Below, in pieces: positions 1 to 64,000 of a stretch of 64,000 bases of DNA. The DNA lies in contig FSRV01000001.1 in assembly GCA_900142905.1 (NCBI GenBank), positions 1,426,001 to 1,490,000 on the forward strand, read 5' to 3'. Source of the stretch: Burkholderia sp. GAS332. Lineage in GTDB: Bacteria > Pseudomonadota > Gammaproteobacteria > Burkholderiales > Burkholderiaceae. Positions within the stretch are counted from its first letter, which is position 1. Each line of letters opens with the position of its first letter. A program made the translations under genes and the position numbers. The notes beneath the pieces are model-generated. The model did not search any database and was not told the DNA's origin. It worked only from the letters and a program-made list of their open reading frames with translations.

Positions 1-24
1 CCTGATCAGAACGACCACAGAACC

Positions 25-2460
25 ATGCAATTCCCGGAATCCTGGCTGAGAACCTTTGTCGACCCGCAACTGACGACCGATGAGCTGTCGCACGCGTTGA
101 CGATGGCGGGTCTCGAAGTCGAAGACCTGCGGCCGGCCGCGCCGCCGACCTCGAAGATCGTCGTCGGCCAGGTGCTGGAAGTCGTCAAGCACCCGGACGC
201 AGACAAGCTCAACGTGTGTCAGGTCGACGCCGGCACGGGCGCGACGCTGAACATTGTGTGCGGTGCGCCGAATGTCGCGCCGGGCATCAAGGTGCCGGTC
301 GCGTTGGTTGGCGCGCAACTGCCGCCGGCCGAAGAGGGCGGCACGCCGTTCGCGATCAAGCTCTCGAAGCTGCGCGGCGTGGAAAGCCAGGGCATGCTGT
401 GCTCGGCACGCGAACTGAAGCTCTCGGAAGATCATAGCGGCCTGATGATCCTGCCGGAAGATACGCCGATCGGCCAGGACATCCGCGAAACGCTCAATCT
501 CGACGACACGGTTTTCGAAATCAAGCTTACGCCGAACAAGGCGGACTGCCTGTCGGTGTTCGGCGTGGCGCGCGAGACATCGGCCATCACCGGTGCGCCG
601 CTGCGTCCGCTTGAGATCAAGCCGGTCGAAGTCAAGCTCAACGAAACGTTGCCCGTCAAAATCTCGGCGCCCGATCTGTGCGGCCGTTTTTCGGGCCGCG
701 TGATCCGCGGCGTGAATGCGCGCGCGAAGTCGCCGCAATGGATGGTGCAGCGCCTGGAGCGTTCGGGTCAGCGCAGCATCTCCGCGCTCGTCGACATCTC
801 GAACTATGTGATGCTCGAACTGGGCCGTCCGTCGCACGTGTTCGATCTGGACAAGATCCACGGCGGCATGGACGTGCGTTGGGGCCGCAAGGGCGAAACG
901 CTCAAGCTGCTGAACGGCAACACCGTCGAACTCGATGAAACCGTCGGCGTGATCGCCGATGAACAGCACATCGAGAGTCTCGCCGGCATCATGGGCGGCG
1001 ACAGCACGGCCGTCACGCTCGACACCACCAACATCTATCTCGAAGCCGCGTTCTGGTGGCCCGATAGCATTCGTGGCCGCTCGCGCAAGTACAACTTTTC
1101 GACCGATGCAGGCCATCGTTTCGAACGTGGCGTCGATTACGCGACCACGGTCGAACACATCGAACGCATCACGCAATTGATCCTCGATATCTGCGGCGGC
1201 GAAGCCGGCCCGGTCGACGATCAAACCGTCAACGTGCCCAAGCGTGAGCCGGTGAAGATGCGCGTCTCGCGCGCGAACCGCATCATCGGCATCAAGATCG
1301 ACGCGGACGAAATCGCGCAGATCTTCACGCGCCTCGGCCTCAGCTTTGAACGCGACGGCGATACGTTCTCGGTGAACCCGCCGTCGTACCGTTTCGACAT
1401 CGAAATCGAAGAAGACCTGATCGAAGAAGTGGCGCGTATCTACGGCTTCGAAAAGATCCCGGCACGTCCGCCGGTCGCGACCAGCGAAATGCTGCCGACC
1501 AACGAAACGCAGCGCTCGATTCATGTGATCCGTCACGCGCTCGCCGCGCGCGATTACGCGGAAACGGTCAACTTCAGTTTCGTGGACGCCGAGTGGGAGC
1601 AGGACTTCGCCGGTAACGACACGCCGGTACGTCTGTTGAATCCGATTGCGAGCCAGCTGTCGGTCATGCGCACCACGCTGTTCGGCAGCCTGATCAACGT
1701 TCTGCGCACGAACCTGAACCGTCGCGCGGCCGATCGCGTGCGCGTGTTCGAAGCCGGCCGCGTGTTCCTGCACGACCCGACGATCAAGGCCGGCGAACTG
1801 ACGGTCGAAGGTTTCGCGCAGCCGAAGATGATCGGCGGTCTCGCCTACGGTCCCGCGCTCGAAGAGCAGTGGGGCGCGCAAACGCGCGCGGTCGACTACT
1901 TCGACGTGAAGGGCGATCTGGAAGCCGTGCTCGCGCCGGCCGTGGCAAGCTTCGTGAAAGCGGAGCATCCGGCCTTGCATCCGGGCCGCAGCGCGCGTAT
2001 TGAACTGAATGGCCGCGCAGTGGGCTGGATTGGCGAATTGCATCCGCGCTGGATGCAAAAATATGATTTACCGCATGCGCCGATTCTGTTTGAAGTCGAA
2101 GCGGAAGCATTAATGCAGCGCGTATTGCCGACTCCGGCGGACGTATCTAAATTCCCGCCGGTGCGTCGTGATATTGCGGTGGTCGTCGATCAGAAAATCG
2201 AGGTTCAGGCGCTGCTGGACGAGCTCCAGAAGGCTCAGTCCGAGGCCGCCTGCAAGACTGTTCAGAAGGTTGCGCTTTTCGACGAATTCCGTCCAAAATC
2301 AAACACTTCCGGTGGTCTGGCTGCTCACGAGAAAAGCCTTGCGTTCCGTGTGACCTTGCAAGATACTGGCGGGACCCTTCAGGATGAAACGGTCGATCTG
2401 GCTATTCAAACTCTGGTGGAACGTCTGGCTCGAGTATATGGCGCACGGTTGCGTGGATAA
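25..2460 (+). CDS. pheT: Phenylalanine--tRNA ligase beta subunit
   Basis: Beta subunit of the cytoplasmic alpha2beta2 enzyme that charges tRNA-Phe with phenylalanine. The 811 residues match the usual full bacterial length. Visible domains in order: an N-terminal EMAP-like tRNA-binding OB fold at about 40-150, the B3/B4 editing region at about 210-390, the B5 DNA-binding-like fold at about 410-480, the catalytic-like core at about 490-690, and the C-terminal ferredoxin-fold anticodon-binding domain from about 715. The ATG at 25 gives the canonical MQFPESWL start. The preceding TGA at 3-5 could be the end of pheS, which normally lies just upstream, but too little sequence is present to prove it. 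ihfA follows on the same strand, the standard proteobacterial order. Confidence 0.98.
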
Positions 2461-2529
2461 CCCGCATTTAACATTTGCACGGCATTTTTTCGCAACCTCC
2501 GTTTCTGCTTGGCGCGCCATTTGATAGAT

Positions 2530-2940
2530 ATGAATGAAATGAACTCGAGTGATTTCGAAGCCCTTCTTACGGCGCAACGCAGCGCCATGATTCGCGATAT
2601 TCCGACATCACCCGCGGCCGTTTCCACCGAAACGCCGACGCTGACCAAAGCTGAACTTGCCGAGTTGCTGTTCGACAATGTCGGGCTCAACAAGCGGGAA
2701 GCGAAAGACATGGTCGAAGCATTCTTCGAGGTGATCCGCGACGCGCTGGAGAGTGGCGATAGCGTGAAGCTGTCGGGGTTCGGCAACTTCCAGTTGCGCG
2801 ACAAACCCCAGCGTCCCGGCAGAAACCCGAAGACTGGCGAAGCGATTCCGATCGCCGCGCGCCGCGTTGTGACGTTCCATGCAAGTCAAAAGCTGAAAGC
2901 GCTGGTTGAGAACGGCGCTGAAGCGAGCTTCGCGCGCTGA
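2530..2940 (+). CDS. ihfA: Integration host factor subunit alpha
   Basis: DNA-bending nucleoid protein that pairs with IhfB and acts in recombination and at sigma-54 promoters. The HU/IHF fold occupies the C-terminal about 95 residues. The conserved [22 protein letters not shown] arm is present, with the proline that intercalates DNA, followed by the typical R-V-V-T-F strand. The N-terminal extension of about 35 residues before [10 protein letters not shown] is longer than in enteric IhfA; I recall such extensions in Burkholderia. The start is uncertain. An in-frame TTG lies at 2509 and further ATGs at 2539 and 2587, none with a clear ribosome-binding site; I chose the first ATG. It sits 69 bases after pheT, probably in the same transcript. 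Confidence 0.93.
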
Positions 2941-2986
2941 TTGACGGGCGCGTCCCTGCGCAACCCACCACGACGGCTAACTGACG

Positions 2987-3394
2987 ATGACAGCGACGAT
3001 CGAAAAAGTCGTCTTGCCTCCGATTCCGGCGAAGCGCTACTTCACGATTGGTGAGGTCAGCGAACTATGCGGCGTGAAGCCGCATGTGCTGCGCTATTGG
3101 GAACAGGAGTTCACGCAGTTGCGGCCGGTCAAGCGGCGCGGCAATCGCCGGTACTACCAGCATCACGAGGTGCTGTTGATCCGGCGGATTCGTGAGTTGT
3201 TGTATGAGCAGGGCTTCACGATCAACGGTGCGCGCAATCGGCTTGATTCGCATGGCGGTGGTGCGCAGGGTGCGCCGGCTGAGGTGGTCGAGGAAGGCGC
3301 GGGCGCAGCGGCGCCGGCAGCAACAACGGCTGCGGTGGACGTCGAGCAGTTGCGCAAGGAATTGCTGCATGTGATCGATTTGTTAGGGCACTAG
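2987..3394 (+). CDS. MerR-family transcriptional regulator
   Basis: A 135-residue MerR-type DNA-binding protein. The winged helix-turn-helix lies at about 18-85 ([20 protein letters not shown], then [10 protein letters not shown]). The rest is a short linker rich in Ala, Gly and Glu and a C-terminal helix that could be the dimerisation coil. There are no cysteines placed for metal or redox sensing, so this is the ligand-less MerR type that sits beside ihfA in many beta- and gamma-proteobacteria. It begins 46 bases after ihfA and probably shares its transcript. The target genes are unknown. Confidence 0.9.
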
Positions 3395-3417
3395 TTTGCT
3401 TTGTTAGCGCAGGGCGG

Positions 3418-3446
3418 TTCTAATCGCTCGAAGTGTCTGTTATAAT
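3418..3446 (+). promoter_or_regulatory. Promoter of tRNA-Pro
   Basis: A perfect TATAAT -10 box lies at 3441-3446, with a weak -35-like TTCTAA 17 bases upstream at 3418-3423. The expected start point falls just before the tRNA at 3458. Confidence 0.7.
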
Positions 3447-3457
3447 TTTTAGCTGTT

Positions 3458-3538
<81 letters not shown>

Positions 3539-3542
3539 AATC

Positions 3543-3576
3543 AAGGCCTTACAAGCAATGCTTGTAAGGCCTTTTT
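3543..3576 (+). terminator. Rho-independent terminator after tRNA-Pro
   Basis: Fifteen-base perfect inverted arms (3543-3557 and 3559-3573) around a single unpaired base are followed by a T-run at 3572-3576, directly downstream of the tRNA. Confidence 0.9.
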
Positions 3577-3680
3577 CTATTTCTGAGGCGCTAACGAGTC
3601 ATTGGCAAGACGCGCGAGGGCAGCGCCGCTGGCAAACCACCATAGCGGCGCCGATTCTGAGCAAACAAAGAAGCCCGGTC

Positions 3681-4811
3681 TCAACCTCTGCCGAGCGCGA
3701 TATACCGCTCGAGATGATGGTCCTCATCCCCGAGTTGATGGTCGATCATCACGAGGCGCTTCGCATAGTGAGCCATCGGCAACTCCCACGTCATGCCGAT
3801 ACCGCCATGCAGTTGAATACACTCCTCAGCGACCAGCGCCCCGATCCTGCCGATACTGTATTTAGCCGCCGAAACCGCCCGTTCCCGCACGGTACGTTCG
3901 GCTCCGAGCGCGGCAGCGGCATTGATGACCGATGATCGCGCCTGCTCGATCTCAAGCAGCAGATCCGCCATCCGATGCTGCAATGCCTGGAAGCTGCCGA
4001 TCGGCACGCCAAATTGCTTACGCGTGCGCAAGTACTCAAGCGTGTAGTCTTTCGCGACATCCATCGCGCCGACCGCTTCGGAACACAAGGCCAGCACGCC
4101 GCAACTGATCGCGTATTCGAGCGTTGAAAAACCTTCACCGGCCGTGCCGAGCAGCGCGTCGTCGCCGAGCGTGACGTTGTCGAACGTGACCTCGGCCGCG
4201 CGGCCGCCATCGATCTTGCGATAGCCACGAACGCTGACACCCGCTGCGTCGCGAGGGACGAGAAAGAGCGTGATGCCGGCTTCGGCATCGTCGGTGCCGG
4301 TGGTGCGCGCGGAGACCAGGAAGAGCGAGGCGTTCTCGCCTTGCTGAACGACCGCTTTCGCGCCATTCAGCTTCCAGGCGTTACCGGTGCGTTCCGCACG
4401 CGTTGTGACGCGCGATAGTTCGTAGTGGCCGTCCGGTTCGCCATGCGCGAGCGCAACGCAACGCGAGCCGTCGATCAGTGCGGCCAGCATCGCTTTCTGC
4501 GCTTCGCTGCCGTCACGTGCAATGGCCTGGCCGACGATCAGCGTATCGAGAAACGGCTCGACCACGAGGCCGCGACCCAGGCTCTCGAATACGACGGCGA
4601 TATCGAAGCCGCCGCCGCCAAACCCCCCGTCCGCTTCATCGAACAGCGCGCCGATAATGCCGAGTTCCGCGAAACGATTCCACAGGTCTGCGCTGAAGCC
4701 TTCAGGCGAGCGTGCGATCCGGTCGCGCGTCTCGAAACCGTATTGCTCGGTGACAAAGCGGTTGAGCGTATCCGCCAGCATGCGGCGGTCTTCGGTATGC
4801 TGAAAATTCAT
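3681..4811 (-). CDS. Acyl-CoA dehydrogenase
   Basis: FAD-dependent dehydrogenase of the acyl-CoA dehydrogenase superfamily (376 residues). It introduces the alpha-beta double bond in an acyl-CoA and passes electrons to ETF in the cytoplasm. It has the N-terminal helical domain (MNFQHTEDRRMLADTLNRF), the central beta-barrel, and the C-terminal helical domain with the family motif LHGGIGMTWELPMAHYAKR, whose Glu is at the usual catalytic position. It lies 12 bases downstream of a second acyl-CoA dehydrogenase and is the last gene of a minus-strand operon headed by a bifunctional hydratase/dehydrogenase. Such unequal pairs often form heteromers on bulky substrates (steroid side chains, pimeloyl-CoA-like acids); the actual substrate cannot be told here. 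Confidence 0.93.
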   Translation of the reverse strand: MNFQHTEDRRMLADTLNRFVTEQYGFETRDRIARSPEGFSADLWNRFAELGIIGALFDEADGGFGGGGFDIAVVFESLGRGLVVEPFLDTLIVGQAIARDGSEAQKAMLAALIDGSRCVALAHGEPDGHYELSRVTTRAERTGNAWKLNGAKAVVQQGENASLFLVSARTTGTDDAEAGITLFLVPRDAAGVSVRGYRKIDGGRAAEVTFDNVTLGDDALLGTAGEGFSTLEYAISCGVLALCSEAVGAMDVAKDYTLEYLRTRKQFGVPIGSFQALQHRMADLLLEIEQARSSVINAAAALGAERTVRERAVSAAKYSIGRIGALVAEECIQLHGGIGMTWELPMAHYAKRLVMIDHQLGDEDHHLERYIALGRG

Positions 4812-4823
4812 GGCGTGTGCCCC

Positions 4824-6032
4824 TTACAGTCCCAGGATCATTTTGGAAATGATGTTCTTCTGGATTTCGTTGGAGCCGCCGAAGATCGACAGCTTGCGGT
4901 TGTTGAAGTAAAGCGAGGCGGCACTCGCGGCTTCGTCGGGGCCGACTGGTGTGCCCTCGAAGCCATCGTGCAAGGCTTCCTCGATGAACGGCTGCGCATA
5001 CGGCCCCATCGCGCGGCGCGTGAGCGAAGAGATTTCCTGGCGGATCTCGGTGCCGCGAATCTTCAACATCGAACTCTCGGCGCCCGGCACGCCGCCACCG
5101 GCCACCGCCGCGATCACGCGCAGGTTGGTGGTCTTCATGTTCTCCAGATCGATCTCGATACGTGCCATGCGTGCCGCAAACGACGGATCTTCCGCGAGCG
5201 GCCGGCCGTTGCGCTGCTGCTTCGCCGCGATTTTGCGCAACCGGTTGAATGCGGCCACTGAGAAACCGACGCCCGCGATATTGGTGCGCTCATACGTGAG
5301 CAGGTATTTGGCGTAGGTCCAGCCCTTGTTTTCTTCGCCCACAAGGTTCTCAGCCGGTACACGCACATCGGTGAGGAACACTTCGTTGACTTCGTGCTCG
5401 CCATCGAGCGTGATGATCGGCCGCACTTCGACGCCCGGCGTATTCATGTCGATCAGCAGGAAACTGATGCCTTCCTGCTTGCGCACGTCGGTGGCGGTGC
5501 GCACAAGGCAGAAGATCATGTTCGCGTAGTGGCCGAGCGTGGTCCACGTCTTCTGACCGTTGACGATGTAGTGCTCGCCTTGCGCGTCGCTGCCGCGTAC
5601 CGCGGTGGTTTTTACCGCCGCGAGATCGGAACCCGCGCCCGGTTCGGAGTAGCCCTGGCACCACCAGTCCGAGCCGTCGAGAATGCGCGGCAACCAGTGG
5701 TGCTTTTGCGCCTCGTTGCCGTATTTGATCATCACCGGGCCGAGCATGTTGACACCGAACGGCACGACACGTGGTGCCCCCGCCAGTGCGCATTCATTCT
5801 CGAAGATGAATTTCTGCACGGCGTTCCAACCCGGGCCGCCGTATTCTTTTGGCCAATGATTGGCGAGCCAGCCTTGCGCGTTGAGAATCGCGTGCCACTC
5901 AGCCATGTCGTCGCGCGTGAGGCGGCGGCCGCCGTGCACTTTGTCCGCTAGACGTTGCGGGAGCTTGTCACGCAAAAAGCGCTGTACGTCAGTGCGAAAA
6001 GCTTCTTCTTCAGGCGTGAAGTTCAGATCCAT
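4824..6032 (-). CDS. Acyl-CoA dehydrogenase (larger partner)
   Basis: Second acyl-CoA dehydrogenase of the operon, 402 residues from the chosen ATG at 6032 (MDLNFTPEEEAFRTDV). An open frame upstream adds 20 unlikely residues, and a GGAAGAA-like ribosome site precedes 6032. The FAD/acyl-binding region WCQGYSEPGAGSDLAAVKT and the C-terminal end FGGSNEIQKNIISKMILGL are typical of the family. It is 91 bases downstream of the hydratase/dehydrogenase gene and 12 bases upstream of the smaller dehydrogenase, so cotranscription is likely. The proteins together would supply the first three oxidation steps for one acyl-CoA substrate; no thiolase is in the operon. Confidence 0.93.
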   Translation of the reverse strand: MDLNFTPEEEAFRTDVQRFLRDKLPQRLADKVHGGRRLTRDDMAEWHAILNAQGWLANHWPKEYGGPGWNAVQKFIFENECALAGAPRVVPFGVNMLGPVMIKYGNEAQKHHWLPRILDGSDWWCQGYSEPGAGSDLAAVKTTAVRGSDAQGEHYIVNGQKTWTTLGHYANMIFCLVRTATDVRKQEGISFLLIDMNTPGVEVRPIITLDGEHEVNEVFLTDVRVPAENLVGEENKGWTYAKYLLTYERTNIAGVGFSVAAFNRLRKIAAKQQRNGRPLAEDPSFAARMARIEIDLENMKTTNLRVIAAVAGGGVPGAESSMLKIRGTEIRQEISSLTRRAMGPYAQPFIEEALHDGFEGTPVGPDEAASAASLYFNNRKLSIFGGSNEIQKNIISKMILGL

Positions 6033-6123
6033 AATGGGTTCTTCCCTGGATATTGATTCGATCGGCGGACCGGCGGGAGGGCAGGCCCCCACCGGTCAAG
6101 AATGCGCCAAATGATGTGCCGTC

Positions 6124-8244
6124 TCAAGCCGTCTGGTTGAGGCTCGCAAAATCCGCGCCGCGCTCGACCAGATCGATCAGCAGCGGCGACGCTTGCCAGA
6201 ACAGCGGGTCTTCTTTGGCGAATTCGCGGATGTCCGCGAGAACCGTGGCGAGGCCCACTGTATCGGCGTATTTCATCGGGCCGCCGCGATAACGCGGAAA
6301 GCCGTAGCCATAGAGGAAGGTCACGTCGACGTCGAGTGGCCGCAGCGCGATGCCTTCATGCACGACATTGGCGCCTTCGTTGATCATCGCGGCCATGTAG
6401 CGGCGCATGATTTCTTCGTCGGTGAACGTGCGCGGCGTGATGTCGGCGCGTTCGCGCTCGGCGTCGATGATGGCCTCGACCTCGGGGTCGGGCGAACCGC
6501 TGCGCGAACCTTCGGGGTACAGATAAAAACCACGGCCGGTTTTCTGGCCGAACCAGCCGCGTTCGCAAAGACGATCGGCAATTTGCACGTAGCGTGCTTT
6601 GGGGTTACGCGTGGCTGCGCGCCGCTTGCGCGTGGCCCAACCGATGTCGCCGCCCGCCAGATCGACCACCTGGAACGGACCCATCGGGAAGCCGAACGCA
6701 CGCACCGCCGCATCGATCTGATACGGCGACGCACCGTCTTCCATCATCGCGTCCGCCGCGCTGCGATACACCGCGAGCACGCGATTGCCGATGAAGCCGT
6801 CGCACACGCCGGCACGCACCGGCGTCTTGCGCAGTTTCTTCGCGAGTTCGAACGCCGTAGCGACCACGTCGGCGCTGACTTGCTTCGGCACCACCACTTC
6901 CAGCAGCTTCATGATGTTGGCGGGGGAGAAGAAGTGCAGGCCGATTACATCCGCCGGGCGGGAAATGCTGCTCGCAATCGCGTCGATGTCGAGATACGAC
7001 GTGTTGGTGGCGAGCACCGCGCCGGCTTTGCAGACGCGATCGAGTTCGGCGAACACGGCCTTTTTCACCTCCAGGTCTTCGAATACGGCTTCGATCACCA
7101 GATCGGCGTCGGCGAGTGCGTCGTAGGAGGTGCTGCCCTGCCAGCGCGACATCACGTCGGCTTTCTTCTCCGCACTCATGCGGCCTTTGGCGATCAGGCC
7201 GTCGTAGACCTTTTCGATGTGTGCGCGGCCGCGCGCGAGCGACGCGTCGTCGCGTTCGATCATCGTCACCGGCAGGCCTGCATCGAGCACGGCGACGGCG
7301 ATGCCCGCGCCCATCGTGCCGCCGCCCACCACGCCGATCTTATTCAGCGCGCGCGGCTTTGCCTCGCGCGTTTCCGGCGCCTTGAGCACTTCGCGTTCGG
7401 CAAAGAACGCGTGAATCAACCCGGCACGCTGCGGGCTATCGATGCATTCCAGAAACAGTTTGCGTTCGAGCCGCAGGCCGTCTTCGAAAGCGTGTTCGAT
7501 GGCGGCTTCTACGGCATCGACGATTTTGAGCGGCGAGAACAGACCGCGCGATTTCTTCGTCGTTTCGGCGCGTGCGGTGGCGACCGCGGCGAGGCTCGCG
7601 GCGCGGTCGCTTAATGCAGCGGCATCGCGCGTGCGCCGCACGGGAGCGTGAGCGGCCAGCAGTTCGTGCACATAGGCGAGTCCTTCAGCGAGGATGTCGT
7701 CGCTGCTGCCGAGCCGGTCGATGAGGCCGAGCGCGAGCGCTTCTTTCGCACCGGCATGGCGGCCGCTCAGGATCAGGTCGAGGGCAGCCGGCGCGCCGAT
7801 CAGGCGCGGCGTACGCTGCGTGCCGCCTGCGCCCGGCAGCAGGCCGAGTTGCACTTCGGGCAAACCGAGCTTGGCGCCATTCACGGCGAGCCGGTAGTGC
7901 GCCGCGAGCGCCACTTCCAGACCGCCGCCGAGCGCGGCGCCGTGAATGGCGGCCACCACCGGCTTCGCACAGGCTTCGATGCGGTTACACACGTCCGGCA
8001 GCGACGGCGGCACCGGCGGCTTGCCGAACTCGCGGATGTCCGCACCCGCGATGAAGTTGCGCCCGGCGCCGACGATCAGCACGGCCTCGACGGCGCTGTC
8101 GGCATCCGCGGCTTCGATTGCGGCGAGCAAGCCGCGCCGCACGTCGGCGGAGAGGGCGTTGACGGGCGCGTGGTCGATCGTGACCAGCAGGACTTTGCCG
8201 CGCAATTCGCGCGTCACAACGTCGGCGGAAGGGGTGGGGGTCAT
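6124..8244 (-). CDS. Bifunctional enoyl-CoA hydratase / 3-hydroxyacyl-CoA dehydrogenase
   Basis: FadB/FadJ-type multifunctional beta-oxidation enzyme, 706 residues. The N-terminal crotonase domain (about 10-190) has both catalytic glutamates in context (GGGLEVALA and GLPEVQLG) and the oxyanion segment NFIAGADIREF. The NAD-binding Rossmann domain starts with GVVGGGTMGAGIA at about 295, with the catalytic His in HFFSPANIMKLLEVV. Two C-terminal 3-hydroxyacyl-CoA dehydrogenase repeats follow. I took the ATG at 8244, which has AGGAG upstream; the open frame runs on to 8355 across the operator region. It is the first gene of the minus-strand operon and is divergent from a LysR gene. Confidence 0.95.
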   Translation of the reverse strand: MTPTPSADVVTRELRGKVLLVTIDHAPVNALSADVRRGLLAAIEAADADSAVEAVLIVGAGRNFIAGADIREFGKPPVPPSLPDVCNRIEACAKPVVAAIHGAALGGGLEVALAAHYRLAVNGAKLGLPEVQLGLLPGAGGTQRTPRLIGAPAALDLILSGRHAGAKEALALGLIDRLGSSDDILAEGLAYVHELLAAHAPVRRTRDAAALSDRAASLAAVATARAETTKKSRGLFSPLKIVDAVEAAIEHAFEDGLRLERKLFLECIDSPQRAGLIHAFFAEREVLKAPETREAKPRALNKIGVVGGGTMGAGIAVAVLDAGLPVTMIERDDASLARGRAHIEKVYDGLIAKGRMSAEKKADVMSRWQGSTSYDALADADLVIEAVFEDLEVKKAVFAELDRVCKAGAVLATNTSYLDIDAIASSISRPADVIGLHFFSPANIMKLLEVVVPKQVSADVVATAFELAKKLRKTPVRAGVCDGFIGNRVLAVYRSAADAMMEDGASPYQIDAAVRAFGFPMGPFQVVDLAGGDIGWATRKRRAATRNPKARYVQIADRLCERGWFGQKTGRGFYLYPEGSRSGSPDPEVEAIIDAERERADITPRTFTDEEIMRRYMAAMINEGANVVHEGIALRPLDVDVTFLYGYGFPRYRGGPMKYADTVGLATVLADIREFAKEDPLFWQASPLLIDLVERGADFASLNQTA

Positions 8245-8350
8245 CGTGTCGTCTCCTGACTGTTTATTACCGGACCAGATCGGGCCAAATCGGACCGAAT
8301 ACGGCCGATCGAGGCATGCCGGGTCTGGCGAATTCTCCGATTGTCGGTTG

Positions 8351-8407
8351 GTCAAGGTTTATTGACAATTACATAGACCATTGACAGACTGTCAAAATTA
8401 TTTTGAC
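8351..8407. promoter_or_regulatory. Cluster of TTGAC/GTCAA operator half-sites
   Basis: The gap between the beta-oxidation operon and lysR holds five TTGAC or GTCAA half-sites: 8351-8355, 8362-8366, 8381-8385, 8391-8395 and 8403-8407. They form overlapping inverted repeats, including a perfect TTGACAGACTGTCAA (8381-8395) and a perfect 7-3-7 repeat at 8391-8407. This is inferred to be the binding site of the divergent LysR regulator. Confidence 0.65.
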
Positions 8408-8419
8408 AAAGGCCGCATC

Positions 8420-9328
8420 ATGGACGTCAATTCGCTGACCTTGCTGGTCGATATCCTCGATGCGGGCAACCTGAGCGAAGCCGCGCGCCGGCTGAAAATG
8501 AGCCGCGCGAACGTGAGCTACCACCTGAACCAGCTGGAGCGCTCAATCGGCATGCAACTGGTCAGGCGCACCACGCGCCGCGTCGAACCGACCGAAATCG
8601 GTCTCCAGTTATACGAGCATGGCCGCACGATCCAGAACGCGCTGCTGGCCGCGCGCGAATCCGTCACCACCCTCGGGCAGAGCTTGCAGGGTCGGGTGAG
8701 ATTGAGCGTGCCGAGTGGCTACGGGCAACTGGTGATGTCGGATTGGCTGATCGCATTCAAGCGTCTCTATCCGGGCATCGTGCTGGATGTGATGTTCGAG
8801 AATCGCGTCGAGGACCTGATGCGCGACGAGGTCGACATTGCGGTTCGGGTGATGTCCGAGCCGCCGCAGAATCTCGTTGCGCGCGATATGGGGCCGGTGC
8901 GATATGTGGCTTGTGCATCGCCGGGTTTTGCCGAAAGCCGCGGCATGCCGGTGCGGCTCGATGATCTGCGTACGGCGCCGTTGATTACGTCGGCGGTGGT
9001 CGGCAGGCAACTGCGCGTGGCGGCTTATCTGCGCGACGAACGCCACGAAGTGCTGCTGGAGCCGACGATTATTTCCGAGAACTTTCTGTTCTTGCGCCAG
9101 GCGGTGCTGGCTGGCCTGGGTGTCGGCCTGGTGCCCGACTATGTGGTGCAGGATGATCTGCGTCGCGGGGAGGTGGTGACGGCGCTCGACGAATGGCGTT
9201 TAAGCATCTTCGGTACGAACATGTACCTGCTCTATATGCCGAATCGCCATCACACGCGGGCGGCGGCGAGTTTTATCGAATTCATTCTGGAGCAGGCGAG
9301 GGGAAGCGGCAGAGGGGTGGCCGCTTGA
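8420..9328 (+). CDS. LysR-family transcriptional regulator
   Basis: A 302-residue LysR-type regulator. The N-terminal winged helix-turn-helix (about 1-60) contains NLSEAARRLKMSRANVSYHLNQLERSIG, and the C-terminal periplasmic-binding-like effector domain spans about 90-290. The start is the ATG at 8420 (MDVNSLTLLVDIL); the open frame extends upstream into the operator region and was trimmed. It is divergent from the acyl-CoA oxidation operon, which is probably its target. The recognition helix reads NVSYHLNQLE rather than the common AVS..I..LE, a small departure within the family. Confidence 0.93.
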   Translation: MDVNSLTLLVDILDAGNLSEAARRLKMSRANVSYHLNQLERSIGMQLVRRTTRRVEPTEIGLQLYEHGRTIQNALLAARESVTTLGQSLQGRVRLSVPSGYGQLVMSDWLIAFKRLYPGIVLDVMFENRVEDLMRDEVDIAVRVMSEPPQNLVARDMGPVRYVACASPGFAESRGMPVRLDDLRTAPLITSAVVGRQLRVAAYLRDERHEVLLEPTIISENFLFLRQAVLAGLGVGLVPDYVVQDDLRRGEVVTALDEWRLSIFGTNMYLLYMPNRHHTRAAASFIEFILEQARGSGRGVAA

Positions 9329-9470
9329 GCCGCACTGAAGCCGTTTTCCCTCGGCGCGCAGCAGAGCGCAGCGCCAGCGCCAGCACCAACGCCTCACTCC
9401 CGGGTATGCTTAACAAAACGGCGAGATAGCCGTGCGCCTGGCAGCACATCAACCTTCAGGGGAGACGGGG

Positions 9471-9659
9471 ATGAAATGGACAATCGCATGTCTGGCTCTG
9501 CTTGCAATCGCCATTGTCATTGTGTTGGTCTCGCGTCTCCCGAGTGAGGATGCTATTCGCCTCGCCGGCTACGCGGGCACTGCGGCCTTCGCCGCACTGA
9601 TCAGCTTCCTGATTCGCTGGCGTGGAAATCGCGCCCAACGAAACAAACGCACCGGGTGA
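9471..9659 (+). CDS. Small predicted membrane protein
   Basis: A 62-residue predicted protein. Two hydrophobic segments are visible: about 5-24 (IACLALLAIAIVIVLVS) and about 34-52 (AGYAGTAAFAALISFLI), followed by a basic tail (RWRGNRAQRNKRTG), suggesting two membrane spans. The ATG at 9471 is preceded by a GGGGAGACGGGG purine stretch that could serve as a ribosome site. I recognise no family. It stands alone between lysR and the ABC importer, so expression and function are unknown. Confidence 0.5.
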   Translation: MKWTIACLALLAIAIVIVLVSRLPSEDAIRLAGYAGTAAFAALISFLIRWRGNRAQRNKRTG

Positions 9660-9957
9660 ACACACCTACGCCGGGTATTCGCCCGCCCCGCGTGATGGCC
9701 ATGTAGCGCCAGGCTCGCCGCACGCGCGCTAAACCGATCGAACACTTGCTTCCAACTCGTTGCCGAGAGGTCGATGCACGTCCCGAGTTTCGTCAACGGC
9801 ACGACTCTCCACCCGTCCCGCGGCGCCATTCTACGCGTAAACCCGATTAGGGAATTTGCATAAAAGTAAAATATTGACGTTAAATTAACAACGGGCTACC
9901 TTTACTTCCAATGCGACGGAACACCCGGGGCGCAGCAATCGCGATGAGAGAGTTGCC
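9660..9957. other. Intergenic region upstream of the ABC importer
   Basis: No convincing gene in 298 bases. The right half is AT-rich and carries the promoter annotated separately. A perfect GTTAAATTAAC palindrome at 9879-9889 sits inside the promoter spacer. Confidence 0.6.
9874..9902 (+). promoter_or_regulatory. Predicted sigma-70 promoter of the ABC/BacA-fold operon
   Basis: TTGACG at 9874-9879, a 17-base spacer, then TACCTT at 9897-9902. The spacer contains the perfect palindrome GTTAAATTAAC (9879-9889), which would suit a repressor. The first gene starts at 9958. Confidence 0.5.
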
Positions 9958-10755
9958 ATGTCACACAGCCTGTTTCAACGTCTTCGAGGATTGGTCACCT
10001 GCGCCTTGGCGGCGACAGCATTAGTGATGTCGGCTCCCGCTTTTTCCGACGGCGACACGCTGAGGGTTGCAACGGAGGGCACCTATCCTCCGTGGAGCTT
10101 TAAAGATGCCTCCGGCCAGCTACAGGGTTTCGATGTAGACATTGCGAATGCCCTTTGCGCGCAGATGAAGGTGAAATGCCAGATCGTTGCGCAGGCGTGG
10201 GACGGCATCATTCCTGGTCTTCAGGCCAATCGATATGACGCAATCGTTGCGTCGATGTCGACAACGCCCGCGCGCCGCAAACAGGTGCTGTTCACCAACA
10301 AGTACAAGGACACGACGTCCAGCTTTATCGCGGCAAAAGACAGCGGGATAAAGGACGTGTCGCCTGCGGGTCTGAAAGGGAAACGCATCGGCGTTCAACG
10401 CGGCGCCTCCCAGCACCAGTGGCTTGTCGCTAACGGTTACGACAAGACAGGTTCACTCGTGTTGTATGACGATACCCGTCAGCCGGAATTGGACCTCGTT
10501 GCAGGTCGTGTCGATCTCATCATCGGCAACAAGGCGACGTTCTACTCCGACTTCTTCAAACGGCCTGACTCGAAGGACTTCGCCTTTGTCGGGCCTGAAT
10601 TCAAAGGCGGCGTACTCGGAGACGGAAACGCAATTGCAGTTCGTCTCGACGACGCCGCGCTCTGCAATCGTATTAACGCTGCGTTGGCCGCAATCATGGC
10701 GAACGGCACCTACGACCAGATCAGAAAGAAGTATTTCCCTTTCTCTCTGATGTAA
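9958..10755 (+). CDS. Amino-acid-type ABC transporter substrate-binding protein
   Basis: Periplasmic solute-binding protein (265 residues) of the polar amino acid family (SBP_bac_3). A signal peptide is visible at about 1-30 (basic start, hydrophobic LVTCALAATALVMSAPAFS). The mature domain begins LRVATEGTYPPWSFKDASGQLQGFDVDI, the classic start of lysine/arginine/ornithine/histidine- and opine-binding proteins, and has the conserved QAWDGIIPGLQANRYDAIVASM segment. It is the first gene of an operon with two permeases, an ATPase and two BacA-fold proteins. The ligand cannot be told; an amino-acid-like or opine-like compound is likely. Confidence 0.93.
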   Translation: MSHSLFQRLRGLVTCALAATALVMSAPAFSDGDTLRVATEGTYPPWSFKDASGQLQGFDVDIANALCAQMKVKCQIVAQAWDGIIPGLQANRYDAIVASMSTTPARRKQVLFTNKYKDTTSSFIAAKDSGIKDVSPAGLKGKRIGVQRGASQHQWLVANGYDKTGSLVLYDDTRQPELDLVAGRVDLIIGNKATFYSDFFKRPDSKDFAFVGPEFKGGVLGDGNAIAVRLDDAALCNRINAALAAIMANGTYDQIRKKYFPFSLM

Positions 10756-10768
10756 TGCGGGAGCCAGC

Positions 10769-11446
10769 ATGGTCGATTTCACTCTGAATGGTTATGGCGG
10801 ACTCATTCTGTTCGGGGCCCTGACGACTCTGCTGGTCGCACTCGCGGCCACAGCTATCGGCTCGGTCATCGGGATTCTGATGGCGGCTGCCAAGTTGTCG
10901 CCCATGCGGATTCTCAGGCAGCTCGCCGGGGCGTACACGACCACGATACGAGGTGTTCCGGACCTGCTTGTCATCTTCCTTGTGTACTACGGCGGCAGCG
11001 CAAGCCTTTCTCATGTCTTGGGCCGGCCCATTGAAATCAATGCGTTCGGTGCGGGTGCTGTGTCGCTGGGGCTGGTGTTTGGCGCCTATGCGACGGAAAT
11101 CTTCCGGGGTGCGATTCTGGAAGTTCCGCGCGGGCAGTTTGAAGCCGCCGCAGCGCTGGGGTTGACGGGTACGAGGAGCTTTGTCCACGTCATCGCACCA
11201 CAAGCGTGGCGCCTCGCAGTCCCTGCTTTCGGGAATCAACTGACCGTACTGCTGAAAGAAACTGCGCTTGTTTCGCTGGTTGGTCTGGAAGACTTGATGC
11301 GACGAACAGGCTTCGCCGTTGAGGCGACAAATCGCCCATTTTTCTTTTACCTTGTTGCTGGCGTACTGTACTTTGTCCTCAGCTTCGCCATGACAAACGT
11401 TTTTAGTACGGTTCGCCGCAAGACGTCGACCGCATTGGCGAGGTGA
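10769..11446 (+). CDS. ABC transporter permease, HisQ-like
   Basis: Inner-membrane permease (225 residues) of the HisM/HisQ family, with about five hydrophobic helices. The ATPase-coupling EAA loop reads EAAAALGLTGTRSFVHVIAPQAWRLAVPAFGNQ at about 130-160. It begins 13 bases after the binding protein and ends 3 bases before the second permease, so the importer is one transcription unit. HisQ-type permeases work as heterodimers with HisM-type partners. Confidence 0.93.
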   Translation: MVDFTLNGYGGLILFGALTTLLVALAATAIGSVIGILMAAAKLSPMRILRQLAGAYTTTIRGVPDLLVIFLVYYGGSASLSHVLGRPIEINAFGAGAVSLGLVFGAYATEIFRGAILEVPRGQFEAAAALGLTGTRSFVHVIAPQAWRLAVPAFGNQLTVLLKETALVSLVGLEDLMRRTGFAVEATNRPFFFYLVAGVLYFVLSFAMTNVFSTVRRKTSTALAR

Positions 11447-11449
11447 GGC

Positions 11450-12217
11450 ATGTTTGACTTCTCATTGCTCATTTCGAGTCTTCCGCGTCTCTTTGCTGCG
11501 TTGCCTGTCACGCTTGAGCTGTTTGTCGCCATCGTGGTCGTGGGTCTCATTGTGGGTGTGCCCACAGCGCTCATGGGATTGAGTTCGTCGAAGATTCTGA
11601 GCGGTAGCGTCAAGTTCTACATCGGCGCATTTCGCGGCACGCCGGCGCTAGTGCAATTGTTCTTTCTCTACTACGGATTCGGGCAGTTTGCTTTTATTCG
11701 ACACTCCGTGGTCTGGCCGCTCCTGCGTGACCCATTCACCTGTGCCGTCATTGCCCTGGGGCTGAATTCGGGCGCTTACACGGCGCGCATTCTGATGGGG
11801 GCGCTGTCTGCCGTGCCCAAAGGCATTGTGGAAGCTGCCGAGGCACTCGGGCTGAGCCGAGCCTCGATACTCAGTCGCGTTAAAGCACCGCTTGCCATTC
11901 GTATTGCCATTCCCGCATACGCCAACGAAACGATTCTGAACCTGAAGGCGACGTCGCTTGCGTCGACGGTGACCATCATGGAGTTGACGGGAACGTCGAA
12001 GCTGCTGGTTAGTGAGACCTATGCGCCCTATGAGATTTTCGTCGGAGCTGGCTTGATTTATCTCGCGATGACGTTCTTCCTGTCGCATGCGTTCCGGATC
12101 CTCGAGCGGAACATCGCACGCAGAACAGGCAAAGACATCAACATCGTCAACGCTGGAAAACCTAAGCAACCCGCGATGCCGAAGTCTTCAGATTCTGGCG
12201 ACACCCACATTGCCTAG
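11450..12217 (+). CDS. ABC transporter permease, HisM-like
   Basis: Second inner-membrane permease (255 residues). It has several hydrophobic helices and an EAA loop (VEAAEALGLSRASILSRVKAPLAIRIAIPAYANE) at about 125-160. The C-terminal tail of about 25 residues is polar and Lys/Pro-rich, longer than typical. It is tightly linked to the preceding permease. A 60-base gap with a perfect inverted repeat separates it from the first BacA-fold gene. Confidence 0.92.
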   Translation: MFDFSLLISSLPRLFAALPVTLELFVAIVVVGLIVGVPTALMGLSSSKILSGSVKFYIGAFRGTPALVQLFFLYYGFGQFAFIRHSVVWPLLRDPFTCAVIALGLNSGAYTARILMGALSAVPKGIVEAAEALGLSRASILSRVKAPLAIRIAIPAYANETILNLKATSLASTVTIMELTGTSKLLVSETYAPYEIFVGAGLIYLAMTFFLSHAFRILERNIARRTGKDINIVNAGKPKQPAMPKSSDSGDTHIA

Positions 12218-12243
12218 TCCTCTCGCAGCGCATTTTAATAGGT

Positions 12244-12263
12244 GGACTCATGTTCCTGAGTCC
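12244..12263. repeat. Perfect 7-6-7 inverted repeat before the first BacA-fold gene
   Basis: GGACTCA (12244-12250) and TGAGTCC (12257-12263) enclose TGTTCC and end 14 bases before the start codon at 12278. As RNA it would fold close to the translation start; as DNA it could be an operator. There is no T-run, so it is not a standard terminator. Confidence 0.55.
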
Positions 12264-12277
12264 CTGACGCAAAGTTA

Positions 12278-12898
12278 ATGGAGAAACGCAAATTGCTTCG
12301 GTTTCTGACACTTGGACCCAGTGGTAGCAATCACGAGTTTGTGACTGCTCGATACATTCAACATCACGGTCTGGAAGGACAAGCATCGATGGCTCTGGTG
12401 TTGAGCTTTGACGAGGCAGCGCGCATGGTGATTGACGGCGAAGCCGACTATATCGTTCAGGTTGCAGTGCATCCTTCGACGGCCGACATTGTCGCGAAGT
12501 ACCGCAAACAACTGTTCGTCATCGATGCATTCGTCTCTTCCAGCAAAGACATGGCGGTTGTGACCCGTGTTGATATCAACACACCTCGAACGCTCGCACT
12601 TCAGCCGGCCACGCGCGACTATGTCAATACGGAGGGACTGACACTCATTCCGGAGACATCGACAGCATCGGTCGCGGATGGGCTCCTCTCGGGCAAATAC
12701 GAAAGTGGTCTGACGTACTCGTCCCTTGCAACCGAGAACCCCACCCGGTTCAGAATCGACGAGCGAATCGGTACCGTCGACGACCCATGGATTGTCTATG
12801 GTCGTGAGCGATTGTCCGACGGCCAGGTTGTAGCCTGGAAGGAGAGCCCGGCTGCTCGAGCATTCCACGCCCAGACACTGACGCGGCTTGATAGCTGA
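12278..12898 (+). CDS. Prephenate dehydratase/BacA-fold protein, copy 1
   Basis: A 206-residue cytosolic protein without a signal peptide. The N-terminal FLTLGPSGSNHEF (motif residues 12-20) resembles the substrate loop of prephenate dehydratase and of the prephenate decarboxylase BacA. Residues 154-158 read NPTRF, matching the TRF motif that contributes the catalytic Thr in prephenate dehydratase (here T156). The end has WIVYGRER, reminiscent of BacA. It is much shorter than PheA and has no ACT or chorismate mutase domain. A paralogue lies at 13726. The gene sits inside the ABC importer operon, so it probably acts on or senses the imported compound; the function is unknown. Confidence 0.7.
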   Translation: MEKRKLLRFLTLGPSGSNHEFVTARYIQHHGLEGQASMALVLSFDEAARMVIDGEADYIVQVAVHPSTADIVAKYRKQLFVIDAFVSSSKDMAVVTRVDINTPRTLALQPATRDYVNTEGLTLIPETSTASVADGLLSGKYESGLTYSSLATENPTRFRIDERIGTVDDPWIVYGRERLSDGQVVAWKESPAARAFHAQTLTRLDS

Positions 12899-12926
12899 GC
12901 CGCACGAAATGCACAGGATCTTCGCT

Positions 12927-13682
12927 ATGAATACGGTACCCGACAACGAATTCGTGATATCTATCAAGGAACTCTCAAAGAGTTTCGGCGAGTTCAATGT
13001 ACTCAACTCTATTTCGCTGCATGTCCGGCGAGGTGAAAAGATTGTTCTGTGCGGACCGTCCGGCTCCGGAAAGTCGACACTGATTCGCTGCATGAACCGA
13101 CTTGAGAAGCATGATTCGGGGGATGTGCACGTCGACGGAATCGAGCTCACCGACGATGTGAAACACGTGCGCATGGTCCGTGCGGATGTCGGTATGGTGT
13201 TTCAGCATTTCAATCTGTTCCCGCACATGACGGTGCTGGAAAACTGCACATTGGCTCCGATGCACGTTCGCGGTCTGAAGCGGAAGGACGCCGAACCACG
13301 GGCTCTTGAAATGCTTGAACGTGTTCGCGTCGCGAGTCATGCCACGAAATACCCTGCGCAGCTTTCCGGTGGTCAGCAGCAGCGGGTCGCTATCGCAAGA
13401 GCGCTTTGCATGTCGCCCACCATCATGCTTCTCGACGAACCGACGTCAGCGCTTGACCCGGAGATGGTCAGGGAGGTGCTCGACACGCTTACGCTGCTTG
13501 CGCAAGACGGCATGACGATGCTTTGCGTCACCCACGAAATGGGATTTGCAAGGGCGGTGGCCGACCGCATTCTGTTCATGGACCAAGGCGAAATTGTGGA
13601 AGACAGCGAGCCTGCTGATTTCTTTGACGCGCCGAAGACTGAACGAGCGAGGCGCTTCCTCAGTCAGATGATTCAAAAATGA
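12927..13682 (+). CDS. Amino-acid ABC transporter ATP-binding protein
   Basis: ATPase subunit (251 residues) of the polar amino acid uptake family, GlnQ/HisP type. Walker A is GPSGSGKS at 43-50, the Q-loop segment is VFQHFNLFPHMTVLENC, the signature LSGGQ is at 146-150, and Walker B LLDEPTSALDPE follows, then the H-loop His in CVTHEMGF. The start was taken at the ATG at 12927; an in-frame extension to 12888 would overlap the upstream gene. It completes the importer and lies between the two BacA-fold genes, an unusual interleaving. Confidence 0.94.
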   Translation: MNTVPDNEFVISIKELSKSFGEFNVLNSISLHVRRGEKIVLCGPSGSGKSTLIRCMNRLEKHDSGDVHVDGIELTDDVKHVRMVRADVGMVFQHFNLFPHMTVLENCTLAPMHVRGLKRKDAEPRALEMLERVRVASHATKYPAQLSGGQQQRVAIARALCMSPTIMLLDEPTSALDPEMVREVLDTLTLLAQDGMTMLCVTHEMGFARAVADRILFMDQGEIVEDSEPADFFDAPKTERARRFLSQMIQK

Positions 13683-13725
13683 ATGCGTCATATTGAACAT
13701 GCACGCGAGTTTTCGGGAGTAAAGC

Positions 13726-14331
13726 ATGGCCACAATCAGGTTTGGCACCCTCGGTCCATCCGGGACGAACCACGAGTACGTGACTCGTCGTTACATTGAA
13801 TTCCACGGGCTAGAGGCGGCGGTCAAGCTCTTTGATAATTTCGACGATGCCATGGCTGCGTTTGACGCGGACGAAATTGACTATCTCATCCAGTGCGCGG
13901 TTCATCCAGATACCCCGCGCGTGATGGGCAGTAACTTCCGCGAGCGGTTCGTTGTCGACACCTTCATCTCGCCAAGTCAGACATTGGCGATTCTCACGCA
14001 TAAAGATGTAAGCAAGCCGGAAACAATCTCACTTGTTTCCCCTGCAACCGATGAATACGCGGACCTCAGTTCGTATTCGAAGCTAATTCCCGCGGTCTCA
14101 ATTCCCGTGGCCTTCGAACGACTGATGAAGGGAGAATGCGATTCCGCGCTTGTATATCGATATTATTTTGATGCGCAGCCGGAGAAGTTGCGGGTGGACG
14201 CAACGATCGGTTCACCCGATGACGCCTGGATTGTGTACGGCCGGGAGCGAGTTGGGGCGGGAGGCATTGTCGCCAGTCGAGACAGCGTGGCGGCAAAGCA
14301 ATTCGCAGAGCTGCAGCGGTCGCAACGATAA
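13726..14331 (+). CDS. Prephenate dehydratase/BacA-fold protein, copy 2
   Basis: A 201-residue paralogue of the gene at 12278. Shared blocks are TLGPSGTNHEYVT (motif at 9-17), RYIEFHGLE, DYLIQCAVHP, the SPAT segment, LIPAVS, and DDAWIVYGRER near the end. In contrast to copy 1, the region aligned to NPTRF reads QPEKL, so the dehydratase-type Thr is missing, as in BacA-like decarboxylases. A good GGGAG site precedes the ATG. It is 43 bases after the ATPase and is the last plus-strand gene of the operon. It could be an enzyme or a cytosolic ligand-binding subunit; I cannot decide. Confidence 0.7.
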   Translation: MATIRFGTLGPSGTNHEYVTRRYIEFHGLEAAVKLFDNFDDAMAAFDADEIDYLIQCAVHPDTPRVMGSNFRERFVVDTFISPSQTLAILTHKDVSKPETISLVSPATDEYADLSSYSKLIPAVSIPVAFERLMKGECDSALVYRYYFDAQPEKLRVDATIGSPDDAWIVYGRERVGAGGIVASRDSVAAKQFAELQRSQR

Positions 14332-14385
14332 ATAGATACGTGCGATAGCTGCTGGTCGAGGTCAGTGCAAGAGGGGGGCTAATTT

Positions 14386-15039
14386 CTAGCTGTATTCCCG
14401 GATGTTGAAGAATACGGCGAGAAACCTGACCGGCACGCTCTCGATGTCTTCCGGACCATGCGCCGCATTCGGATCGAACAGCAAGCTATCACCGGGTTTC
14501 AGGTCGTAGAGCCGATTGGCGTATCGGTATTTCATCTTGCCTTCAAGTACGTGAAGGAACTGGATTCCAGTTGTCTGGTGGGTTGACCACGGTTGGGACT
14601 TTTCGTCGAGCGTAACGATATACGGCTCCACGGAAAGGTTCCCTGACAATACGTGGCCAATGAGTCGATAGATGTGGCCGTACGAGGAACCTTCCCGGTC
14701 GACAGTCACGCCTTGTCCAGCGGGTACGAACGAGCAGTCGTGGCGTTCACTCTGGTCGACGAAAAAACGCGATACGGGTTTGCCCAACGCATTGGCAAGC
14801 CGCGTGAGCGTTTCTATCGACGGGGTCGCCGTTCCTTTTTCGATTCTTGAGAGCATCGAATGGGAAATGCCGGCCATTTTCGCGAGCGTGCCCGAAGCGA
14901 TTCCTGCTGACGTTCGAAAGGCATGAATCTGTGCGGACAAAGCACGGGACACTTTCTCTACCGCGGGGTCAGGCTGCTTCTCTGCTACCTCGATGTCCGG
15001 AGATTCTCCAGCGGGTGGCTGGTTCTGAGATTTTGGCAT
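14386..15039 (-). CDS. XRE-family regulator with cupin sensor domain
   Basis: A 217-residue transcription factor. The Cro/C1-type helix-turn-helix lies at about 38-95 (IHAFRTSAGIASGTLAKMAGISHSMLSRIEKG), and the C-terminal cupin_2 barrel at about 140-215 contains GIQFLHVLEGKMKYRY and LKPGDSLLFDPNAAHGPE. This architecture is common for regulators of amino acid and polyamine catabolism. I took the ATG at 15039 with GAAGG upstream rather than the TTG at 15066. It is convergent with the BacA-fold operon and divergent from the GNAT gene, so it is the likely regulator of the locus. Confidence 0.92.
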   Translation of the reverse strand: MPKSQNQPPAGESPDIEVAEKQPDPAVEKVSRALSAQIHAFRTSAGIASGTLAKMAGISHSMLSRIEKGTATPSIETLTRLANALGKPVSRFFVDQSERHDCSFVPAGQGVTVDREGSSYGHIYRLIGHVLSGNLSVEPYIVTLDEKSQPWSTHQTTGIQFLHVLEGKMKYRYANRLYDLKPGDSLLFDPNAAHGPEDIESVPVRFLAVFFNIREYS

Positions 15040-15043
15040 GGTG

Positions 15044-15056
15044 CCTTCAGTGAAGG
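15044..15056. promoter_or_regulatory. Palindrome overlapping the XRE-cupin ribosome site
   Basis: CCTTCAGTGAAGG is a perfect 6-1-6 palindrome five bases upstream of the minus-strand start at 15039 and contains its GAAGG ribosome site. It may be an autoregulatory operator or may merely be a short RNA fold. Confidence 0.35.
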
Positions 15057-15164
15057 AACTGTTCAAAGTGACTACGTGTTGCCATTATATGAGGCATTGC
15101 TGCGGATGAGTGCCAGCTCAACAGCTTTTTGGCAGCGTCGCGCGAGATAGTAAAGGGGATCGCC

Positions 15165-15614
15165 ATGACGCATATTCGGCCTGTTGCACCGACCGATGCA
15201 CGTTCCGTTGCACACCTTGTGAATGAGCTTCTGACGGAGCTTCACAATGGCAAACTTGAACCCGCAGACCGAGTGTCTATCGCCGAAGCCGTTCTGAACC
15301 AAACGAGTCGCAGCTTCGGGTATGTGGCGCTTGAAGGTGAGAGTCCGGTAGGTGTACTTCTCATGACAGAAGGCATGGCGATATACGCGGGAGGGGCCTT
15401 CGGACAGATTACGGAGCTATACGTCCGCCCGGAATATCGGTCGGGTGGGGTGGCCGCAGCGCTGGTCCGCGAGGCCACGAAGTTCGGCAAGGAACGCGGA
15501 TGGAAACGGCTCGATGTTGGCGCGCCTGACCAGCCACGTTGGGCCCGGACGCTTGCGTTCTATCTGTCCGCGGGTTTTGTAGAGGTTGGACCACGGTTGC
15601 GTCTTGATTTGTGA
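15165..15614 (+). CDS. GNAT-family N-acetyltransferase
   Basis: A 149-residue acetyltransferase-like protein. The acetyl-CoA-binding motif A appears as ITELYVRPEYRSGGVAAALVREATKFGKERGWKRL at about 83-115, the R/Q-x-x-G-x-A/G variant here being RSGGVAA. The C-terminal strand is followed by FYLSAGFVEVGPRLRL. The ATG at 15165 is preceded by AAAGGGG; upstream residues in the open frame were discarded. It is divergent from the cupin regulator and followed by a Rid-family gene. A role in modifying the imported compound is inferred from context only. Confidence 0.88.
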   Translation: MTHIRPVAPTDARSVAHLVNELLTELHNGKLEPADRVSIAEAVLNQTSRSFGYVALEGESPVGVLLMTEGMAIYAGGAFGQITELYVRPEYRSGGVAAALVREATKFGKERGWKRLDVGAPDQPRWARTLAFYLSAGFVEVGPRLRLDL

Positions 15615-15668
15615 TGCTGTCCGTCAGGCTAATTGGCAGCATAAAAACACGAACTCACGGAGATTAAG

Positions 15669-16085
15669 ATGAGCAAGATTCAGCGCCTGCGATTGCCCGA
15701 AAACGATGAAACGTTTGGCGGCAACAAGATTTTCGACCTCTTCCAGTATTCGCCCGCTGTGTCGGCGAACGGCCTGGCCTTCATTGCAGGGCAGGTTGGG
15801 ATACGAGCGGACGGAACCATTCCTGTGTCGGCGGAAGAGCAGATCGATCTGGTGTTCAAGCGTGCCGAAGTCGTTCTCCGGAACCTCGGGCTCGACTTCA
15901 CGGACCTTGTAGAACTGGTTTCGTACCATGTGGACGTAGCGTCACAACTCAGTGTTTTCCGGGCCATCAAGGAGCGTTACATCCATTCCGACTTTCCTGC
16001 GTGGACGATTCTTGGTGTGGCATCGTTGGCGCGCCCCGAGTTGTTAATCGAAATCAAGATGGTCGCGGCGCTGCGGAAGGTGTGA
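15669..16085 (+). CDS. Rid-family (YjgF/UK114) protein lacking the RidA arginine
   Basis: A 138-residue trimeric-fold Rid protein. The fold motifs FIAGQVGIRADGT and AEEQIDLVFKRAEVVLRNLGLDFTDLVELVSYHVD are clear. In E. coli RidA the catalytic Arg105 lies in VARLP; here the aligned segment is VASLARPELLIEI, giving Ser at that place. It is therefore probably not a 2-aminoacrylate deaminase of the RidA type but one of the other Rid subfamilies. It is 54 bases after the GNAT gene, probably cotranscribed. Rid paralogues commonly sit in amino-compound catabolic loci. Confidence 0.88.
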   Translation: MSKIQRLRLPENDETFGGNKIFDLFQYSPAVSANGLAFIAGQVGIRADGTIPVSAEEQIDLVFKRAEVVLRNLGLDFTDLVELVSYHVDVASQLSVFRAIKERYIHSDFPAWTILGVASLARPELLIEIKMVAALRKV

Positions 16086-16257
16086 GTCGTTGGGCTGGGG
16101 GGTGCCGAACACCCCACGCACCTTTGTACTGACAAAGCCCCGGCTGCGGCCAGCATTGTGCCGCTGCTACAATGCTTCTCACGAAACGGCCGCAACGCGC
16201 TCCGTCTTGACTACCACCCCGTTCGATAGAGCCGAGGAGTATTAAGCTCGTTTCTTC

Positions 16258-17163
16258 ATGAATGATGCCGTCGACATAAGATTTCTACTCACCATTCGCG
16301 AAGCCGGCAGCCTTGCGGGCGCAGCTCGAAAGTTGGGCGTCACGCCGTCGGCGGTAACGAAGCGGTTGCAGCAGATTGAGACGAAGCTTGACGTCCATTT
16401 GCTGGACAGGTCGACGAGACAATTGCGCTTCACGGAAGAGGGCGAACTGCTCTGTTCCAAAGGCGCGGAGCTTCTTCGGGACTTTGATTCGTTGCTTGCC
16501 GAGCTGGGTAGGCGAAGAGGGCAATTGGTCGGTGGATTGAAAGTCAATGCACCGCTTGGTTTCGGGCGTCGATACGTCGCTCGCATCGCATCTGCGTTCA
16601 AGGATGCCCACCCGGATGTGGACGTCTCCTTGACATTGTCCGACCGCCCGCTCATTGAAGAATATGACCGCTATGACATTGTCGTTCATATCGGCGAGTT
16701 GGGTCCTTCGAACCTTGTCAGGTACGTGATTGCGCCTAACGCTCGCTACGTCTGCGCGTCCCCCGCTTTCCTGAAGAGATACGGTTCCCCCGCGAACCCG
16801 GAAGACCTCGCGAATGTTCCCTGCATCGCACTTCGTCAAAACAACGAGGACGTGACGTTGTGGCATTTCTCGAAGGGGCGTACTTCACGCGGCGTCCGCG
16901 TTTCCTCTGGCCTGAGTTCGAACGATGGCGATGTGATTCACCAGTGGGCTCGAGAGGGGCGAGGGGTGATGCTTCGGTCGGAATGGGATGTGGCGGAAGA
17001 ATTACAAAATGGCTCACTGATCCGGCTGCTGCCAGGCTGGAAGCTGCCGGATGCTGACGTTATCGCCCTTGTTCACCAAAGAACGGGTATGCCGGCACGA
17101 ATCAAGGCCTTTCTGCAGCATCTGCAACGAGAGTTTCGCCCGCGGCCGCCTTGGCGCCCCTGA
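16258..17163 (+). CDS. LysR-family transcriptional regulator
   Basis: A 301-residue LysR regulator. The helix-turn-helix at about 1-60 (AGSLAGAARKLGVTPSAVTKRLQQIETKL) is followed by the substrate-binding-like domain. The closest ribosome-site-like sequence, GAGGAG, is about 18 bases upstream of the ATG, farther than normal, so translation may be weak. It follows the Rid gene by 172 bases and precedes the dehalogenase-type hydrolase by 123 bases on the same strand; which neighbour it controls is unclear. The effector is unknown. Confidence 0.92.
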   Translation: MNDAVDIRFLLTIREAGSLAGAARKLGVTPSAVTKRLQQIETKLDVHLLDRSTRQLRFTEEGELLCSKGAELLRDFDSLLAELGRRRGQLVGGLKVNAPLGFGRRYVARIASAFKDAHPDVDVSLTLSDRPLIEEYDRYDIVVHIGELGPSNLVRYVIAPNARYVCASPAFLKRYGSPANPEDLANVPCIALRQNNEDVTLWHFSKGRTSRGVRVSSGLSSNDGDVIHQWAREGRGVMLRSEWDVAEELQNGSLIRLLPGWKLPDADVIALVHQRTGMPARIKAFLQHLQREFRPRPPWRP

Positions 17164-17286
17164 CTCCGTGTCGAACGGTGAAAACCGTCCATCGATTCGT
17201 TCCTGAAAGTTAATTTCTGATTGCCTCACTGGAAACCCTATTGCTGCAGGCTTCAACTAGACTGCATTCAGATACGGGAGGCAACG

Positions 17287-18165
17287 ATGTTCACAGATTT
17301 CACCGACGCGTCGACCCACGTCGACGGCATCCAGATCCACGCGATCCGCGGCGGCAGTGGCCCGGCTTTACTGCTGCTGCACGGCCATCCACAGACCCAT
17401 GCGATCTGGCACAAAGTCGCGCCCACGCTGGCACGGCACTTCACGGTCATTGCCGCGGATCTGCGTGGCTACGGCGACAGCGGCAAACCGCAAGGCGCGC
17501 CCGACCACAGCACCTATTCGAAACGCCGCATGGCCGCGGATCAGGTGTCGTTGATGCGCGCCCAAGGCATCACGCAATTTGCCGTTGTCGGTCACGATCG
17601 CGGTGGGCGCGTTGCCGCTCGCATGGCGCTCGATCATCCGCAAGCGGTGACGAAGCTGGTCACACTGGACGTCGCACCGACACTCGCCATGTACGAGAAA
17701 ACTTCGTTCGAGTTCGCGCGCGCTTACTGGCATTGGTTCTTCCTCGTGCGTCCCGCGCCGTTTCCCGAGACGCTGATCCGTGCGGACCCCGATCTCTATC
17801 TGAAGCAGACGATCGGCGCACGCAGCGCCGGGCTCGCGCCGTTCACCGCTGCCGCCTACGCCGAGTATTTGCGTTGTCTGTCAGACCCGGCCACCGCACA
17901 CGGCATCTGCGAGGACTACCGCGCGAGCATCACGATCGACCTCGATCACGACCGTGCCTCGCTCGCCGAAGGGCAGAAGATCGCGTGCGATTTCCTCGCG
18001 TTGTGGGGCGCGCATGGCGTGATCGAACAATGCTTCGAGCCGCTCGCCGAATGGCGGCAGTGGTCGGCGCACGTGAGCGGCGAGGCATTGCCGTGTGGCC
18101 ATTACATTCCCGAGGAAGCGCCCGAGTTGTTGCTCGACCGCGCCTTGCCGTTCCTGCAGTCCTAG
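17287..18165 (+). CDS. Alpha/beta hydrolase of the fluoroacetate/haloacetate dehalogenase type
   Basis: A 292-residue alpha/beta hydrolase resembling Delftia haloacetate dehalogenase H-1. All residues of fluoroacetate dehalogenases can be placed: nucleophile Asp104 with Arg105 and Arg108 for the carboxylate (HDRGGR), Asp128, the halide pocket His149-Trp150 (YWHWF) and Tyr211 (EDYRAS), and His272 (CGHYI). Asp as nucleophile distinguishes it from Ser esterases. A GGGAGG site precedes the ATG. It is 17 bases upstream of a leuC paralogue, so the natural substrate may be a larger 2-halo acid or another carboxylic acid. The fold and residues are seen; defluorination is inferred. Confidence 0.85.
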   Translation: MFTDFTDASTHVDGIQIHAIRGGSGPALLLLHGHPQTHAIWHKVAPTLARHFTVIAADLRGYGDSGKPQGAPDHSTYSKRRMAADQVSLMRAQGITQFAVVGHDRGGRVAARMALDHPQAVTKLVTLDVAPTLAMYEKTSFEFARAYWHWFFLVRPAPFPETLIRADPDLYLKQTIGARSAGLAPFTAAAYAEYLRCLSDPATAHGICEDYRASITIDLDHDRASLAEGQKIACDFLALWGAHGVIEQCFEPLAEWRQWSAHVSGEALPCGHYIPEEAPELLLDRALPFLQS

Positions 18166-18182
18166 CCGCCGGTCGACCCATC

Positions 18183-19601
18183 ATGTCAAAACGAACCCTT
18201 TACCAGAAGCTCGTCGATTCGCACGTCGTCACGCGCATCGACGCACAAAACGTGCTGCTGTACGTCGATCTGCATCTGATGAACGAATACACCAGCCCGC
18301 AGGCGTTCAGCGCACTCGCGGCCAAAGCGCGGCCGGTGCGTCGTCCGCGGCAGCAACTGGCGGTGGTCAGCCACATCATTCCAACGCATGCGGAATCGCC
18401 GCGCGTGATTCGCGATGCCGCGTCGCTGTTGCAGGCCAATAATCTCGCGCGCAACTGCGAACAGGCGGGTATCGAACTGTACGCGGCGAACGATCCGCTG
18501 CAAGGCATCGAACATATCGTCGCGCCCGAACGCGGCCTGATTCGCCCGGGGATGGTCGTGCTGTGCGGCGATAGTCACACCACCACGTACGGTGCGCTCG
18601 GCGCATTGGGTTTCGGCATCGGCACCTCGGAGGTCGAGCACGTGCTTGCCACGCAAACGCTGGTCTATCGCGTCGCGCAAACCATGCGCATCACGATCGA
18701 CGGGGCGTTGCCGTATGGCACATCCTCAAAGGATGTGATCCTGTGGATCATCAGCCGCATCGGTGCACAGGGTGCGCGTGGTTATGCGGTGGAGTTCGCA
18801 GGCTCGACGATTGCGTCGCTGTCCGCTGAAGCACGCATGACCTTATGCAACATGACCGTCGAAGCCGGCGCGCGAGCCGCGCTGATCGCACCCGACGCGA
18901 CCACGTTCGATTACGTCCGCGCGCACGTCACATCTCTGGACGATGCCGCGTGGGCTGCTGCCATGAACGACTGGCGCGAACTGAAATCCGACGCCGGCGC
19001 GGCCTTCGATGTCGAGCATCACTTCGATGCGCACGATATCGCGCCGTTCGTCACATGGGGCACGAGCCCCGATCAGGCGATTGCAGTCGATCAGCGCATT
19101 CCCAGCGCCGCTGCGCAAAAGACACCGGAAGCCGTCGCGGCGCTCCGACGCGCGCTCGACTACATCGGGCTCGATGCGGACCAGCCGATTGCGGGCACAC
19201 CGATCGACCGCGTGTTCATCGGCTCGTGCACCAACGGGCGTATCGAGGATTTGCGCATCGTCGCCGCTATCGTGCGCGGGCGCCACGTTGCGCAAGGCGT
19301 GCGCGCGATGGTCGTGCCGGGCTCGGGCACTGTGCGCCGCGAGGCTGAGGCTGAGGGCATCGCCGCGATACTGCGCGATGCCGGTTTCGAATGGCGCGAG
19401 CCGGGCTGTTCAATGTGTCTCGCGATGAACGACGATTTTCTCGCGGTGGGTGAGCGCTGCGCATCCACGACCAACCGTAACTTCGAAGGACGGCAGGGGC
19501 GCGGCGGCCGCACGCACCTGATGAGCCCCGCGATGGCCGCCGCCGCTGCACTCACCGGGCGCATCACCGACGTCCGCACGCTGGAGACACAATCATGCTA
19601 A
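18183..19601 (+). CDS. 3-isopropylmalate dehydratase large subunit-like protein (LeuC paralogue)
   Basis: Aconitase-family large subunit, 472 residues. It should hold a [4Fe-4S] cluster: the three ligand cysteines occur in GSCTNGRIEDLR and GCSMCLAMN. The active-site region CGDSHTTTYGALGALGFGIGTSEVEHV is intact. Near the N-terminus SHIIPTHAESP replaces the usual DHNVPT of biosynthetic LeuC, suggesting a different substrate. The start is the ATG at 18183; the open frame continues upstream through the hydrolase gene only by chance. It overlaps leuD by 7 bases. With the dehalogenase-type hydrolase and DctA it looks catabolic (a 2- or 3-hydroxydiacid isomerase), not leucine synthesis. Confidence 0.9.
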   Translation: MSKRTLYQKLVDSHVVTRIDAQNVLLYVDLHLMNEYTSPQAFSALAAKARPVRRPRQQLAVVSHIIPTHAESPRVIRDAASLLQANNLARNCEQAGIELYAANDPLQGIEHIVAPERGLIRPGMVVLCGDSHTTTYGALGALGFGIGTSEVEHVLATQTLVYRVAQTMRITIDGALPYGTSSKDVILWIISRIGAQGARGYAVEFAGSTIASLSAEARMTLCNMTVEAGARAALIAPDATTFDYVRAHVTSLDDAAWAAAMNDWRELKSDAGAAFDVEHHFDAHDIAPFVTWGTSPDQAIAVDQRIPSAAAQKTPEAVAALRRALDYIGLDADQPIAGTPIDRVFIGSCTNGRIEDLRIVAAIVRGRHVAQGVRAMVVPGSGTVRREAEAEGIAAILRDAGFEWREPGCSMCLAMNDDFLAVGERCASTTNRNFEGRQGRGGRTHLMSPAMAAAAALTGRITDVRTLETQSC

Positions 19602-20212
19602 CGAGACTCACTGACATCGACGGAATTGCCGCGCCATTGCCGATTGAAAACCTCGATACCGATCAGATCATGCCGAAGCAGTTTCTTCGGATCATCGACA
19701 AGGCCGGACTGAGTGAGGGCTTGCTGTACGACTTGCGTGTCGACGCAGAAGGCGAGCCGCGCCCTGATTGCGTGCTGAATCAGGCGGCGTATCGCGGCGC
19801 GCGCATCCTGATCGGCGGCTCGAATTTCGGCTGCGGTTCGAGTCGTGAGCATGCCGTGTGGGGGCTTCAGCAATTCGGTTTCGAAGCGGTGATCGCGCCG
19901 AGCTTCGCCGAGATTTTCTATTCGAACGCGATGAATAACCGTTTGCTGCTGGTGCAACTGGAGCGCGAAGCAGTCGACGCCTTACTGCATGACGCTGCGA
20001 CACAACCGGCTGCGCCGCTGCATATCGACATCGAACAGCAAACGGTGACGACCGCCGGCGGTCGCGTGTTCACGTTCCCGCTCGGCGCACGTCACAAACA
20101 GATGGTGATTGAAGGCATGGACACCATCGACCTCACGCTCGCTTCACTGCACGACATTGAAGCGTTCGAGCGGGCCCATCTCGCACGGCATAGCTGGGCC
20201 GCCGTGCTGTAA
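19595..20212 (+). CDS. 3-isopropylmalate dehydratase small subunit-like protein (LeuD paralogue)
   Basis: The swivelling small subunit (205 residues) partnering the LeuC-like protein. It has the typical start GIAAPLPIENLDTDQIMPKQFLR and the substrate-specificity loop GSNFGCGSSREHAVWGLQQFGF. The start overlaps the leuC stop, implying translational coupling. The length is normal for proteobacterial LeuD. There is no leuB or leuA in the cluster, and a dicarboxylate transporter follows, which supports a specialised isomerase. Confidence 0.92.
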   Translation: MLTRLTDIDGIAAPLPIENLDTDQIMPKQFLRIIDKAGLSEGLLYDLRVDAEGEPRPDCVLNQAAYRGARILIGGSNFGCGSSREHAVWGLQQFGFEAVIAPSFAEIFYSNAMNNRLLLVQLEREAVDALLHDAATQPAAPLHIDIEQQTVTTAGGRVFTFPLGARHKQMVIEGMDTIDLTLASLHDIEAFERAHLARHSWAAVL

Positions 20213-20314
20213 ATCCCCTGGCGGTGCGTGTGCCGCCATTCAACCGAAACGCGCGTGACGATTTCCCCGCCAGAAGGGAAGGGACGCGCTTTGCCTTTAA
20301 AAAATGGAGGAGAC

Positions 20315-21655
20315 ATGAAGCGCAAACCACTCTATAAGGTGCTGTACGTTCAGGTGATCGTGGCGATTGTTATCGGTGTGCTCGTGGGCCATTTCCTGCC
20401 TGCGGATGCCGTGGCGATGAAACCGCTTGGCGATGCCTTCATCAAACTCGTGCGCATGATCATCAGCCCGGTGATTTTCTGCACTGTCGTGACTGGCATC
20501 GCCAGCATGCACGACATGCGCAAGGTCGGCCGCGTGGGTGGCAAAGCGCTGCTGTATTTCGAAGTGGTATCGACACTCGCGCTTGGCATCGGATTGCTGG
20601 CCGCGCACGTGCTGAAACCCGGCGCTGGCTTTAACGTGGATCCCGCCACACTCGACGCCGGCGCTGTATCCAGTTACGCCGCGCAGGCCGCGCATGGCGA
20701 AGGGCTCGCGGGTTTCTTCATGCACATCATCCCGGAGACGTTTGTCGGTGCGTTCACGCAGGGCGATATTCTGCCGGTGCTGCTGATTGCCATGCTGTTC
20801 GGCACCGCGCTGGCGGTGATGGGTGAAACCGCGAGGCCGGTCATCGGTTTCATCGAACTGCTGTCGAAAACTTTCTTCCGCATGGTGCGCATGATTACGA
20901 GCCTCGCGCCGATTGGTGCGTTCGGCGCCATTGCGTTCACGATCGGCAAATATGGCATTGTCTCTTTGCTGCCGATGATGAAACTGATTGGCACGTTCTA
21001 TCTCACTGCGTTCCTGTTCGTCTCGTGCGGCCTCGGCCTGATTGCGAGAGCATGCGGCTTTAGCTTGTGGCGCTTTGTCGTGTACATCAAGGACGAACTG
21101 CTGATCGTGCTTGGTACGTCGACATCTGAAGCGGCCTTACCGCAGTTGATGGAAAAACTCGAACGGCTCGGATGCGCTCGGGGGATCGTCGGACTGGTCG
21201 TGCCGACGGGTTATTCGTTCAATCTCGACGGCACCAACATCTACATGACGCTCGCGGTGCTATTTCTCGCCCAGGCCACCAACACCCATTTGACGATTGT
21301 TCAGGAGATCACGTTGCTGGCGGTGACGATGCTGACGTCGAAGGGCTCGACCGGCGTTACGGGGGCGGGGTTCATCACGTTGGCCGCGAGTCTCTCGGTC
21401 GTACCGACTGTGCCGGTGACGGCGATGGTACTGATTCTCGGCATCGACCGTTTCATGTCCGAGTGCCGCGCGCTGACCAATACGATGGGTAACGGCGTGG
21501 CGTCGATCGTGATTGCTGCGTGGGAGAAGGAACTGGATCGGGACAAGCTCAAGGCGGCGTTGGCGAGGCCTGTCGCCACGTCTGGCGCAGTCGCCGCGGA
21601 GGAGGCGGCCGTCGTGGATCGCTTGCCCGAACGTGAAGCGCAGCGCTCGACCTGA
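20315..21655 (+). CDS. C4-dicarboxylate transporter, DctA family
   Basis: Sodium/proton-dicarboxylate symporter of the DAACS family, 446 residues and multi-spanning. Family motifs are present: [15 protein letters not shown] in the N-terminal half, [21 protein letters not shown] for the HP1 hairpin, [22 protein letters not shown] for TM7, and [19 protein letters not shown] for HP2. The ATG at 20315 follows a strong GGAGGAG site; the frame opens earlier but was trimmed. It is 102 bases after leuD, probably the last gene of this unit. It would import the C4/C5 diacid substrate or a product of the LeuCD-like enzyme. Confidence 0.93.
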
Positions 21656-22492
21656 CTAAGCCGCTGTGGCCGCCTCATGGCCATGCACGAGCGACAGCAA
21701 CTCGCGGCGCGAGCTCACGCCAAGCTTCGCGAACGCGCGCTTGGCGTATGTTTCGACCGTCGATTCCTTGACCCCCATCGCTTGCGCAATCGATACGGTC
21801 GTCATGCCCTTGACGAAGGCCGAGCAAACACTCGTCTCCCTCGACGACAGCAAGATTGAACGTCGCGTCAGATACGCCTGCAACACGTCGGCGGGCGCGA
21901 TCTTGTTGACGTTGTCGTCGAGAGGCACACCGACCATCCGCGTATGCAGTTCCGCCAGCGGCAACAGCACCTGGCCGAGATGCTTGAGCACGCTCAATTC
22001 GTAGAGCGAGAACGCCGGCAGTCGTCGCGCGCGGCATACTGACAGCGAATAGGCGATGCCGTTAGACGGCCGCACCACGACGCATTCGTCGTGAATATTG
22101 GCGACGTCGTAAATGAGGCAGCGCAACTCGGTATCTTCAATCGTCTGTGCCGAACGGTGAATCAATTCGCCGTGCGGGGCATCGGAAACACGGTCGTTGA
22201 GCGGATCGCGGTCCGCGAAACTGCCGAAGTACTTCTCCATCGTCCGCTGCAAGTTTTCGTGGTCGGGCGCATAGCTGCCGATCCACTCGATGCGTCGGGC
22301 GCGCGTGTCCCGTGGCGTGACACGTGCGCGTTGCAGATGCAACGAATCGCAATCGACGAATTGCTTCACGCAATCGAACAGTTGCCCCAGAAAGCGCGAC
22401 GACCCGGCCGAATCGACCACCGGACCCAAGGCGTTCGACAACGCGGCCAATTGCCCGACGGACAGCGGCGTGATGGAGGGAGAAGCGTTCAT
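21656..22492 (-). CDS. LuxR-family transcriptional regulator
   Basis: A 278-residue protein with a C-terminal LuxR/GerE helix-turn-helix (about 205-265: LSSRETSVCSAFVKGMTTVSIAQAMGVKESTVETYAKRAFAKLGV). The N-terminal about 200 residues show no receiver aspartate or clear autoinducer-binding motif and are unrecognised. Its stop codon abuts the dctA stop, so the two are exactly convergent. It is divergent from the PotF-like gene at 22730 and so may regulate either side. Confidence 0.88.
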   Translation of the reverse strand: MNASPSITPLSVGQLAALSNALGPVVDSAGSSRFLGQLFDCVKQFVDCDSLHLQRARVTPRDTRARRIEWIGSYAPDHENLQRTMEKYFGSFADRDPLNDRVSDAPHGELIHRSAQTIEDTELRCLIYDVANIHDECVVVRPSNGIAYSLSVCRARRLPAFSLYELSVLKHLGQVLLPLAELHTRMVGVPLDDNVNKIAPADVLQAYLTRRSILLSSRETSVCSAFVKGMTTVSIAQAMGVKESTVETYAKRAFAKLGVSSRRELLSLVHGHEAATAA

Positions 22493-22729
22493 GAGCTGAT
22501 ATTTTCAACGGAGGGCCGCGGCAGCCTTCACTGATAACACGAAAAAATCAGCGCGCCCACTGCGGCTTACCCATCCATCCAGGCGTTCCAACCGCCGGGA
22601 CGCTGAAAGACCAGGGGCCGGACGTTTATATCCGGCGTGTCCCCCCTAAGTCGGGACAGACGGCGCAATTTCGCCTCCCTAGACTCTGCCCATCGTTGCA
22701 TCATCATGAACCGGGGATGGAGGTCGAGG

Positions 22730-23839
22730 ATGGAAATCAGCAGGTGGAGTAAGAGACTGGCGTGGCCGATGCGAGCGCTATCGGTATGTTTGCTGAGCGC
22801 GGCGGCGCATGCGGACCCGGCGGTCGTGAACGTCTACAACTGGGGCAATTCGATCGGTAAGGATACGGTCGCCAACTTCGAGAATGCGACCGGTATCCAC
22901 GTCGTGTATCAGGAGTTCGACAGCAATGAGACCTTGCAGGCCAAACTGCTCTCCGGCAGTTCCGGCTACGACGTGGTGGTACCGTCGGACGCGTTCTGGG
23001 CGAAGCAATTGGCGGCCGGCATCTACCAGCCGCTCGATAAAACGAAGCTGCCCAACTATGCACTGCTCGACCCCAAGCTGATGGCGCTGCTCGCCGCCGA
23101 CGATCCTGGGCATCAATACGGCGTGCCATGGAGTTGGGGGACGGACGGGTTCGGCATCAACGTCGAGAAAGTGCAGGCCGCGCTTGGCAAGGACGCCAAG
23201 CTCGACGGCCTCGATCTGCTGTTCGATCCGAAGAACGCGGCAAAGCTCAAAAGCTGCGGCATTTCGTTGATCGATTCACCGCGCGATGTGTTCGGCAGCG
23301 TGTTGCTGTACATGAAGCGCGACCCGAATAGCGCCAATCCCAAGGACTACCAGGATGCGATGACCGTGTTGAAGGGTATTCGCCCGTATATCGCGCAGTT
23401 CAGCACCGGCAGCTATATCAGTGACCTCGCGAACGGCGATATCTGTCTCGCGCTCGGCTGGTCGGGCGACGTGAATACGGCGCGACGTTCGGCGCTGGAT
23501 GCGCACCGCGCCTATCACATTAAATACATTCTGCCGAACGAAGGCGGCCCGATCTGGTTCGACGTGATGGCCGTGCCGAAGGATGCGCCGCATCCCGATG
23601 CCGCGCTGAAGTGGGTCAACTTCGTGCTGTCCGAGCAGGAGAGCGCGAACCTGACCAACGACACCTCCTATCCCACCGCGGTCGCCAGCGCGTCGAAACT
23701 GGTGCATGCGGACGTGCTGGCTGACCCGGCGGTGTTCCCGTCACCGGCCGACTTCAACAAGCTGTTCGCGGTCAAACCGTTGCCGACCGAGATCAACCGG
23801 CTCGTGACGCGTCTGTGGCAACAGTACAAGACGGACTAG
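22730..23839 (+). CDS. Putrescine/spermidine-type periplasmic binding protein (PotF-like)
   Basis: Periplasmic polyamine-type solute-binding protein, 369 residues, the same length as E. coli PotF. The signal peptide is at about 1-30 (RALSVCLLSAAAHA) and the mature part starts DPAVVNVYNWGNSIGKDTVANFENATGIHVVYQEFDSN. The ligand-pocket segments SYISDLANGDICLALGWSGDV and the C-terminal EINRLVTRLWQQYKT are typical. The ATG at 22730 has GGAGG about ten bases upstream. No ABC permease or ATPase gene is next to it, so it must use distant components or sense rather than transport. Confidence 0.9.
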   Translation: MEISRWSKRLAWPMRALSVCLLSAAAHADPAVVNVYNWGNSIGKDTVANFENATGIHVVYQEFDSNETLQAKLLSGSSGYDVVVPSDAFWAKQLAAGIYQPLDKTKLPNYALLDPKLMALLAADDPGHQYGVPWSWGTDGFGINVEKVQAALGKDAKLDGLDLLFDPKNAAKLKSCGISLIDSPRDVFGSVLLYMKRDPNSANPKDYQDAMTVLKGIRPYIAQFSTGSYISDLANGDICLALGWSGDVNTARRSALDAHRAYHIKYILPNEGGPIWFDVMAVPKDAPHPDAALKWVNFVLSEQESANLTNDTSYPTAVASASKLVHADVLADPAVFPSPADFNKLFAVKPLPTEINRLVTRLWQQYKTD

Positions 23840-24005
23840 TGGCCTGAACGGGTTATCCAACGAAGCCGCGCAACTGGGTGACATCACTGCACCTGCGACG
23901 TAACTGAGTTTCGCAGCCACCTCACGCTCCTACAACACGCACGCTTTCCGCCGCCGCGTCTCGCGACGCGGTGCGGATCAACACGTCCATTCGACGTCTT
24001 CCATC

Positions 24006-25571
24006 ATGAAACTGAAAGTCATTGTTCTCGTGAGCGCGCTCGCGTTCCAGTTGACTGCCCTTGCTGCCCAGACCGACGCCGCCGCGCGTCCGTCTGTTGC
24101 CGCGCAACTCGATGCATTGCAGGCGCAAATCACCTCACTGCAAGCGGAGATTCATAGCCTGCAGGCTCAAGCTAAGGTTAATAAGGCAACGCCGCAGGTA
24201 GTGGCGGCCGCATCTGCCCCGGCGTCTGCCGCGGCTTCCGCTTCCGCTTCCGCGCAGGACGCCGCAGCATTGGCGCGCGATTTCCAGGCGATGCATGAGC
24301 AGGTCAACAATCTCACGCTGAAAACAGACTCACTCGAAGATGCGGCCACCACCGGCCCGCTCGCCGGCCTGAGCGTGACCGGCTATATCGACCCCTTGTA
24401 TCTGTACAACCGCGCGAAGGGTTCCGGGGGCTTCCAGTTCGTCAATCACGATCCGGGCGTGTACGACTACTTCGAAAGCCAGATCGGCGACGTCTACATC
24501 GACATCAAGAAGACCTTCGGCGTCGGCCCGCTCGCGCCTGCCGCGGAGATCGTGATCCAGCCCAATCGCGGCGTGGGTTCGACCTTGAGCAGCGGTCACG
24601 GCAGCGTCGGCAACAACATTCTGACGCAGGCCGATGTGACCGTGCCGCTCGACTCGCTGACCACTTTCACGGCGGGCCTGTTGCAAAGCCCGATTGGCTA
24701 CGAGCCACTGCCGTCGAATCAGATGCTGACGCTGACGCACAACCTGCTGTACGACTTCAGCGAGCCGGCGGGCATGGTCGGCATTGGCCTGAAGGGTAAC
24801 AACGCGATCTTCACGCATTTCTGGCAGGTGTACATCGCGAACGAACAGTTGCGCACATCGGGGGCTGTCGTCAACGGCCCCAACAACACCTCGCAGAGCA
24901 ACTGGGTGCCGTCGCTTACCGCGCGCTTCGACGATGCACTGTCGACGGCGCTCGACATAGGCGTGGCCGGCATGATTGGCCGCTCGACGCTGTTTTCGCC
25001 GTGCGCGAATCCGGGTGGCTACGGTTACCAATGCAATGCCTCGACGCCGTTCGGCATGATGCGTTACGTCGAAACCGATCTGACCTACACGCGCGACAAG
25101 CTGCAACTGAACGCACAACTCGACTATGGCGAACAGCAGAAGGGCGCCTACGACGGCGGTACGGCGCGCTGGTACGGCATTTCATTGCAGGGCCACAAGA
25201 AGTGGACCTCCACGTGGCTCGGCCATATGGGCGCGACGTTGCGGTTCGACTACCTGGACGACACCGCTAACGGCGGCGGTGCGCCGAACATTCTGTACGG
25301 CGTTTCCGGCGGCAATCCTTCGGTGAATGCGACAAGCGGATTCGGCATCGATCCCGCGTGCTTTTCCGCCTCGACGCGCAATGGCACCGAGTGCAAGGGC
25401 GCGACGCATTACGACATCACTGCCGATCTGCTGTTCTTCCCGACCCAGCAGATCACGCTCAAGTTCGAGTACCGGCACGATCAGGCTAACCATCCGGTGT
25501 TCCTGATGAACGACGGCACCTACTCACGCGCCAACGACATTCTGGCGACCCAGTTCATCTATTCATTCTGA
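24006..25571 (+). CDS. Outer-membrane beta-barrel protein, DUF3138-like
   Basis: A 521-residue exported protein. The signal peptide is at about 1-21 (MKLKVIVLVSALAFQLTALAA). A short coiled coil follows at about 30-58 (AQLDALQAQITSLQAEIHSLQAQ), then an Ala/Ser low-complexity linker, then a long region of alternating beta-strand-like sequence ending in the C-terminal Phe (FIYSF) that is typical for barrel assembly. Length and layout fit the beta-proteobacterial DUF3138 family as I recall it. It lies 8 bases upstream of the amidohydrolase gene, so it is probably the outer-membrane channel for that enzyme's substrate. Confidence 0.8.
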   Translation: MKLKVIVLVSALAFQLTALAAQTDAAARPSVAAQLDALQAQITSLQAEIHSLQAQAKVNKATPQVVAAASAPASAAASASASAQDAAALARDFQAMHEQVNNLTLKTDSLEDAATTGPLAGLSVTGYIDPLYLYNRAKGSGGFQFVNHDPGVYDYFESQIGDVYIDIKKTFGVGPLAPAAEIVIQPNRGVGSTLSSGHGSVGNNILTQADVTVPLDSLTTFTAGLLQSPIGYEPLPSNQMLTLTHNLLYDFSEPAGMVGIGLKGNNAIFTHFWQVYIANEQLRTSGAVVNGPNNTSQSNWVPSLTARFDDALSTALDIGVAGMIGRSTLFSPCANPGGYGYQCNASTPFGMMRYVETDLTYTRDKLQLNAQLDYGEQQKGAYDGGTARWYGISLQGHKKWTSTWLGHMGATLRFDYLDDTANGGGAPNILYGVSGGNPSVNATSGFGIDPACFSASTRNGTECKGATHYDITADLLFFPTQQITLKFEYRHDQANHPVFLMNDGTYSRANDILATQFIYSF

Positions 25572-25579
25572 CCACGACC

Positions 25580-27229
25580 ATGACTAACTTTTCACACGAC
25601 GCCGCCCGCGACGCGCTGCGCTACCGCAACTGCACCTTCGTCAACGGCGCGATCTACAGCGGCGGCGCGACCCCGACCTTTGCAGAGTGCCTCGCCGTAC
25701 GCGAGGGCATGATCGCTTACATCGGCACCCGCGCGGGATTGCCGCAAGCGCTACGCAATACGGAGGAAATCGACCTGCGTGGCCGCATGATCGTGCCTGG
25801 CTTCACGGATTCGCACGCGCATCCTGTCGAAGGTTTCCAACTGACCTGTGACGGCGATCTTGGCGACGCGCATTCATTCGACGCCATTGCGCACCAGGTC
25901 CGCGAATGCGCTGCATTGCATCCGCAACGCAGCTGGGTGATGGCGGGCAACGTTGCGCTTGAAGCGCTGGGCGAGCAACTCAACCGCGCATCGCTCGACA
26001 CGATGGTACGTGACCGTCCGCTGCTGCTGATTGGCCACGACGTGCATTCCGGCTGCCTGAACACTGCCGCATTACGCGCCCTCGGCGTGAGCGCGACGAC
26101 GCCGGACCCTGAAGGCGGCATTTACGAACGTGACGAGCACGGCGAGCCTACGGGCGTCGTCCATGAAGCTGCGCTATACGGACTTTTTCGCCACCTCCCG
26201 CAAATGGGCGCCGACGAATCGGCTCTTGCGTTACAGAAAGCGCAGCGCCAGGCCCACGAAAACGGCATCACCGGATGGTTCGAAGCGATGGTGGGGCAAC
26301 GTCTCGTCGATGCTTACGTGCGAGCACGAGACGCTGGCGAATTGAAGGCGAACGTGAGTTTGGGCTTACTGGTATCGCCGAACCTGTCGCTTGCACCGCA
26401 GATTGCAAAACTGATCGATTGGCGGCACCAGTACGACGGCGGCCGCGTACGGCTACATACGGCAAAGATCTTTATCGACGGCGTACTCGAGAGCCGCACG
26501 GGTGCGTTGTTGAGCAACTACGAGGACGCCGACCACAACGGCGCTGCGCATTGGGAACCTGCGCAACTGCGCGAGGCGGTATTTGCTGCGGACGCTGCCG
26601 GCTTCGACCTGCACTTCCACACGATTGGCGACCGCGCGGTGCGCATGGCATTAGATGCGCTCGAAGCGCTGAACCACGAACGCGGCCACCGCGACCGCCG
26701 CGCGCAGCTGGCGCATGTGCAACTGATCGACCCGCAGGACGTCCCGCGTTTTGCGCAGACCGGTGCGATCGCATCGATTCAGGCCGTATGGGGCAGTATC
26801 GCCCCGGACCTGCGGGACCTCTACACGCAATTACTGGGTGACCAGCGAATGAGTCGCCAATATGCATTTGGCGATTTGCATCGTCATGGGGCGATGTTAT
26901 CTGGCGGCTCAGACTGGCCGGTATCGACCCAAAACCCGCTGGTGGCGATAGAAACCGCGTTACGCCGCGCGAGGCCGGGCGACACCGACGACACGCCCTT
27001 CCTTCCCGAACAAAGCGTCGACCTTGCGACAATGATGCAGGCATACACGCACAATTCCGCCTACAGTTTGCGCTTCGACGACCGTGCGGGCCAACTGAGT
27101 GCTGGCCGACCGGCGTCGCTTGCGGTATTGAGTGGCGACCTACGCGAAGCGGCGCCGCATCAAATAGCGGAAGTGGCGACGACGATGACGCTGTTCGAGG
27201 GCGAGACGGTATACGGCAACCTTGATTAA
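25580..27229 (+). CDS. YtcJ-type amidohydrolase
   Basis: Metal-dependent amidohydrolase-3 family protein (549 residues). The metal-binding HxH motif is in GFTDSHAHPVEG at about 75, and later metal ligands are in LHFHTIGDRAV and the GSDWPV motif. The C-terminal composite domain ends with LFEGETVYGNL. It has no signal peptide, so it is cytosolic or peripheral. It follows the DUF3138-like gene by 8 bases. Family members hydrolyse N-substituted amides, formamides or carbamates; the substrate is not predictable. Context with PotF suggests an N-acyl amine or amino compound, which is inference. Confidence 0.88.
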   Translation: MTNFSHDAARDALRYRNCTFVNGAIYSGGATPTFAECLAVREGMIAYIGTRAGLPQALRNTEEIDLRGRMIVPGFTDSHAHPVEGFQLTCDGDLGDAHSFDAIAHQVRECAALHPQRSWVMAGNVALEALGEQLNRASLDTMVRDRPLLLIGHDVHSGCLNTAALRALGVSATTPDPEGGIYERDEHGEPTGVVHEAALYGLFRHLPQMGADESALALQKAQRQAHENGITGWFEAMVGQRLVDAYVRARDAGELKANVSLGLLVSPNLSLAPQIAKLIDWRHQYDGGRVRLHTAKIFIDGVLESRTGALLSNYEDADHNGAAHWEPAQLREAVFAADAAGFDLHFHTIGDRAVRMALDALEALNHERGHRDRRAQLAHVQLIDPQDVPRFAQTGAIASIQAVWGSIAPDLRDLYTQLLGDQRMSRQYAFGDLHRHGAMLSGGSDWPVSTQNPLVAIETALRRARPGDTDDTPFLPEQSVDLATMMQAYTHNSAYSLRFDDRAGQLSAGRPASLAVLSGDLREAAPHQIAEVATTMTLFEGETVYGNLD

Positions 27230-27708
27230 TTGAGTCAAGCTCAAGAAGAGCCGGACAAACGGGGGAGCGTTGCGCACCGCCCCCACGGTGCCAACACCCC
27301 CTTGGTTTCCCTGGCAGACCCATCCGCGACGCACGCAGTGCGGAGTGGGAGCTGATGAGCCCTTTGTCACTGACGCCGAAAGTGCGAGGACACGGATTCC
27401 AGATGCACCACTACCGTGGCTGCGCGGGGGACCCGCTTAGCAGGGGCTTCTAGCCGCTTTCTTTGCTTATCTTTCTTTGCGGCGGCAAAGAAAGTAAGTG
27501 CCGCCCCGCACAGGGGCAACACTAATAGACCACTAAGAAAACAAGGAAAGGCCAACGCCGCAGGCAAACAGACGAACAATCGCCCCGCAGTCAGACGCCT
27601 AAAAAAGGAGCAGACCAAAACCATAAAAACCCAAACTCCCGCTACGCGCACCAAAACATTGAGCTAAACTCAAAAAACGCCAAGCAAGCGCCAAGCACCG
27701 GAGACACG
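27230..27708. repeat. Burkholderia-type dispersed intergenic repeat
   Basis: About 480 bases without a convincing gene. The centre holds a perfect inverted repeat, CTTTCTTTGC (27471-27480) and GCAAAGAAAG (27485-27494), followed by AAGTGCCGCCCCGCACAGGGGC. I recall this motif and the spurious open frames it makes on both strands (LPLCGAALTFFAAAKK, CLSFFAAAKKVSAAPHR) from many Burkholderia intergenic regions. The right end is AT-rich and precedes the acyl-CoA synthetase, whose promoter is probably here. Confidence 0.6.
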
Positions 27709-29397
27709 ATGAACCTCAACGGCCAGACCTACGAATCGCTGACAGCCAACTTCGCCTGGCGAATCCCACCGCACTACAACATCGGCGTCGACGTCTGCGA
27801 CAAATGGGCCGACGGCTCGGGCCGTCTAGCCTTGATCTACGAAGACGCCGAAGGCAACCCCACCCGCTATACCTTCGACGAATTGAAGAGTTTGTCCGAC
27901 CGCTTCGCCAACGCGCTCCTCGCATCCGGCGCGCAACGAGGCGACCGCATCGGCATCTTCCTATCGCAGTCGATTGAAACGGCGATCGCCCACTTAGCCG
28001 CATACAAGGCCGGCATGGTAGCGGTGCCCCTCTTCGCGCTATTCGGCGTGGACGCAATCGAGCACCGCCTCAGCGACAGCGGCGCAGTCGCATTAATCAC
28101 CGACAACACCGGCGCACAAAAAATCGACGAAATCCGCAACGCGTTACCAGCACTGAGCAACATCTTCAACGTCGACATCGAAAGCGACAGCGACAGCAAC
28201 AAACAACAACCCGCAGCGCGCTCCTTCTGGCAGGCCCTAAACACCGCATCCGCCGCGTTCACCCCAGCCGATACTGCAGCAGACGACCCTGCAATCATCA
28301 TCTACACCTCCGGCACCACCGGCAAACCAAAAGGCGCCTTACACGCGCACCGTGTGCTGCTGGGCCACCTACCAGGTGTCGAACTATCCCAACAAGGCTT
28401 CCCCGCCCATGCCACACTGATGTGGACCCCCGCCGACTGGGCCTGGATCGGCGGCCTATTCGATGTCCTGCTGCCCTCCTGGCACCACGGCATCCCAGTA
28501 CTAGCGCGCCGCTTTGCAAAATTCGACGGCCACGCCGCCTTCGACCTGATGGCGCGTCACGCCGTCTCACACACATTCCTGCCGCCAACCGCGCTAAAAA
28601 TGATGCGCGGCGTCGAGCACCCCGACCGCTGGACGCTCGCACTACGCTCCGTGGCGAGCGGCGGCGAATCGCTTGGCGAGGAATTAATCGGCTGGGGACG
28701 TCAAGCACTGGGCGTGACGATCAACGAGTTCTACGGACAAACCGAATGCAACGTCGTGGTGTCGTCATGCGCGGCATTGTTCGAGCCGAGCTTCGGCGCG
28801 ATCGGCCGCGCGGTGCCAGGACATCATGTCGCGATCATCGACGCAAACGGCAACGAACTCCCGCAAGGCGCAATCGGCGATATCGCGGTAGCCGCCCCCG
28901 ACCCGGTCATGTTCCTCGGCTACTGGCGCAACGAGCCGGCAACGCGCGAAAAATTCCGCGGCAAGTATCTGGTCACCGGCGACCTGGGTACGCGCGACGC
29001 GGACGGCTTCATCCGCTTCGTCGGCCGGGGTGACGACGTGATCACGAGTGCCGGCTACCGGATCGGACCGGCTTCGATTGAAGACTCATTGCTGCGGCAT
29101 CCTGCGGTATCGATGGCCGCGGTGATCGGCGCGCCGGATCCCGAACGCACCGAAATCGTGATGGCGTTTGTGGTGTTGAATCCTGGTTTCATCGGCGACG
29201 AGGCCCTGGTGCGCGAGATTCAGCAGCATGTCAAAACGCGCCTCGCCGCACACGAATATCCGCGCGAGATCCGCTTCGTGGAAAGTCTGCCTCTGACCGC
29301 AACCGGCAAGGTGATTCGCAAAGCGTTGCGTGCGGAACTCGCGCACGATGCGGAGAATCCCACCGGAGGGAATCCGCCCACGCCGCATCGCCCGTGA
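27709..29397 (+). CDS. Acyl-CoA synthetase (AMP-forming)
   Basis: A 562-residue ANL-superfamily ligase that activates a carboxylic acid to its acyl-CoA via an acyl-adenylate. The P-loop motif YTSGTTGKPKGALHAHR is at about 200, the A5 motif is NEFYGQTECNVVVSSC, the A7 motif YLVTGDLGTRDADGFIRFVGR, and the C-terminal catalytic Lys lies in LPLTATGKVIRKALR. Overall it resembles medium-chain or short-chain acyl-CoA synthetases. A GGAG site precedes the ATG. The 5' half uses more CTA/TTA and ACC/GCA codons than its neighbours, possibly reflecting the adjoining repeat-rich DNA. Confidence 0.93.
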   Translation: MNLNGQTYESLTANFAWRIPPHYNIGVDVCDKWADGSGRLALIYEDAEGNPTRYTFDELKSLSDRFANALLASGAQRGDRIGIFLSQSIETAIAHLAAYKAGMVAVPLFALFGVDAIEHRLSDSGAVALITDNTGAQKIDEIRNALPALSNIFNVDIESDSDSNKQQPAARSFWQALNTASAAFTPADTAADDPAIIIYTSGTTGKPKGALHAHRVLLGHLPGVELSQQGFPAHATLMWTPADWAWIGGLFDVLLPSWHHGIPVLARRFAKFDGHAAFDLMARHAVSHTFLPPTALKMMRGVEHPDRWTLALRSVASGGESLGEELIGWGRQALGVTINEFYGQTECNVVVSSCAALFEPSFGAIGRAVPGHHVAIIDANGNELPQGAIGDIAVAAPDPVMFLGYWRNEPATREKFRGKYLVTGDLGTRDADGFIRFVGRGDDVITSAGYRIGPASIEDSLLRHPAVSMAAVIGAPDPERTEIVMAFVVLNPGFIGDEALVREIQQHVKTRLAAHEYPREIRFVESLPLTATGKVIRKALRAELAHDAENPTGGNPPTPHRP

Positions 29398-29457
29398 ATG
29401 CGGCCGGATTCGCATGCTACGATGCTTCGCTCGTTGAGAAAAACGTCGGAGACATAG

Positions 29458-29838
29458 ATGCGCCCAGAGAGTGCCGCCCGTTTCGATGAACAGTTTGCGC
29501 CGCGCATTGCCGAGGCGATCGCCGCCTGTTTCGCCACCACGGTGCATACCGAAGTGCTGCCTTACGGTGGCCATGGGCATCCCACGCGCGTGCGGATTCA
29601 TGCAACGCCGATCGAAGACCTGCGTCACTATCCGCATCCGTTGAATCTGTTTCTGACGTGGGACAGCGACGAGATCGAGCGGCTGATGGGGGCGGAAGGG
29701 CCGGCGCGCTTCGCCGGCTATCTGGCGGCATTGCCGCGCAAACTCGAAGCGTGGCGCCATGTGCGCGAACTGGATTTTGTCTCGCACACGCAGGCCGAGC
29801 CGTCGGTATTACTCGGCGGCCTCGACTTCGGGTCTTAG
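29458..29838 (+). CDS. Conserved hypothetical protein, DUF5594-like
   Basis: A 126-residue soluble protein. It has no signal peptide, membrane segment or cysteine. The central [34 protein letters not shown] and the C-terminal LLGGLDFGS look strongly conserved in Burkholderia proteins that I tentatively place in DUF5594. A GGAGAC site precedes the ATG. It lies 60 bases after the acyl-CoA synthetase and overlaps the stop of the convergent chemoreceptor by four bases. No function is known to me. Confidence 0.75.
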
Positions 29839-31418
29839 GACACCGCCGCGCCGATCCGGAAGAAGCTCACGCTTTGCACCAGACCCGATGCCTTGCTCTG
29901 CACCGCATCGGCAGCCGCGGCCGCTTGCTCCACCAACGCCGCATTGCTCTGCGTCACCTGATCCATCTGCGTGACCGCATCGTTCACTTCCGCAATGCCC
30001 GCTGCCTGATCGACGCTGGCGGTCGCGATCGCCTCGACGATGCGCGTCACGCTGCCCGCGCTTTGCACCACGCCGTCCATCGTATTGCTCGCGTGGTTGA
30101 TCAGCTGCGTGCCGGCGTCGATCGTGGCAACCGACTCGCGAATCAGTGCCTTGATCTCGCGCGCGGCATCGGCCGAGCGTTGCGCGAGACTGCGCACTTC
30201 GCTCGCGACGACCGCGAAGCCGCGCCCTTGCGTGCCGGCACGCGCCGCTTCAACGGCGGCGTTGAGGGCCAGAATGTTGGTCTGCGCGGCAATCGCTTCG
30301 ACCACGGCGATGATATCGACGATGCGCTTGGACGCCGCGTTGATCTGGCCCATTGTGCGCACCGCGTCGCTCATCACGGCGCCGCCGTCGCGCGCTGCTT
30401 GCGCAGCGGTTTGTGCGAGCGAGGTGGCTTCGCGGGCGTTGCTGGCGTTGCGCTGAACCGAGTCGGTGAAATGCTGCATCGACGCGGCGGTTTCTTCCAG
30501 CGAGGCGGCCTGTTGCTCGGTGCGCGCCGACAGGTCGAGGTTGCCCGCGGCGATTTCCTGCGTCGCTGAAGAGATGGTGTGCGCGCCTTCGCGAATCTCG
30601 CTGACGATATGGCGCAAGCGCTGGTTCATGTCATTGAGCGCGACCAGCAACTGGCCGGTCTCGTCGCGGCTCACCACGACGACATCGGCGCGCAGATCGC
30701 CCGCTGCAACCGCTTGCGCGACCCCCACCGCCTGCCTGACCGGCAACGTGATGCTGCGGCTCAGGAACCAGATCGCGAAGGTGCCCACACCGAGCGAGCC
30801 GATCACGACCGACAGCAGCAGCGTGCAGGCGAGCGTATACGCGCGTTCCGCGGCCTCGCTCGTGCGCACGTTGGAGTCTTGCGCCTGCTGCATCACCGAG
30901 GCGACGATGTCGTCGATAGCGGCGGTCGGCGCGCGGTCGATCCCTTTGACCAGACCGTCGACGACGTGCGCCGTATTCGGATCGGCCGCGTCGTAGTGCT
31001 TGAGCGCCTCGAGGTAGCTGTCCTGCAACGAGGCGTGGGTGGCGAGCGCCTTGTCGACGCCGTCCACGTTGGCGCCAAGTGCATTCAACTGATCTTTCAG
31101 TCGTAGCAGGGCAGCGTGTGTCGTGCCGCTTTCCTTGCTGAAGGCGTCGCGGTACTTGGTGAGCGAAGCGGGATCAGCGCCGCGCAGCAACAGGTCCTTC
31201 CATTCCTGCACCTGCTTCTTGAATTCGACCTGCGCGACGCGTGCGGTGTCGGCGGCTTGCGCATACTGGCTGAGCGTTTGCGCGGACTGAATTTGCAGCG
31301 CATGCGTATTGGACAAGGCATGCCAACCTTCGAGACCCACCACCATCGTGGCGGCGAGCAGCACAGCGCCGAGCAGCGCCAACTTAACGGCGATCTTCAG
31401 ATTTCTATAGAACGTCAC
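29835..31418 (-). CDS. Methyl-accepting chemotaxis protein (four-helix-bundle sensor)
   Basis: Chemoreceptor of 527 residues. TM1 is at about 10-30, a periplasmic helical-bundle sensor at about 35-190 ([37 protein letters not shown]), TM2 at about 193-215, then HAMP and the signalling hairpin with the conserved tip [30 protein letters not shown]. The start is a GTG at 31418 with AAGGAA upstream. No C-terminal CheR-binding pentapeptide is present. It is 21 bases downstream of another chemoreceptor on the same strand, so the pair is probably cotranscribed. The ligand is unknown. Confidence 0.93.
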
Positions 31419-31439
31419 TACGATTTCCTTTGGCGAACC

Positions 31440-33239
31440 TTAGTCCAGCTTGAATTGCGTCACAGCACTGGCGAGACTCACGGCCTGGCTTTGCAACGCG
31501 GCGGCAGCCGCTGTGGATTCCTCGACCAACGCGGCGTTCTGCTGAACCATTTCATCCAGTTGGCTGACCGCGCGGTTCACCTCCTGAATCCCGCGTGTTT
31601 GCTCGTTGGCCGCTTGGGTGATTTCGGAAATGATGGTCGTGACATTGGCGACGTTGCTGACGATCTCCGTCATCGTCGCGCCGGCCTGGCGCACCTGGCC
31701 CGAACCGGAGGTCACGCTCGCCACGGTCGATTCGATCAGCGCCTTGATTTCCTTCGCCGCCTGCGCGCTGCGTTGCGCGAGGCTGCGCACTTCGCCGGCC
31801 ACCACCGCGAAGCCGCGGCCCTGTTCGCCGGCACGTGCCGCTTCCACCGCGGCGTTCAACGCGAGAATGTTGGTCTGGAACGCGATACCGTCGATCACGC
31901 CGATGATGTCGGAGATCTTCACCGACGCATGTTCGATCTCGCTCATCGTCGTAATCACTTCGGAGATCACCACGCCGCCGCGCGAGGCGACTTGCGATGC
32001 GGACACGGCCCTATCGTCGGCCTGCTTCGCGGCGCTGGCCGATTGCGTGACCGTCGAGGTGATTTCTTCCATCGACGCCGCAGTCTGTTGCAGGCTGGCC
32101 GCCGCGGATTCGGTGCGGCCCGACAGATCGACGTTGCCCGCAGCGATTTCATTGGCGGCCACGCGCACCGATTCGCTGGCATCGCGAATCTGACGCATCA
32201 CGTGGCTGAGTTTGTCGATGAAGGTGTTGAACGAGCGCGCGATCTGCGCGACTTCGTCGTTGCCGACGGCCGGCAGACGTTGTGTCAGATCGCCTTCGCC
32301 CGAGCCGATCGCGTCCATCGCATCGCGCACTTTCGACAGGCGCTGGAACGACACGGCGGTGACCGCGGCCACGATTGCGGCGGCGATGGCGGCGATCACG
32401 ATCAAGGCGATCACGGAAGCGGTTAACAGCGATCGCATGCCGGCCGTTGCTTCCGATTTGTCGAGCGCGACGACCGCATACCAGTCCGTGCCGGGAATGG
32501 CTTCGGCGCGCAGCAGCTTCGTGCTGCCGCTCACGTCGACCTCGACCGGGTGCTCGGCGCTGAAGAGCGCGGCCAGCTTGTCGCCGGTAAGCGCGGGGGC
32601 GAGGTCCGATACCGGCTTCAAGGTCAGTTTGGCGTCCGGGTGCGCGACGATATGGCCACTCGCGTCGATCAACATGCCGAAGCTCGCGGGCGTTGGGTGA
32701 ATCGCCGTGACGTTGGCAATCACGCTGTCCATGGTGACGTCGCCGGACACCACGCCTTTCACCACGCCATCGCGTACCACAGGCGCGGCGAACGCGACCA
32801 CCAGCTTGCCCGTACCCACGTCCACGTATGGCGGCGTGACCACCGGCTTGCCGGCAGCGGCGGCCTGCTTGTACCAGGGGCGGCCGGTCGGATCGTAGTC
32901 GGGCGGAATGCCGGTCGGGTCGGAGAACTTCGCGGTCTTGTCCGCGTAGCCGACATACACGTTGGTGAACTTGCCGGCTGCCGCGATCTGCTTCAATGCG
33001 GCGGACGGATCGGGTTGCAGCACCGCGTCCTGCAGCGAGTTGATCATCTGACTATTGGTGGCGATCCAGTCTTCGATACCGTCTGCATGACCGCTTTCGA
33101 CAGCGTTCAAGCTGCTTTCAATGGCATCGGCGTTGTACGAGTTGGCGACGACATAGTTGAGAACCGCGTTAGCAGCGAGCGCAACCACAACGATGGCGAC
33201 GCACAGGGCGACGATGCGCGCGCGAATGGAGGAGAACAT
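31440..33239 (-). CDS. Methyl-accepting chemotaxis protein with dCache sensor domain
   Basis: Chemoreceptor of 599 residues. TM1 is at about 9-30. The periplasmic double-Cache domain at about 35-270 includes [42 protein letters not shown], typical of dCACHE_1 receptors for amino acids or organic acids. TM2 is at about 275-300, followed by HAMP and the cytoplasmic hairpin tip [40 protein letters not shown]. It heads the two-receptor unit. The nearby amino acid and organic acid transport genes suggest the class of attractant, but this is only inference. Confidence 0.94.
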
Positions 33240-33535
33240 GTTGGGAGTCTTTCGGAGTAAGCAGTGAGCCGTAGTCGGTGAGGCGGGGGCCTCATACCCG
33301 TATACGGCGCGGGCAGGGGGGACTTGAGCGGGGAATGCTTACAGTTTGGGACGCTTGCCGGGAAAGCCGCCTGTGGCGGCGCGCCGCGATGCGACACACT
33401 TTTTCTTCCGAAGCGGCTTTTTCAATAGATGCCGAAACAGCCGTTCTGCAACGGACTGCAGGGCGCTGTATTTGTATGACAATAACGGTGGGTACGGCGC
33501 GATGTGACGCTATATGCCGATGCGCACAGATGGTT
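33240..33535. other. Intergenic region between chemoreceptor and MocR genes
   Basis: A 296-base gap between the upstream end of a minus-strand gene and the downstream end of another. Short open frames cross it but none looks coding. I see no clear flagellar sigma-28 promoter, terminator or repeat in it. Confidence 0.5.
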
Positions 33536-34927
33536 TCACATCATTGGAGAATGCAGATGATGCGGATGGTCGAGTGTCTCGCCCACGATGCGCAGCGCCT
33601 CTTCGCATTCGTCGCGCGTCTTTGAGCCACCGAGGCACACGCGCATTGCGTTCGGCGGATTGCCGTCGGTGGAAAACGCCGCACCGGCGACGGCGGCGAT
33701 ACCCTGATTGCGCAGTTGCAATGCGAGTTCGGAAGCGCTCCAGCCGCTTTCTACCGGTACCGGCAACCACAGATGAAAGCCGTCCGGATGGGCTTCGTAA
33801 GGCCACGCTTCGAGCATGCGCGATGCAATCGCCTGGCGTGAGCGCGATTCATTGCGGATCGCATTGAGCATATCGAGCGCGGTGCCGTCGACGATCCATT
33901 GTGTCGCGAGCATGACCGTGAACGGACTCGCCATCACCGTTGTCGCGCGCAACGCGCCGGCGAGGCGCTGCGTTTGCCTGGCAGTCGGCGCATGCAGATG
34001 CGCGACCCGCAAGCCTGCGCCGAGGCTCTTCGATAGGCCCGTCACGTAGTAGGTCAGTTCGGGCGCGAAGCTCGCGAGTGCATCGGGCGCGCTCTGGGGC
34101 AGCATCGCGTATGCATCGTCTTCGATGATCGGGACGCTGTAGCGCAACGCGACGTCGGCGAGCGCCTCACGCCGTTTGCGCGTGAGCGTTAGCGTGCTGG
34201 GGTTCTGCAACGTCGGATTGCAATAGAACGCGTTCGGCTTGTCGGTCTTGCAGAGCGCTTCGAAGGCGTGCGCGAGCGGGCCTTCGTCGTCGCGCGGCAG
34301 GGCTTGCAGACGTACGCCGAGTTGCGCGGCGATCGCCTTGATGCCGGGGTAAGCAAGCGAGTCGAGACCGATCGTGCCGCCGGGCCGTGCCAACTGCGAG
34401 ACGAGCGCTACCAGCGCGCTATGAATGCCGGGGCACACCAGCACGTTCTGCGCGTCGCAATGCGGCACGCGACGCTTCAGCCATTCGGCGCCCGCGTCCT
34501 TGTCGGCGGCCGAACCGCCGAAGTCCTGATAACGCAGCAACTGATAGGGATCGCTGCCGCTCATCAGGCGAGCCGCCGAGTCGCGCAAACGCGCGGCGTA
34601 GTCGGGTGGCTCCGGTGGCGTGTTCATCGACATCTCGATGCTGCTGCCGCCGGTCAGCGGCAAGGTCGCGGTACGGCCACGCACGAAGGTGCCGCTGCCG
34701 GCGCGTGAATCGAGCAGGCCGCGCTTGCGCGCTTCCGCATATGCGCGCGCCACCGTCGTGTAGTTCAGCGCGAGTTCTTCGGCGAGATCGCGCAGTCCCG
34801 GCAAGCGGTCGCGCGGACGCAGGCGGCCGGTAGCGAGATCCTCTTCGATCAGATCGGGAATCGCGAGGTAGGCCGGCTTGCGGATGTCGGCGAGGCGTTT
34901 GATCCAGTGATGTGTCGGGCTGCTCAT
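33536..34927 (-). CDS. MocR-type regulator (GntR helix-turn-helix fused to aminotransferase fold)
   Basis: A 463-residue protein of the MocR/GabR subfamily. The N-terminal GntR winged helix is at about 15-80 (YLAIPDLIEEDLATGRLRPRDRLPGLRDLAEELALNYTTVARAYAEA). The C-terminal fold-type I aminotransferase domain runs from about 100 to the end, with the PLP-Schiff-base segment YVTGLSKSLGAGLRV. I chose the ATG at 34927; the open frame continues about 150 residues upstream across the control region and was rejected. It is divergent from the Nit1C operon and is likely its regulator. Published Nit1C clusters that I recall have a sigma-54 activator (NitA) here, so this is a variation. Confidence 0.92.
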   Translation of the reverse strand: MSSPTHHWIKRLADIRKPAYLAIPDLIEEDLATGRLRPRDRLPGLRDLAEELALNYTTVARAYAEARKRGLLDSRAGSGTFVRGRTATLPLTGGSSIEMSMNTPPEPPDYAARLRDSAARLMSGSDPYQLLRYQDFGGSAADKDAGAEWLKRRVPHCDAQNVLVCPGIHSALVALVSQLARPGGTIGLDSLAYPGIKAIAAQLGVRLQALPRDDEGPLAHAFEALCKTDKPNAFYCNPTLQNPSTLTLTRKRREALADVALRYSVPIIEDDAYAMLPQSAPDALASFAPELTYYVTGLSKSLGAGLRVAHLHAPTARQTQRLAGALRATTVMASPFTVMLATQWIVDGTALDMLNAIRNESRSRQAIASRMLEAWPYEAHPDGFHLWLPVPVESGWSASELALQLRNQGIAAVAGAAFSTDGNPPNAMRVCLGGSKTRDECEEALRIVGETLDHPHHLHSPMM

Positions 34928-34957
34928 TGATAGCCTTTGGCTGGAGGTTAAGACCAC

Positions 34958-34992
34958 TGATCGGATTGAAATGCAATCAATGATCGGATTGA
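34958..34992. promoter_or_regulatory. Direct repeats, probable MocR autoregulatory site
   Basis: TGATCGGATTGA occurs at 34958-34969 and again at 34981-34992, 23 bases apart start to start (about two helical turns). The first copy lies 30 bases upstream of the MocR start codon. Direct-repeat operators are known for the MocR member GabR. Confidence 0.6.
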
Positions 34993-35043
34993 TCGTCCGT
35001 GGTGAATGAGTGCACCACGCCGGCACGTCTCTATCGGCAAACC

Positions 35044-35058
35044 GCACATGGCTGGTGC
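35044..35058. promoter_or_regulatory. NtrC-type enhancer site
   Basis: GCACATGGCTGGTGC has the GCAC-N7-GTGC architecture of NtrC-binding sites. Its centre is about 150 bases upstream of the sigma-54 promoter, a normal enhancer distance. Confidence 0.5.
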
Positions 35059-35164
35059 GATATCGCGGGGTTGAGGGCGATTGCTCACCATGCCCCGGCT
35101 CTATGCAAGCTTCGCGCCAAAAAATTTCGAGTCGCATGTCGAATCGAGACCGAATTGATTGCTG

Positions 35165-35192
35165 ATTGATCGCATTTACGTGGGCGATCAAT
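35165..35192. promoter_or_regulatory. Perfect inverted repeat abutting the sigma-54 promoter
   Basis: ATTGATCGC (35165-35173) and GCGATCAAT (35184-35192) are perfect 9-base arms with a 10-base spacer. The right arm overlaps the first base of the -24 element. The arms share their core with the direct repeats near mocR. Confidence 0.65.
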
Positions 35193-35207
35193 GGCACGGC
35201 CGTTGCA
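35192..35207 (+). promoter_or_regulatory. Sigma-54 promoter of the Nit1C operon
   Basis: TGGCACGGCCGTTGCA matches the sigma-54 consensus (TGGCACG-N4-TTGCA), with GG and GC exactly 10 bases apart. The expected transcription start is near 35218, and the first gene starts at 35273. Confidence 0.85.
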
Positions 35208-35272
35208 TTAGGAGAAGCGCGCACCCATTGAACGCGCCATCTTTTACTTAGCAAACCTGATCGGAGAGTGTC

Positions 35273-35755
35273 ATGCCAGCCGTCAACAAACCGCTGCATC
35301 AAAAAGGCGATTACCTTGTCGACTACGAAGAGAAAGTCTTCGAAGACGTGAAGGCTGAACCGGGCGAGAAAGCGCTCGTCACATTTCATACGGTCGCGTT
35401 CGAAGGTTCGATCGGCTTCGTCAATTTACTGCAGGCCACGCGTTTGCAACGCAAGGGCTTCGAAACGTCAGTGCTGCTTTACGGGCCGGGTGTCACGCTT
35501 GGGTTGCAACGCGGCTTTCCAACGCTCGGCGATGAAGCATTCCCCGGCCATCTGAATTTCAACAAGCAACTGATGAAGTTCATGGAAGAGGGCGGCAAGG
35601 TGTACGCCTGCCGCTTCGCGCTGCAGGCCCTGTATGGACACGGCGAGGCCTCGCTGATCGAAGGCATCCGCCCGATCAGTCCGCTCGACGTGCTCGATAT
35701 CCAGTTGCTTCATCGCAAGGACAACGCGCTGATCATCCACACGTGGACGGTCTGA
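35273..35755 (+). CDS. nitB: MSMEG_0572/Sll0783-family nitrogen starvation response protein
   Basis: A 160-residue protein that starts Nit1C clusters in widely separated bacteria; the symbol follows the Nit1C naming as I recall it. Sequence blocks such as [35 protein letters not shown] and [11 protein letters not shown] suggest a DsrE-like small alpha/beta fold, though this is by eye. It contains one Cys (ACRFALQA). A GGAG site precedes the ATG, and the gene is 55 bases downstream of the predicted sigma-54 start point. Its biochemical role is unknown. Linkage to the nitrilase 19 bases downstream is invariant in this cluster type. Confidence 0.88.
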
Positions 35756-35774
35756 CGAGAGGCGGGTGACCACT

Positions 35775-36809
35775 ATGTCCGACAAACGCATCGTGCGGGC
35801 CGCCGCAGTCCAGATCGCACCGGACTTCGAACGCAGCGGCGGCACCCTCGAGAAGGTCTGCGAGGCCATCGGGAAAGCGGCGCGCGAAGGCGTGCAGTTA
35901 ATCGTATTTCCCGAAACCTTCGTGCCGTACTACCCGTACTTTTCTTTCGTGCGCCCGCCGGTTGCTTCCGGCGCCGATCACATGAAGCTCTACGAGGAAG
36001 CCGTGATCGTGCCGGGCCCGGTGACGCAAGCGGTGGCCGAACGGGCGCGTTTGCATCAGATGGTGGTCGTGCTCGGCGTCAACGAGCGCGATCACGGCAG
36101 CCTCTACAACACACAGTTGATCTTCGATGTGGACGGCCAATTGGTGCTCAAGCGCCGCAAGATCACGCCGACGTTTCACGAACGGATGATCTGGGGCCAG
36201 GGCGACGCGGCCGGTTTGAAAGTCGCGCAAACGGCGGTGGCGCGCGTCGGCGCGCTCGCCTGCTGGGAGCATTACAACCCGCTCGCGCGCTATGCCCTGA
36301 TGACGCAGCACGAAGAGATTCATTGCAGTCAGTTTCCCGGCTCGCTGGTGGGTCCGATCTTCGCCGACCAGATCGAGGTGACGATCCGGCATCACGCGCT
36401 GGAGTCGGGTTGCTTCGTGGTCAATGCAACGGGCTGGCTAAGCGAAGCGCAGATTGCGTCGGTGACGTCCGATCCGAATTTGCAGAAAGCGCTGCGCGGC
36501 GGCTGCAATACCGCGATCGTGTCGCCTGAAGGACAGCATCTGGCCCAACCGCTGCGTGAGGGCGAGGGCATGGTGATTGCCGATCTCGACATGAGTTTGA
36601 TCACCAAACGCAAGCGCATGATGGATTCGGTCGGCCACTACGCGCGGCCTGAATTGCTGAGTCTTGCGATCAACCGGCGGCCGGCGGAAACCGTCGCGCC
36701 GATGCCGGCCTGGTCCAGTGCGTCGAGCACGGGTTTCAATTCAAACGAGGGATGGCGCGATGAACTCCAGCGAGACACTGTCGGCAGCGAGCCGGCAATT
36801 GATGACTGA
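35775..36809 (+). CDS. nitC: Nit1-type nitrilase
   Basis: Carbon-nitrogen hydrolase of the nitrilase superfamily, branch Nit1, 344 residues. The catalytic triad is visible: Glu47 in [14 protein letters not shown], Lys129 in [15 protein letters not shown], and Cys163 in [16 protein letters not shown]. It should convert a nitrile to a carboxylic acid and ammonia in the cytosol. Cluster genetics in Pseudomonas tie this nitrilase to growth on cyanide as nitrogen source, so the true nitrile may be a cyanide-derived or cyanogenic adduct. I used the ATG at 35775 rather than the GTG three codons earlier. The end overlaps the radical SAM gene by 50 bases. Confidence 0.93.
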
Positions 36810-37872
36810 ATTGCAGTCGACAGGTTTGCGGCTCGTTTCTCCGGATGCGGGCGCCGCGAGCCGGCGTGGCGGCGCGGGACCCTCGGACCACAAGGCAGTG
36901 ACGGTCGACGGCGTGACGATCATGGTGCCGGTGCATACGAGCACCGCCTGGCACTCGCCATTCGTTGCGCAGACGCCTGATGAAAACGGGGCGAGCGCGT
37001 TGCTGCGCGGCACGATTCCGATTGCCAACATCAGCTTTCCCAAAGCACCGCGCTTTTACGGCATGCAGACGCTTGACGGTGTGCCTTACTCGCACATTGC
37101 CGCGCTACATAGTGCGGACGTGCTGGCCACCACGGTGCTGCAAACCTGCATCCGCTACGAGAGCCGTCGCAAAAGTTGCAAGTTCTGCGCGATCGGGCAG
37201 TCGCTCGCGGCAGGCCGCACGATTGCACGCAAGACGCCGGAGCAATTGGCCGAAGTGGCGCGCGCAGCGGTATTGCTCGACGGCGTCAAGCATATGGTGT
37301 TGACCACCGGCACGCCACCCACGTCCGACCGCGGCGCGCAGATCCTGTGCGAAAGTGCGTTCGCCATCAAAGCGGCGGTCGATTTGCCGATCCAGGCGCA
37401 ATGCGAGCCGCCCGACGACGACCGCTGGTTCGCGCGCATGAAAGCGAGTGGCATCGATACGCTCGGCATGCATCTTGAAGTCGTGACGCCCGCATTGCGC
37501 GAACGCATCATGCCGGGCAAAGCGAGTGTGCCGCTGGCGCGCTACATGGAAGCGTTCAAGGCGGCAGTTGCCGTGTTCGGACGCGGCCAGGTCAGCACGT
37601 ACATACTCGCTGGTCTCGGTGATAGCGCCGAGGCGATTCTGGCCATGTCGCGCGAGTTGATCGAGCTCGGCGTCTATCCGTTCGTTGTGCCATTCGTGCC
37701 GATCAGCGGCACGCCGCTCGAAGATCATCCGGCGCCCACGCCCGAATTCATGAAGTCGGTTCTGCAGCCGCTCGGCAGCATGCTCAACGCCGCGGCGATG
37801 CGCTCGAGCGATATCAAGGCGGGTTGCGGAAAATGCGGCGCGTGTTCGTCGCTCTCATCGTACGAGGTGTGA
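36760..37872 (+). CDS. nitD: MSMEG_0568-family radical SAM protein
   Basis: A 370-residue member of the Nit1C-specific radical SAM family. The cluster-binding cysteines are spaced C130-X9-C140-X2-C143 ([14 protein letters not shown]), not the classical CX3CX2C. A second motif, C356-X2-C359-X2-C362 (GCGKCGAC), closes the protein and may bind an auxiliary iron-sulfur cluster. A TIM-barrel-like region lies between, with [19 protein letters not shown] and [11 protein letters not shown]. The reaction is unknown. It overlaps the nitrilase by 50 bases and is followed after two bases by the acetyltransferase gene, so expression is tightly coupled. Confidence 0.9.
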
Positions 37873-37874
37873 TC

Positions 37875-38474
37875 ATGTTTGGTGAAGCGATTGCAGGCGA
37901 GGCGCTGGATGGCGAAGTGGACTTTGAACCCTATGCGCCGAGTGAATTCCGTATCAAGTGGACGACGCTCGACTGGGAAGCCGATGAAGCGTACAAGTTG
38001 CGGCGCGCGGTGTTCTGCATCGAGCAGGGCATTTTCGTCGGCGACGATCGGGATGATATCGACCTGGACGCGCAGCAACTGGTGGCAGTGAGCTGCGTGG
38101 CCGGCATCCCGGAGCAGGTGGTCGGCACGGTGCGGATCCATCGCGATGCGGGCAACCTGTGGTTCGGTTCGCGCCTGGCCGTGCATGCCGCGTTTCGCCG
38201 TCACGGAAAAATTGGCGCGACGCTGATTCGTCTCGCAGTGAGCAGTGCCCATGCGCTCGGCTGCGAGACTTTTCTCGCCCATGTGCAGAGCCAGAACGTG
38301 CCGCTTTTTTGCGCGATGCATTGGGATGTGCTTGCAGAGGAAACCTTGTTGGGCCGGCCGCATCATCTGATGCAGGCGCAACTGGACCGGTATCCACCGT
38401 GTGTGACGCCGTACGGCGGTTTCGTCACGCACACGCCACCGCGCGGACTCGCCACGGCACGGAGCGCGGCATGA
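37875..38474 (+). CDS. nitE: MSMEG_0567/Sll0786-family GNAT acetyltransferase
   Basis: A 199-residue N-acetyltransferase-like protein. The GNAT core includes FEPYAPSEFRIKWTTLDWEADEAYKLRRAVFCIEQGIF at the N-terminus and the acetyl-CoA loop RHGKIGATLIRLAVSSAHALGC at about 110. The C-terminal part, VPLFCAMHWDVLAEETLLGRPHHLMQAQL, is conserved in the family. The ATG at 37875 lies two bases after the radical SAM stop. Its stop overlaps the start of the AIR-synthase-like gene (ATGA). Its acceptor substrate is unknown; a cyanide-derived amine intermediate has been suggested for the cluster only by association. Confidence 0.9.
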   Translation: MFGEAIAGEALDGEVDFEPYAPSEFRIKWTTLDWEADEAYKLRRAVFCIEQGIFVGDDRDDIDLDAQQLVAVSCVAGIPEQVVGTVRIHRDAGNLWFGSRLAVHAAFRRHGKIGATLIRLAVSSAHALGCETFLAHVQSQNVPLFCAMHWDVLAEETLLGRPHHLMQAQLDRYPPCVTPYGGFVTHTPPRGLATARSAA

Positions 38475-39454
38475 ACGTGGCCGATCTCGTTGCGAGCCTG
38501 CGCGAGAGTCGCGGGTTTCGGCACAAGACGGATATCGTCGATGTGGTCGGCTCACTCGCACGGCATTTGCCTCGCGGCACGCAGGATCTCGCGCAGGCAG
38601 TCGCACTTGGTGACGATTGCGCAGCCATTGCCGATGGCGATGGCTACCTGCTTTTCGCGATCGAAGGCATGGTCGGCGATTTCGTGAGCGCGATGCCGTG
38701 GTTCGCCGGCTACAGCAGCGTGATGGTCAACGTCAGTGATATCTACGCGATGGGCGGGCGGCCGCTGGCGGTGGTCGATGCGCTATGGAGCACAGGCATC
38801 GGCGCGGCTCAGGAAGTACTCGCGGGCATGGCGGCGGCCTCCGTCGCTTATGGCGTACCGATAGTAGGCGGTCATACGAATACGCGCAGCGATGCAGCGC
38901 AACTGGCTGTGTCAATCGTGGGACGTGCGAAGGCGCTGCTGTCGAGTTTCAATGCCAAGCCCGGTGACCGGTTGATGATGGCCGTCGATTTGCGCGGCCG
39001 CTTCGAGGAACCGTACCCGTTCTGGAATGCGTCGGTGGATGCGCCGCCACAACGTTTGAGAGCGGATCTCGAACTGCTTGCGCAATTGGCGGAAAGTGGC
39101 TTATGCGACGCGGCGAAGGACATCAGTATGGCCGGCACACTGGGCACAGCGCTCATGTTGCTCGAATGCTCGCAGGTGGGCGCGCGGATCGATCTCGATC
39201 GGATTCCGAAGCCTGCGGGCGTTCCTTTGGAGCGCTGGGTCACCGCGTTTCCTAGCTTCGGCTATCTGCTATCGGTTCGGGAAGAGCAGGTGGACGCCGT
39301 TCAGGCGCAGTTCGATGCGCGTTCGCTCGCTTGCGCTGTGATCGGTGTGGTCGATGCGACGTCTGAAGTGGTTTTGCATCAGCAACATGAGGCGGCACTG
39401 TTGTGGGATTTCAATCGCGAGCCGTTCATGGTCGCGAAGGACGGTCCGCGATGA
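38471..39454 (+). CDS. nitF: AIR synthase-related protein, Sll0787 family
   Basis: A 327-residue PurM/SelD/ThiL-fold ATP-binding protein. The N-terminal phosphate-binding region reads VALGDDCAAIADGDGYLLFAIEGMVGDFV, and the glycine-rich part is YAMGGRPLAVVDALWSTGI and PIVGGHTNTRSDAAQLAVSIVGRAK. The fold suggests ATP-dependent phosphorylation or activation of an amide, formyl or thiocarboxylate group. The start overlaps the previous stop by four bases, and its stop overlaps the next start the same way. It lacks any fused domain. The substrate is unknown. Confidence 0.9.
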   Translation: MNVADLVASLRESRGFRHKTDIVDVVGSLARHLPRGTQDLAQAVALGDDCAAIADGDGYLLFAIEGMVGDFVSAMPWFAGYSSVMVNVSDIYAMGGRPLAVVDALWSTGIGAAQEVLAGMAAASVAYGVPIVGGHTNTRSDAAQLAVSIVGRAKALLSSFNAKPGDRLMMAVDLRGRFEEPYPFWNASVDAPPQRLRADLELLAQLAESGLCDAAKDISMAGTLGTALMLLECSQVGARIDLDRIPKPAGVPLERWVTAFPSFGYLLSVREEQVDAVQAQFDARSLACAVIGVVDATSEVVLHQQHEAALLWDFNREPFMVAKDGPR

Positions 39455-40626
39455 ACACCTTGCGTATCGCGTTGCTGACGCATTCGGTCAATCCGCGCGG
39501 TGGGGTCGTGCATACGCTTGAACTGGCGACCGCGTTGACAGCGCTCGGCCATGACGTGACCGTCTTTGCGCCGGCCGTGCCGGGCGAGACGCTGTTTCGC
39601 CTGCCGCCATGCCGCGTGGTTTATGCGCCGATCACGCTGTCTCAGGCCAGCACGGTAGCCATGGTGGAGGCGCGCATTCATGCATTCAAGCAGACCTTGA
39701 TGGAACACAGCCCACGGTCGTTCGATGTGTTGCACGCGCAGGACAGTATCAGCGGCAACGCACTCGCCGAGTTGAGAGCGCAAGGGCTCATTCGCGGTTT
39801 TATGCGCACTGTTCATCACTTGGATCATTTCAACGATCCTCGTCTCGCTGCCTGGCAGCGGCGGGCGTACGAGGATGCGGAACAAGTGCTGTGTGTCAGC
39901 GATACATGGACACGCGAGATGCGTTCGGCTTACGGCATTGCGGCGCTGACGGTGCCCAATGGGGTCGACGTTGCTCGTTTCACGCCGGACGAGGATGTGC
40001 GTGATTCGCAACTCAGGCAGCGCATGGGCATTGACTGTGGCCCGATCGTGCTCTCGGTAGGTGGTATCGAAGCGCGCAAGAACACGCTCGCACTGCTCGA
40101 AGCGTTCGCGTCTGTGCGCCGCGCTTTGCCGGGCGCGCAGCTCGTGATCGCCGGCGGCGCGAGCCTGCTCGACCACGACACCTACGCCCGCGGCCTGCTT
40201 GAGCGAGCGGCGGAGTTGGGGTTGTCGATTGGTCCACACGAAAGTGTGGTGGTGACCGGACCGCTCGAGGACGCTGCAATGCCCGGCCTCTTTCGCAGCG
40301 CGGACGTGTTGTCGATGGTGTCGTTGCGCGAGGGCTTCGGCCTGGTGGTGCTGGAAGCGCTTGCTAGCGGTACGCCGGTGGTTGCCTCGGCAATCGCACC
40401 GTTCACCGAATACCTCGACGACACCACCTGCTGCTGGGCAAACCCGGCCGATGTCGAGTCGATAGCGGCGGCTCTGTTGCTTGTTCTCACCGGCAGCGGT
40501 TGCGGCATTGATTTCGACCGGGCGGTGCCCGCGTTACTCGCACGCTTTAGCTGGGCGGCAAGCGCACGGCGTCACGTCGATGCATACCGCCAATTGCTTA
40601 CAACGCGCGCGTTGGCTATTCATTGA
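39451..40626 (+). CDS. MSMEG_0565-family glycosyltransferase
   Basis: A GT4-type glycosyltransferase of 391 residues with a GT-B fold. The N-terminal domain starts LRIALLTHSVNPRGGVVHTLELATALTALGH. The C-terminal domain has the nucleotide-sugar-binding block ILSVGGIEARKN and the E-x7-E-like motif SLREGFGLVVLEALASGTPVVAS. No signal or membrane segment is visible. It is translationally coupled (ATGA overlap) to the AIR-synthase-like gene. This gene is found in the mycobacterial and cyanobacterial versions of Nit1C but not in every proteobacterial one, and suggests that a glycosylated product or intermediate is made. Confidence 0.9.
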   Translation: MNTLRIALLTHSVNPRGGVVHTLELATALTALGHDVTVFAPAVPGETLFRLPPCRVVYAPITLSQASTVAMVEARIHAFKQTLMEHSPRSFDVLHAQDSISGNALAELRAQGLIRGFMRTVHHLDHFNDPRLAAWQRRAYEDAEQVLCVSDTWTREMRSAYGIAALTVPNGVDVARFTPDEDVRDSQLRQRMGIDCGPIVLSVGGIEARKNTLALLEAFASVRRALPGAQLVIAGGASLLDHDTYARGLLERAAELGLSIGPHESVVVTGPLEDAAMPGLFRSADVLSMVSLREGFGLVVLEALASGTPVVASAIAPFTEYLDDTTCCWANPADVESIAAALLLVLTGSGCGIDFDRAVPALLARFSWAASARRHVDAYRQLLTTRALAIH

Positions 40627-40643
40627 TCGATTGAGGATTTGCG

Positions 40644-40928
40644 ATGCCTGTCATGCACTTTCGGATTCAGTGGCCCGATGGCGATGAAGCGAACTGTTAT
40701 TCGCCGTCGCTCGTCATCGGAGATTTCTTCAAACCTGGCGAGGCTTATGCGCTGGACGATTTCGTCGAACGTTCGCGCCAGGCGTTAGGTATCGCTTCGG
40801 AGCGCGTGCGCGAGAAGTATGGCTTTGCCTGCTCGGCGGCGATGGATCAGCTCGCACAGATCGAACGCGATGCCGAGCGCTTTCGCGATCGGCCCGAGGC
40901 GACCGTCAGGGTTATCGAATTCAGCTAG
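40644..40928 (+). CDS. MSMEG_0570-family nitrogen starvation response protein
   Basis: A 94-residue protein characteristic of Nit1C clusters. It is an acidic soluble sequence, MPVMHFRIQWPDGDEANCYSPSLVI, followed by FKPGEAYALDDFVERSRQALGIASERVREKYGFACSAAMDQL. The two Cys at about 19 and 74 have no obvious metal motif. It lies 17 bases after the glycosyltransferase and 26 bases before the flavoprotein. It may correspond to nitG in Pseudomonas naming, but I am not sure enough to use the symbol. Its role is unknown; the size suggests an accessory or carrier-like protein. Confidence 0.85.
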   Translation: MPVMHFRIQWPDGDEANCYSPSLVIGDFFKPGEAYALDDFVERSRQALGIASERVREKYGFACSAAMDQLAQIERDAERFRDRPEATVRVIEFS

Positions 40929-40954
40929 GCGCTTATTTTTGCAGAGGAAGCATT

Positions 40955-42244
40955 ATGTCGAATCCAGCACATCACGCACGCGCTGACGGGCATTACAGCG
41001 TGCTCGTCGTCGGCGGCGGGCAGGCGGGTCTGTCGGTCAGCTACTACCTCAAGCAGACGGGCATCGACCATCTGGTTGTGGAAAAGAACGCGGTGACGCA
41101 TACGTGGCGCCAGCAACGCTGGGACGCGTTTTGTCTCGTGACGCCGAACTGGCAGTGCGCATTGCCCGGCTACCCTTACCCGGGCGACGATCCGCACGGG
41201 TTCATGAAGAAGAACGAGATCATCGACTATCTCGACGGCTTCATCGCGCACGTCGATGCGCCAGTGATCGAACAGGCGGAAGTCAAACGCGTAAAGCAGC
41301 GGGAGGATGGCGTCTATACGATCCTGACGACGCAAGGCGATTTCACCGCGGATCAGGTCGTGGTCGCCTCGGGTGGCTATCACACGCCGATCGTGCCGCG
41401 TCTCGCCGAGCGTTTGCCCGCAAGCATCGTGCAACTGCAATCGTCGGCGTATCGGAATCCCGAGTCGTTGCCCGAAGGCGCGGTCATGGTGGTCGGCACG
41501 GGGCAATCCGGCGCGCAGATCGCGGAGGACTTGCATCTGGCCGGGCGTAAGGTGGTCCTCGCGGTCGGCGAGGCGCCGCGCTGCGCACGTTTTTACCGGG
41601 GGCGTGACGTGGTCGATTGGCTCGCCGACATGCAGTACTACGACATGCCGGTCGAAAAGCATCCGTTGCGCGAAGGCGTGCGCGACAACACCAATCACTA
41701 TGTCACCGGTCGCGACGGCGGGCGTGACATCGACCTGCGCAAGTTCGCCGCCGAAGGCATGGAGCTGTATGGCAGACTCGACGATCTACGCGACGGGCAG
41801 TTCCATTTCTCGCCTACGCTCGCCGCCAATCTCGACACCGCGGACGATACGTATAACCGGATCAACGCGAGCATCGACGGCTTCATTGAAAAGCATGGCA
41901 TCGATGCACCCGCGGGTGAGATCTACGAACCCGTCTGGCGGCCGGTCGAAGAACGTACGACGCTCGAGCTTCACACTAGCGGCATTTCGGCCATCGTATG
42001 GTGCATCGGTTTTACGCCGGACTTTAGCTGGCTCGATGCACCGGTATTCAACGGTCGCGGTTATCCGGCGCATACCCGTGGTATTACGCCGATCGACGGT
42101 TTGTATTTCGTCGGCCTGCCGTGGCTGCATACATGGGGCTCGGGGCGCTTTTCAGGCGTCGCGCGTGATGCGGAGTTCGTCGTGCAGGCGATTCGCGAGA
42201 AGGCGCGCGAACGTGCGTCGGTGAGGACGGCTGTGGCTGCTTGA
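40955..42244 (+). CDS. nitH: MSMEG_0569-family flavin-dependent oxidoreductase
   Basis: FAD- and NADPH-binding monooxygenase-like protein of 429 residues. The FAD dinucleotide fold is at about 10-40 (YSVLVVGGGQAGLSVSYYLKQTGIDHLVVEKN), and the second Rossmann motif AVMVVGTGQSGAQIAEDLHLAGRKV is at about 176. It resembles flavin-containing monooxygenases and siderophore hydroxylases (WDAFCLVTPNWQCALPGYPYPGDDPHGFM). It ends with GLYFVGLPWLHTWGSGRFSGVARDAE. It is the last gene of the Nit1C operon and ends 34 bases before the terminator hairpin. The substrate is unknown; in this cluster it would oxidise a nitrogenous intermediate. Confidence 0.92.
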   Translation: MSNPAHHARADGHYSVLVVGGGQAGLSVSYYLKQTGIDHLVVEKNAVTHTWRQQRWDAFCLVTPNWQCALPGYPYPGDDPHGFMKKNEIIDYLDGFIAHVDAPVIEQAEVKRVKQREDGVYTILTTQGDFTADQVVVASGGYHTPIVPRLAERLPASIVQLQSSAYRNPESLPEGAVMVVGTGQSGAQIAEDLHLAGRKVVLAVGEAPRCARFYRGRDVVDWLADMQYYDMPVEKHPLREGVRDNTNHYVTGRDGGRDIDLRKFAAEGMELYGRLDDLRDGQFHFSPTLAANLDTADDTYNRINASIDGFIEKHGIDAPAGEIYEPVWRPVEERTTLELHTSGISAIVWCIGFTPDFSWLDAPVFNGRGYPAHTRGITPIDGLYFVGLPWLHTWGSGRFSGVARDAEFVVQAIREKARERASVRTAVAA

Positions 42245-42277
42245 GGTCAGGTCTAAACGCGACGAGGTCATCGGATG

Positions 42278-42312
42278 AAAAAACGGCCGCTGCTTTTTAT
42301 CGCAGCGGCCGT
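42278..42312 (-). terminator. Terminator of the phospholipase gene, between convergent genes
   Basis: Eleven-base perfect arms (42283-42293 and 42302-42312) are followed on the minus strand by a run of six T (42283-42278). It ends phospholipase transcription; the same hairpin may also limit read-through from the Nit1C operon. Confidence 0.85.
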
Positions 42313-42339
42313 CTCGCCTGGTACGGTCTGAATTGAAAC

Positions 42340-44451
42340 TTAGCTTCCCAGCGCCGGATCGCTCATGCTGCTCTTGCCGGTCTCCACGTGTCCGGCCAAG
42401 CGTCGCGCGAACGACGGGTCCGTGTCGACCGTAATGACCAGGTCGTACCAGCCATAGGCGTTGCGCAGATCGAGGTACAACTGTTCGGTATCGCCGCCGC
42501 GTACCGAATGCTTGACCACGTTGTTCGCGTCATAGGCATTGACGATGGTGAACTGGCAGCGCGCGCTGCCGACGTTCTCCAGCCGCAATTGCAGGTTGCC
42601 GTTTGCGACGTCGTAGCCTTCGGCGACTTCCGGCCGGGCGATATCGGAGCCGTTCCACCAGCTTCTCGCGACCGGCTTGCCCGCGAAGCGGCGCAGAAAA
42701 CCGTTCGGACCGTACACCGTGAAATCGTACGTGCCGTCGATATTCAACGGCAATTGGTCTTGCAGTCGCTTACCGGCTTCGACCGTATACGTGAGCGGCG
42801 CGGCGAGACCGTTCGCTGCATAGACGAGAAACACCGCGCCCGTGCGGCCCGTGTTGACGAAACGCATGGTCAGCTTGTTCGCCGAGCCTTCACCGTGCAC
42901 GCGCACGAACAATTCGTACGGCAGCGCGCGAGCCGGGCGCACGCCGGGTTCCTGCTTCGGCACGGCCTGCAGGAGCGGCGGCAGCGGCACATAGTCCGGA
43001 TGCCGATTCTGGTCGGGCGGCACATAGCCGCTTGTGCTCGGCAACGTCGGGAACGCGTCGTTCGGGGTGCTGAAGTTGAACGCCGACATCAGATCGCCGC
43101 ACACCGCGCGACGCCACGGCGTGATGTTCGATTCGCCGAGATTGTGCTGCTGGCCGAAGCGCTTTTCGATGAAGCGGATCACCGACGTATGGTCGAACAG
43201 TTCCGAGCACACGTAGCCGCCTTTCGACCACGGCGAGACCACTAGCATCGGCACGCGCGGACCGAGTCCGTACGGACCCGCCGGCGTATTGCCGTTGCCC
43301 GCATAGTATTCATTGCTGGTGTCGACGGTGGACAAACCGTTCGCGCTCGTTGCCGGCGCGAACGGCGGTGCCATGTGGTCGAAGAAACCGTCGTTCTCGT
43401 CGTAATTGATCAGCAGCACGGTCTTGCTCCACACCTCGGGATTCGACGTGAGAATCTGCAAGACCTGATCGATGTACCACGCACCGTAGTTCGACGGCCA
43501 GTTCGGGTGCTCGGAATACGCTTCCGGTGCGACGATCCACGAGACTTGCGGCAGTGCGTTGTTTTGCACGTCGCGCTTGAGGATGTCGAAGTAGCCGTCG
43601 CCGTTCGCTGCGTTGGTGCCCGTGCGCGCGTTGTCGTACAGCGGGTTGCCCGGCTGCGCGTTGCGGTACTGGTTGAAGTAGAGCAGCGAGTTGTCGCCGT
43701 AGTTGCCGATGTACGGGTTCTGCGTCCAGCCCCACGAGCCGCTTGCGTTGAGTCCCGTGCCGATGTCCTGATAGATCTTCCAGGTGATGCCGGCGTTCTG
43801 CAGCACTTCCGGATAGGTGGACCAGCCGTAGCCGGCCTCGGCGTTGTCGATCACCGGGCCACCGCCGCTGCCGTCGTTGCCGACCCAGCCGCTCCACATG
43901 TAGTAGCGGTTCGGGTCGGTCGGAGCCATCAGTGAGCAGTGGTACGCGTCGCAGATCGTGAACGCGTCGGCGAGTTGATAGTGGAACGGGATGTCGTCGC
44001 GCGTGAGGTAGGCCATCGTTGTGGTGCCCTTGGACGGCACCCATTGATCGTAGCGGCCGCCGTTCCATGCCGCGTGCGTGCTGGTCCAGTCGTGCGCGAG
44101 GTCCTGCAGGAATTGCAGGCCGAGGTTCGGCGCGGTGGGGCGGAACGGCAGCACATAGCCGACATCCGCGGCGAGCGGCTGATACCACACCGGTTTACCG
44201 TTAGGCAGATTGATCGCGCGCGTGTCGCCGAAACCGCGTACGCCCTGGAGCGTGCCGAAGTAGTGGTCGAACGAGCGGTTTTCCTGCATCAGCACGACGA
44301 TGTGCTCGACGTCGCGAATGCTGCCGGTCTTGTTATTGGCGGGAATCGCGAGCGCGTTGCGAATGCCCAGCGGCAACATGCTCAACGCGGTGGCGGAACC
44401 GGCGGCGTGCGCGGCGGAGCGTAGAAAATCACGGCGATTTTTTGAGGTCAT
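42340..44451 (-). CDS. Phosphocholine-specific phospholipase C
   Basis: Secreted phospholipase C of the PlcN/PlcH family, 703 residues. The twin-arginine signal is visible (RRDFLRSAAHAAG at 6-18), so it is exported folded by Tat. The phosphoesterase domain begins with IVVLMQENRSFDHYFGTLQGVRGFGDTRA, which carries metal and nucleophile-region residues of the family. Two C-terminal DUF756-type beta domains follow from about residue 500. It hydrolyses phosphatidylcholine or sphingomyelin, releasing phosphocholine. The start is at 44451; the open frame begins 15 codons earlier but lacks the Tat context. It lies 81 bases after a small lipoprotein gene. Host-damage and phosphate-scavenging roles are both known for this family. 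Confidence 0.95.
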   Translation of the reverse strand: MTSKNRRDFLRSAAHAAGSATALSMLPLGIRNALAIPANNKTGSIRDVEHIVVLMQENRSFDHYFGTLQGVRGFGDTRAINLPNGKPVWYQPLAADVGYVLPFRPTAPNLGLQFLQDLAHDWTSTHAAWNGGRYDQWVPSKGTTTMAYLTRDDIPFHYQLADAFTICDAYHCSLMAPTDPNRYYMWSGWVGNDGSGGGPVIDNAEAGYGWSTYPEVLQNAGITWKIYQDIGTGLNASGSWGWTQNPYIGNYGDNSLLYFNQYRNAQPGNPLYDNARTGTNAANGDGYFDILKRDVQNNALPQVSWIVAPEAYSEHPNWPSNYGAWYIDQVLQILTSNPEVWSKTVLLINYDENDGFFDHMAPPFAPATSANGLSTVDTSNEYYAGNGNTPAGPYGLGPRVPMLVVSPWSKGGYVCSELFDHTSVIRFIEKRFGQQHNLGESNITPWRRAVCGDLMSAFNFSTPNDAFPTLPSTSGYVPPDQNRHPDYVPLPPLLQAVPKQEPGVRPARALPYELFVRVHGEGSANKLTMRFVNTGRTGAVFLVYAANGLAAPLTYTVEAGKRLQDQLPLNIDGTYDFTVYGPNGFLRRFAGKPVARSWWNGSDIARPEVAEGYDVANGNLQLRLENVGSARCQFTIVNAYDANNVVKHSVRGGDTEQLYLDLRNAYGWYDLVITVDTDPSFARRLAGHVETGKSSMSDPALGS

Positions 44452-44532
44452 GGTTTTGGCTTTCGATCTTCGGTGGAGGAACGATGCACGCAACACGCGA
44501 GCCTCGCCCGCGCGAAGCGTGACGCGCGGAAC

Positions 44533-44859
44533 TCAGTCGACGGTGTGAATGACAGGTGTGGCGAGCGGCGTCGACGCGGCGGCGGACAATGCCGGGTCGG
44601 CGCTTGATGCAGGTCGTGCAGGGGTTTGAATCGTGAGTGCGGGTGACGCGGGTGAGGCGTACGACGGGGTTGCCGGTAACACTTGCGCAGTGTTGCCGTT
44701 ATCGCTGGCATTATCGGTATAACTAACCGAACTCGCGTCGGGTGTCTTGTCGTCGTCGTTGCTGCAGGCGCCCAACAGCGCACACAAGGACATGGCGATC
44801 AGTGCGCTTGCCAAACGTTTGCGATGCAAGGCGGCAGTCGGCTTCGACAGGACGGACAT
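44533..44859 (-). CDS. Small predicted lipoprotein
   Basis: A 108-residue protein. The basic start and hydrophobic core (KRLASALIAMSLCALLGAC) end in a lipobox with Cys32 as the acylated residue. Ser at +2 predicts outer-membrane sorting. The mature part begins with an acidic SNDDDKTPD and continues as a Pro/Ala/Ser-rich low-complexity chain without recognisable domain. The start was placed at MSVLSKPT (44859) instead of the longer frame. It precedes the phospholipase C gene in the same direction, so the two may be cotranscribed. Function unknown. Confidence 0.7.
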   Translation of the reverse strand: MSVLSKPTAALHRKRLASALIAMSLCALLGACSNDDDKTPDASSVSYTDNASDNGNTAQVLPATPSYASPASPALTIQTPARPASSADPALSAAASTPLATPVIHTVD

Positions 44860-44996
44860 GAAATGTCTCCGGCACGGGGGAAGATGCGCCAAGGCATCCA
44901 TGTGCCCAGGTCAGCGATGCGCAAGAATAGTCGCTGACCTGTGTAACTTTTGTGAAGATGTGGAAATTTGGGTATTTGTTGAGAAATGGGCGGCAG

Positions 44997-45458
44997 TCAA
45001 TCCCTGATCGCGACGATGGCTTCGATCTCGACGGTAATATTGCCCGGCAGCGAGCCCACGCCGACCGCCGAGCGGGAATGCCGACCGGCGTCGCCGAATA
45101 CATCGACGAACAGGTCCGAGCAGCCGTTGATCACGCGCGGATGCTCGGTGAAATCCGGCGCGGCGTTGACCATGCCCAGCAGCTTGACGACGCGCTTCAC
45201 GCGCCGCAAATCGCCCAGTTCGTTATGCAGGACGGCGAGCAGATTCAGGCCGACCATCTGCGCGTGCCGGTACGCTTCGTCGGCGCTGACGGTGGCGCCG
45301 ACCTTGCCGGTCATCAGCGAGCCGGTTTCGTCGAGCGGGCCCTGGCCGGACAGAAACAGCAGATTCCCCTCGCGTGTGCAGTGCGTGAAATTGCCGATCG
45401 GCGTCGGCACTTGCGGGAGCTTGAGGCCGCGCGTGTGCAGCCGGTCGTAGCAGTTCAT
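44997..45458 (-). CDS. Rid-family (YjgF/UK114-like) protein, RidA arginine absent
   Basis: A 153-residue Rid protein of the longer YjgF_YER057c_UK114-like_1 type, with FLSGQGPLDETGSLMTGKVG and AYRHAQMVGLNLLAVLHNELGDLRRVKRVVKLLGMVN. The end reads AVGVGSLPGNITVEIEAIVAI; the Arg that RidA has in VARLP is Ser here. It is therefore unlikely to deaminate enamines by the RidA mechanism. It lies 82 bases downstream of an iclR gene on the same strand. Its neighbour across the divergent promoter is a PLP enzyme, a frequent partner of Rid proteins, so a linked metabolic role is probable but unproven. Confidence 0.88.
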   Translation of the reverse strand: MNCYDRLHTRGLKLPQVPTPIGNFTHCTREGNLLFLSGQGPLDETGSLMTGKVGATVSADEAYRHAQMVGLNLLAVLHNELGDLRRVKRVVKLLGMVNAAPDFTEHPRVINGCSDLFVDVFGDAGRHSRSAVGVGSLPGNITVEIEAIVAIRD

Positions 45459-45540
45459 CGATGGGGAAGTGATGGTGAGCGGTCTTTAAGGAGTCGGCGT
45501 TGCGCGCGAGATGGGGCTAAGGGCTGTGAGCTTTGGGCAA

Positions 45541-46413
45541 CTAGGCCGCCGGCTCCTGCTCGCGATGCCGCCAGCCGAGGCGTGCTTCGATACGGGCGGC
45601 CACCGCCTGCACGGCTTGTGCGAAACGTTCGGTGCCGAGTGCGGCCTTTGCCTCGGGCATCACAATGGAAATCGTGAAGACGCACGCGCCGGTGTTATCG
45701 AGCACGGGCGCCGCGAGACACGCCACGGACGCATCCGATTCGCCGATCTGAATCGACAGCCGCGCTTCCAGCGCTTCGCGGGCAATCTGTGCGAGTACTG
45801 ACGGGCGGGTTTCCGCGCGACCGGTAGGGGAGCTTTGCGCGTGCTGGGCGAAGAACGCGACCCGTTCGGCATCCGGCAGGTGCCCGACGAGCAAACGGCC
45901 GGACGCGGTCCAGTTGAGCGGCACGCGACTGCCCACGCGCGAGGTCACACGAAAATGCCCGGGCCCTTCGGCCATTTGCTGCACGACCATCATGCCGTCT
46001 TCGAGTCCGCAGACCTGCACGGTCTCTTCGACTTCGGCGGAGAGCCGCTGCATCTCTTCGTGAGCGACCGCGAGGTAGTCGAGCGAACTGGCGTACGTCA
46101 AACCGTAACCATATAGACGCGAGCCGAGCCAGATCGTCCCGTCCATGCGCCGCGCCAACAGATTCTTCTCGACCAGATCGTTGATGATCGAATACACGGT
46201 GGACAGCGGTGCGCCGACCATGCGCGCGACTTCATACGCAGTGGCGGGACGGTTCGCTTGCTGGAGCGCGTCGAGAATCTGCACCGCGCGATCGATCGCG
46301 CTGGTGCGCGTGCGTGGCGCGGCGCTTTCCTGCCGGCTTTTAGCCTGGGTTTCGGTGGCGGGCGCCGAAGCGGGTGCTGCTTCGGACGCGGAAGGTCGGG
46401 ACGTGCGAGCCAT
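45541..46413 (-). CDS. IclR-family transcriptional regulator
   Basis: A 290-residue IclR regulator. An Ala/Ser-rich N-terminal tail of about 40 residues precedes the winged helix-turn-helix (AVQILDALQQANRPATAYEVARMVGAPLSTVYSIINDLVEKNLL), and a GAF-like effector domain fills about 120-285. An AGAGGA site lies before the ATG. It is divergent from the SelA-like gene across 118 bases and heads a minus-strand pair with the Rid gene. It probably controls both sides in response to the sugar-acid substrate. Confidence 0.93.
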   Translation of the reverse strand: MARTSRPSASEAAPASAPATETQAKSRQESAAPRTRTSAIDRAVQILDALQQANRPATAYEVARMVGAPLSTVYSIINDLVEKNLLARRMDGTIWLGSRLYGYGLTYASSLDYLAVAHEEMQRLSAEVEETVQVCGLEDGMMVVQQMAEGPGHFRVTSRVGSRVPLNWTASGRLLVGHLPDAERVAFFAQHAQSSPTGRAETRPSVLAQIAREALEARLSIQIGESDASVACLAAPVLDNTGACVFTISIVMPEAKAALGTERFAQAVQAVAARIEARLGWRHREQEPAA

Positions 46414-46446
46414 CGTGTTCCTCTGACGCGGGTTGTTTTTGTCCAG

Positions 46447-46474
46447 TTGACGCTGGGTGATTGTATGCTAGACT
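46447..46474 (+). promoter_or_regulatory. Predicted promoter of the SelA-like / porin / GntP unit
   Basis: TTGACG (46447-46452), 16 bases, then TAGACT (46469-46474). It lies in the 118-base divergent gap and is followed by the possible operator at 46494-46513. Confidence 0.4.
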
Positions 46475-46493
46475 GATCCGCAATTACAACATA

Positions 46494-46513
46494 TATTCCA
46501 TAATTAAGAAATA
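46494..46513. promoter_or_regulatory. Possible IclR operator
   Basis: TATTCC (46494-46499) and GAAATA (46508-46513) form an imperfect inverted repeat (five of six positions) around an AT-rich 8-base spacer. It lies 18 bases upstream of the SelA-like start codon. The location suits a repressor; the match is modest. Confidence 0.35.
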
Positions 46514-46531
46514 CCAGGTTGGAGGCGCTTC

Positions 46532-47734
46532 ATGGACATTCGCTCTCGCTTTGGCTTACGCCCTGTCATCAATGCTTCGGGCACGATGACGAGTCTGGGC
46601 GCGTCCAGTGTCAGCGCAGCGGTGATCGACGCGGTCGCGCAGGTGCTGCCGCAATTCGTCGAGGTCGACGATCTGCAACGCAGAGCCTCGGCGGCGATTG
46701 CCGGGGCGTGTGGCAGCGAAGCCGGGTACATCACCGCGTCGTGCTCGGCGGCGATCACGCTTTCCATCGCCGCCACCATGACGGGCGACGACCACGGTCT
46801 GATCGAACGGTTGCCCGACACGACCGCCATGCCGCGCAATGAAGTCGTGATTCAAACCGGCCACCTCGTCAATTATGGCGCACCGGTGGACCAGGCGATC
46901 CGTCTTTCCGGTGCACGCGTCGTGCCGGTAGGCGCGGCGACCGAAGCGCACGGCTACCAACTGAATACGGCCATCACCGAACGCACGGCTGCGGCGCTTT
47001 ACGTGGTTTCGCATCATACGGTGCAATTCGGCATGATTCCGCTCGAAGAATTCATTGCGGTCGCGCACGCGAAGGGCGTGCCGGTGATCGTCGACGCGGC
47101 TTCCGAATACGACCTCAAGCGATTCATTGCGGCCGGCGCCGATCTCGCGCTCTACTCGGCGCACAAATTTCTCGGTGGACTGACCGCCGGCATCGTCGCG
47201 GGTAAGAAAGCGCTGGTCCGTGCCGCGTATTTCCAGAACGGCGGCATTGGCCGCGGCATGAAAGTCGGCAAGGAAGGCATTGTCGGCGCGATCGCCGCGC
47301 TCGAACAATGGCAGCAGCGCGACCATGTCGCGGTTCGCGCCCGTGAACGCGGCTACCTCACGCTGTGGCGCGAGACTTTGAATCGGTGCGACGGCGTCTG
47401 GGCGGAGATCGACGCCGACCCGACCGGCAATCCGCTCGACCGTCTGAAACTGCATATCGATCCGAAGCAGGCTCGTATCACTGCATGGGATCTCGCCGAT
47501 GCGCTCGCGCGCCCACCCGAAGGCGAGGCGCCGGTGATCGTGCGTGATCATGAAGCGGAACTGCATTTCTTTTTCCTCGACCCGTGCAACCTGCACCCGG
47601 GCGAAGAACAGATCGTCCTGGCTCGGCTCATTGCTGAGTTGGAGTGTGCGCGACAGTTGCCCGAACCCATCGTAACGCCGTTCTACCAGCGCGACGCGCG
47701 TCGCATTGCCGCGCGCCGTCATTGGCCTGATTGA
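46532..47734 (+). CDS. SelA-like PLP-dependent enzyme (amino-sugar-acid ammonia-lyase type)
   Basis: A 400-residue fold-type I PLP enzyme related to SelA and to D-glucosaminate-6-phosphate ammonia-lyase (DgaE). Features seen: the N-terminal RSRFGLRPVINASGTMTSLGASSVS, typical of this branch, the phosphate-pocket region, VPVIVDAASEYDLKRFIAAGADLALYSAHKFLGG with the PLP Lys at 212, and a C-terminal small domain. No selenocysteine genes are nearby, so a true SelA function is unlikely. With GntP, a porin and IclR it probably performs dehydration/deamination of a 2-amino-2-deoxy sugar acid. A GGAGG site precedes the ATG. Confidence 0.82.
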   Translation: MDIRSRFGLRPVINASGTMTSLGASSVSAAVIDAVAQVLPQFVEVDDLQRRASAAIAGACGSEAGYITASCSAAITLSIAATMTGDDHGLIERLPDTTAMPRNEVVIQTGHLVNYGAPVDQAIRLSGARVVPVGAATEAHGYQLNTAITERTAAALYVVSHHTVQFGMIPLEEFIAVAHAKGVPVIVDAASEYDLKRFIAAGADLALYSAHKFLGGLTAGIVAGKKALVRAAYFQNGGIGRGMKVGKEGIVGAIAALEQWQQRDHVAVRARERGYLTLWRETLNRCDGVWAEIDADPTGNPLDRLKLHIDPKQARITAWDLADALARPPEGEAPVIVRDHEAELHFFFLDPCNLHPGEEQIVLARLIAELECARQLPEPIVTPFYQRDARRIAARRHWPD

Positions 47735-47892
47735 TTTTCTCCCGGTTCATATCGATTCATCGATAACCGTTGTTTGACCGTAGCGCCGGACTTCGTTCCG
47801 GTGCCGCTTTGACTTGCCTACTTAGTACTACTGATATCGCCGGAACATTCACGTGTAACCGGCGTTCGCTTCTCTATCGACTTGAGGAAACC

Positions 47893-49011
47893 ATGATGCA
47901 AAAACAGATTCTTCGTACGGCCGTCGCCTTCGCTGCCGCCGGACTCGCCGCACAGGCCGCCCACGCGCAAAGCAGCGTGACGCTTTACGGTATTGTCGAT
48001 GCAGGCTTTACCTACACCAATAACCAGAAAGGTGAGAGCGCTTATCAGGCGACGCAAGGCAATGTGCAGGGTTCGCGCTGGGGCCTGCTCGGTACTGAAG
48101 ATCTGGGCGGCGGCAACAAGGTACTTTTCAAGCTCGAGAACGGCTTCAGCCTGGAGAGCGGCGCATCCGGCCAGGGCGGCCGCATGTTCGGCCGCAGCGC
48201 ATGGGTTGCGCTCTCCAACAACACGGCAGGCACGATCACGCTCGGCCGTCAGTACAACAGCGTGCAGGACTATCTGTCGAACATGCAGATCAATGGCGTT
48301 GGCGCCATGAGCCAGTACGGCAACGCGATCTACGACAACGACGATATCAACAACACGTACCGCACCGACAACGCGGTCAAGTACACCACGCCGACGTACG
48401 CAGGGTTCACCGCAAACGCGATGTACGCGTTCTCGAACACGGCGGGCCAGTTCGCCAATAACCGCGCATGGAGCGTCGGCGCCGACTACGTGAACGGTCC
48501 GCTGCACCTGGACGCGGCTTACTCGCTGGTCAATCAGCCGGCCAGCAACACCGCGGGCGCGGCGCCTTCGGACAACTACTACAACACCGGCTCGTCGATC
48601 ATCAGCGGCGTACAGCGCAATCAGGTGTGGGGCGCGGGCGGGTCGTACGTGTTCGGCCCGGCAACCGTCGCGCTGCTGTACACGAACTCGCAATTCCAGT
48701 TGCTCAGCGGCGGCAGCCTGCGTTTCGCCAACTATGAGGCCAGCGTGAAGTATCAGTTCACGCCGGCTACGCTGCTCGCGCTCGGCTACATCTACACGAC
48801 GCAGAACACCAGCGGCACGACGGCCACGAATGCGCACTACAACCAGTTGAGCGTGGGCGGCGAGTACTTCCTGTCGAAGACCACCGACCTCTACCTGAAC
48901 GGTATCTACCAACGCGGCTCCGGTTCGCACGCATGGATCGAAGGCATTTCGAACCCCTCGAGCAATAACGGCCAGTTCGTGACCGTCGCCGGCATCCGCC
49001 ACAAGTTCTAA
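47893..49011 (+). CDS. Gram-negative porin
   Basis: A trimeric general-porin-family protein (Porin_4, OmpC-like of Burkholderia), 372 residues. The signal peptide is at about 1-22 (ILRTAVAFAAAGLAAQAAHAQ) and the mature part starts SSVTLYGIVDAGFTYTNN. The loop-3 region and the PGR-like turn LGRQYNSVQDYL are present, and the protein ends in Phe (GIRHKF). The start at 47893 is one of two consecutive ATGs after GAGGAAA. It lies between the SelA-like gene and GntP, so it is probably the substrate's outer-membrane entry. Confidence 0.95.
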   Translation: MMQKQILRTAVAFAAAGLAAQAAHAQSSVTLYGIVDAGFTYTNNQKGESAYQATQGNVQGSRWGLLGTEDLGGGNKVLFKLENGFSLESGASGQGGRMFGRSAWVALSNNTAGTITLGRQYNSVQDYLSNMQINGVGAMSQYGNAIYDNDDINNTYRTDNAVKYTTPTYAGFTANAMYAFSNTAGQFANNRAWSVGADYVNGPLHLDAAYSLVNQPASNTAGAAPSDNYYNTGSSIISGVQRNQVWGAGGSYVFGPATVALLYTNSQFQLLSGGSLRFANYEASVKYQFTPATLLALGYIYTTQNTSGTTATNAHYNQLSVGGEYFLSKTTDLYLNGIYQRGSGSHAWIEGISNPSSNNGQFVTVAGIRHKF

Positions 49012-49091
49012 GTCCGCCGCCCGCGCCGCGGCTCATACAACATTCCGCTTAACGGAAACCGCGGCGCGGATCTTTCTCTTCAGGAGCACCT

Positions 49092-50462
49092 ATGGCGACC
49101 GTTCAAGGAAGTCTGTTACTCGTCTATGCATTGATTGCCATCATCGCGCTGGTCGTGCTGATCGCGCGCTTCAAGATGAATCCGTTCATCACGTTGATGA
49201 TGGTTTCGGTGGCGTTGGCGCTGGCCGTCGGCATGCCGGCAACGTCGATTCTAAAGTCGTTCGAAACCGGTGTGGGCGGCACGCTCGGCCACATTGCCAT
49301 CGTGGTCGGCCTCGGCACGATGCTCGGCAAGATGATGGCCGAATCGGGCGGGGCGGAGCGTATCGCGCGCACACTGATCGACCTGTTCGGGCCGAAGAAC
49401 GTGCATTGGGCGATGATGTGCATCGCGTTCCTCGTCGGCTTGCCGGTGTTCTTCGAAGTCGGCTTCGTGCTGCTGATTCCGATCGCGTTCAACGTCGCGC
49501 AGCGGACCGGTACGTCGATGATTCGCGTCGGCATTCCGATGGTGGCGGGTTTATCCGTCGTGCACGGCCTGATTCCGCCGCACCCGGCTGCGTTGCTCGC
49601 GGTCACCGCGTACAACGCGGATATCGGCCACACGATTTTCTACGCGCTGATCGTCGGCATCCCGACTGCGGCTATTGCCGGTCCGTTGTTCTCCAAGCTG
49701 ATTGCACGCTTTGTCGTGCTTGAGGGTATCAACCCGATGGCGCAGCAGTTCATCGAACAGGACGCGAAGCGCTCGCATCAGGAACTGCCGGGCTTCGGCA
49801 TCACGTTGTTGACGGTGCTGTTGCCGGTGTTGCTGATGCTGGTCGGCAGTTGGGCCGATGTGATCGTGCCGGCCAAAACGTCGCTGAACAACGCGCTGCG
49901 TCTGATCGGGCACCCGGACATGGCTTTGTTGCTGGCCGTGCTGCTGAGCTTCTATACGTTCGGCAAGTCGCGTGGTTTTAACCGCGAGCAGATTCTCAAG
50001 TTCACTAACGAGTGTCTTGCGCCGACTGCGAGTATTACGCTGGTGGTGGGAGCGGGTGCGGGTTTTGGGCGCATTCTGATCGATAGCGGCGCGTCGAAGG
50101 CGATCGTCGATGTGGCGACCGGCGCGCACGTTCCGCTCTTGATTCTCGCGTGGCTGGTGGCAGCGTTGATTCGTGTGGCAACGGGTTCTGCGACGGTCGC
50201 GATGGCGACGGCGGCCGGCATCATTGCCCCGATCGCCGCAGCGGCGGCGGGCACGGTAGGCGGTGTGCGGCCCGAGTTGCTGGTGCTGGCGACCGGTGCG
50301 GGTTCGCTGATCCTCTCGCACGTGAACGACGGCGGCTTCTGGCTGGTGAAGGAGTACTTCGGCATGACCGTGCCGCAGACCTTCAAAACGTGGACCGTCT
50401 GCGAAACGATCATTTCGGTGACGGCGCTGGTATTGACGCTGGGGCTGTCGACCGTGATTTAA
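49092..50462 (+). CDS. Gluconate:H+ symporter, GntP family
   Basis: Inner-membrane permease of 456 residues with about 12-14 hydrophobic helices. Family motifs are GTLGHIAIVVGLGTMLGKMMAESGGAERIARTL, LVGLPVFFEVGFVLLIPI and VHGLIPPHPAALLAV. It imports gluconate-like sugar acids with protons. A clear AGGAG site is present. It is 80 bases after the porin and followed by a strong terminator, closing the unit that began with the SelA-like enzyme. The substrate may be an amino sugar acid rather than gluconate, because no gluconate kinase is nearby. Confidence 0.94.
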   Translation: MATVQGSLLLVYALIAIIALVVLIARFKMNPFITLMMVSVALALAVGMPATSILKSFETGVGGTLGHIAIVVGLGTMLGKMMAESGGAERIARTLIDLFGPKNVHWAMMCIAFLVGLPVFFEVGFVLLIPIAFNVAQRTGTSMIRVGIPMVAGLSVVHGLIPPHPAALLAVTAYNADIGHTIFYALIVGIPTAAIAGPLFSKLIARFVVLEGINPMAQQFIEQDAKRSHQELPGFGITLLTVLLPVLLMLVGSWADVIVPAKTSLNNALRLIGHPDMALLLAVLLSFYTFGKSRGFNREQILKFTNECLAPTASITLVVGAGAGFGRILIDSGASKAIVDVATGAHVPLLILAWLVAALIRVATGSATVAMATAAGIIAPIAAAAAGTVGGVRPELLVLATGAGSLILSHVNDGGFWLVKEYFGMTVPQTFKTWTVCETIISVTALVLTLGLSTVI

Positions 50463-50476
50463 GCGGGAAGGCTGTG

Positions 50477-50509
50477 TCGCGGCGTGTCTTGAGGACGCGC
50501 CGCGATTTT
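50477..50509 (+). terminator. Rho-independent terminator after the GntP gene
   Basis: A GC-rich stem of about 13 pairs (TCGCGGCGTGTCT against the segment ending GCGCCGCGA, with two G-U pairs), a short loop, then TTTT at 50506-50509. Confidence 0.75.
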
Positions 50510-50606
50510 GCATTGCGCGCACTCATTCACGTGACTATCGCCGCGATCTACCGGCTAGAAGGCGCGAAACCTGCGTGCGTGAATTGGAGAGTGGCCTTGA
50601 CGACGT

Positions 50607-51437
50607 TCAACGCTGCCGCGAAATAAACGCAGCGATCGCCTCGTTCAATGCATCCGGCGCATCGCGATGGGGCGAATGCCCACACGCATCGAGTTTGACC
50701 AGTTGCGCATGCGGCACGCGCTCGCCGATCGTATCGATTTGCGCCATCGTGCCGTAGTTGTCGTCGTGGCCTTGCACGGCGAGTAAAGGCTGCTTGATGC
50801 CGGCCAGTTCATCGACGATGCGCCAGTCCCTGAACGCCGGATTCAACCAGATATCGTTCCAGCCATAGAACGCTGAATCGACGTCGGCGTGATAGCGGCT
50901 GAGCTTGCTACGCAGATCAGTGGTTTCGTAGAGCTGCTTGGTCTGCGCAATGCTTTCCACCGAGACGTCTTCTACGAACACGTGCGGCGCGATGACTACC
51001 GCGCCTGCCAATGCAGCCGGATGTATCGCTGCGTAGAGCAGTGCGATCGAGCCGCCGTCGCTATGGCCGATCACCCACATACGCTTGCGCTCCTGCGTGC
51101 CGATATCGAGAGCATCGAGCAAAGCGGGCAGCATATCGCGCGCTTGCGCGGTCATGAAATCGACCGGCCATTTGACGTCGTGCTCACGCGGCGTCGAAAG
51201 TCCATAACCGGGCCGCGAGTAAACGAGGCCACGCATGCCGAGCCGCTCGCACAACGCTTGCGGCCAGTCGCGCCACATCGCAATCGATCCGAGTCCTTCG
51301 TGCAGAAAGACGGCGATCGGTGCATTGCCGGCCGCTTCATTCACCCAACGATACTCGATGCGCAATGGCCCATGCGATGCCGTAGCGGGCAACGCAGCGA
51401 AGTCGCTAATGGAGTGTGCGGTTGCGGGGTTCTGCAT
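50607..51437 (-). CDS. Alpha/beta hydrolase of the benzoate locus
   Basis: A 276-residue alpha/beta hydrolase. The nucleophile elbow reads VIGHSDGGSIALLYA (Ser at about 120), the oxyanion segment VFLHEGLGSIAMWRDWP is near residue 40, and the acid/His end is LLAVQGHDDNYGTMAQ then LDACGHSPHRDAP. It lies 8 bases after the benzoate-CoA ligase stop and is the last gene of that unit. Such hydrolases are frequent in box clusters; a thioesterase or enol-lactone-hydrolase-like housekeeping step is possible. The exact reaction is not known to me. Confidence 0.88.
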   Translation of the reverse strand: MQNPATAHSISDFAALPATASHGPLRIEYRWVNEAAGNAPIAVFLHEGLGSIAMWRDWPQALCERLGMRGLVYSRPGYGLSTPREHDVKWPVDFMTAQARDMLPALLDALDIGTQERKRMWVIGHSDGGSIALLYAAIHPAALAGAVVIAPHVFVEDVSVESIAQTKQLYETTDLRSKLSRYHADVDSAFYGWNDIWLNPAFRDWRIVDELAGIKQPLLAVQGHDDNYGTMAQIDTIGERVPHAQLVKLDACGHSPHRDAPDALNEAIAAFISRQR

Positions 51438-51445
51438 GGATCACC

Positions 51446-53038
51446 TTATGACTGTTCGCGCAGTTTGAAGCGTTGGATTTTACCGGTTGCGGTTTTCGGC
51501 AGATCGTCGACGAACAGGATATCGCGTGGATACTTATGCGGCGCGAGCCGTTCCTTGACGAAAGCCTTCAACTCATCGGCGAGTATCTCAGACGGCGCGA
51601 ATTCCTGCTTCAACACCACGAACGCGCGGGTCTTGGCGAGGCCGCCGTGATCCACGCCGACCACCGCCGCTTCGAGCACCGCGTCGTGCTGCACTAATAC
51701 CATTTCCACTTCGACCGGCGATACATACTGGCCGCTCACTTTCATCATGTCGTCGCTGCGGCCCGCGTACACGTAGCAGCCGTTCGCGAGGCGGCAGTAC
51801 TTATCGCCGCTGCGAATCCACTCGCCGAGGAAGGTCGCGCGCGACTTCTCGCGATTGCTCCAGTACATCAGCGCCGCGCTCGGCCCTTTGATATACAGAT
51901 CGCCGACTTCGCCGTCCGCCACCGGATGACCAGCTTCGTCGCGCAGTTCGACTTCGTAGCCGGGCACGGGGCGGCCCGTGGTGCCGTATTCGACTTCACC
52001 CGTGCGATTCGACAGGAAGATATGGAGCATCTCGGTTGAGCCGATGCCGTCGAGAATGTCGCAGCCGAAATGCGCGGTGAAGCGCTCGCCAATCTCGCGC
52101 GGTAGCGCTTCGCCTGCCGAGGTGCACACGCGCATCGCGACATCCGTGCGCTCGGGCAGCCTGGGCGAGACGAGCATGCTCGCGTACAGCGTCGGCACGC
52201 CATAGAAAATGGTTGGGCGATGCTGTACGAGGCGGGTGAAAATCGCATCGGCGGTGGGGCGCTCGGCCATCAATACGGCCGTAGCGCCGACCGAAAGCGG
52301 GAACGTCAGGCCGTTACCCAGACCATACGCAAAGAACAATTTAGCCGCTGAGAAAACCACATCGCTTTCGACGATGCCAAGAATCGGCTTCGCGTACAAC
52401 TCGGCAGTCCAGTACAGATTCGCGTGCGTGTGGACGGTACCTTTCGGTTTGCCGGTCGAGCCCGACGAATACAGCCAGAACGCGATATCGTCGCAGCCCG
52501 TCGCGGACGCTTTGCCGGCCGGCGTCGCCGCGTCGATCAGATCGTTGAGTCGCGGCGCAGTTAAAGGCTTGCTTTCGGGCGGCTGCGAGACGATCAACTG
52601 GCAACCGTCGTGTTCGGCGGTATCCATCGCTTGCGTGACATTCGGCAGCAATGCGCCGGATGCGATCACGGCGCGTGCGTGGCTGTGCGTCAGCATGTAC
52701 ACGTAGTCGGCAGCGGTGAGCAGCGTGTTGGCGACGACCGGCACGACGCCCGCATAGAGCGCACCGAGAAAGACGATCGGCAGTTCGACGGTGTCGAGCA
52801 TCACCAGTAGCACGCGTTCTTCCGGATGCACGCCGAGTGTGCGCAATGCGCTGGCGAAGCGCCGGGCCCGTTCTTCGAGTTCACCGTACGTGGTGGTGCC
52901 GGTATCGTCGATATAAGCGGTCTTGCCGGCGCGCGATTCATTCAGTCGAAACAGGTAGGCCGCGAAGTTGAATGACGCGGGCGGCGGCTCGACCGTCACA
53001 GCGGGTTGACTCGCAGCGGGTTCCAGCAGGGCTTCCAT
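51446..53038 (-). CDS. bclA: Benzoate--CoA ligase
   Basis: AMP-forming ligase of 530 residues converting benzoate, ATP and CoA to benzoyl-CoA, the entry step of the box pathway. ANL motifs are present: WLYSSGSTGKPKGTVHTHANLYWTAELYAKPIL, then DGIGSTEMLHIFLSNR, then WIRSGDKYCRLANGCYVYAGRSDDMMKVSGQYVSPVEVE, then PKTATGKIQRFKLRE with the catalytic Lys. FAYGLGNGLTFPLSVGATAVLM is characteristic of benzoate-CoA ligases. A GGAGGAG site precedes the ATG. It follows boxD on the minus strand, divergent from the boxR-boxC-boxB-boxA side. Confidence 0.95.
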   Translation of the reverse strand: MEALLEPAASQPAVTVEPPPASFNFAAYLFRLNESRAGKTAYIDDTGTTTYGELEERARRFASALRTLGVHPEERVLLVMLDTVELPIVFLGALYAGVVPVVANTLLTAADYVYMLTHSHARAVIASGALLPNVTQAMDTAEHDGCQLIVSQPPESKPLTAPRLNDLIDAATPAGKASATGCDDIAFWLYSSGSTGKPKGTVHTHANLYWTAELYAKPILGIVESDVVFSAAKLFFAYGLGNGLTFPLSVGATAVLMAERPTADAIFTRLVQHRPTIFYGVPTLYASMLVSPRLPERTDVAMRVCTSAGEALPREIGERFTAHFGCDILDGIGSTEMLHIFLSNRTGEVEYGTTGRPVPGYEVELRDEAGHPVADGEVGDLYIKGPSAALMYWSNREKSRATFLGEWIRSGDKYCRLANGCYVYAGRSDDMMKVSGQYVSPVEVEMVLVQHDAVLEAAVVGVDHGGLAKTRAFVVLKQEFAPSEILADELKAFVKERLAPHKYPRDILFVDDLPKTATGKIQRFKLREQS

Positions 53039-53125
53039 ATGTCTCCTCCATCGGGTGGGCGGTCCGGCTGTTTTGTGCTCATGATCCGCGCGATGCTTAC
53101 GTGCTTATTGCTTCCCTTGTGCCGG

Positions 53126-54724
53126 CTATGCCGCGGGCAAATGAGCGTTTGGCGTCAGTGCGTCAATTGCAGCGCTTGATGCCTGAACGGCCGAGCGCCG
53201 GTGATAGAAACCGAGTGCACGCAGGCCGCCAAGTTCTTCGCCGCCGCCCGCACGGCCCGGTCCACCATGCAGCGACATCGGCATCACATTGCCGTGGCCG
53301 GTTTGGCTTTGCTGGACGGAAGGCGAGATCGCGTGGACACGTCCATGCGAATCAGCGAGTTCCAGCGCGAGGCGGCCGAGATGCGCGTCGTCGTTCGAAT
53401 AGATCGACGCGACGAGTGAGCCCTGGCCGCGTCGCGCGAGCGAGACGGCGTGCGCTTCGGGAAGGATGCCGTTTGCTGCGGCGGCGACGCGATAGGGTGC
53501 GACGGTCGTCACCGGTCCGAACACTTCGACGTCGTGCAGCAGTGTCGCGCTATCGGGATCATTGACCACGAACAGATGCGGCGCGACGCAAGCGGCAATC
53601 GTTGCGTCCGCATCGATAAGCGGCGCAGCCGAGCCGTCATACGCGAGTACCGCTTCCTCGCGCAACGCAGCGATGCCGGCCAGCACGTTCTCGTACTGCT
53701 CGCGGCTTACGAGCGAACCCATTCGCACGGTCTCGTTGCGCGGATTGCCGACGGTGATTTTCGCGAGCTTGGCTTTCAGTGCATCGAGCACCGCTTCGAG
53801 CGATGCTTCCGGCACGAACGCGCGCCGAATCGCCGTGCATTTCTGACCGGACTTCACGGTCATTTCCCGCACGACTTCCTTGATGAACAGTTCGAAGGCC
53901 GGCGTATCAGGGGTTGCGTCGGCACAGAGGATCGCGCTATTGAGACTGTCGGCTTCGACATTCAAACGCGCGCCGCGCTCGACAAAAGCCGGATGCGCGC
54001 GCAGTGTTGCGGCGGTTTGCGCGGAGCCGGTGAACGACACCACGTCGAATGCCTGAATTTGGTCGAGCAGCCCCGCAGAACTGCCGCAGATGACCGACAA
54101 CGCGCCGGGCGGCAGAATGCCTGCGTCGACCACATCGGCAACCATTCTTTGTGTGAGCCATGCCGTCGCCGTGGCGGGCTTGATGATGACGGGCACGCCC
54201 GATAGCAACGCGGGCGCGGTTTTCTCCCACAAGCCCCACGACGGAAAATTGAACGCGTTGATGAAGAGCGCGACGCCGCGCGTCGGCGTGAGCACGTGCT
54301 GCACGCTGAACGATTGGTCCTTGCTCAACGATACGGCGTTGCCGTCGCGCAGCGCATGCACGTCGCCGAGCGATGCACCGAGTTTCGCGTAGTACGACAA
54401 CGTGAAGATGCCACCGTCGATGTCGACCGCCGAATCATTGCGTGTGGTGCCCGAGTTCGCGGTCGCGATCGCATAGTAGTCGTCGCGTTTCGCCTGCAGT
54501 AGTTTGACGATCTCGGCGAGACGCGCGGCACGCTGCGCATAGGTCAGCTCACGCAAGGCGCTGCCGCCTTCTTCGCGGGCGAAGCGAAATGCATGGGCGA
54601 GATCCAGGCCCTGGCTCGATACGCGCACGAGGGCGTCACCGGTGACCGGATCGGTCAGCGTCACGCCTTCACCGCCGCCCGCGACCCACTGGCCGGCAAC
54701 GTAGTTCTTCAATAGTTCGGTCAT
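53126..54724 (-). CDS. boxD: 3,4-dehydroadipyl-CoA semialdehyde dehydrogenase
   Basis: NADP-type aldehyde dehydrogenase of 532 residues oxidising the ring-cleavage product of BoxC to 3,4-dehydroadipyl-CoA. Typical features: LKNYVAGQWVAGGGEGVTLTDPVTG at the start, FINAFNFPSWGLWEKTAPALLSGVPVIIKPAT, the catalytic Cys in KSGQKCTAIRRAFVP, and the C-terminal SLHGGPGRAGGGEELGGLRALGFYHRRSA of PaaN/BoxD-type enzymes. The ATG at 54724 is 8 bases after the DUF4863 gene; the longer upstream frame is a shadow of that gene. It is cotranscribed with bclA downstream. Confidence 0.94.
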   Translation of the reverse strand: MTELLKNYVAGQWVAGGGEGVTLTDPVTGDALVRVSSQGLDLAHAFRFAREEGGSALRELTYAQRAARLAEIVKLLQAKRDDYYAIATANSGTTRNDSAVDIDGGIFTLSYYAKLGASLGDVHALRDGNAVSLSKDQSFSVQHVLTPTRGVALFINAFNFPSWGLWEKTAPALLSGVPVIIKPATATAWLTQRMVADVVDAGILPPGALSVICGSSAGLLDQIQAFDVVSFTGSAQTAATLRAHPAFVERGARLNVEADSLNSAILCADATPDTPAFELFIKEVVREMTVKSGQKCTAIRRAFVPEASLEAVLDALKAKLAKITVGNPRNETVRMGSLVSREQYENVLAGIAALREEAVLAYDGSAAPLIDADATIAACVAPHLFVVNDPDSATLLHDVEVFGPVTTVAPYRVAAAANGILPEAHAVSLARRGQGSLVASIYSNDDAHLGRLALELADSHGRVHAISPSVQQSQTGHGNVMPMSLHGGPGRAGGGEELGGLRALGFYHRRSAVQASSAAIDALTPNAHLPAA

Positions 54725-54732
54725 GGCGAGTC

Positions 54733-55212
54733 TCAGGCGGAAGGTGGGGTAGGGGTGAATTCGATCGCGCCTTGCGGCAGCAGATACAACACCAGCGCCT
54801 GCCCATTCGCGACGGTCGGACGGTGCGCGCTGCCGGGGCCGTACACGCACCAGCCGGCCGGATAACCGTCGAAAGTGGCGCCCTCGGTGAGCGGCATGAT
54901 CAGATCGATTTCGCCGTTCGGATGCACGTGATGCGGACCGGCAATATCTTTCATATCGACCACGTCGACGGAAAAACCGTGGGTCTCCGGCAGTGCCTTG
55001 AAGATTCGACCATAGCGAATGCCGCCGCCTTCGCGGTTGCACAGCCAGCCTTCGGCCACGCCGGTGCGGCAGGCCTCTGCCAGCGCGCGGAAGGTCGCGC
55101 CGTCCGCGGGATACGTGTCGTTGAGCCACGTGGCCAGTGTGCCGTCGAGCGGCCGGCCGGCGAGTTGCTCTGTCACGCCTGCAATCAGGCGTTGGAATTC
55201 ATGTGGGGACAT
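54733..55212 (-). CDS. DUF4863-family protein
   Basis: A 159-residue cupin-like protein, first gene of the bclA-side unit. The C-terminal part has a cupin-like metal pattern: GPHHVHPNGEIDLIMPLTEGATFDGYPAGWCVYGPGSAHRPTV. The family is regularly found in aerobic benzoyl-CoA clusters. The N-terminal half is helical (MSPHEFQRLIAGVTEQLAGRPLDG). A GGAGG site precedes the start. A role in sensing or detoxifying a pathway intermediate is conceivable, but the function is not established to my knowledge. Confidence 0.88.
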   Translation of the reverse strand: MSPHEFQRLIAGVTEQLAGRPLDGTLATWLNDTYPADGATFRALAEACRTGVAEGWLCNREGGGIRYGRIFKALPETHGFSVDVVDMKDIAGPHHVHPNGEIDLIMPLTEGATFDGYPAGWCVYGPGSAHRPTVANGQALVLYLLPQGAIEFTPTPPSA

Positions 55213-55351
55213 ACGAGCCTCCAGATCGACGCACGCACCTTAATTCATGCGTGTTGTTGCGCCGTCTCCGTGACGCTGCCGAAAAGCCTCGACAGCGTTT
55301 GTTATTGGATCAATATTTGGCGAAAATTAACCGTTCACCTGGCACCTGTCA

Positions 55352-55365
55352 AGCACTATAGTACA
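55352..55365. promoter_or_regulatory. BoxR-type operator in the boxR / DUF4863 gap
   Basis: AGCACTATAGTACA fits the TGCA-N6-TGCA pattern reported for Azoarcus BoxR with one mismatch per half-site and is nearly palindromic. It sits 28 bases upstream of the boxR start. Confidence 0.5.
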
Positions 55366-55392
55366 TGTAACGCAGTCAATAGGTAGTTAAAC

Positions 55393-56397
55393 ATGAACCA
55401 AAATTACACTCCCGCGCCGCTGGACGATCCGGCCGACGAGGACGCAAGCCGCACGGGTCGGGCCGACAGCGCGGCCGATCGCGGGGCGGAGCGCGCTGGC
55501 GAGCGCGAGGAGCGCGATCCTTTTCTGACGGCGATGGGCGAGCGCGTGCGCCTGCTGCGTGCGCGCCGCGGCATGACGCGCAAGACGCTGGCGACTGAAA
55601 CCGGCTTGTCGGAGCGTCATCTGGCCAATCTGGAATCCGGTGTGGGGAATGCGTCGGTGCTGGTGTTGCGGCAGATCGCGGCGACGCTGAACTGCCCGCT
55701 GGCCGAAGTGATCGGCGACGAAACCACCGCTTCCGCCGAATGGCTGCTGATCCGCGAACTGCTGCAAGGACGTGACCAGGCAGCGTTGCAGCGCGCCCGC
55801 GTGGCGCTTGCGGAGATGTTCGCGCAAGCGCCACGTGACCCGCATCGCAAGGACCGGATCGCGCTGATCGGCCTGCGCGGGGCGGGCAAGTCGACCTTTG
55901 GACGGATGCTGGCACAGGAGCGCAAGGTGCCGTTCGTCGAGCTCACGCGCGTGATCGAGCAACTCGCCGGCTGTCCGCCGTCGGAGATTCATTCCCTCTA
56001 TGGCGCGAGCGCTTATCGCCGTTATGAACACCGGGCGCTCGAGGCGGTAATTCAGGAGCACGAGCGCGCCGTGATCGCGTCGCCGGGCGGGCTGGTGTCG
56101 GAGACGGGCACCTTCAACTCGCTGCTGTCGCATTGCTTCACCGTATGGCTGCAGGCCACGCCGGAAGAGCATATGCGCCGTGTCGTCGCGCAAGGCGACC
56201 TGCGGCCGATGTCCGGCAACAAGGAAGCGATGGATGACCTGAAGCGCATCCTGGCAGGGCGTAGCGAGCTGTACGGCCGTGCTGACATGACCTTCGACAC
56301 CAGCGAGAAAACCTTGGCCGACGCCTACTTGCAGTTGCGCGACCGGCTTGCTGCAAGGCTCGCAGCGGAGTCGCCGGATGATGCACGGGTAAGTTGA
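55393..56397 (+). CDS. boxR: BoxR transcriptional regulator (XRE domain plus shikimate-kinase-like domain)
   Basis: Benzoyl-CoA-responsive repressor of the box genes, 334 residues. The N-terminal XRE helix-turn-helix is at about 45-105 (LRARRGMTRKTLATETGLSERHLANLESG), then a linker, then a shikimate-kinase-like domain from about 155 to 325 that retains the P-loop (GLRGAGKST, Lys166) and the region IASPGGLVSETGTFN. The kinase-like domain is known in BoxR to bind benzoyl-CoA. An N-terminal tail of about 40 Asp/Ala/Arg-rich residues is present. It is divergent from the DUF4863-boxD-bclA unit and precedes boxC on the same strand. Confidence 0.95.
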   Translation: MNQNYTPAPLDDPADEDASRTGRADSAADRGAERAGEREERDPFLTAMGERVRLLRARRGMTRKTLATETGLSERHLANLESGVGNASVLVLRQIAATLNCPLAEVIGDETTASAEWLLIRELLQGRDQAALQRARVALAEMFAQAPRDPHRKDRIALIGLRGAGKSTFGRMLAQERKVPFVELTRVIEQLAGCPPSEIHSLYGASAYRRYEHRALEAVIQEHERAVIASPGGLVSETGTFNSLLSHCFTVWLQATPEEHMRRVVAQGDLRPMSGNKEAMDDLKRILAGRSELYGRADMTFDTSEKTLADAYLQLRDRLAARLAAESPDDARVS

Positions 56398-56431
56398 CGT
56401 GCAGTGCGGTTCCAGGGTTTACGAGTAAACA

Positions 56432-56445
56432 TGCACTAAAGTGCT
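56432..56445. promoter_or_regulatory. BoxR-type operator upstream of boxC, site 1
   Basis: TGCACTAAAGTGCT contains the perfect palindrome GCACTAAAGTGC and matches TGCA-N6-TGCA except for the last base. It lies about 70 bases upstream of the boxC start. Confidence 0.65.
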
Positions 56446-56462
56446 TTACATGGGTATGGCGA

Positions 56463-56476
56463 TGCACTATTGTTCA
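56463..56476. promoter_or_regulatory. BoxR-type operator upstream of boxC, site 2
   Basis: TGCACTATTGTTCA matches TGCA-N6-TGCA with one mismatch. It is 31 bases (about three helical turns) from site 1, consistent with cooperative binding. Confidence 0.6.
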
Positions 56477-56513
56477 AAAACAAGTTTTGCATCGTCCAGT
56501 CAGGAGCCGCCCC

Positions 56514-58184
56514 ATGTCCACAGCAGAAACCGCCGTCGCGCCGGTCGACTACCGCACCGATCCCTCGCAGTACAAGCATTGGAAGCTGAGCTTCAACGGC
56601 CCCGTCGCGACCCTCGGTATCGATATCGCCGAGGACGGCGGGATCCGCGACGGCTACAAGCTGAAGCTGAATTCATACGACCTCGGCGTCGATATCGAGC
56701 TGCACGACGCAATACAGCGCATCCGCTTCGAGCATCCCGAAGTCAAAACGGTAGTGCTGACGAGCCTGAAGGACCGGGTGTTCTGCTCGGGCGCGAACAT
56801 CTTCATGCTGGGTCTCTCCACGCATGCGTGGAAGGTCAACTTCTGCAAGTTCACCAACGAAACGCGCAATGGTCTCGAAGACTCGTCGCGTCATTCAGGT
56901 CTGAAGTTTCTCGCTGCCGTGAACGGTGCGTGCGCCGGCGGCGGTTATGAACTCGCGCTCGCCTGTGACGAAATCTATCTGGTGGATGACCGTTCGTCGT
57001 CGGTGTCGCTGCCGGAAGTGCCGCTGCTGGGCGTGCTGCCGGGTACAGGTGGCCTGACGCGCGTCACCGATAAGCGCAAGGTACGGCACGACCGTGCGGA
57101 CATCTTCTGTACGGTGGTCGAAGGTATTCGCGGCGAACGCGCGAAAGCATGGCGTCTCGTGGATGAAGTCGTGAAGCCGAATCAGTTCGACCAAACGATC
57201 CAGGCACGCGCGCTCGAACTTGCAGAACAGAGCGATCGTCCGTCGGACGCACAAGGCGTGGTGCTCACGCGGATCGAACGCACCGATCGCGAAGACGGCC
57301 TGACTTATAAAACACTCGACATCACGATCGATCGTGCGAAGCGCATCGCCACCTTCACCGCGAAAGCGCCGCAAGCCGGAGAACCCACCGAGATCGACGC
57401 GATCGTCGCTGCCGGCACGAGCTGGTGGCCGCTGCAGTTCGCCCGCGAACTCGACGACGCGATCCTGTCGATGCGCACCAACGAGCTCAACATCGGCACC
57501 TGGATCTTCAAGACCGAAGGCGATGCACGTAACCTGCTCGCCGTCGACGCCACACTGATGCAGCACAAGGACCACTGGCTCGTGCGCGAGACCATCGGCC
57601 TGCTGCGCCGCACCTTGGCGCGTATCGACGTGTCGTCGCGCTCGCTGTTCGCGCTGATCGAACCGGGCTCGTGCTTTGCAGGCACCTTCGCGGAACTCGC
57701 GTTCGCCGCCGACCGCAGCTACATGGCGGCACTGCCTAGCAACGAAGACGAAGAACCGGCGATCACGCTGTCGGAAGTCAACTTCGGTCTCTATCCGATG
57801 GTCACGCATCAATCGCGGCTCGCTCGACGTTTCTATGAAGAAGCCGAACCGCTCGACGCGGTGCGCTCGAAAATCGGCCAGGCGATCCAGCCGGTTGAGG
57901 CCGAGCGCCTGGGTCTCGTGACCGCGTCACCGGACGATATCGATTGGGCCGACGAGATCCGCATCGCGCTCGAAGAACGCGCGGCGATGTCGCCGGATGC
58001 ATTGACCGGCCTGGAAGCGAATCTGCGCTTCAACGGCCCGGAGACGATGGAGACGCGTATTTTCGGGCGTCTCACCGCTTGGCAGAACTGGATCTTCAAC
58101 CGGCCGAACGCAGTGGGCGAGAAGGGCGCGCTCAAGGTGTACGGCAAGGGCAGCAAGGCGCAATTCGACGTCTCGCGCGTTTGA
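56514..58184 (+). CDS. boxC: 2,3-epoxybenzoyl-CoA dihydrolase (benzoyl-CoA-dihydrodiol lyase)
   Basis: Crotonase-superfamily enzyme of 556 residues that hydrolytically opens the ring of 2,3-epoxybenzoyl-CoA to 3,4-dehydroadipyl-CoA semialdehyde and formate. It has two crotonase-like halves: VNGACAGGGYELALACDEIYLVDD with PEVPLLGVLPGTGGLTRV near 150-190, and a divergent second half (about 270-540) with VNFGLYPMVTHQSRLARRFY. The length matches known BoxC. The ATG at 56514 follows CAGGAG; the frame opens further upstream over the operator region. It is the first gene of boxC-boxB-boxA. Confidence 0.95.
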   Translation: MSTAETAVAPVDYRTDPSQYKHWKLSFNGPVATLGIDIAEDGGIRDGYKLKLNSYDLGVDIELHDAIQRIRFEHPEVKTVVLTSLKDRVFCSGANIFMLGLSTHAWKVNFCKFTNETRNGLEDSSRHSGLKFLAAVNGACAGGGYELALACDEIYLVDDRSSSVSLPEVPLLGVLPGTGGLTRVTDKRKVRHDRADIFCTVVEGIRGERAKAWRLVDEVVKPNQFDQTIQARALELAEQSDRPSDAQGVVLTRIERTDREDGLTYKTLDITIDRAKRIATFTAKAPQAGEPTEIDAIVAAGTSWWPLQFARELDDAILSMRTNELNIGTWIFKTEGDARNLLAVDATLMQHKDHWLVRETIGLLRRTLARIDVSSRSLFALIEPGSCFAGTFAELAFAADRSYMAALPSNEDEEPAITLSEVNFGLYPMVTHQSRLARRFYEEAEPLDAVRSKIGQAIQPVEAERLGLVTASPDDIDWADEIRIALEERAAMSPDALTGLEANLRFNGPETMETRIFGRLTAWQNWIFNRPNAVGEKGALKVYGKGSKAQFDVSRV

Positions 58185-58281
58185 TGCTTTCCGACGCGAC
58201 CTAACGTAACTGAACGCAGCGCCACCTGCCTGATACGCGCCTCTCATCCGCTAGCTCTGTATTCCGACCAAGGAACCGACC

Positions 58282-59709
58282 ATGTCATCAATCAACTACA
58301 GCGAAAAGATTCCGAACAACGTCAATCTCGCCGACGACCGTGCACTGCAACGCGCACTCGAACAGTGGCAGCCGAACTTTCTGTCGTGGTGGGGTGATAT
58401 GGGCCCGGAAGGCTCGCACGGCTATGACGTGTATCTGCGCACGGCGGTGAGCGTCGACGCGGGCGGTTGGGCGCATTTCGATCACGTGAAGATGCCGGAC
58501 TATCGCTGGGGGATTTTCCTCACGCCCGGCGAGCAGGATCGCAAGATTCATTTCGGCGAGCACAAGGGCGAGGCTGCGTGGCAGGACGTGCCCGGCGAGC
58601 ATCGCGCGAATCTGCGCCGCATTATCGTCACGCAAGGCGATACGGAGCCGGCTTCGGTCGAGCAGCAACGGCATCTGGGGTTGACCGCACCGTCGATGTA
58701 CGACTTGCGCAACCTGTTTCAGGTGAATGTGGAGGAAGGGCGTCACCTGTGGGCGATGGTGTACCTGCTGCACCGGTACTTCGGCCGCGATGGTCGCGAG
58801 GAAGCCGAAGCACTGCTCGGCCGCCGTTCGGGCGACGAAGACAACCCGCGCATTCTCGGTGCCTTCAACGAGAAAACGCCGGACTGGCTTGCGTTCTACA
58901 TGTTCACGTACTTCACCGACCGCGACGGTAAGTTCCAGTTGTCGGCGCTCGCCGAGTCGGGTTTCGATCCGCTTGCACGCACGACGAAGTTCATGCTGAC
59001 TGAAGAAGCGCATCATATGTTTGTCGGCGAATCGGGTGTGTCACGCGTGATCCAGCGCACCGCGCAAGTCATGAACGAACTGGGCACGGACGACGTCGCG
59101 AAGATTCGCGCTGCCGGCGTGATCGATCTGCCGACTATCCAGCGTTATCTGAACTTCCATTACTCGGTGACGATCGACCTGTTCGGCGCGGATCATTCTT
59201 CGAATGCGGCCACGTTCTATAGCTCGGGTCTGAAGGGCCGCTATGAAGAGAACAAGCGTGACGACGATCATCAATTGAACGGCCAAAGCTACAAGCTGCT
59301 CGATGTGCAGGACGGCAAACTGGTCGAGCGCGAAGTGCCGATGCTCAACGCCATGAACGAAGTGCTGCGCGACGACTACATCAAAGATTCGGTGGCGGGT
59401 GTCGGCCGCTGGAACAAGGTGCTCGAGAAGGCCGGCATCGATTTCCGCATGACGGTGCCGCATAAAGCATTCAACCGGCAGATCGGCACGTTTGCCGGCA
59501 CCCGTGTGTCGCCGGACGGCCGCGTGGTCAGCGAGACCGAATGGGCCGCGAATGAGGCGAAGTGGCTGGCGACGCCGGAAGATCGTGCGTATGTTGCTTC
59601 GCTGATGGGCGCGGTCACCGAGCCCGGCAAGTTCGCAAACTGGATCGCGCCGCCGGCAATGGGCGTGAACCGTCAGCCGGTCGATTTCGAATACGTGCGC
59701 TTTAACTGA
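58282..59709 (+). CDS. boxB: Benzoyl-CoA 2,3-epoxidase subunit B
   Basis: The di-iron oxygenase component of 475 residues that epoxidises benzoyl-CoA with O2 and electrons from BoxA. Sequence signatures include [31 protein letters not shown] near the N-terminus and helical iron-ligand segments such as [26 protein letters not shown] and [20 protein letters not shown] (E..H and EEAHH). The length matches BoxB homologues. An AAGGA site precedes the ATG. It lies 97 bases after boxC and 65 bases before boxA. Confidence 0.97.
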
Positions 59710-59774
59710 GTACAGCGATTGAAAACGTGTGGCGTGCGGCGTCGTATTCGCACGAATATAGGGTGGAGGAAGTC

Positions 59775-61019
59775 ATGAACGGCCCAGTATCGATCGAAGT
59801 CCTTAGGCAGCATCTGATCGATCCGGAAATCTGCATTCGCTGCAATACCTGCGAAGAGACTTGCCCGGTCGATGCGATCACGCACGACGACAACAATTAC
59901 GTGGTCAAGGCGGATGTCTGCAACGGCTGCATGGCGTGCGTGCCGCCGTGTCCGACGGGCGCGATCGATAACTGGCGCACGGTGCTGAAAGTCGACGCGT
60001 ATCCCATCGAAGAGCAGTTCAAATGGGACGTGTTGCCTGAGCAGAACACGATGGCTGTGCCGGTTGCGGAAGATACTGCGGCCGCGGCGGGATCGTCCGA
60101 CGATGCGCCGGCAGGCGCGAGCGGTATTGAAGTCGATACCGTGCGCGGGTCGGTCGTGCCGCCGTGGTCCGCGGCGAAACCGTACGTGAATCTCTACACG
60201 CACAAGGCGCCGACTACCGCGACGGTGGTCGGCAATTACCGGCTCACCGACGGCTCGACCGATAGCGACATCCACCACATCGTGCTTGATTTCGGTTCGA
60301 TGCCTTTCCCTGTGCTTGAGGGGCAGTCGATCGGCATCCTGCCGCCGGGGGAAGCCGCTGATGGCCGCACTCATCACGCGCGTCAGTATTCGATCGCGAG
60401 CCCGCGCGACGGCGAACGGCCCGGCTATAACAACGTTTCTCTCACCGTGAAGCGGGTTTCTCAGCAGCACGGTGACGCGCTCGACGGGATCTGCTCGAAT
60501 TATCTCTGTGATCTCAAGAAGGGTGATGTGGTCAACGTGATCGGCCCATTCGGCGGTACCTTCCTGATGCCTAACCATCCGAACTCGCACCTGCTGATGA
60601 TCTGCACGGGCACCGGTTCAGCGCCGATGCGCGCGATGACCGAGTATCGCAGGCGTCGTCGTCTGAAAGGCGCGACCGGCAAGCTGATGTTGTTCTTCGG
60701 TGCGCGTACGAAGGAAGAGTTGCCGTACTTCGGGCCGCTCACGAATCTGCCAAAGGATTTCATCGATACGAATCTGGCGTTCTCGCGTACGCCGGGTCAA
60801 CCTAGGCGCTATGTGCAGGATGCGATGCGAGAGCGCGCGGTTGATGTCGCGCACATGCTGAAGGACGACAACACGCATATCTACGTGTGCGGGTTGAAGG
60901 GGATGGAAGACGGGGTGCTGCAGGCACTCAAGGAAATCGGCGAACAGCACCAGCTTGATTGGGAAGCGCTGTGGTTGAAGCTGAAGCGGGAAGGGCGGCT
61001 GCATTTGGAGACGTATTAA
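59775..61019 (+). CDS. boxA: Benzoyl-CoA 2,3-epoxidase subunit A (NADPH-dependent reductase)
   Basis: Electron-transfer component of the epoxidase, 414 residues. Two [4Fe-4S] ferredoxin motifs lie at the N-terminus: Cys20, 23, 26 and 30, then Cys49, 52, 55 and 59. A linker follows, then a ferredoxin-NADP reductase module from about 150 with FAD-binding [27 protein letters not shown] and NADP-binding [24 protein letters not shown] strong GGAGG site precedes the ATG at 59775. It is the last box gene in the window on this strand. Confidence 0.96.
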
Positions 61020-61085
61020 TAGACTGGTGTGCGACTAGGAATAGCCCCACATGCCTGCGGGTGAGAGCGGGGCTATCCAGAACGA

Positions 61086-61322
61086 TCACTGCGCCGCCTC
61101 CCAGTTGTCCTCTCCGACTGGAGCGGTCGGATTGTCGTAACGCATGACCGAGCCGCGTAGCACGTCTAGCGGACTGCGTTCTACGCCGCGATAAGGCCGA
61201 ACTTCAAGCGCCGGCTTGCCATGGTCGGTGACGATCAGGCTTTCGCCGGACGCCTCAACCTGCCGGAACAATTCGAGCGCCTTGGCCTTGAACTCGGACT
61301 TCGATACCCGATTGCCTTGCAC
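61086..61322 (-). CDS. Phd/YefM-type antitoxin, no toxin alongside
   Basis: A 78-residue protein: VSKSEFKAKALELFRQVEASGESLIVTDHGKPALEVRPY is typical of the Phd/YefM N-terminal DNA-binding fold, and a short acidic C-terminal tail follows. The start is a GTG at 61322 with AGGAGCT upstream; the longer frame to 61397 crosses into the TetR gene and is unlikely. The usual PIN or RelE/Doc toxin gene should follow within a few bases, but here the downstream DNA is the boxA end on the opposite strand. It is therefore an orphan antitoxin or a regulator on its own. Confidence 0.8.
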   Translation of the reverse strand: MQGNRVSKSEFKAKALELFRQVEASGESLIVTDHGKPALEVRPYRGVERSPLDVLRGSVMRYDNPTAPVGEDNWEAAQ

Positions 61323-61350
61323 AATAGCTCCTATGGTCTGTTGCCAACAG

Positions 61351-62070
61351 TTATTGATCGGCTGATCCTTTCCCCTGCGCCGGCGACACCGCCCCACACG
61401 CCCGAATCACCAACTGCACGACCTCCTCCGTCGTCGCATCAAACGCCTTCTGCGTTAGTGCGCGTTTGCCTTTAAGCGCGCGAATCTGCGCGTCAAAGTC
61501 GGCGTAATGCTGAGTGGTCGCCCAGATCATGTACATCAGCGTTTGCGCATTCACCGGTGCCAGCAGTCCGCGTGCGATCCAGTCGTCGATCACCTTCACG
61601 CGGCTGTCCAGCCACGGCTTCACGCGCCCCGTGAGAATGTCCTCCATGTGCTCCGCGCCGTGAATGATCTCGCTAGCCCACACCTTCGAGCCTAATGGCC
61701 GGCGACGCGACAACTCCATTTTCGCGCGTACGTATCCGCCGATCGCCTCGACCGGATCGTCGCTGCATTCGAACGTATCCGCCGCGCGGTGCCAGTCTTC
61801 GAACAGGTCTTCCAGCACACGCCGGTACAACGCGAGCTTTGTCGGGAAGTAGTAATGCAGGTTAGCTTTCGGTAAGCCTGCACGCTCCGCAATCATCGCC
61901 GTGCTGGTTCCGTCGAGTCCTCGCTCCGCGAAAACCGCTTCGGCGCACGCCAATAAATGCGCTTCGTTCGACTCGCGAATGTGCGCCTTGCGCCGCCGCA
62001 AAGGTGCGCGAGTTTCGTCCAGTGTCTCGTCGTTTTCCGTGATGTCGGCAGCCACGTTGTTGTCTCTCAT
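61351..62070 (-). CDS. TetR-family regulator, RutR-like
   Basis: A 239-residue TetR regulator. The DNA-binding helix-turn-helix is at about 32-80 (LLACAEAVFAERGLDGTSTAMIAERAGLPKANLHYYFPTKLALYRRVLEDL). The C-terminal domain has RRPLGSKVWASEIIHGAEHMEDIL and a TetR_C_13-like pattern as in RutR. It is divergent from the N-carbamoyl hydrolase gene and near preT, matching RutR's known role in pyrimidine-degradation control through binding of uracil or thymine. The C-terminus overhangs the antitoxin's upstream region. Confidence 0.9.
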   Translation of the reverse strand: MRDNNVAADITENDETLDETRAPLRRRKAHIRESNEAHLLACAEAVFAERGLDGTSTAMIAERAGLPKANLHYYFPTKLALYRRVLEDLFEDWHRAADTFECSDDPVEAIGGYVRAKMELSRRRPLGSKVWASEIIHGAEHMEDILTGRVKPWLDSRVKVIDDWIARGLLAPVNAQTLMYMIWATTQHYADFDAQIRALKGKRALTQKAFDATTEEVVQLVIRACGAVSPAQGKGSADQ

Positions 62071-62410
62071 GTTGGCTTCATCGGCATGTGTGCCGCGTCG
62101 CGCTTCATTCTAGTCGTTTGAGCGCGGATGGACACGCGCATTCGCGACCGCCGAAAAATGTGTGCTGCAGTGCAATGGCACGCTTCTCGCTATGTTTCTC
62201 ACCGTACGAAAGGTGTTGATTTGGCGGGCTTAATCGTCTACAACCTGTCCAACTGGACAGGATTGAGAGAGCGAGAGATGCCCCAGGGTTTGCCCTCTGT
62301 ATAAGAGGCGATCGAAGGCATCGAGTGTGCACCGCCGCCGTGCGGGCACGCCCCAAAACCCGCCGCCCATGCACCAGTTTCATGTCGATTCACCGAAAGG
62401 AGCGAGACGA
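62071..62410. promoter_or_regulatory. Divergent control region, RutR-like / N-carbamoyl hydrolase
   Basis: 340 bases without a convincing gene. It contains the 18-base palindrome annotated separately. An open frame begins at 62327, but the chosen start at 62411 has the better ribosome site. Confidence 0.6.
62244..62261. promoter_or_regulatory. RutR-like operator palindrome
   Basis: CCTGTCCAACTGGACAGG is a perfect 8-2-8 palindrome with the same layout as the E. coli RutR site TTGACCANNTGGTCAA. It lies midway in the gap between the TetR gene and its divergent neighbour. Confidence 0.75.
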
Positions 62411-63691
62411 ATGAACGCGGTATCCGAAGCGCTGAAGCACGCAGAACCCGCTACGTCGATCAAGGTCGACGGCAAGCGGCTGTGGGACAGCCTGATGACA
62501 ATGGCGAAGATCGGCGCGACGCCTAAAGGCGGCGTCTGCCGGCTGGCGCTGACCGACCTCGACAAACAGGGGCGCGACCTGATCGTCAGTTGGGCGAAGG
62601 AAGCCGGTTGCACGGTCAGTGTCGATCAGATGGGCAATGTGTTTATGCGCCGCGCCGGGCGCAATCCCGATGCGTTGCCGGTCATGACCGGTTCGCATGC
62701 GGACTCGCAGCCGACCGGTGGCCGCTTCGACGGCATCTACGGCGTGCTCGGCGGACTCGAAGTGATCCGCAGTCTGAACGATCACGGCATCGAGACCGAA
62801 CATCCGGTTGAAGTGGTGATCTGGACCAACGAGGAAGGCTCGCGCTTTGCGCCCGCCATGGTCGCCTCGGGTGTGTTCGCCGGCGTCTTCACGCTGGACT
62901 ACGGTCTCTCGCGCAAGGACGTGGATGGCAAGACCATCGGCGAAGAACTCAAACGTATCGGCTATGCGGGCGATCTTCCGTGTGGTGGACGACCCTTGCA
63001 CGCCGCGTTCGAATTGCATATCGAACAAGGACCGATTCTCGAAGCCGAGCAGAAAACCATCGGTGTGGTGACCGATGCGCAAGGCCAGCGCTGGTACGAA
63101 ATCACGCTGACGGGGCAGGAGGCGCATGCGGGTCCGACGCCCATGCCGCGCCGTCGCGATGCTTTGCTCGGGGCCGCGCGCGTGGTCGAACTGGTCAATC
63201 GTATCGGGCTGGACAACGCGCCGTTCGGTTGCGCGACGGTCGGCATGATGCAGGTCTATCCGAACTCACGCAATGTGATTCCGGGCCGCGTGTTTTTCAC
63301 CGTCGACTTCCGTCATCCGGACGATGCGGTGCTCGCGAAGATGGATGCCGCATTACGCGAGGGCGTGGAGAAGATCACGAGCACCATCGGTCTGGAAACT
63401 GAACTCGAGCAGATTTTCTACTACGCACCAGTCGCTTTCGACGAAGCCTGCGTGAAGTCGGTACGCGCCGCGGCCGAACGCTTCGGCTATTCGCATCGCA
63501 ACATGGTGTCCGGTGCGGGACACGACGCCTGCTATCTGTCGCAAGTCGCGCCGACTTCGATGGTGTTCGTGCCGTGCGTCGACGGGATCAGTCACAACGA
63601 GATCGAGGACGCCACCTTCGAATGGATCGAAGCAGGCGCGAACGTCTTGCTGCACGCCATGCTCGGACGAGCGTGCGAGCCGGTTTCATAA
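62411..63691 (+). CDS. N-carbamoyl amino acid / beta-ureidopropionate amidohydrolase (M20 family)
   Basis: Zinc-dependent Zn-peptidase-like hydrolase of 426 residues (AmaB/allantoate amidohydrolase family). Metal ligands appear in MTGSHADSQPTGGRFDGIYGVLGGLEV (His, Asp), WTNEEGSRFAPAM (Glu-Glu), ELHIEQGPILEAE (His) and MVSGAGHDACYLSQV (His near the end). It probably hydrolyses N-carbamoyl-beta-alanine, releasing CO2, ammonia and beta-alanine. AGGAG precedes the ATG at 62411. Next to a RutR-like regulator and preT it would be the last step of reductive pyrimidine breakdown; N-carbamoyl-L-amino acid hydrolysis is the alternative. Confidence 0.92.
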   Translation: MNAVSEALKHAEPATSIKVDGKRLWDSLMTMAKIGATPKGGVCRLALTDLDKQGRDLIVSWAKEAGCTVSVDQMGNVFMRRAGRNPDALPVMTGSHADSQPTGGRFDGIYGVLGGLEVIRSLNDHGIETEHPVEVVIWTNEEGSRFAPAMVASGVFAGVFTLDYGLSRKDVDGKTIGEELKRIGYAGDLPCGGRPLHAAFELHIEQGPILEAEQKTIGVVTDAQGQRWYEITLTGQEAHAGPTPMPRRRDALLGAARVVELVNRIGLDNAPFGCATVGMMQVYPNSRNVIPGRVFFTVDFRHPDDAVLAKMDAALREGVEKITSTIGLETELEQIFYYAPVAFDEACVKSVRAAAERFGYSHRNMVSGAGHDACYLSQVAPTSMVFVPCVDGISHNEIEDATFEWIEAGANVLLHAMLGRACEPVS

Positions 63692-63821
63692 CGCTTTAGC
63701 GGTAGAAGGTGGTGGTTGATTCACTAGCCTCACCGTAGTGCCCATAAAACAAGTCGTCCCGGCTCCGCTTAAGCGCAGCCGGCGGGAACGGCTACGTCCT
63801 CACATCGAAGAAGGAACGTGT

Positions 63822-64000
63822 ATGGCCATCAAGCAAACCGGCGATATTGCGGCTCAGCGCCTATCGGCCGATCAACTGTCGTGCGAGTTCTCCGACATCG
63901 CGCCGCTGCTCGACGCGAGCGCCGCGGCTGCGGCCGCGAGCCGCTGTCACTACTGTTACGACGCGCCGTGCGTGAACGCGTGTCCGACGCAGATCGACAT
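63822..64000 (+). CDS. preT: NAD-dependent dihydropyrimidine dehydrogenase subunit PreT (5' part)
   Basis: The first 59 codons only, cut by the window end. A [4Fe-4S]-type cysteine pattern is present: Cys42, Cys45, Cys50 and Cys54 (CHYCYDAPCVNACP), after an Ala-rich stretch, as in the N-terminal ferredoxin-like domain of PreT and of glutamate synthase small subunits. PreT with PreA reduces uracil and thymine with NADH. An AAGGA site precedes the ATG. It follows the carbamoyl hydrolase by 130 bases. Glutamate-synthase-like proteins share the fold; the context favours PreT. Confidence 0.8.
   Translation, partial: MAIKQTGDIAAQRLSADQLSCEFSDIAPLLDASAAAAAASRCHYCYDAPCVNACPTQID

Follow-up and report, generated by a model that had tools for sequence, protein, structure and literature searches.

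The window analysed here is a stretch of 64,000 nucleotides from Burkholderia sp. GAS332 (GCA_900142905.1, contig FSRV01000001.1, forward-strand positions 1,426,001 to 1,490,000). An operon spanning positions 9958-14331 of the window encodes, in this order, a substrate-binding protein (SBP), two permeases, a BacA-like protein, an ATPase and a second BacA-like protein, and is followed by a convergent gene for an XRE-cupin protein and by two further genes (Table 1). The coordinates of all nine open reading frames agree with those given in an earlier note on this DNA. The ATPase reading frame contains internal ATG codons at 12909 and 12927, either of which may be the real start. A stretch similar to the promoter-like element of the window was recognized by eye 5' of the SBP gene in the survey loci L003, L005, L029, L033, L036, L037 and L039. 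The closest named protein relatives occur in Paraburkholderia.

By their Pfam and NCBIfam matches, the transport genes form an ordinary polar amino acid ABC importer made of an SBP_bac_3 protein, two HEQRo-type permeases and an ATPase. The protein families bear out the earlier proposal of an amino-acid-type importer, the ligand of which could be cyclohexadienyl or opine-like.

Table 1. Features of the locus, with positions counted from the first letter of the window.
Feature	Position	Strand	Evidence
Promoter-like element upstream of SBP gene (TTGACG ... TACCTT)	9873-9902	+	Exact string located
SBP (SBP_bac_3; signal peptide by eye)	9958-10755	+	Pfam above cut-off, NCBIfam
Permease 1, HisQ/ArtQ-like	10769-11446	+	BPD_transp_1; TIGR01726 above cut-off
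Permease 2, ArtM/HisM-like	11450-12217	+	BPD_transp_1; TIGR01726 above cut-off
BacA-like/PDT-fold copy 1, Burkholderiales-type clade	12278-12898	+	Pfam, pairwise alignment, family profile, tree
ABC ATPase, GlnQ/HisP-like	12888-13682	+	ABC_tran above cut-off, NCBIfam
BacA-like/PDT-fold copy 2, mostly alphaproteobacterial clade	13726-14331	+	Model, fold matches, profile, tree
XRE-cupin regulator (probable)	14386-15066	-	HTH_3 and Cupin_2 above Pfam cut-offs
GNAT acetyltransferase, accessory	15129-15614	+	Pfam above cut-off
Rid/YjgF family protein	15669-16085	+	Ribonuc_L-PSP above Pfam cut-off

Structure and kinship of the BacA-like proteins

The two BacA-like proteins, of 206 (copy 1) and 201 (copy 2) amino acids, share 42% identity across 192 aligned columns and are probably cytosolic, judging by eye from the absence of a signal peptide. 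Simple searches say little about them: each scores 15.4 bits against the prephenate dehydratase (PDT) family PF00800, under the curated cut-off of 25.2, no NCBIfam model matched either copy at E 0.1, and phmmer against PDB sequences with E up to 1 returned nothing for copy 1 and a single chance-like match for copy 2. The predicted structure, built for copy 2 (pLDDT 95.8), adopts a prephenate dehydratase fold according to its structural matches, among which dehydratases and BacA rank above binding proteins. A family profile covering both copies aligned with BacA over the whole domain (hhalign 98.9%, E 1.7e-17, 181 columns). The same profile reached 62.7% (E 7.2e-5, 73 columns) with an SBP alignment and 49.1% (E 1.7e-4) with 13 canonical dehydratases, the loci kept out of 30; since the SBP alignment scores as well as the canonical dehydratases, only the BacA match stands above background. 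The fold and kinship assigned to the two proteins in the earlier note are thereby upheld and the proteins are not strangers to the PDT fold, with the qualification that the relationship is visible with BacA at the profile level and stays under the cut-off with PF00800.

The residues N15, H16, H60, Y111, D166 and W168 are identical in all 131 family rows. An Asp occupies, in 131/131 rows, the place before the conserved Trp where the BacA family has a Met (33/33 rows), and the catalytic Thr of the TRF motif of PF00800 is likewise replaced by Asp in 131/131 rows, in a register set by eye with respect to the Thr. The canonical and extra-dehydratase sets were excised with patterns containing the TR motif, which makes their own Thr counts circular. 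With the BacA Met absent and an Asp instead, neither of the known activities, dehydratase or BacA decarboxylase, can be assumed, and the Asp-type proteins would form, within the BacA family, a branch distinguished by its active-site residue.

A tree built from 89 family rows and 7 BacA rows assigns the copies to different groups: copy 1 to one of 28 rows that includes Burkholderiaceae and Variovorax-type members (96/95), and copy 2 to one of 22 rows, 15 of them alphaproteobacterial (100/95). A recent tandem duplication is ruled out by this placement of the two copies in separate clades.

Conservation of the linkage to the importer

The family is rare: at E 1e-10 it was found in 4 of 398 Pseudomonadota genomes, that of the window included, and, within the taxonomic family of the window, in 4 of 150 genomes, again with its own, the remaining three matching at E about 1e-13. 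The survey covered the best 80 of 90 confirmed loci, each with a family HMM match, and linkage was counted from HMM matches. A same-strand permease of the importer class lies no more than 4.5 kb away in 37 of the 80 loci, and in 32 of the 59 loci flanked by 3 kb or more on each side, so that the linkage to ABC genes put forward in the earlier note is conserved; related genomes share their history, and these counts are not counts of independent events. The other 43 members sit in different contexts, including TRAP-TAXI genes in Halomonas and its relatives, Znu-like ABC genes in alphaproteobacterial MAGs and, in SAR116 and other marine Alphaproteobacteria, a set of co-directional enzyme genes.

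Depending on the lineage, the order of the genes is SBP, permease, permease, BacA-like, ATPase in the Burkholderiales, and SBP, BacA-like, permease, permease, ATPase in the Alphaproteobacteria, some of which have no adjacent ATPase. Importer-linked loci nearly always carry a single BacA-like copy; both copies are present in the window and in L003, L004, L005 and L006. The two paralogues within the ABC genes, singled out in the earlier note, are thus truly there in the window, one from each clade, but the usual operon has one.

As for the flanking genes, 26 of the 37 importer-linked loci have an XRE-type gene no farther than 6.5 kb away, and the XRE-cupin protein probably regulates the operon. 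Within the same distance a GNAT gene occurs in 9/37 loci, all from Burkholderiaceae, and a Rid gene in 1/37, and both must be removed from the conserved core in which the earlier note had grouped them with the less sporadic XRE-type gene; Rid probably lies outside the conserved unit. The eight sets that possess both the SBP promoter and the gap between XRE and GNAT were searched for an operator common to the two regions: seven share no 14-mer with up to two mismatches, and the eighth, L036, yielded a single chance-like pair.

Aromatic genes in the neighbourhood of related importers

The DNA of the loci was searched by tblastn with four proteins: a chorismate mutase with a probable signal peptide (by eye), an extra-type prephenate dehydratase, an indolepyruvate-type ferredoxin oxidoreductase (an arylpyruvate oxidoreductase), and PaaX. 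Of the 37 importer-linked loci, 22 carry at least one of the four (mutase in 12, dehydratase in 7, oxidoreductase in 4, PaaX in 2). Among the remaining 43 loci, a mutase was found in L077 and an exported dehydratase in L081, the match in L076 being an ordinary PheA. A PabAB-like gene, the family of which was named in L053, has a counterpart of the same cluster in L063; it may be an ordinary folate gene and was excluded from the count.

In 13 whole Variovorax-type genomes, representing 13 of the 17 loci of the Variovorax/Pseudacidovorax/Ideonella clade, the mutase lies within the locus in nine, as a stop-containing fragment within the locus in one and outside it in another (G225), and is missing from the remaining two. 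A PF00800 search of 15 genomes, six of which had already been found to contain the extra dehydratase, revealed more than one copy in eight, each with an extra copy in the neighbourhood of the BacA-like gene: six inside the locus, one about 10 kb off (Jiella), and one, in Bradyrhizobium, about 29 kb from the locus and 0.8 kb after an oxidoreductase gene. Rhizobium has a third PF00800 copy elsewhere in the genome. Where the extra dehydratase looks ordinary, the BacA-like protein of the same locus must have another task. The oxidoreductase is weaker evidence than the mutase because of its multiplicity: 10 alphaproteobacterial genomes together contain 22 copies above the cut-off, and three of these genomes have one in the locus.

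The fullest set occurs in Jiella flava, where the SBP, BacA-like protein, permeases and ATPase are accompanied by the extra dehydratase, an aromatic amino acid transaminase above the cut-off, XRE and Lrp regulators, PaaX, E1, E2 and E3 genes, and genes of the thiolase and PaaA clusters. The dehydrogenase, thiolase (3-oxoadipyl-CoA-type) and PaaA families were named from members of the same clusters in Rhizobium, and the E1 and E2 matches are of the general 2-oxoacid dehydrogenase type, below the equivalog cut-offs. In those lineages, such neighbours link the importer with the formation of arylpyruvates and the catabolism of phenylacetyl-CoA.

The window and L003-L006 yielded none of the four aromatic neighbours in the tblastn search of locus DNA. 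Throughout the 10.4 Mb (three contigs) of the window's genome, a single PF00800 gene, PheA-like, scores above or near the cut-off, a mutase-like match is found some 370 kb from the locus, and six oxidoreductases above the cut-off are all located elsewhere.

The pocket of the binding protein

The nearest PDB sequences of the SBP are the lysine-arginine-ornithine (LAO)-, nopaline- and octopine-binding proteins. Eight pocket residues, E11, Y14, W17, W52, A69, R77, Q117 and N161 (LAO numbering), occur in the window SBP and in 33/33 operon SBPs, and the complete set in none of the 19 SBP paralogues of the same genome. In OccJ (PMC5740067) all eight are identical, and in NocT (PMC4192606) six of eight, all but W17 and N161; most of these residues are described there as holding the arginine moiety. 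The octopine signature given for OccJ in PMC5740067 (E30-Y33-W71-S91-R96-N111-Q159-T163-A164-N202) is kept at 7 of 10 positions in the window SBP, N111, T163 and A164 being S, S and Q, and the protein falls outside the OccJ-type octopine-binding class on this test. Residue 72 is S, G, A or T depending on the operon copy. At position 161, Asn replaces the usual Asp and the normal partner of a free alpha-amine is thereby gone, a change compatible with either a keto acid or an N-substituted amino acid. At its distal, acceptor-rich end the pocket would suit a cation better than a hydroxyl; as a speculation, a 4-amino cyclohexadienyl acid might suit both halves.

Proposed function and alternatives

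The explanation preferred here, with a probability of about 0.4, is that the operon would serve to import a prephenate-like compound and convert it with aromatisation, thereby feeding a phenylacetate-type catabolism. The importer, of the polar-amino-acid type by its protein families, would bring in a cyclohexadienyl acid resembling prephenate, or an amino compound closely related to it, upon which the cytosolic BacA-like proteins would act. The invariant Asp that stands where BacA has Met may serve as a general acid, the ring becoming aromatic with loss of CO2 and formation of an arylpyruvate. By analogy with the relatives, the arylpyruvate would enter a phenylacetyl-CoA-type catabolism, the genes for which would lie elsewhere in the genome of the window, and the XRE-cupin protein would be the probable regulator. 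The two enzymes of the window, one per clade, may accept different ranges of substrates or catalyse consecutive reactions. Against this explanation speak the window and L003-L006, devoid of the four aromatic neighbours, the resemblance of the SBP pocket to arginine-moiety binders, the loci in which an ordinary-looking extra dehydratase would leave the BacA-like protein another task, and the 43 of 80 family members found in other contexts.

The first two of these observations favour the main rival, less likely than the preferred explanation, according to which the importer carries arginine or an N-substituted arginine/ornithine (opine-like) compound, and the BacA-like proteins have left prephenate chemistry to work on, or release, that compound. 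An AstC/ArgD-type transaminase gene after the ATPase gene in L029, with genes of the same cluster in L033 and L037, fits an ornithine or arginine compound as well. However, the pocket match is an alignment, the opine half of the OccJ signature described in PMC5740067 is kept only in part, with residue 72 variable, and, among the neighbours examined, aromatic genes recur but no set for arginine catabolism does.

It is improbable that the BacA-like proteins are non-catalytic cytosolic sensors or binders of the imported compound, as the type II binding-protein architecture common to PDT could allow, because the six residues fixed in every family row exceed the needs of a binder of varied ligands and the nearest family is enzymatic, as the structural ranking of copy 2 also indicates. 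Still less credit can be given to amide hydrolases that would release an amino acid from N-acyl compounds brought in by the importer: the PDT-fold protein GqqA, a reported amide hydrolase, is a full-length dehydratase with an ACT domain that complements a pheA mutant, and its Z-score is not set apart from those of other dehydratases. A bacilysin-like biosynthetic role was put aside, the recurrent partner being an importer.

Returning to the uptake of a prephenate-like compound, a literature search, covering few subscription papers, retrieved no paper on prephenate uptake or on this combination of genes, and several on chorismate uptake and exported enzymes, among them PMC10520331. More doubtfully, the locus and its relatives could constitute the first genetic system by which extracellular chorismate-branch acids are imported and used as nutrients, with the relatives' exported mutase (in L081, an exported dehydratase) acting outside, followed by the importer and by the Asp-type BacA branch leading to arylpyruvate and the phenylacetate pathway. 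If so, the exported chorismate mutases of these soil bacteria, for which a signalling role is proposed in PMC10520331, would gain a nutritional role, directly testable where the importer and BacA-like protein lie beside the mutase (Variovorax-type) or phenylacetate genes (Rhizobium, Jiella). The findings also set apart, within the BacA family, a group whose active-site residue is different.

Comparison with known systems

BacA, the prephenate decarboxylase of bacilysin synthesis, which acts without aromatising the ring, resembles the present family by its single PDT domain of about 200 residues devoid of an ACT domain, by its best profile match, and by the TLGPxGT start and W-x-V-F/Y-G end occurring in both. 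It differs by the Met in place of Asp and by Ser-Ser in place of N15-H16, the present family being found, in addition, in importer operons. Prephenate dehydratases (PF00800) share the fold, whereas the present family scores below their cut-off, has no ACT domain and shows Asp for the TRF Thr, in the register set by eye. The OccJ/NocT octopine and nopaline importers belong to the same importer class and share the SBP residues for the arginine moiety; in contrast, the opine half of the signature is only partly kept here and BacA-like genes lie inside the operon. Finally, the exported chorismate mutase-cyclohexadienyl dehydratase fusions of PMC10520331 similarly place exported shikimate-pathway enzymes near transporter and SBP genes, whereas in the relatives of the present locus a stand-alone mutase gene adjoins an importer that is accompanied by a cytosolic BacA-like protein.

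Genomic contexts of the BacA-like gene

Among the loci of relatives holding a BacA-like family gene (L-numbers), the gene follows a set made of ZnuA, an ATPase and an ABC-3 permease in alphaproteobacterial MAGs (L024-L026, L030-L032, L040). In Halomonas and its kin (L064, L065, L069, L071, L073, L075-L079, L082), it adjoins, in convergent orientation, the genes of a TRAP DctM protein and a TAXI binding protein. The gene set of Variovorax sp. SG517 is devoid of the ABC importer, and its prephenate dehydratase exhibits an apparent signal peptide.

A co-directional set found in SAR116 and further marine alphaproteobacteria starts with the BacA-like gene and also comprises a glycosyltransferase 2, an SPL-like radical SAM protein, an SDR and a 290-aa family, whose L041 copy gave no match when searched against Pfam; some sets add a PhyH or a DAO-GCV_T protein. 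The whole looks like an unknown biosynthetic operon.

Gene sets in the relatives' loci and beside the window's importer operon
Locus	Position	Strand	Genes	Basis
L081, Variovorax sp. SG517	6618-10639		amidase, Bug/TctC-like binding protein, prephenate dehydratase, then BacA-like gene	
L041, L047, L050, L068, L070, L074	around 10000		marine set with BacA-like gene	
L049	1242-6000		marine set with BacA-like gene	
Window	3681-8355	(-)	acyl-CoA dehydrogenases, FadJ/FadB-like protein	family-model matches
Window	16258-21655	(+)	LysR gene, LeuC-type dehydratase, DctA-type carrier	family-model matches

Genes flanking the importer operon

The acyl-CoA dehydrogenases resemble pimeloyl-CoA dehydrogenase subunits, with scores below the equivalog cut-offs (the curated thresholds of the family models), as is the match of the FadJ/FadB-like protein. 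On the other side, the LysR gene is TtdR-like with a score below the cut-off, and both the dehydratase and the carrier score above theirs; these plus-strand genes perhaps form a separate dicarboxylate-catabolic unit.
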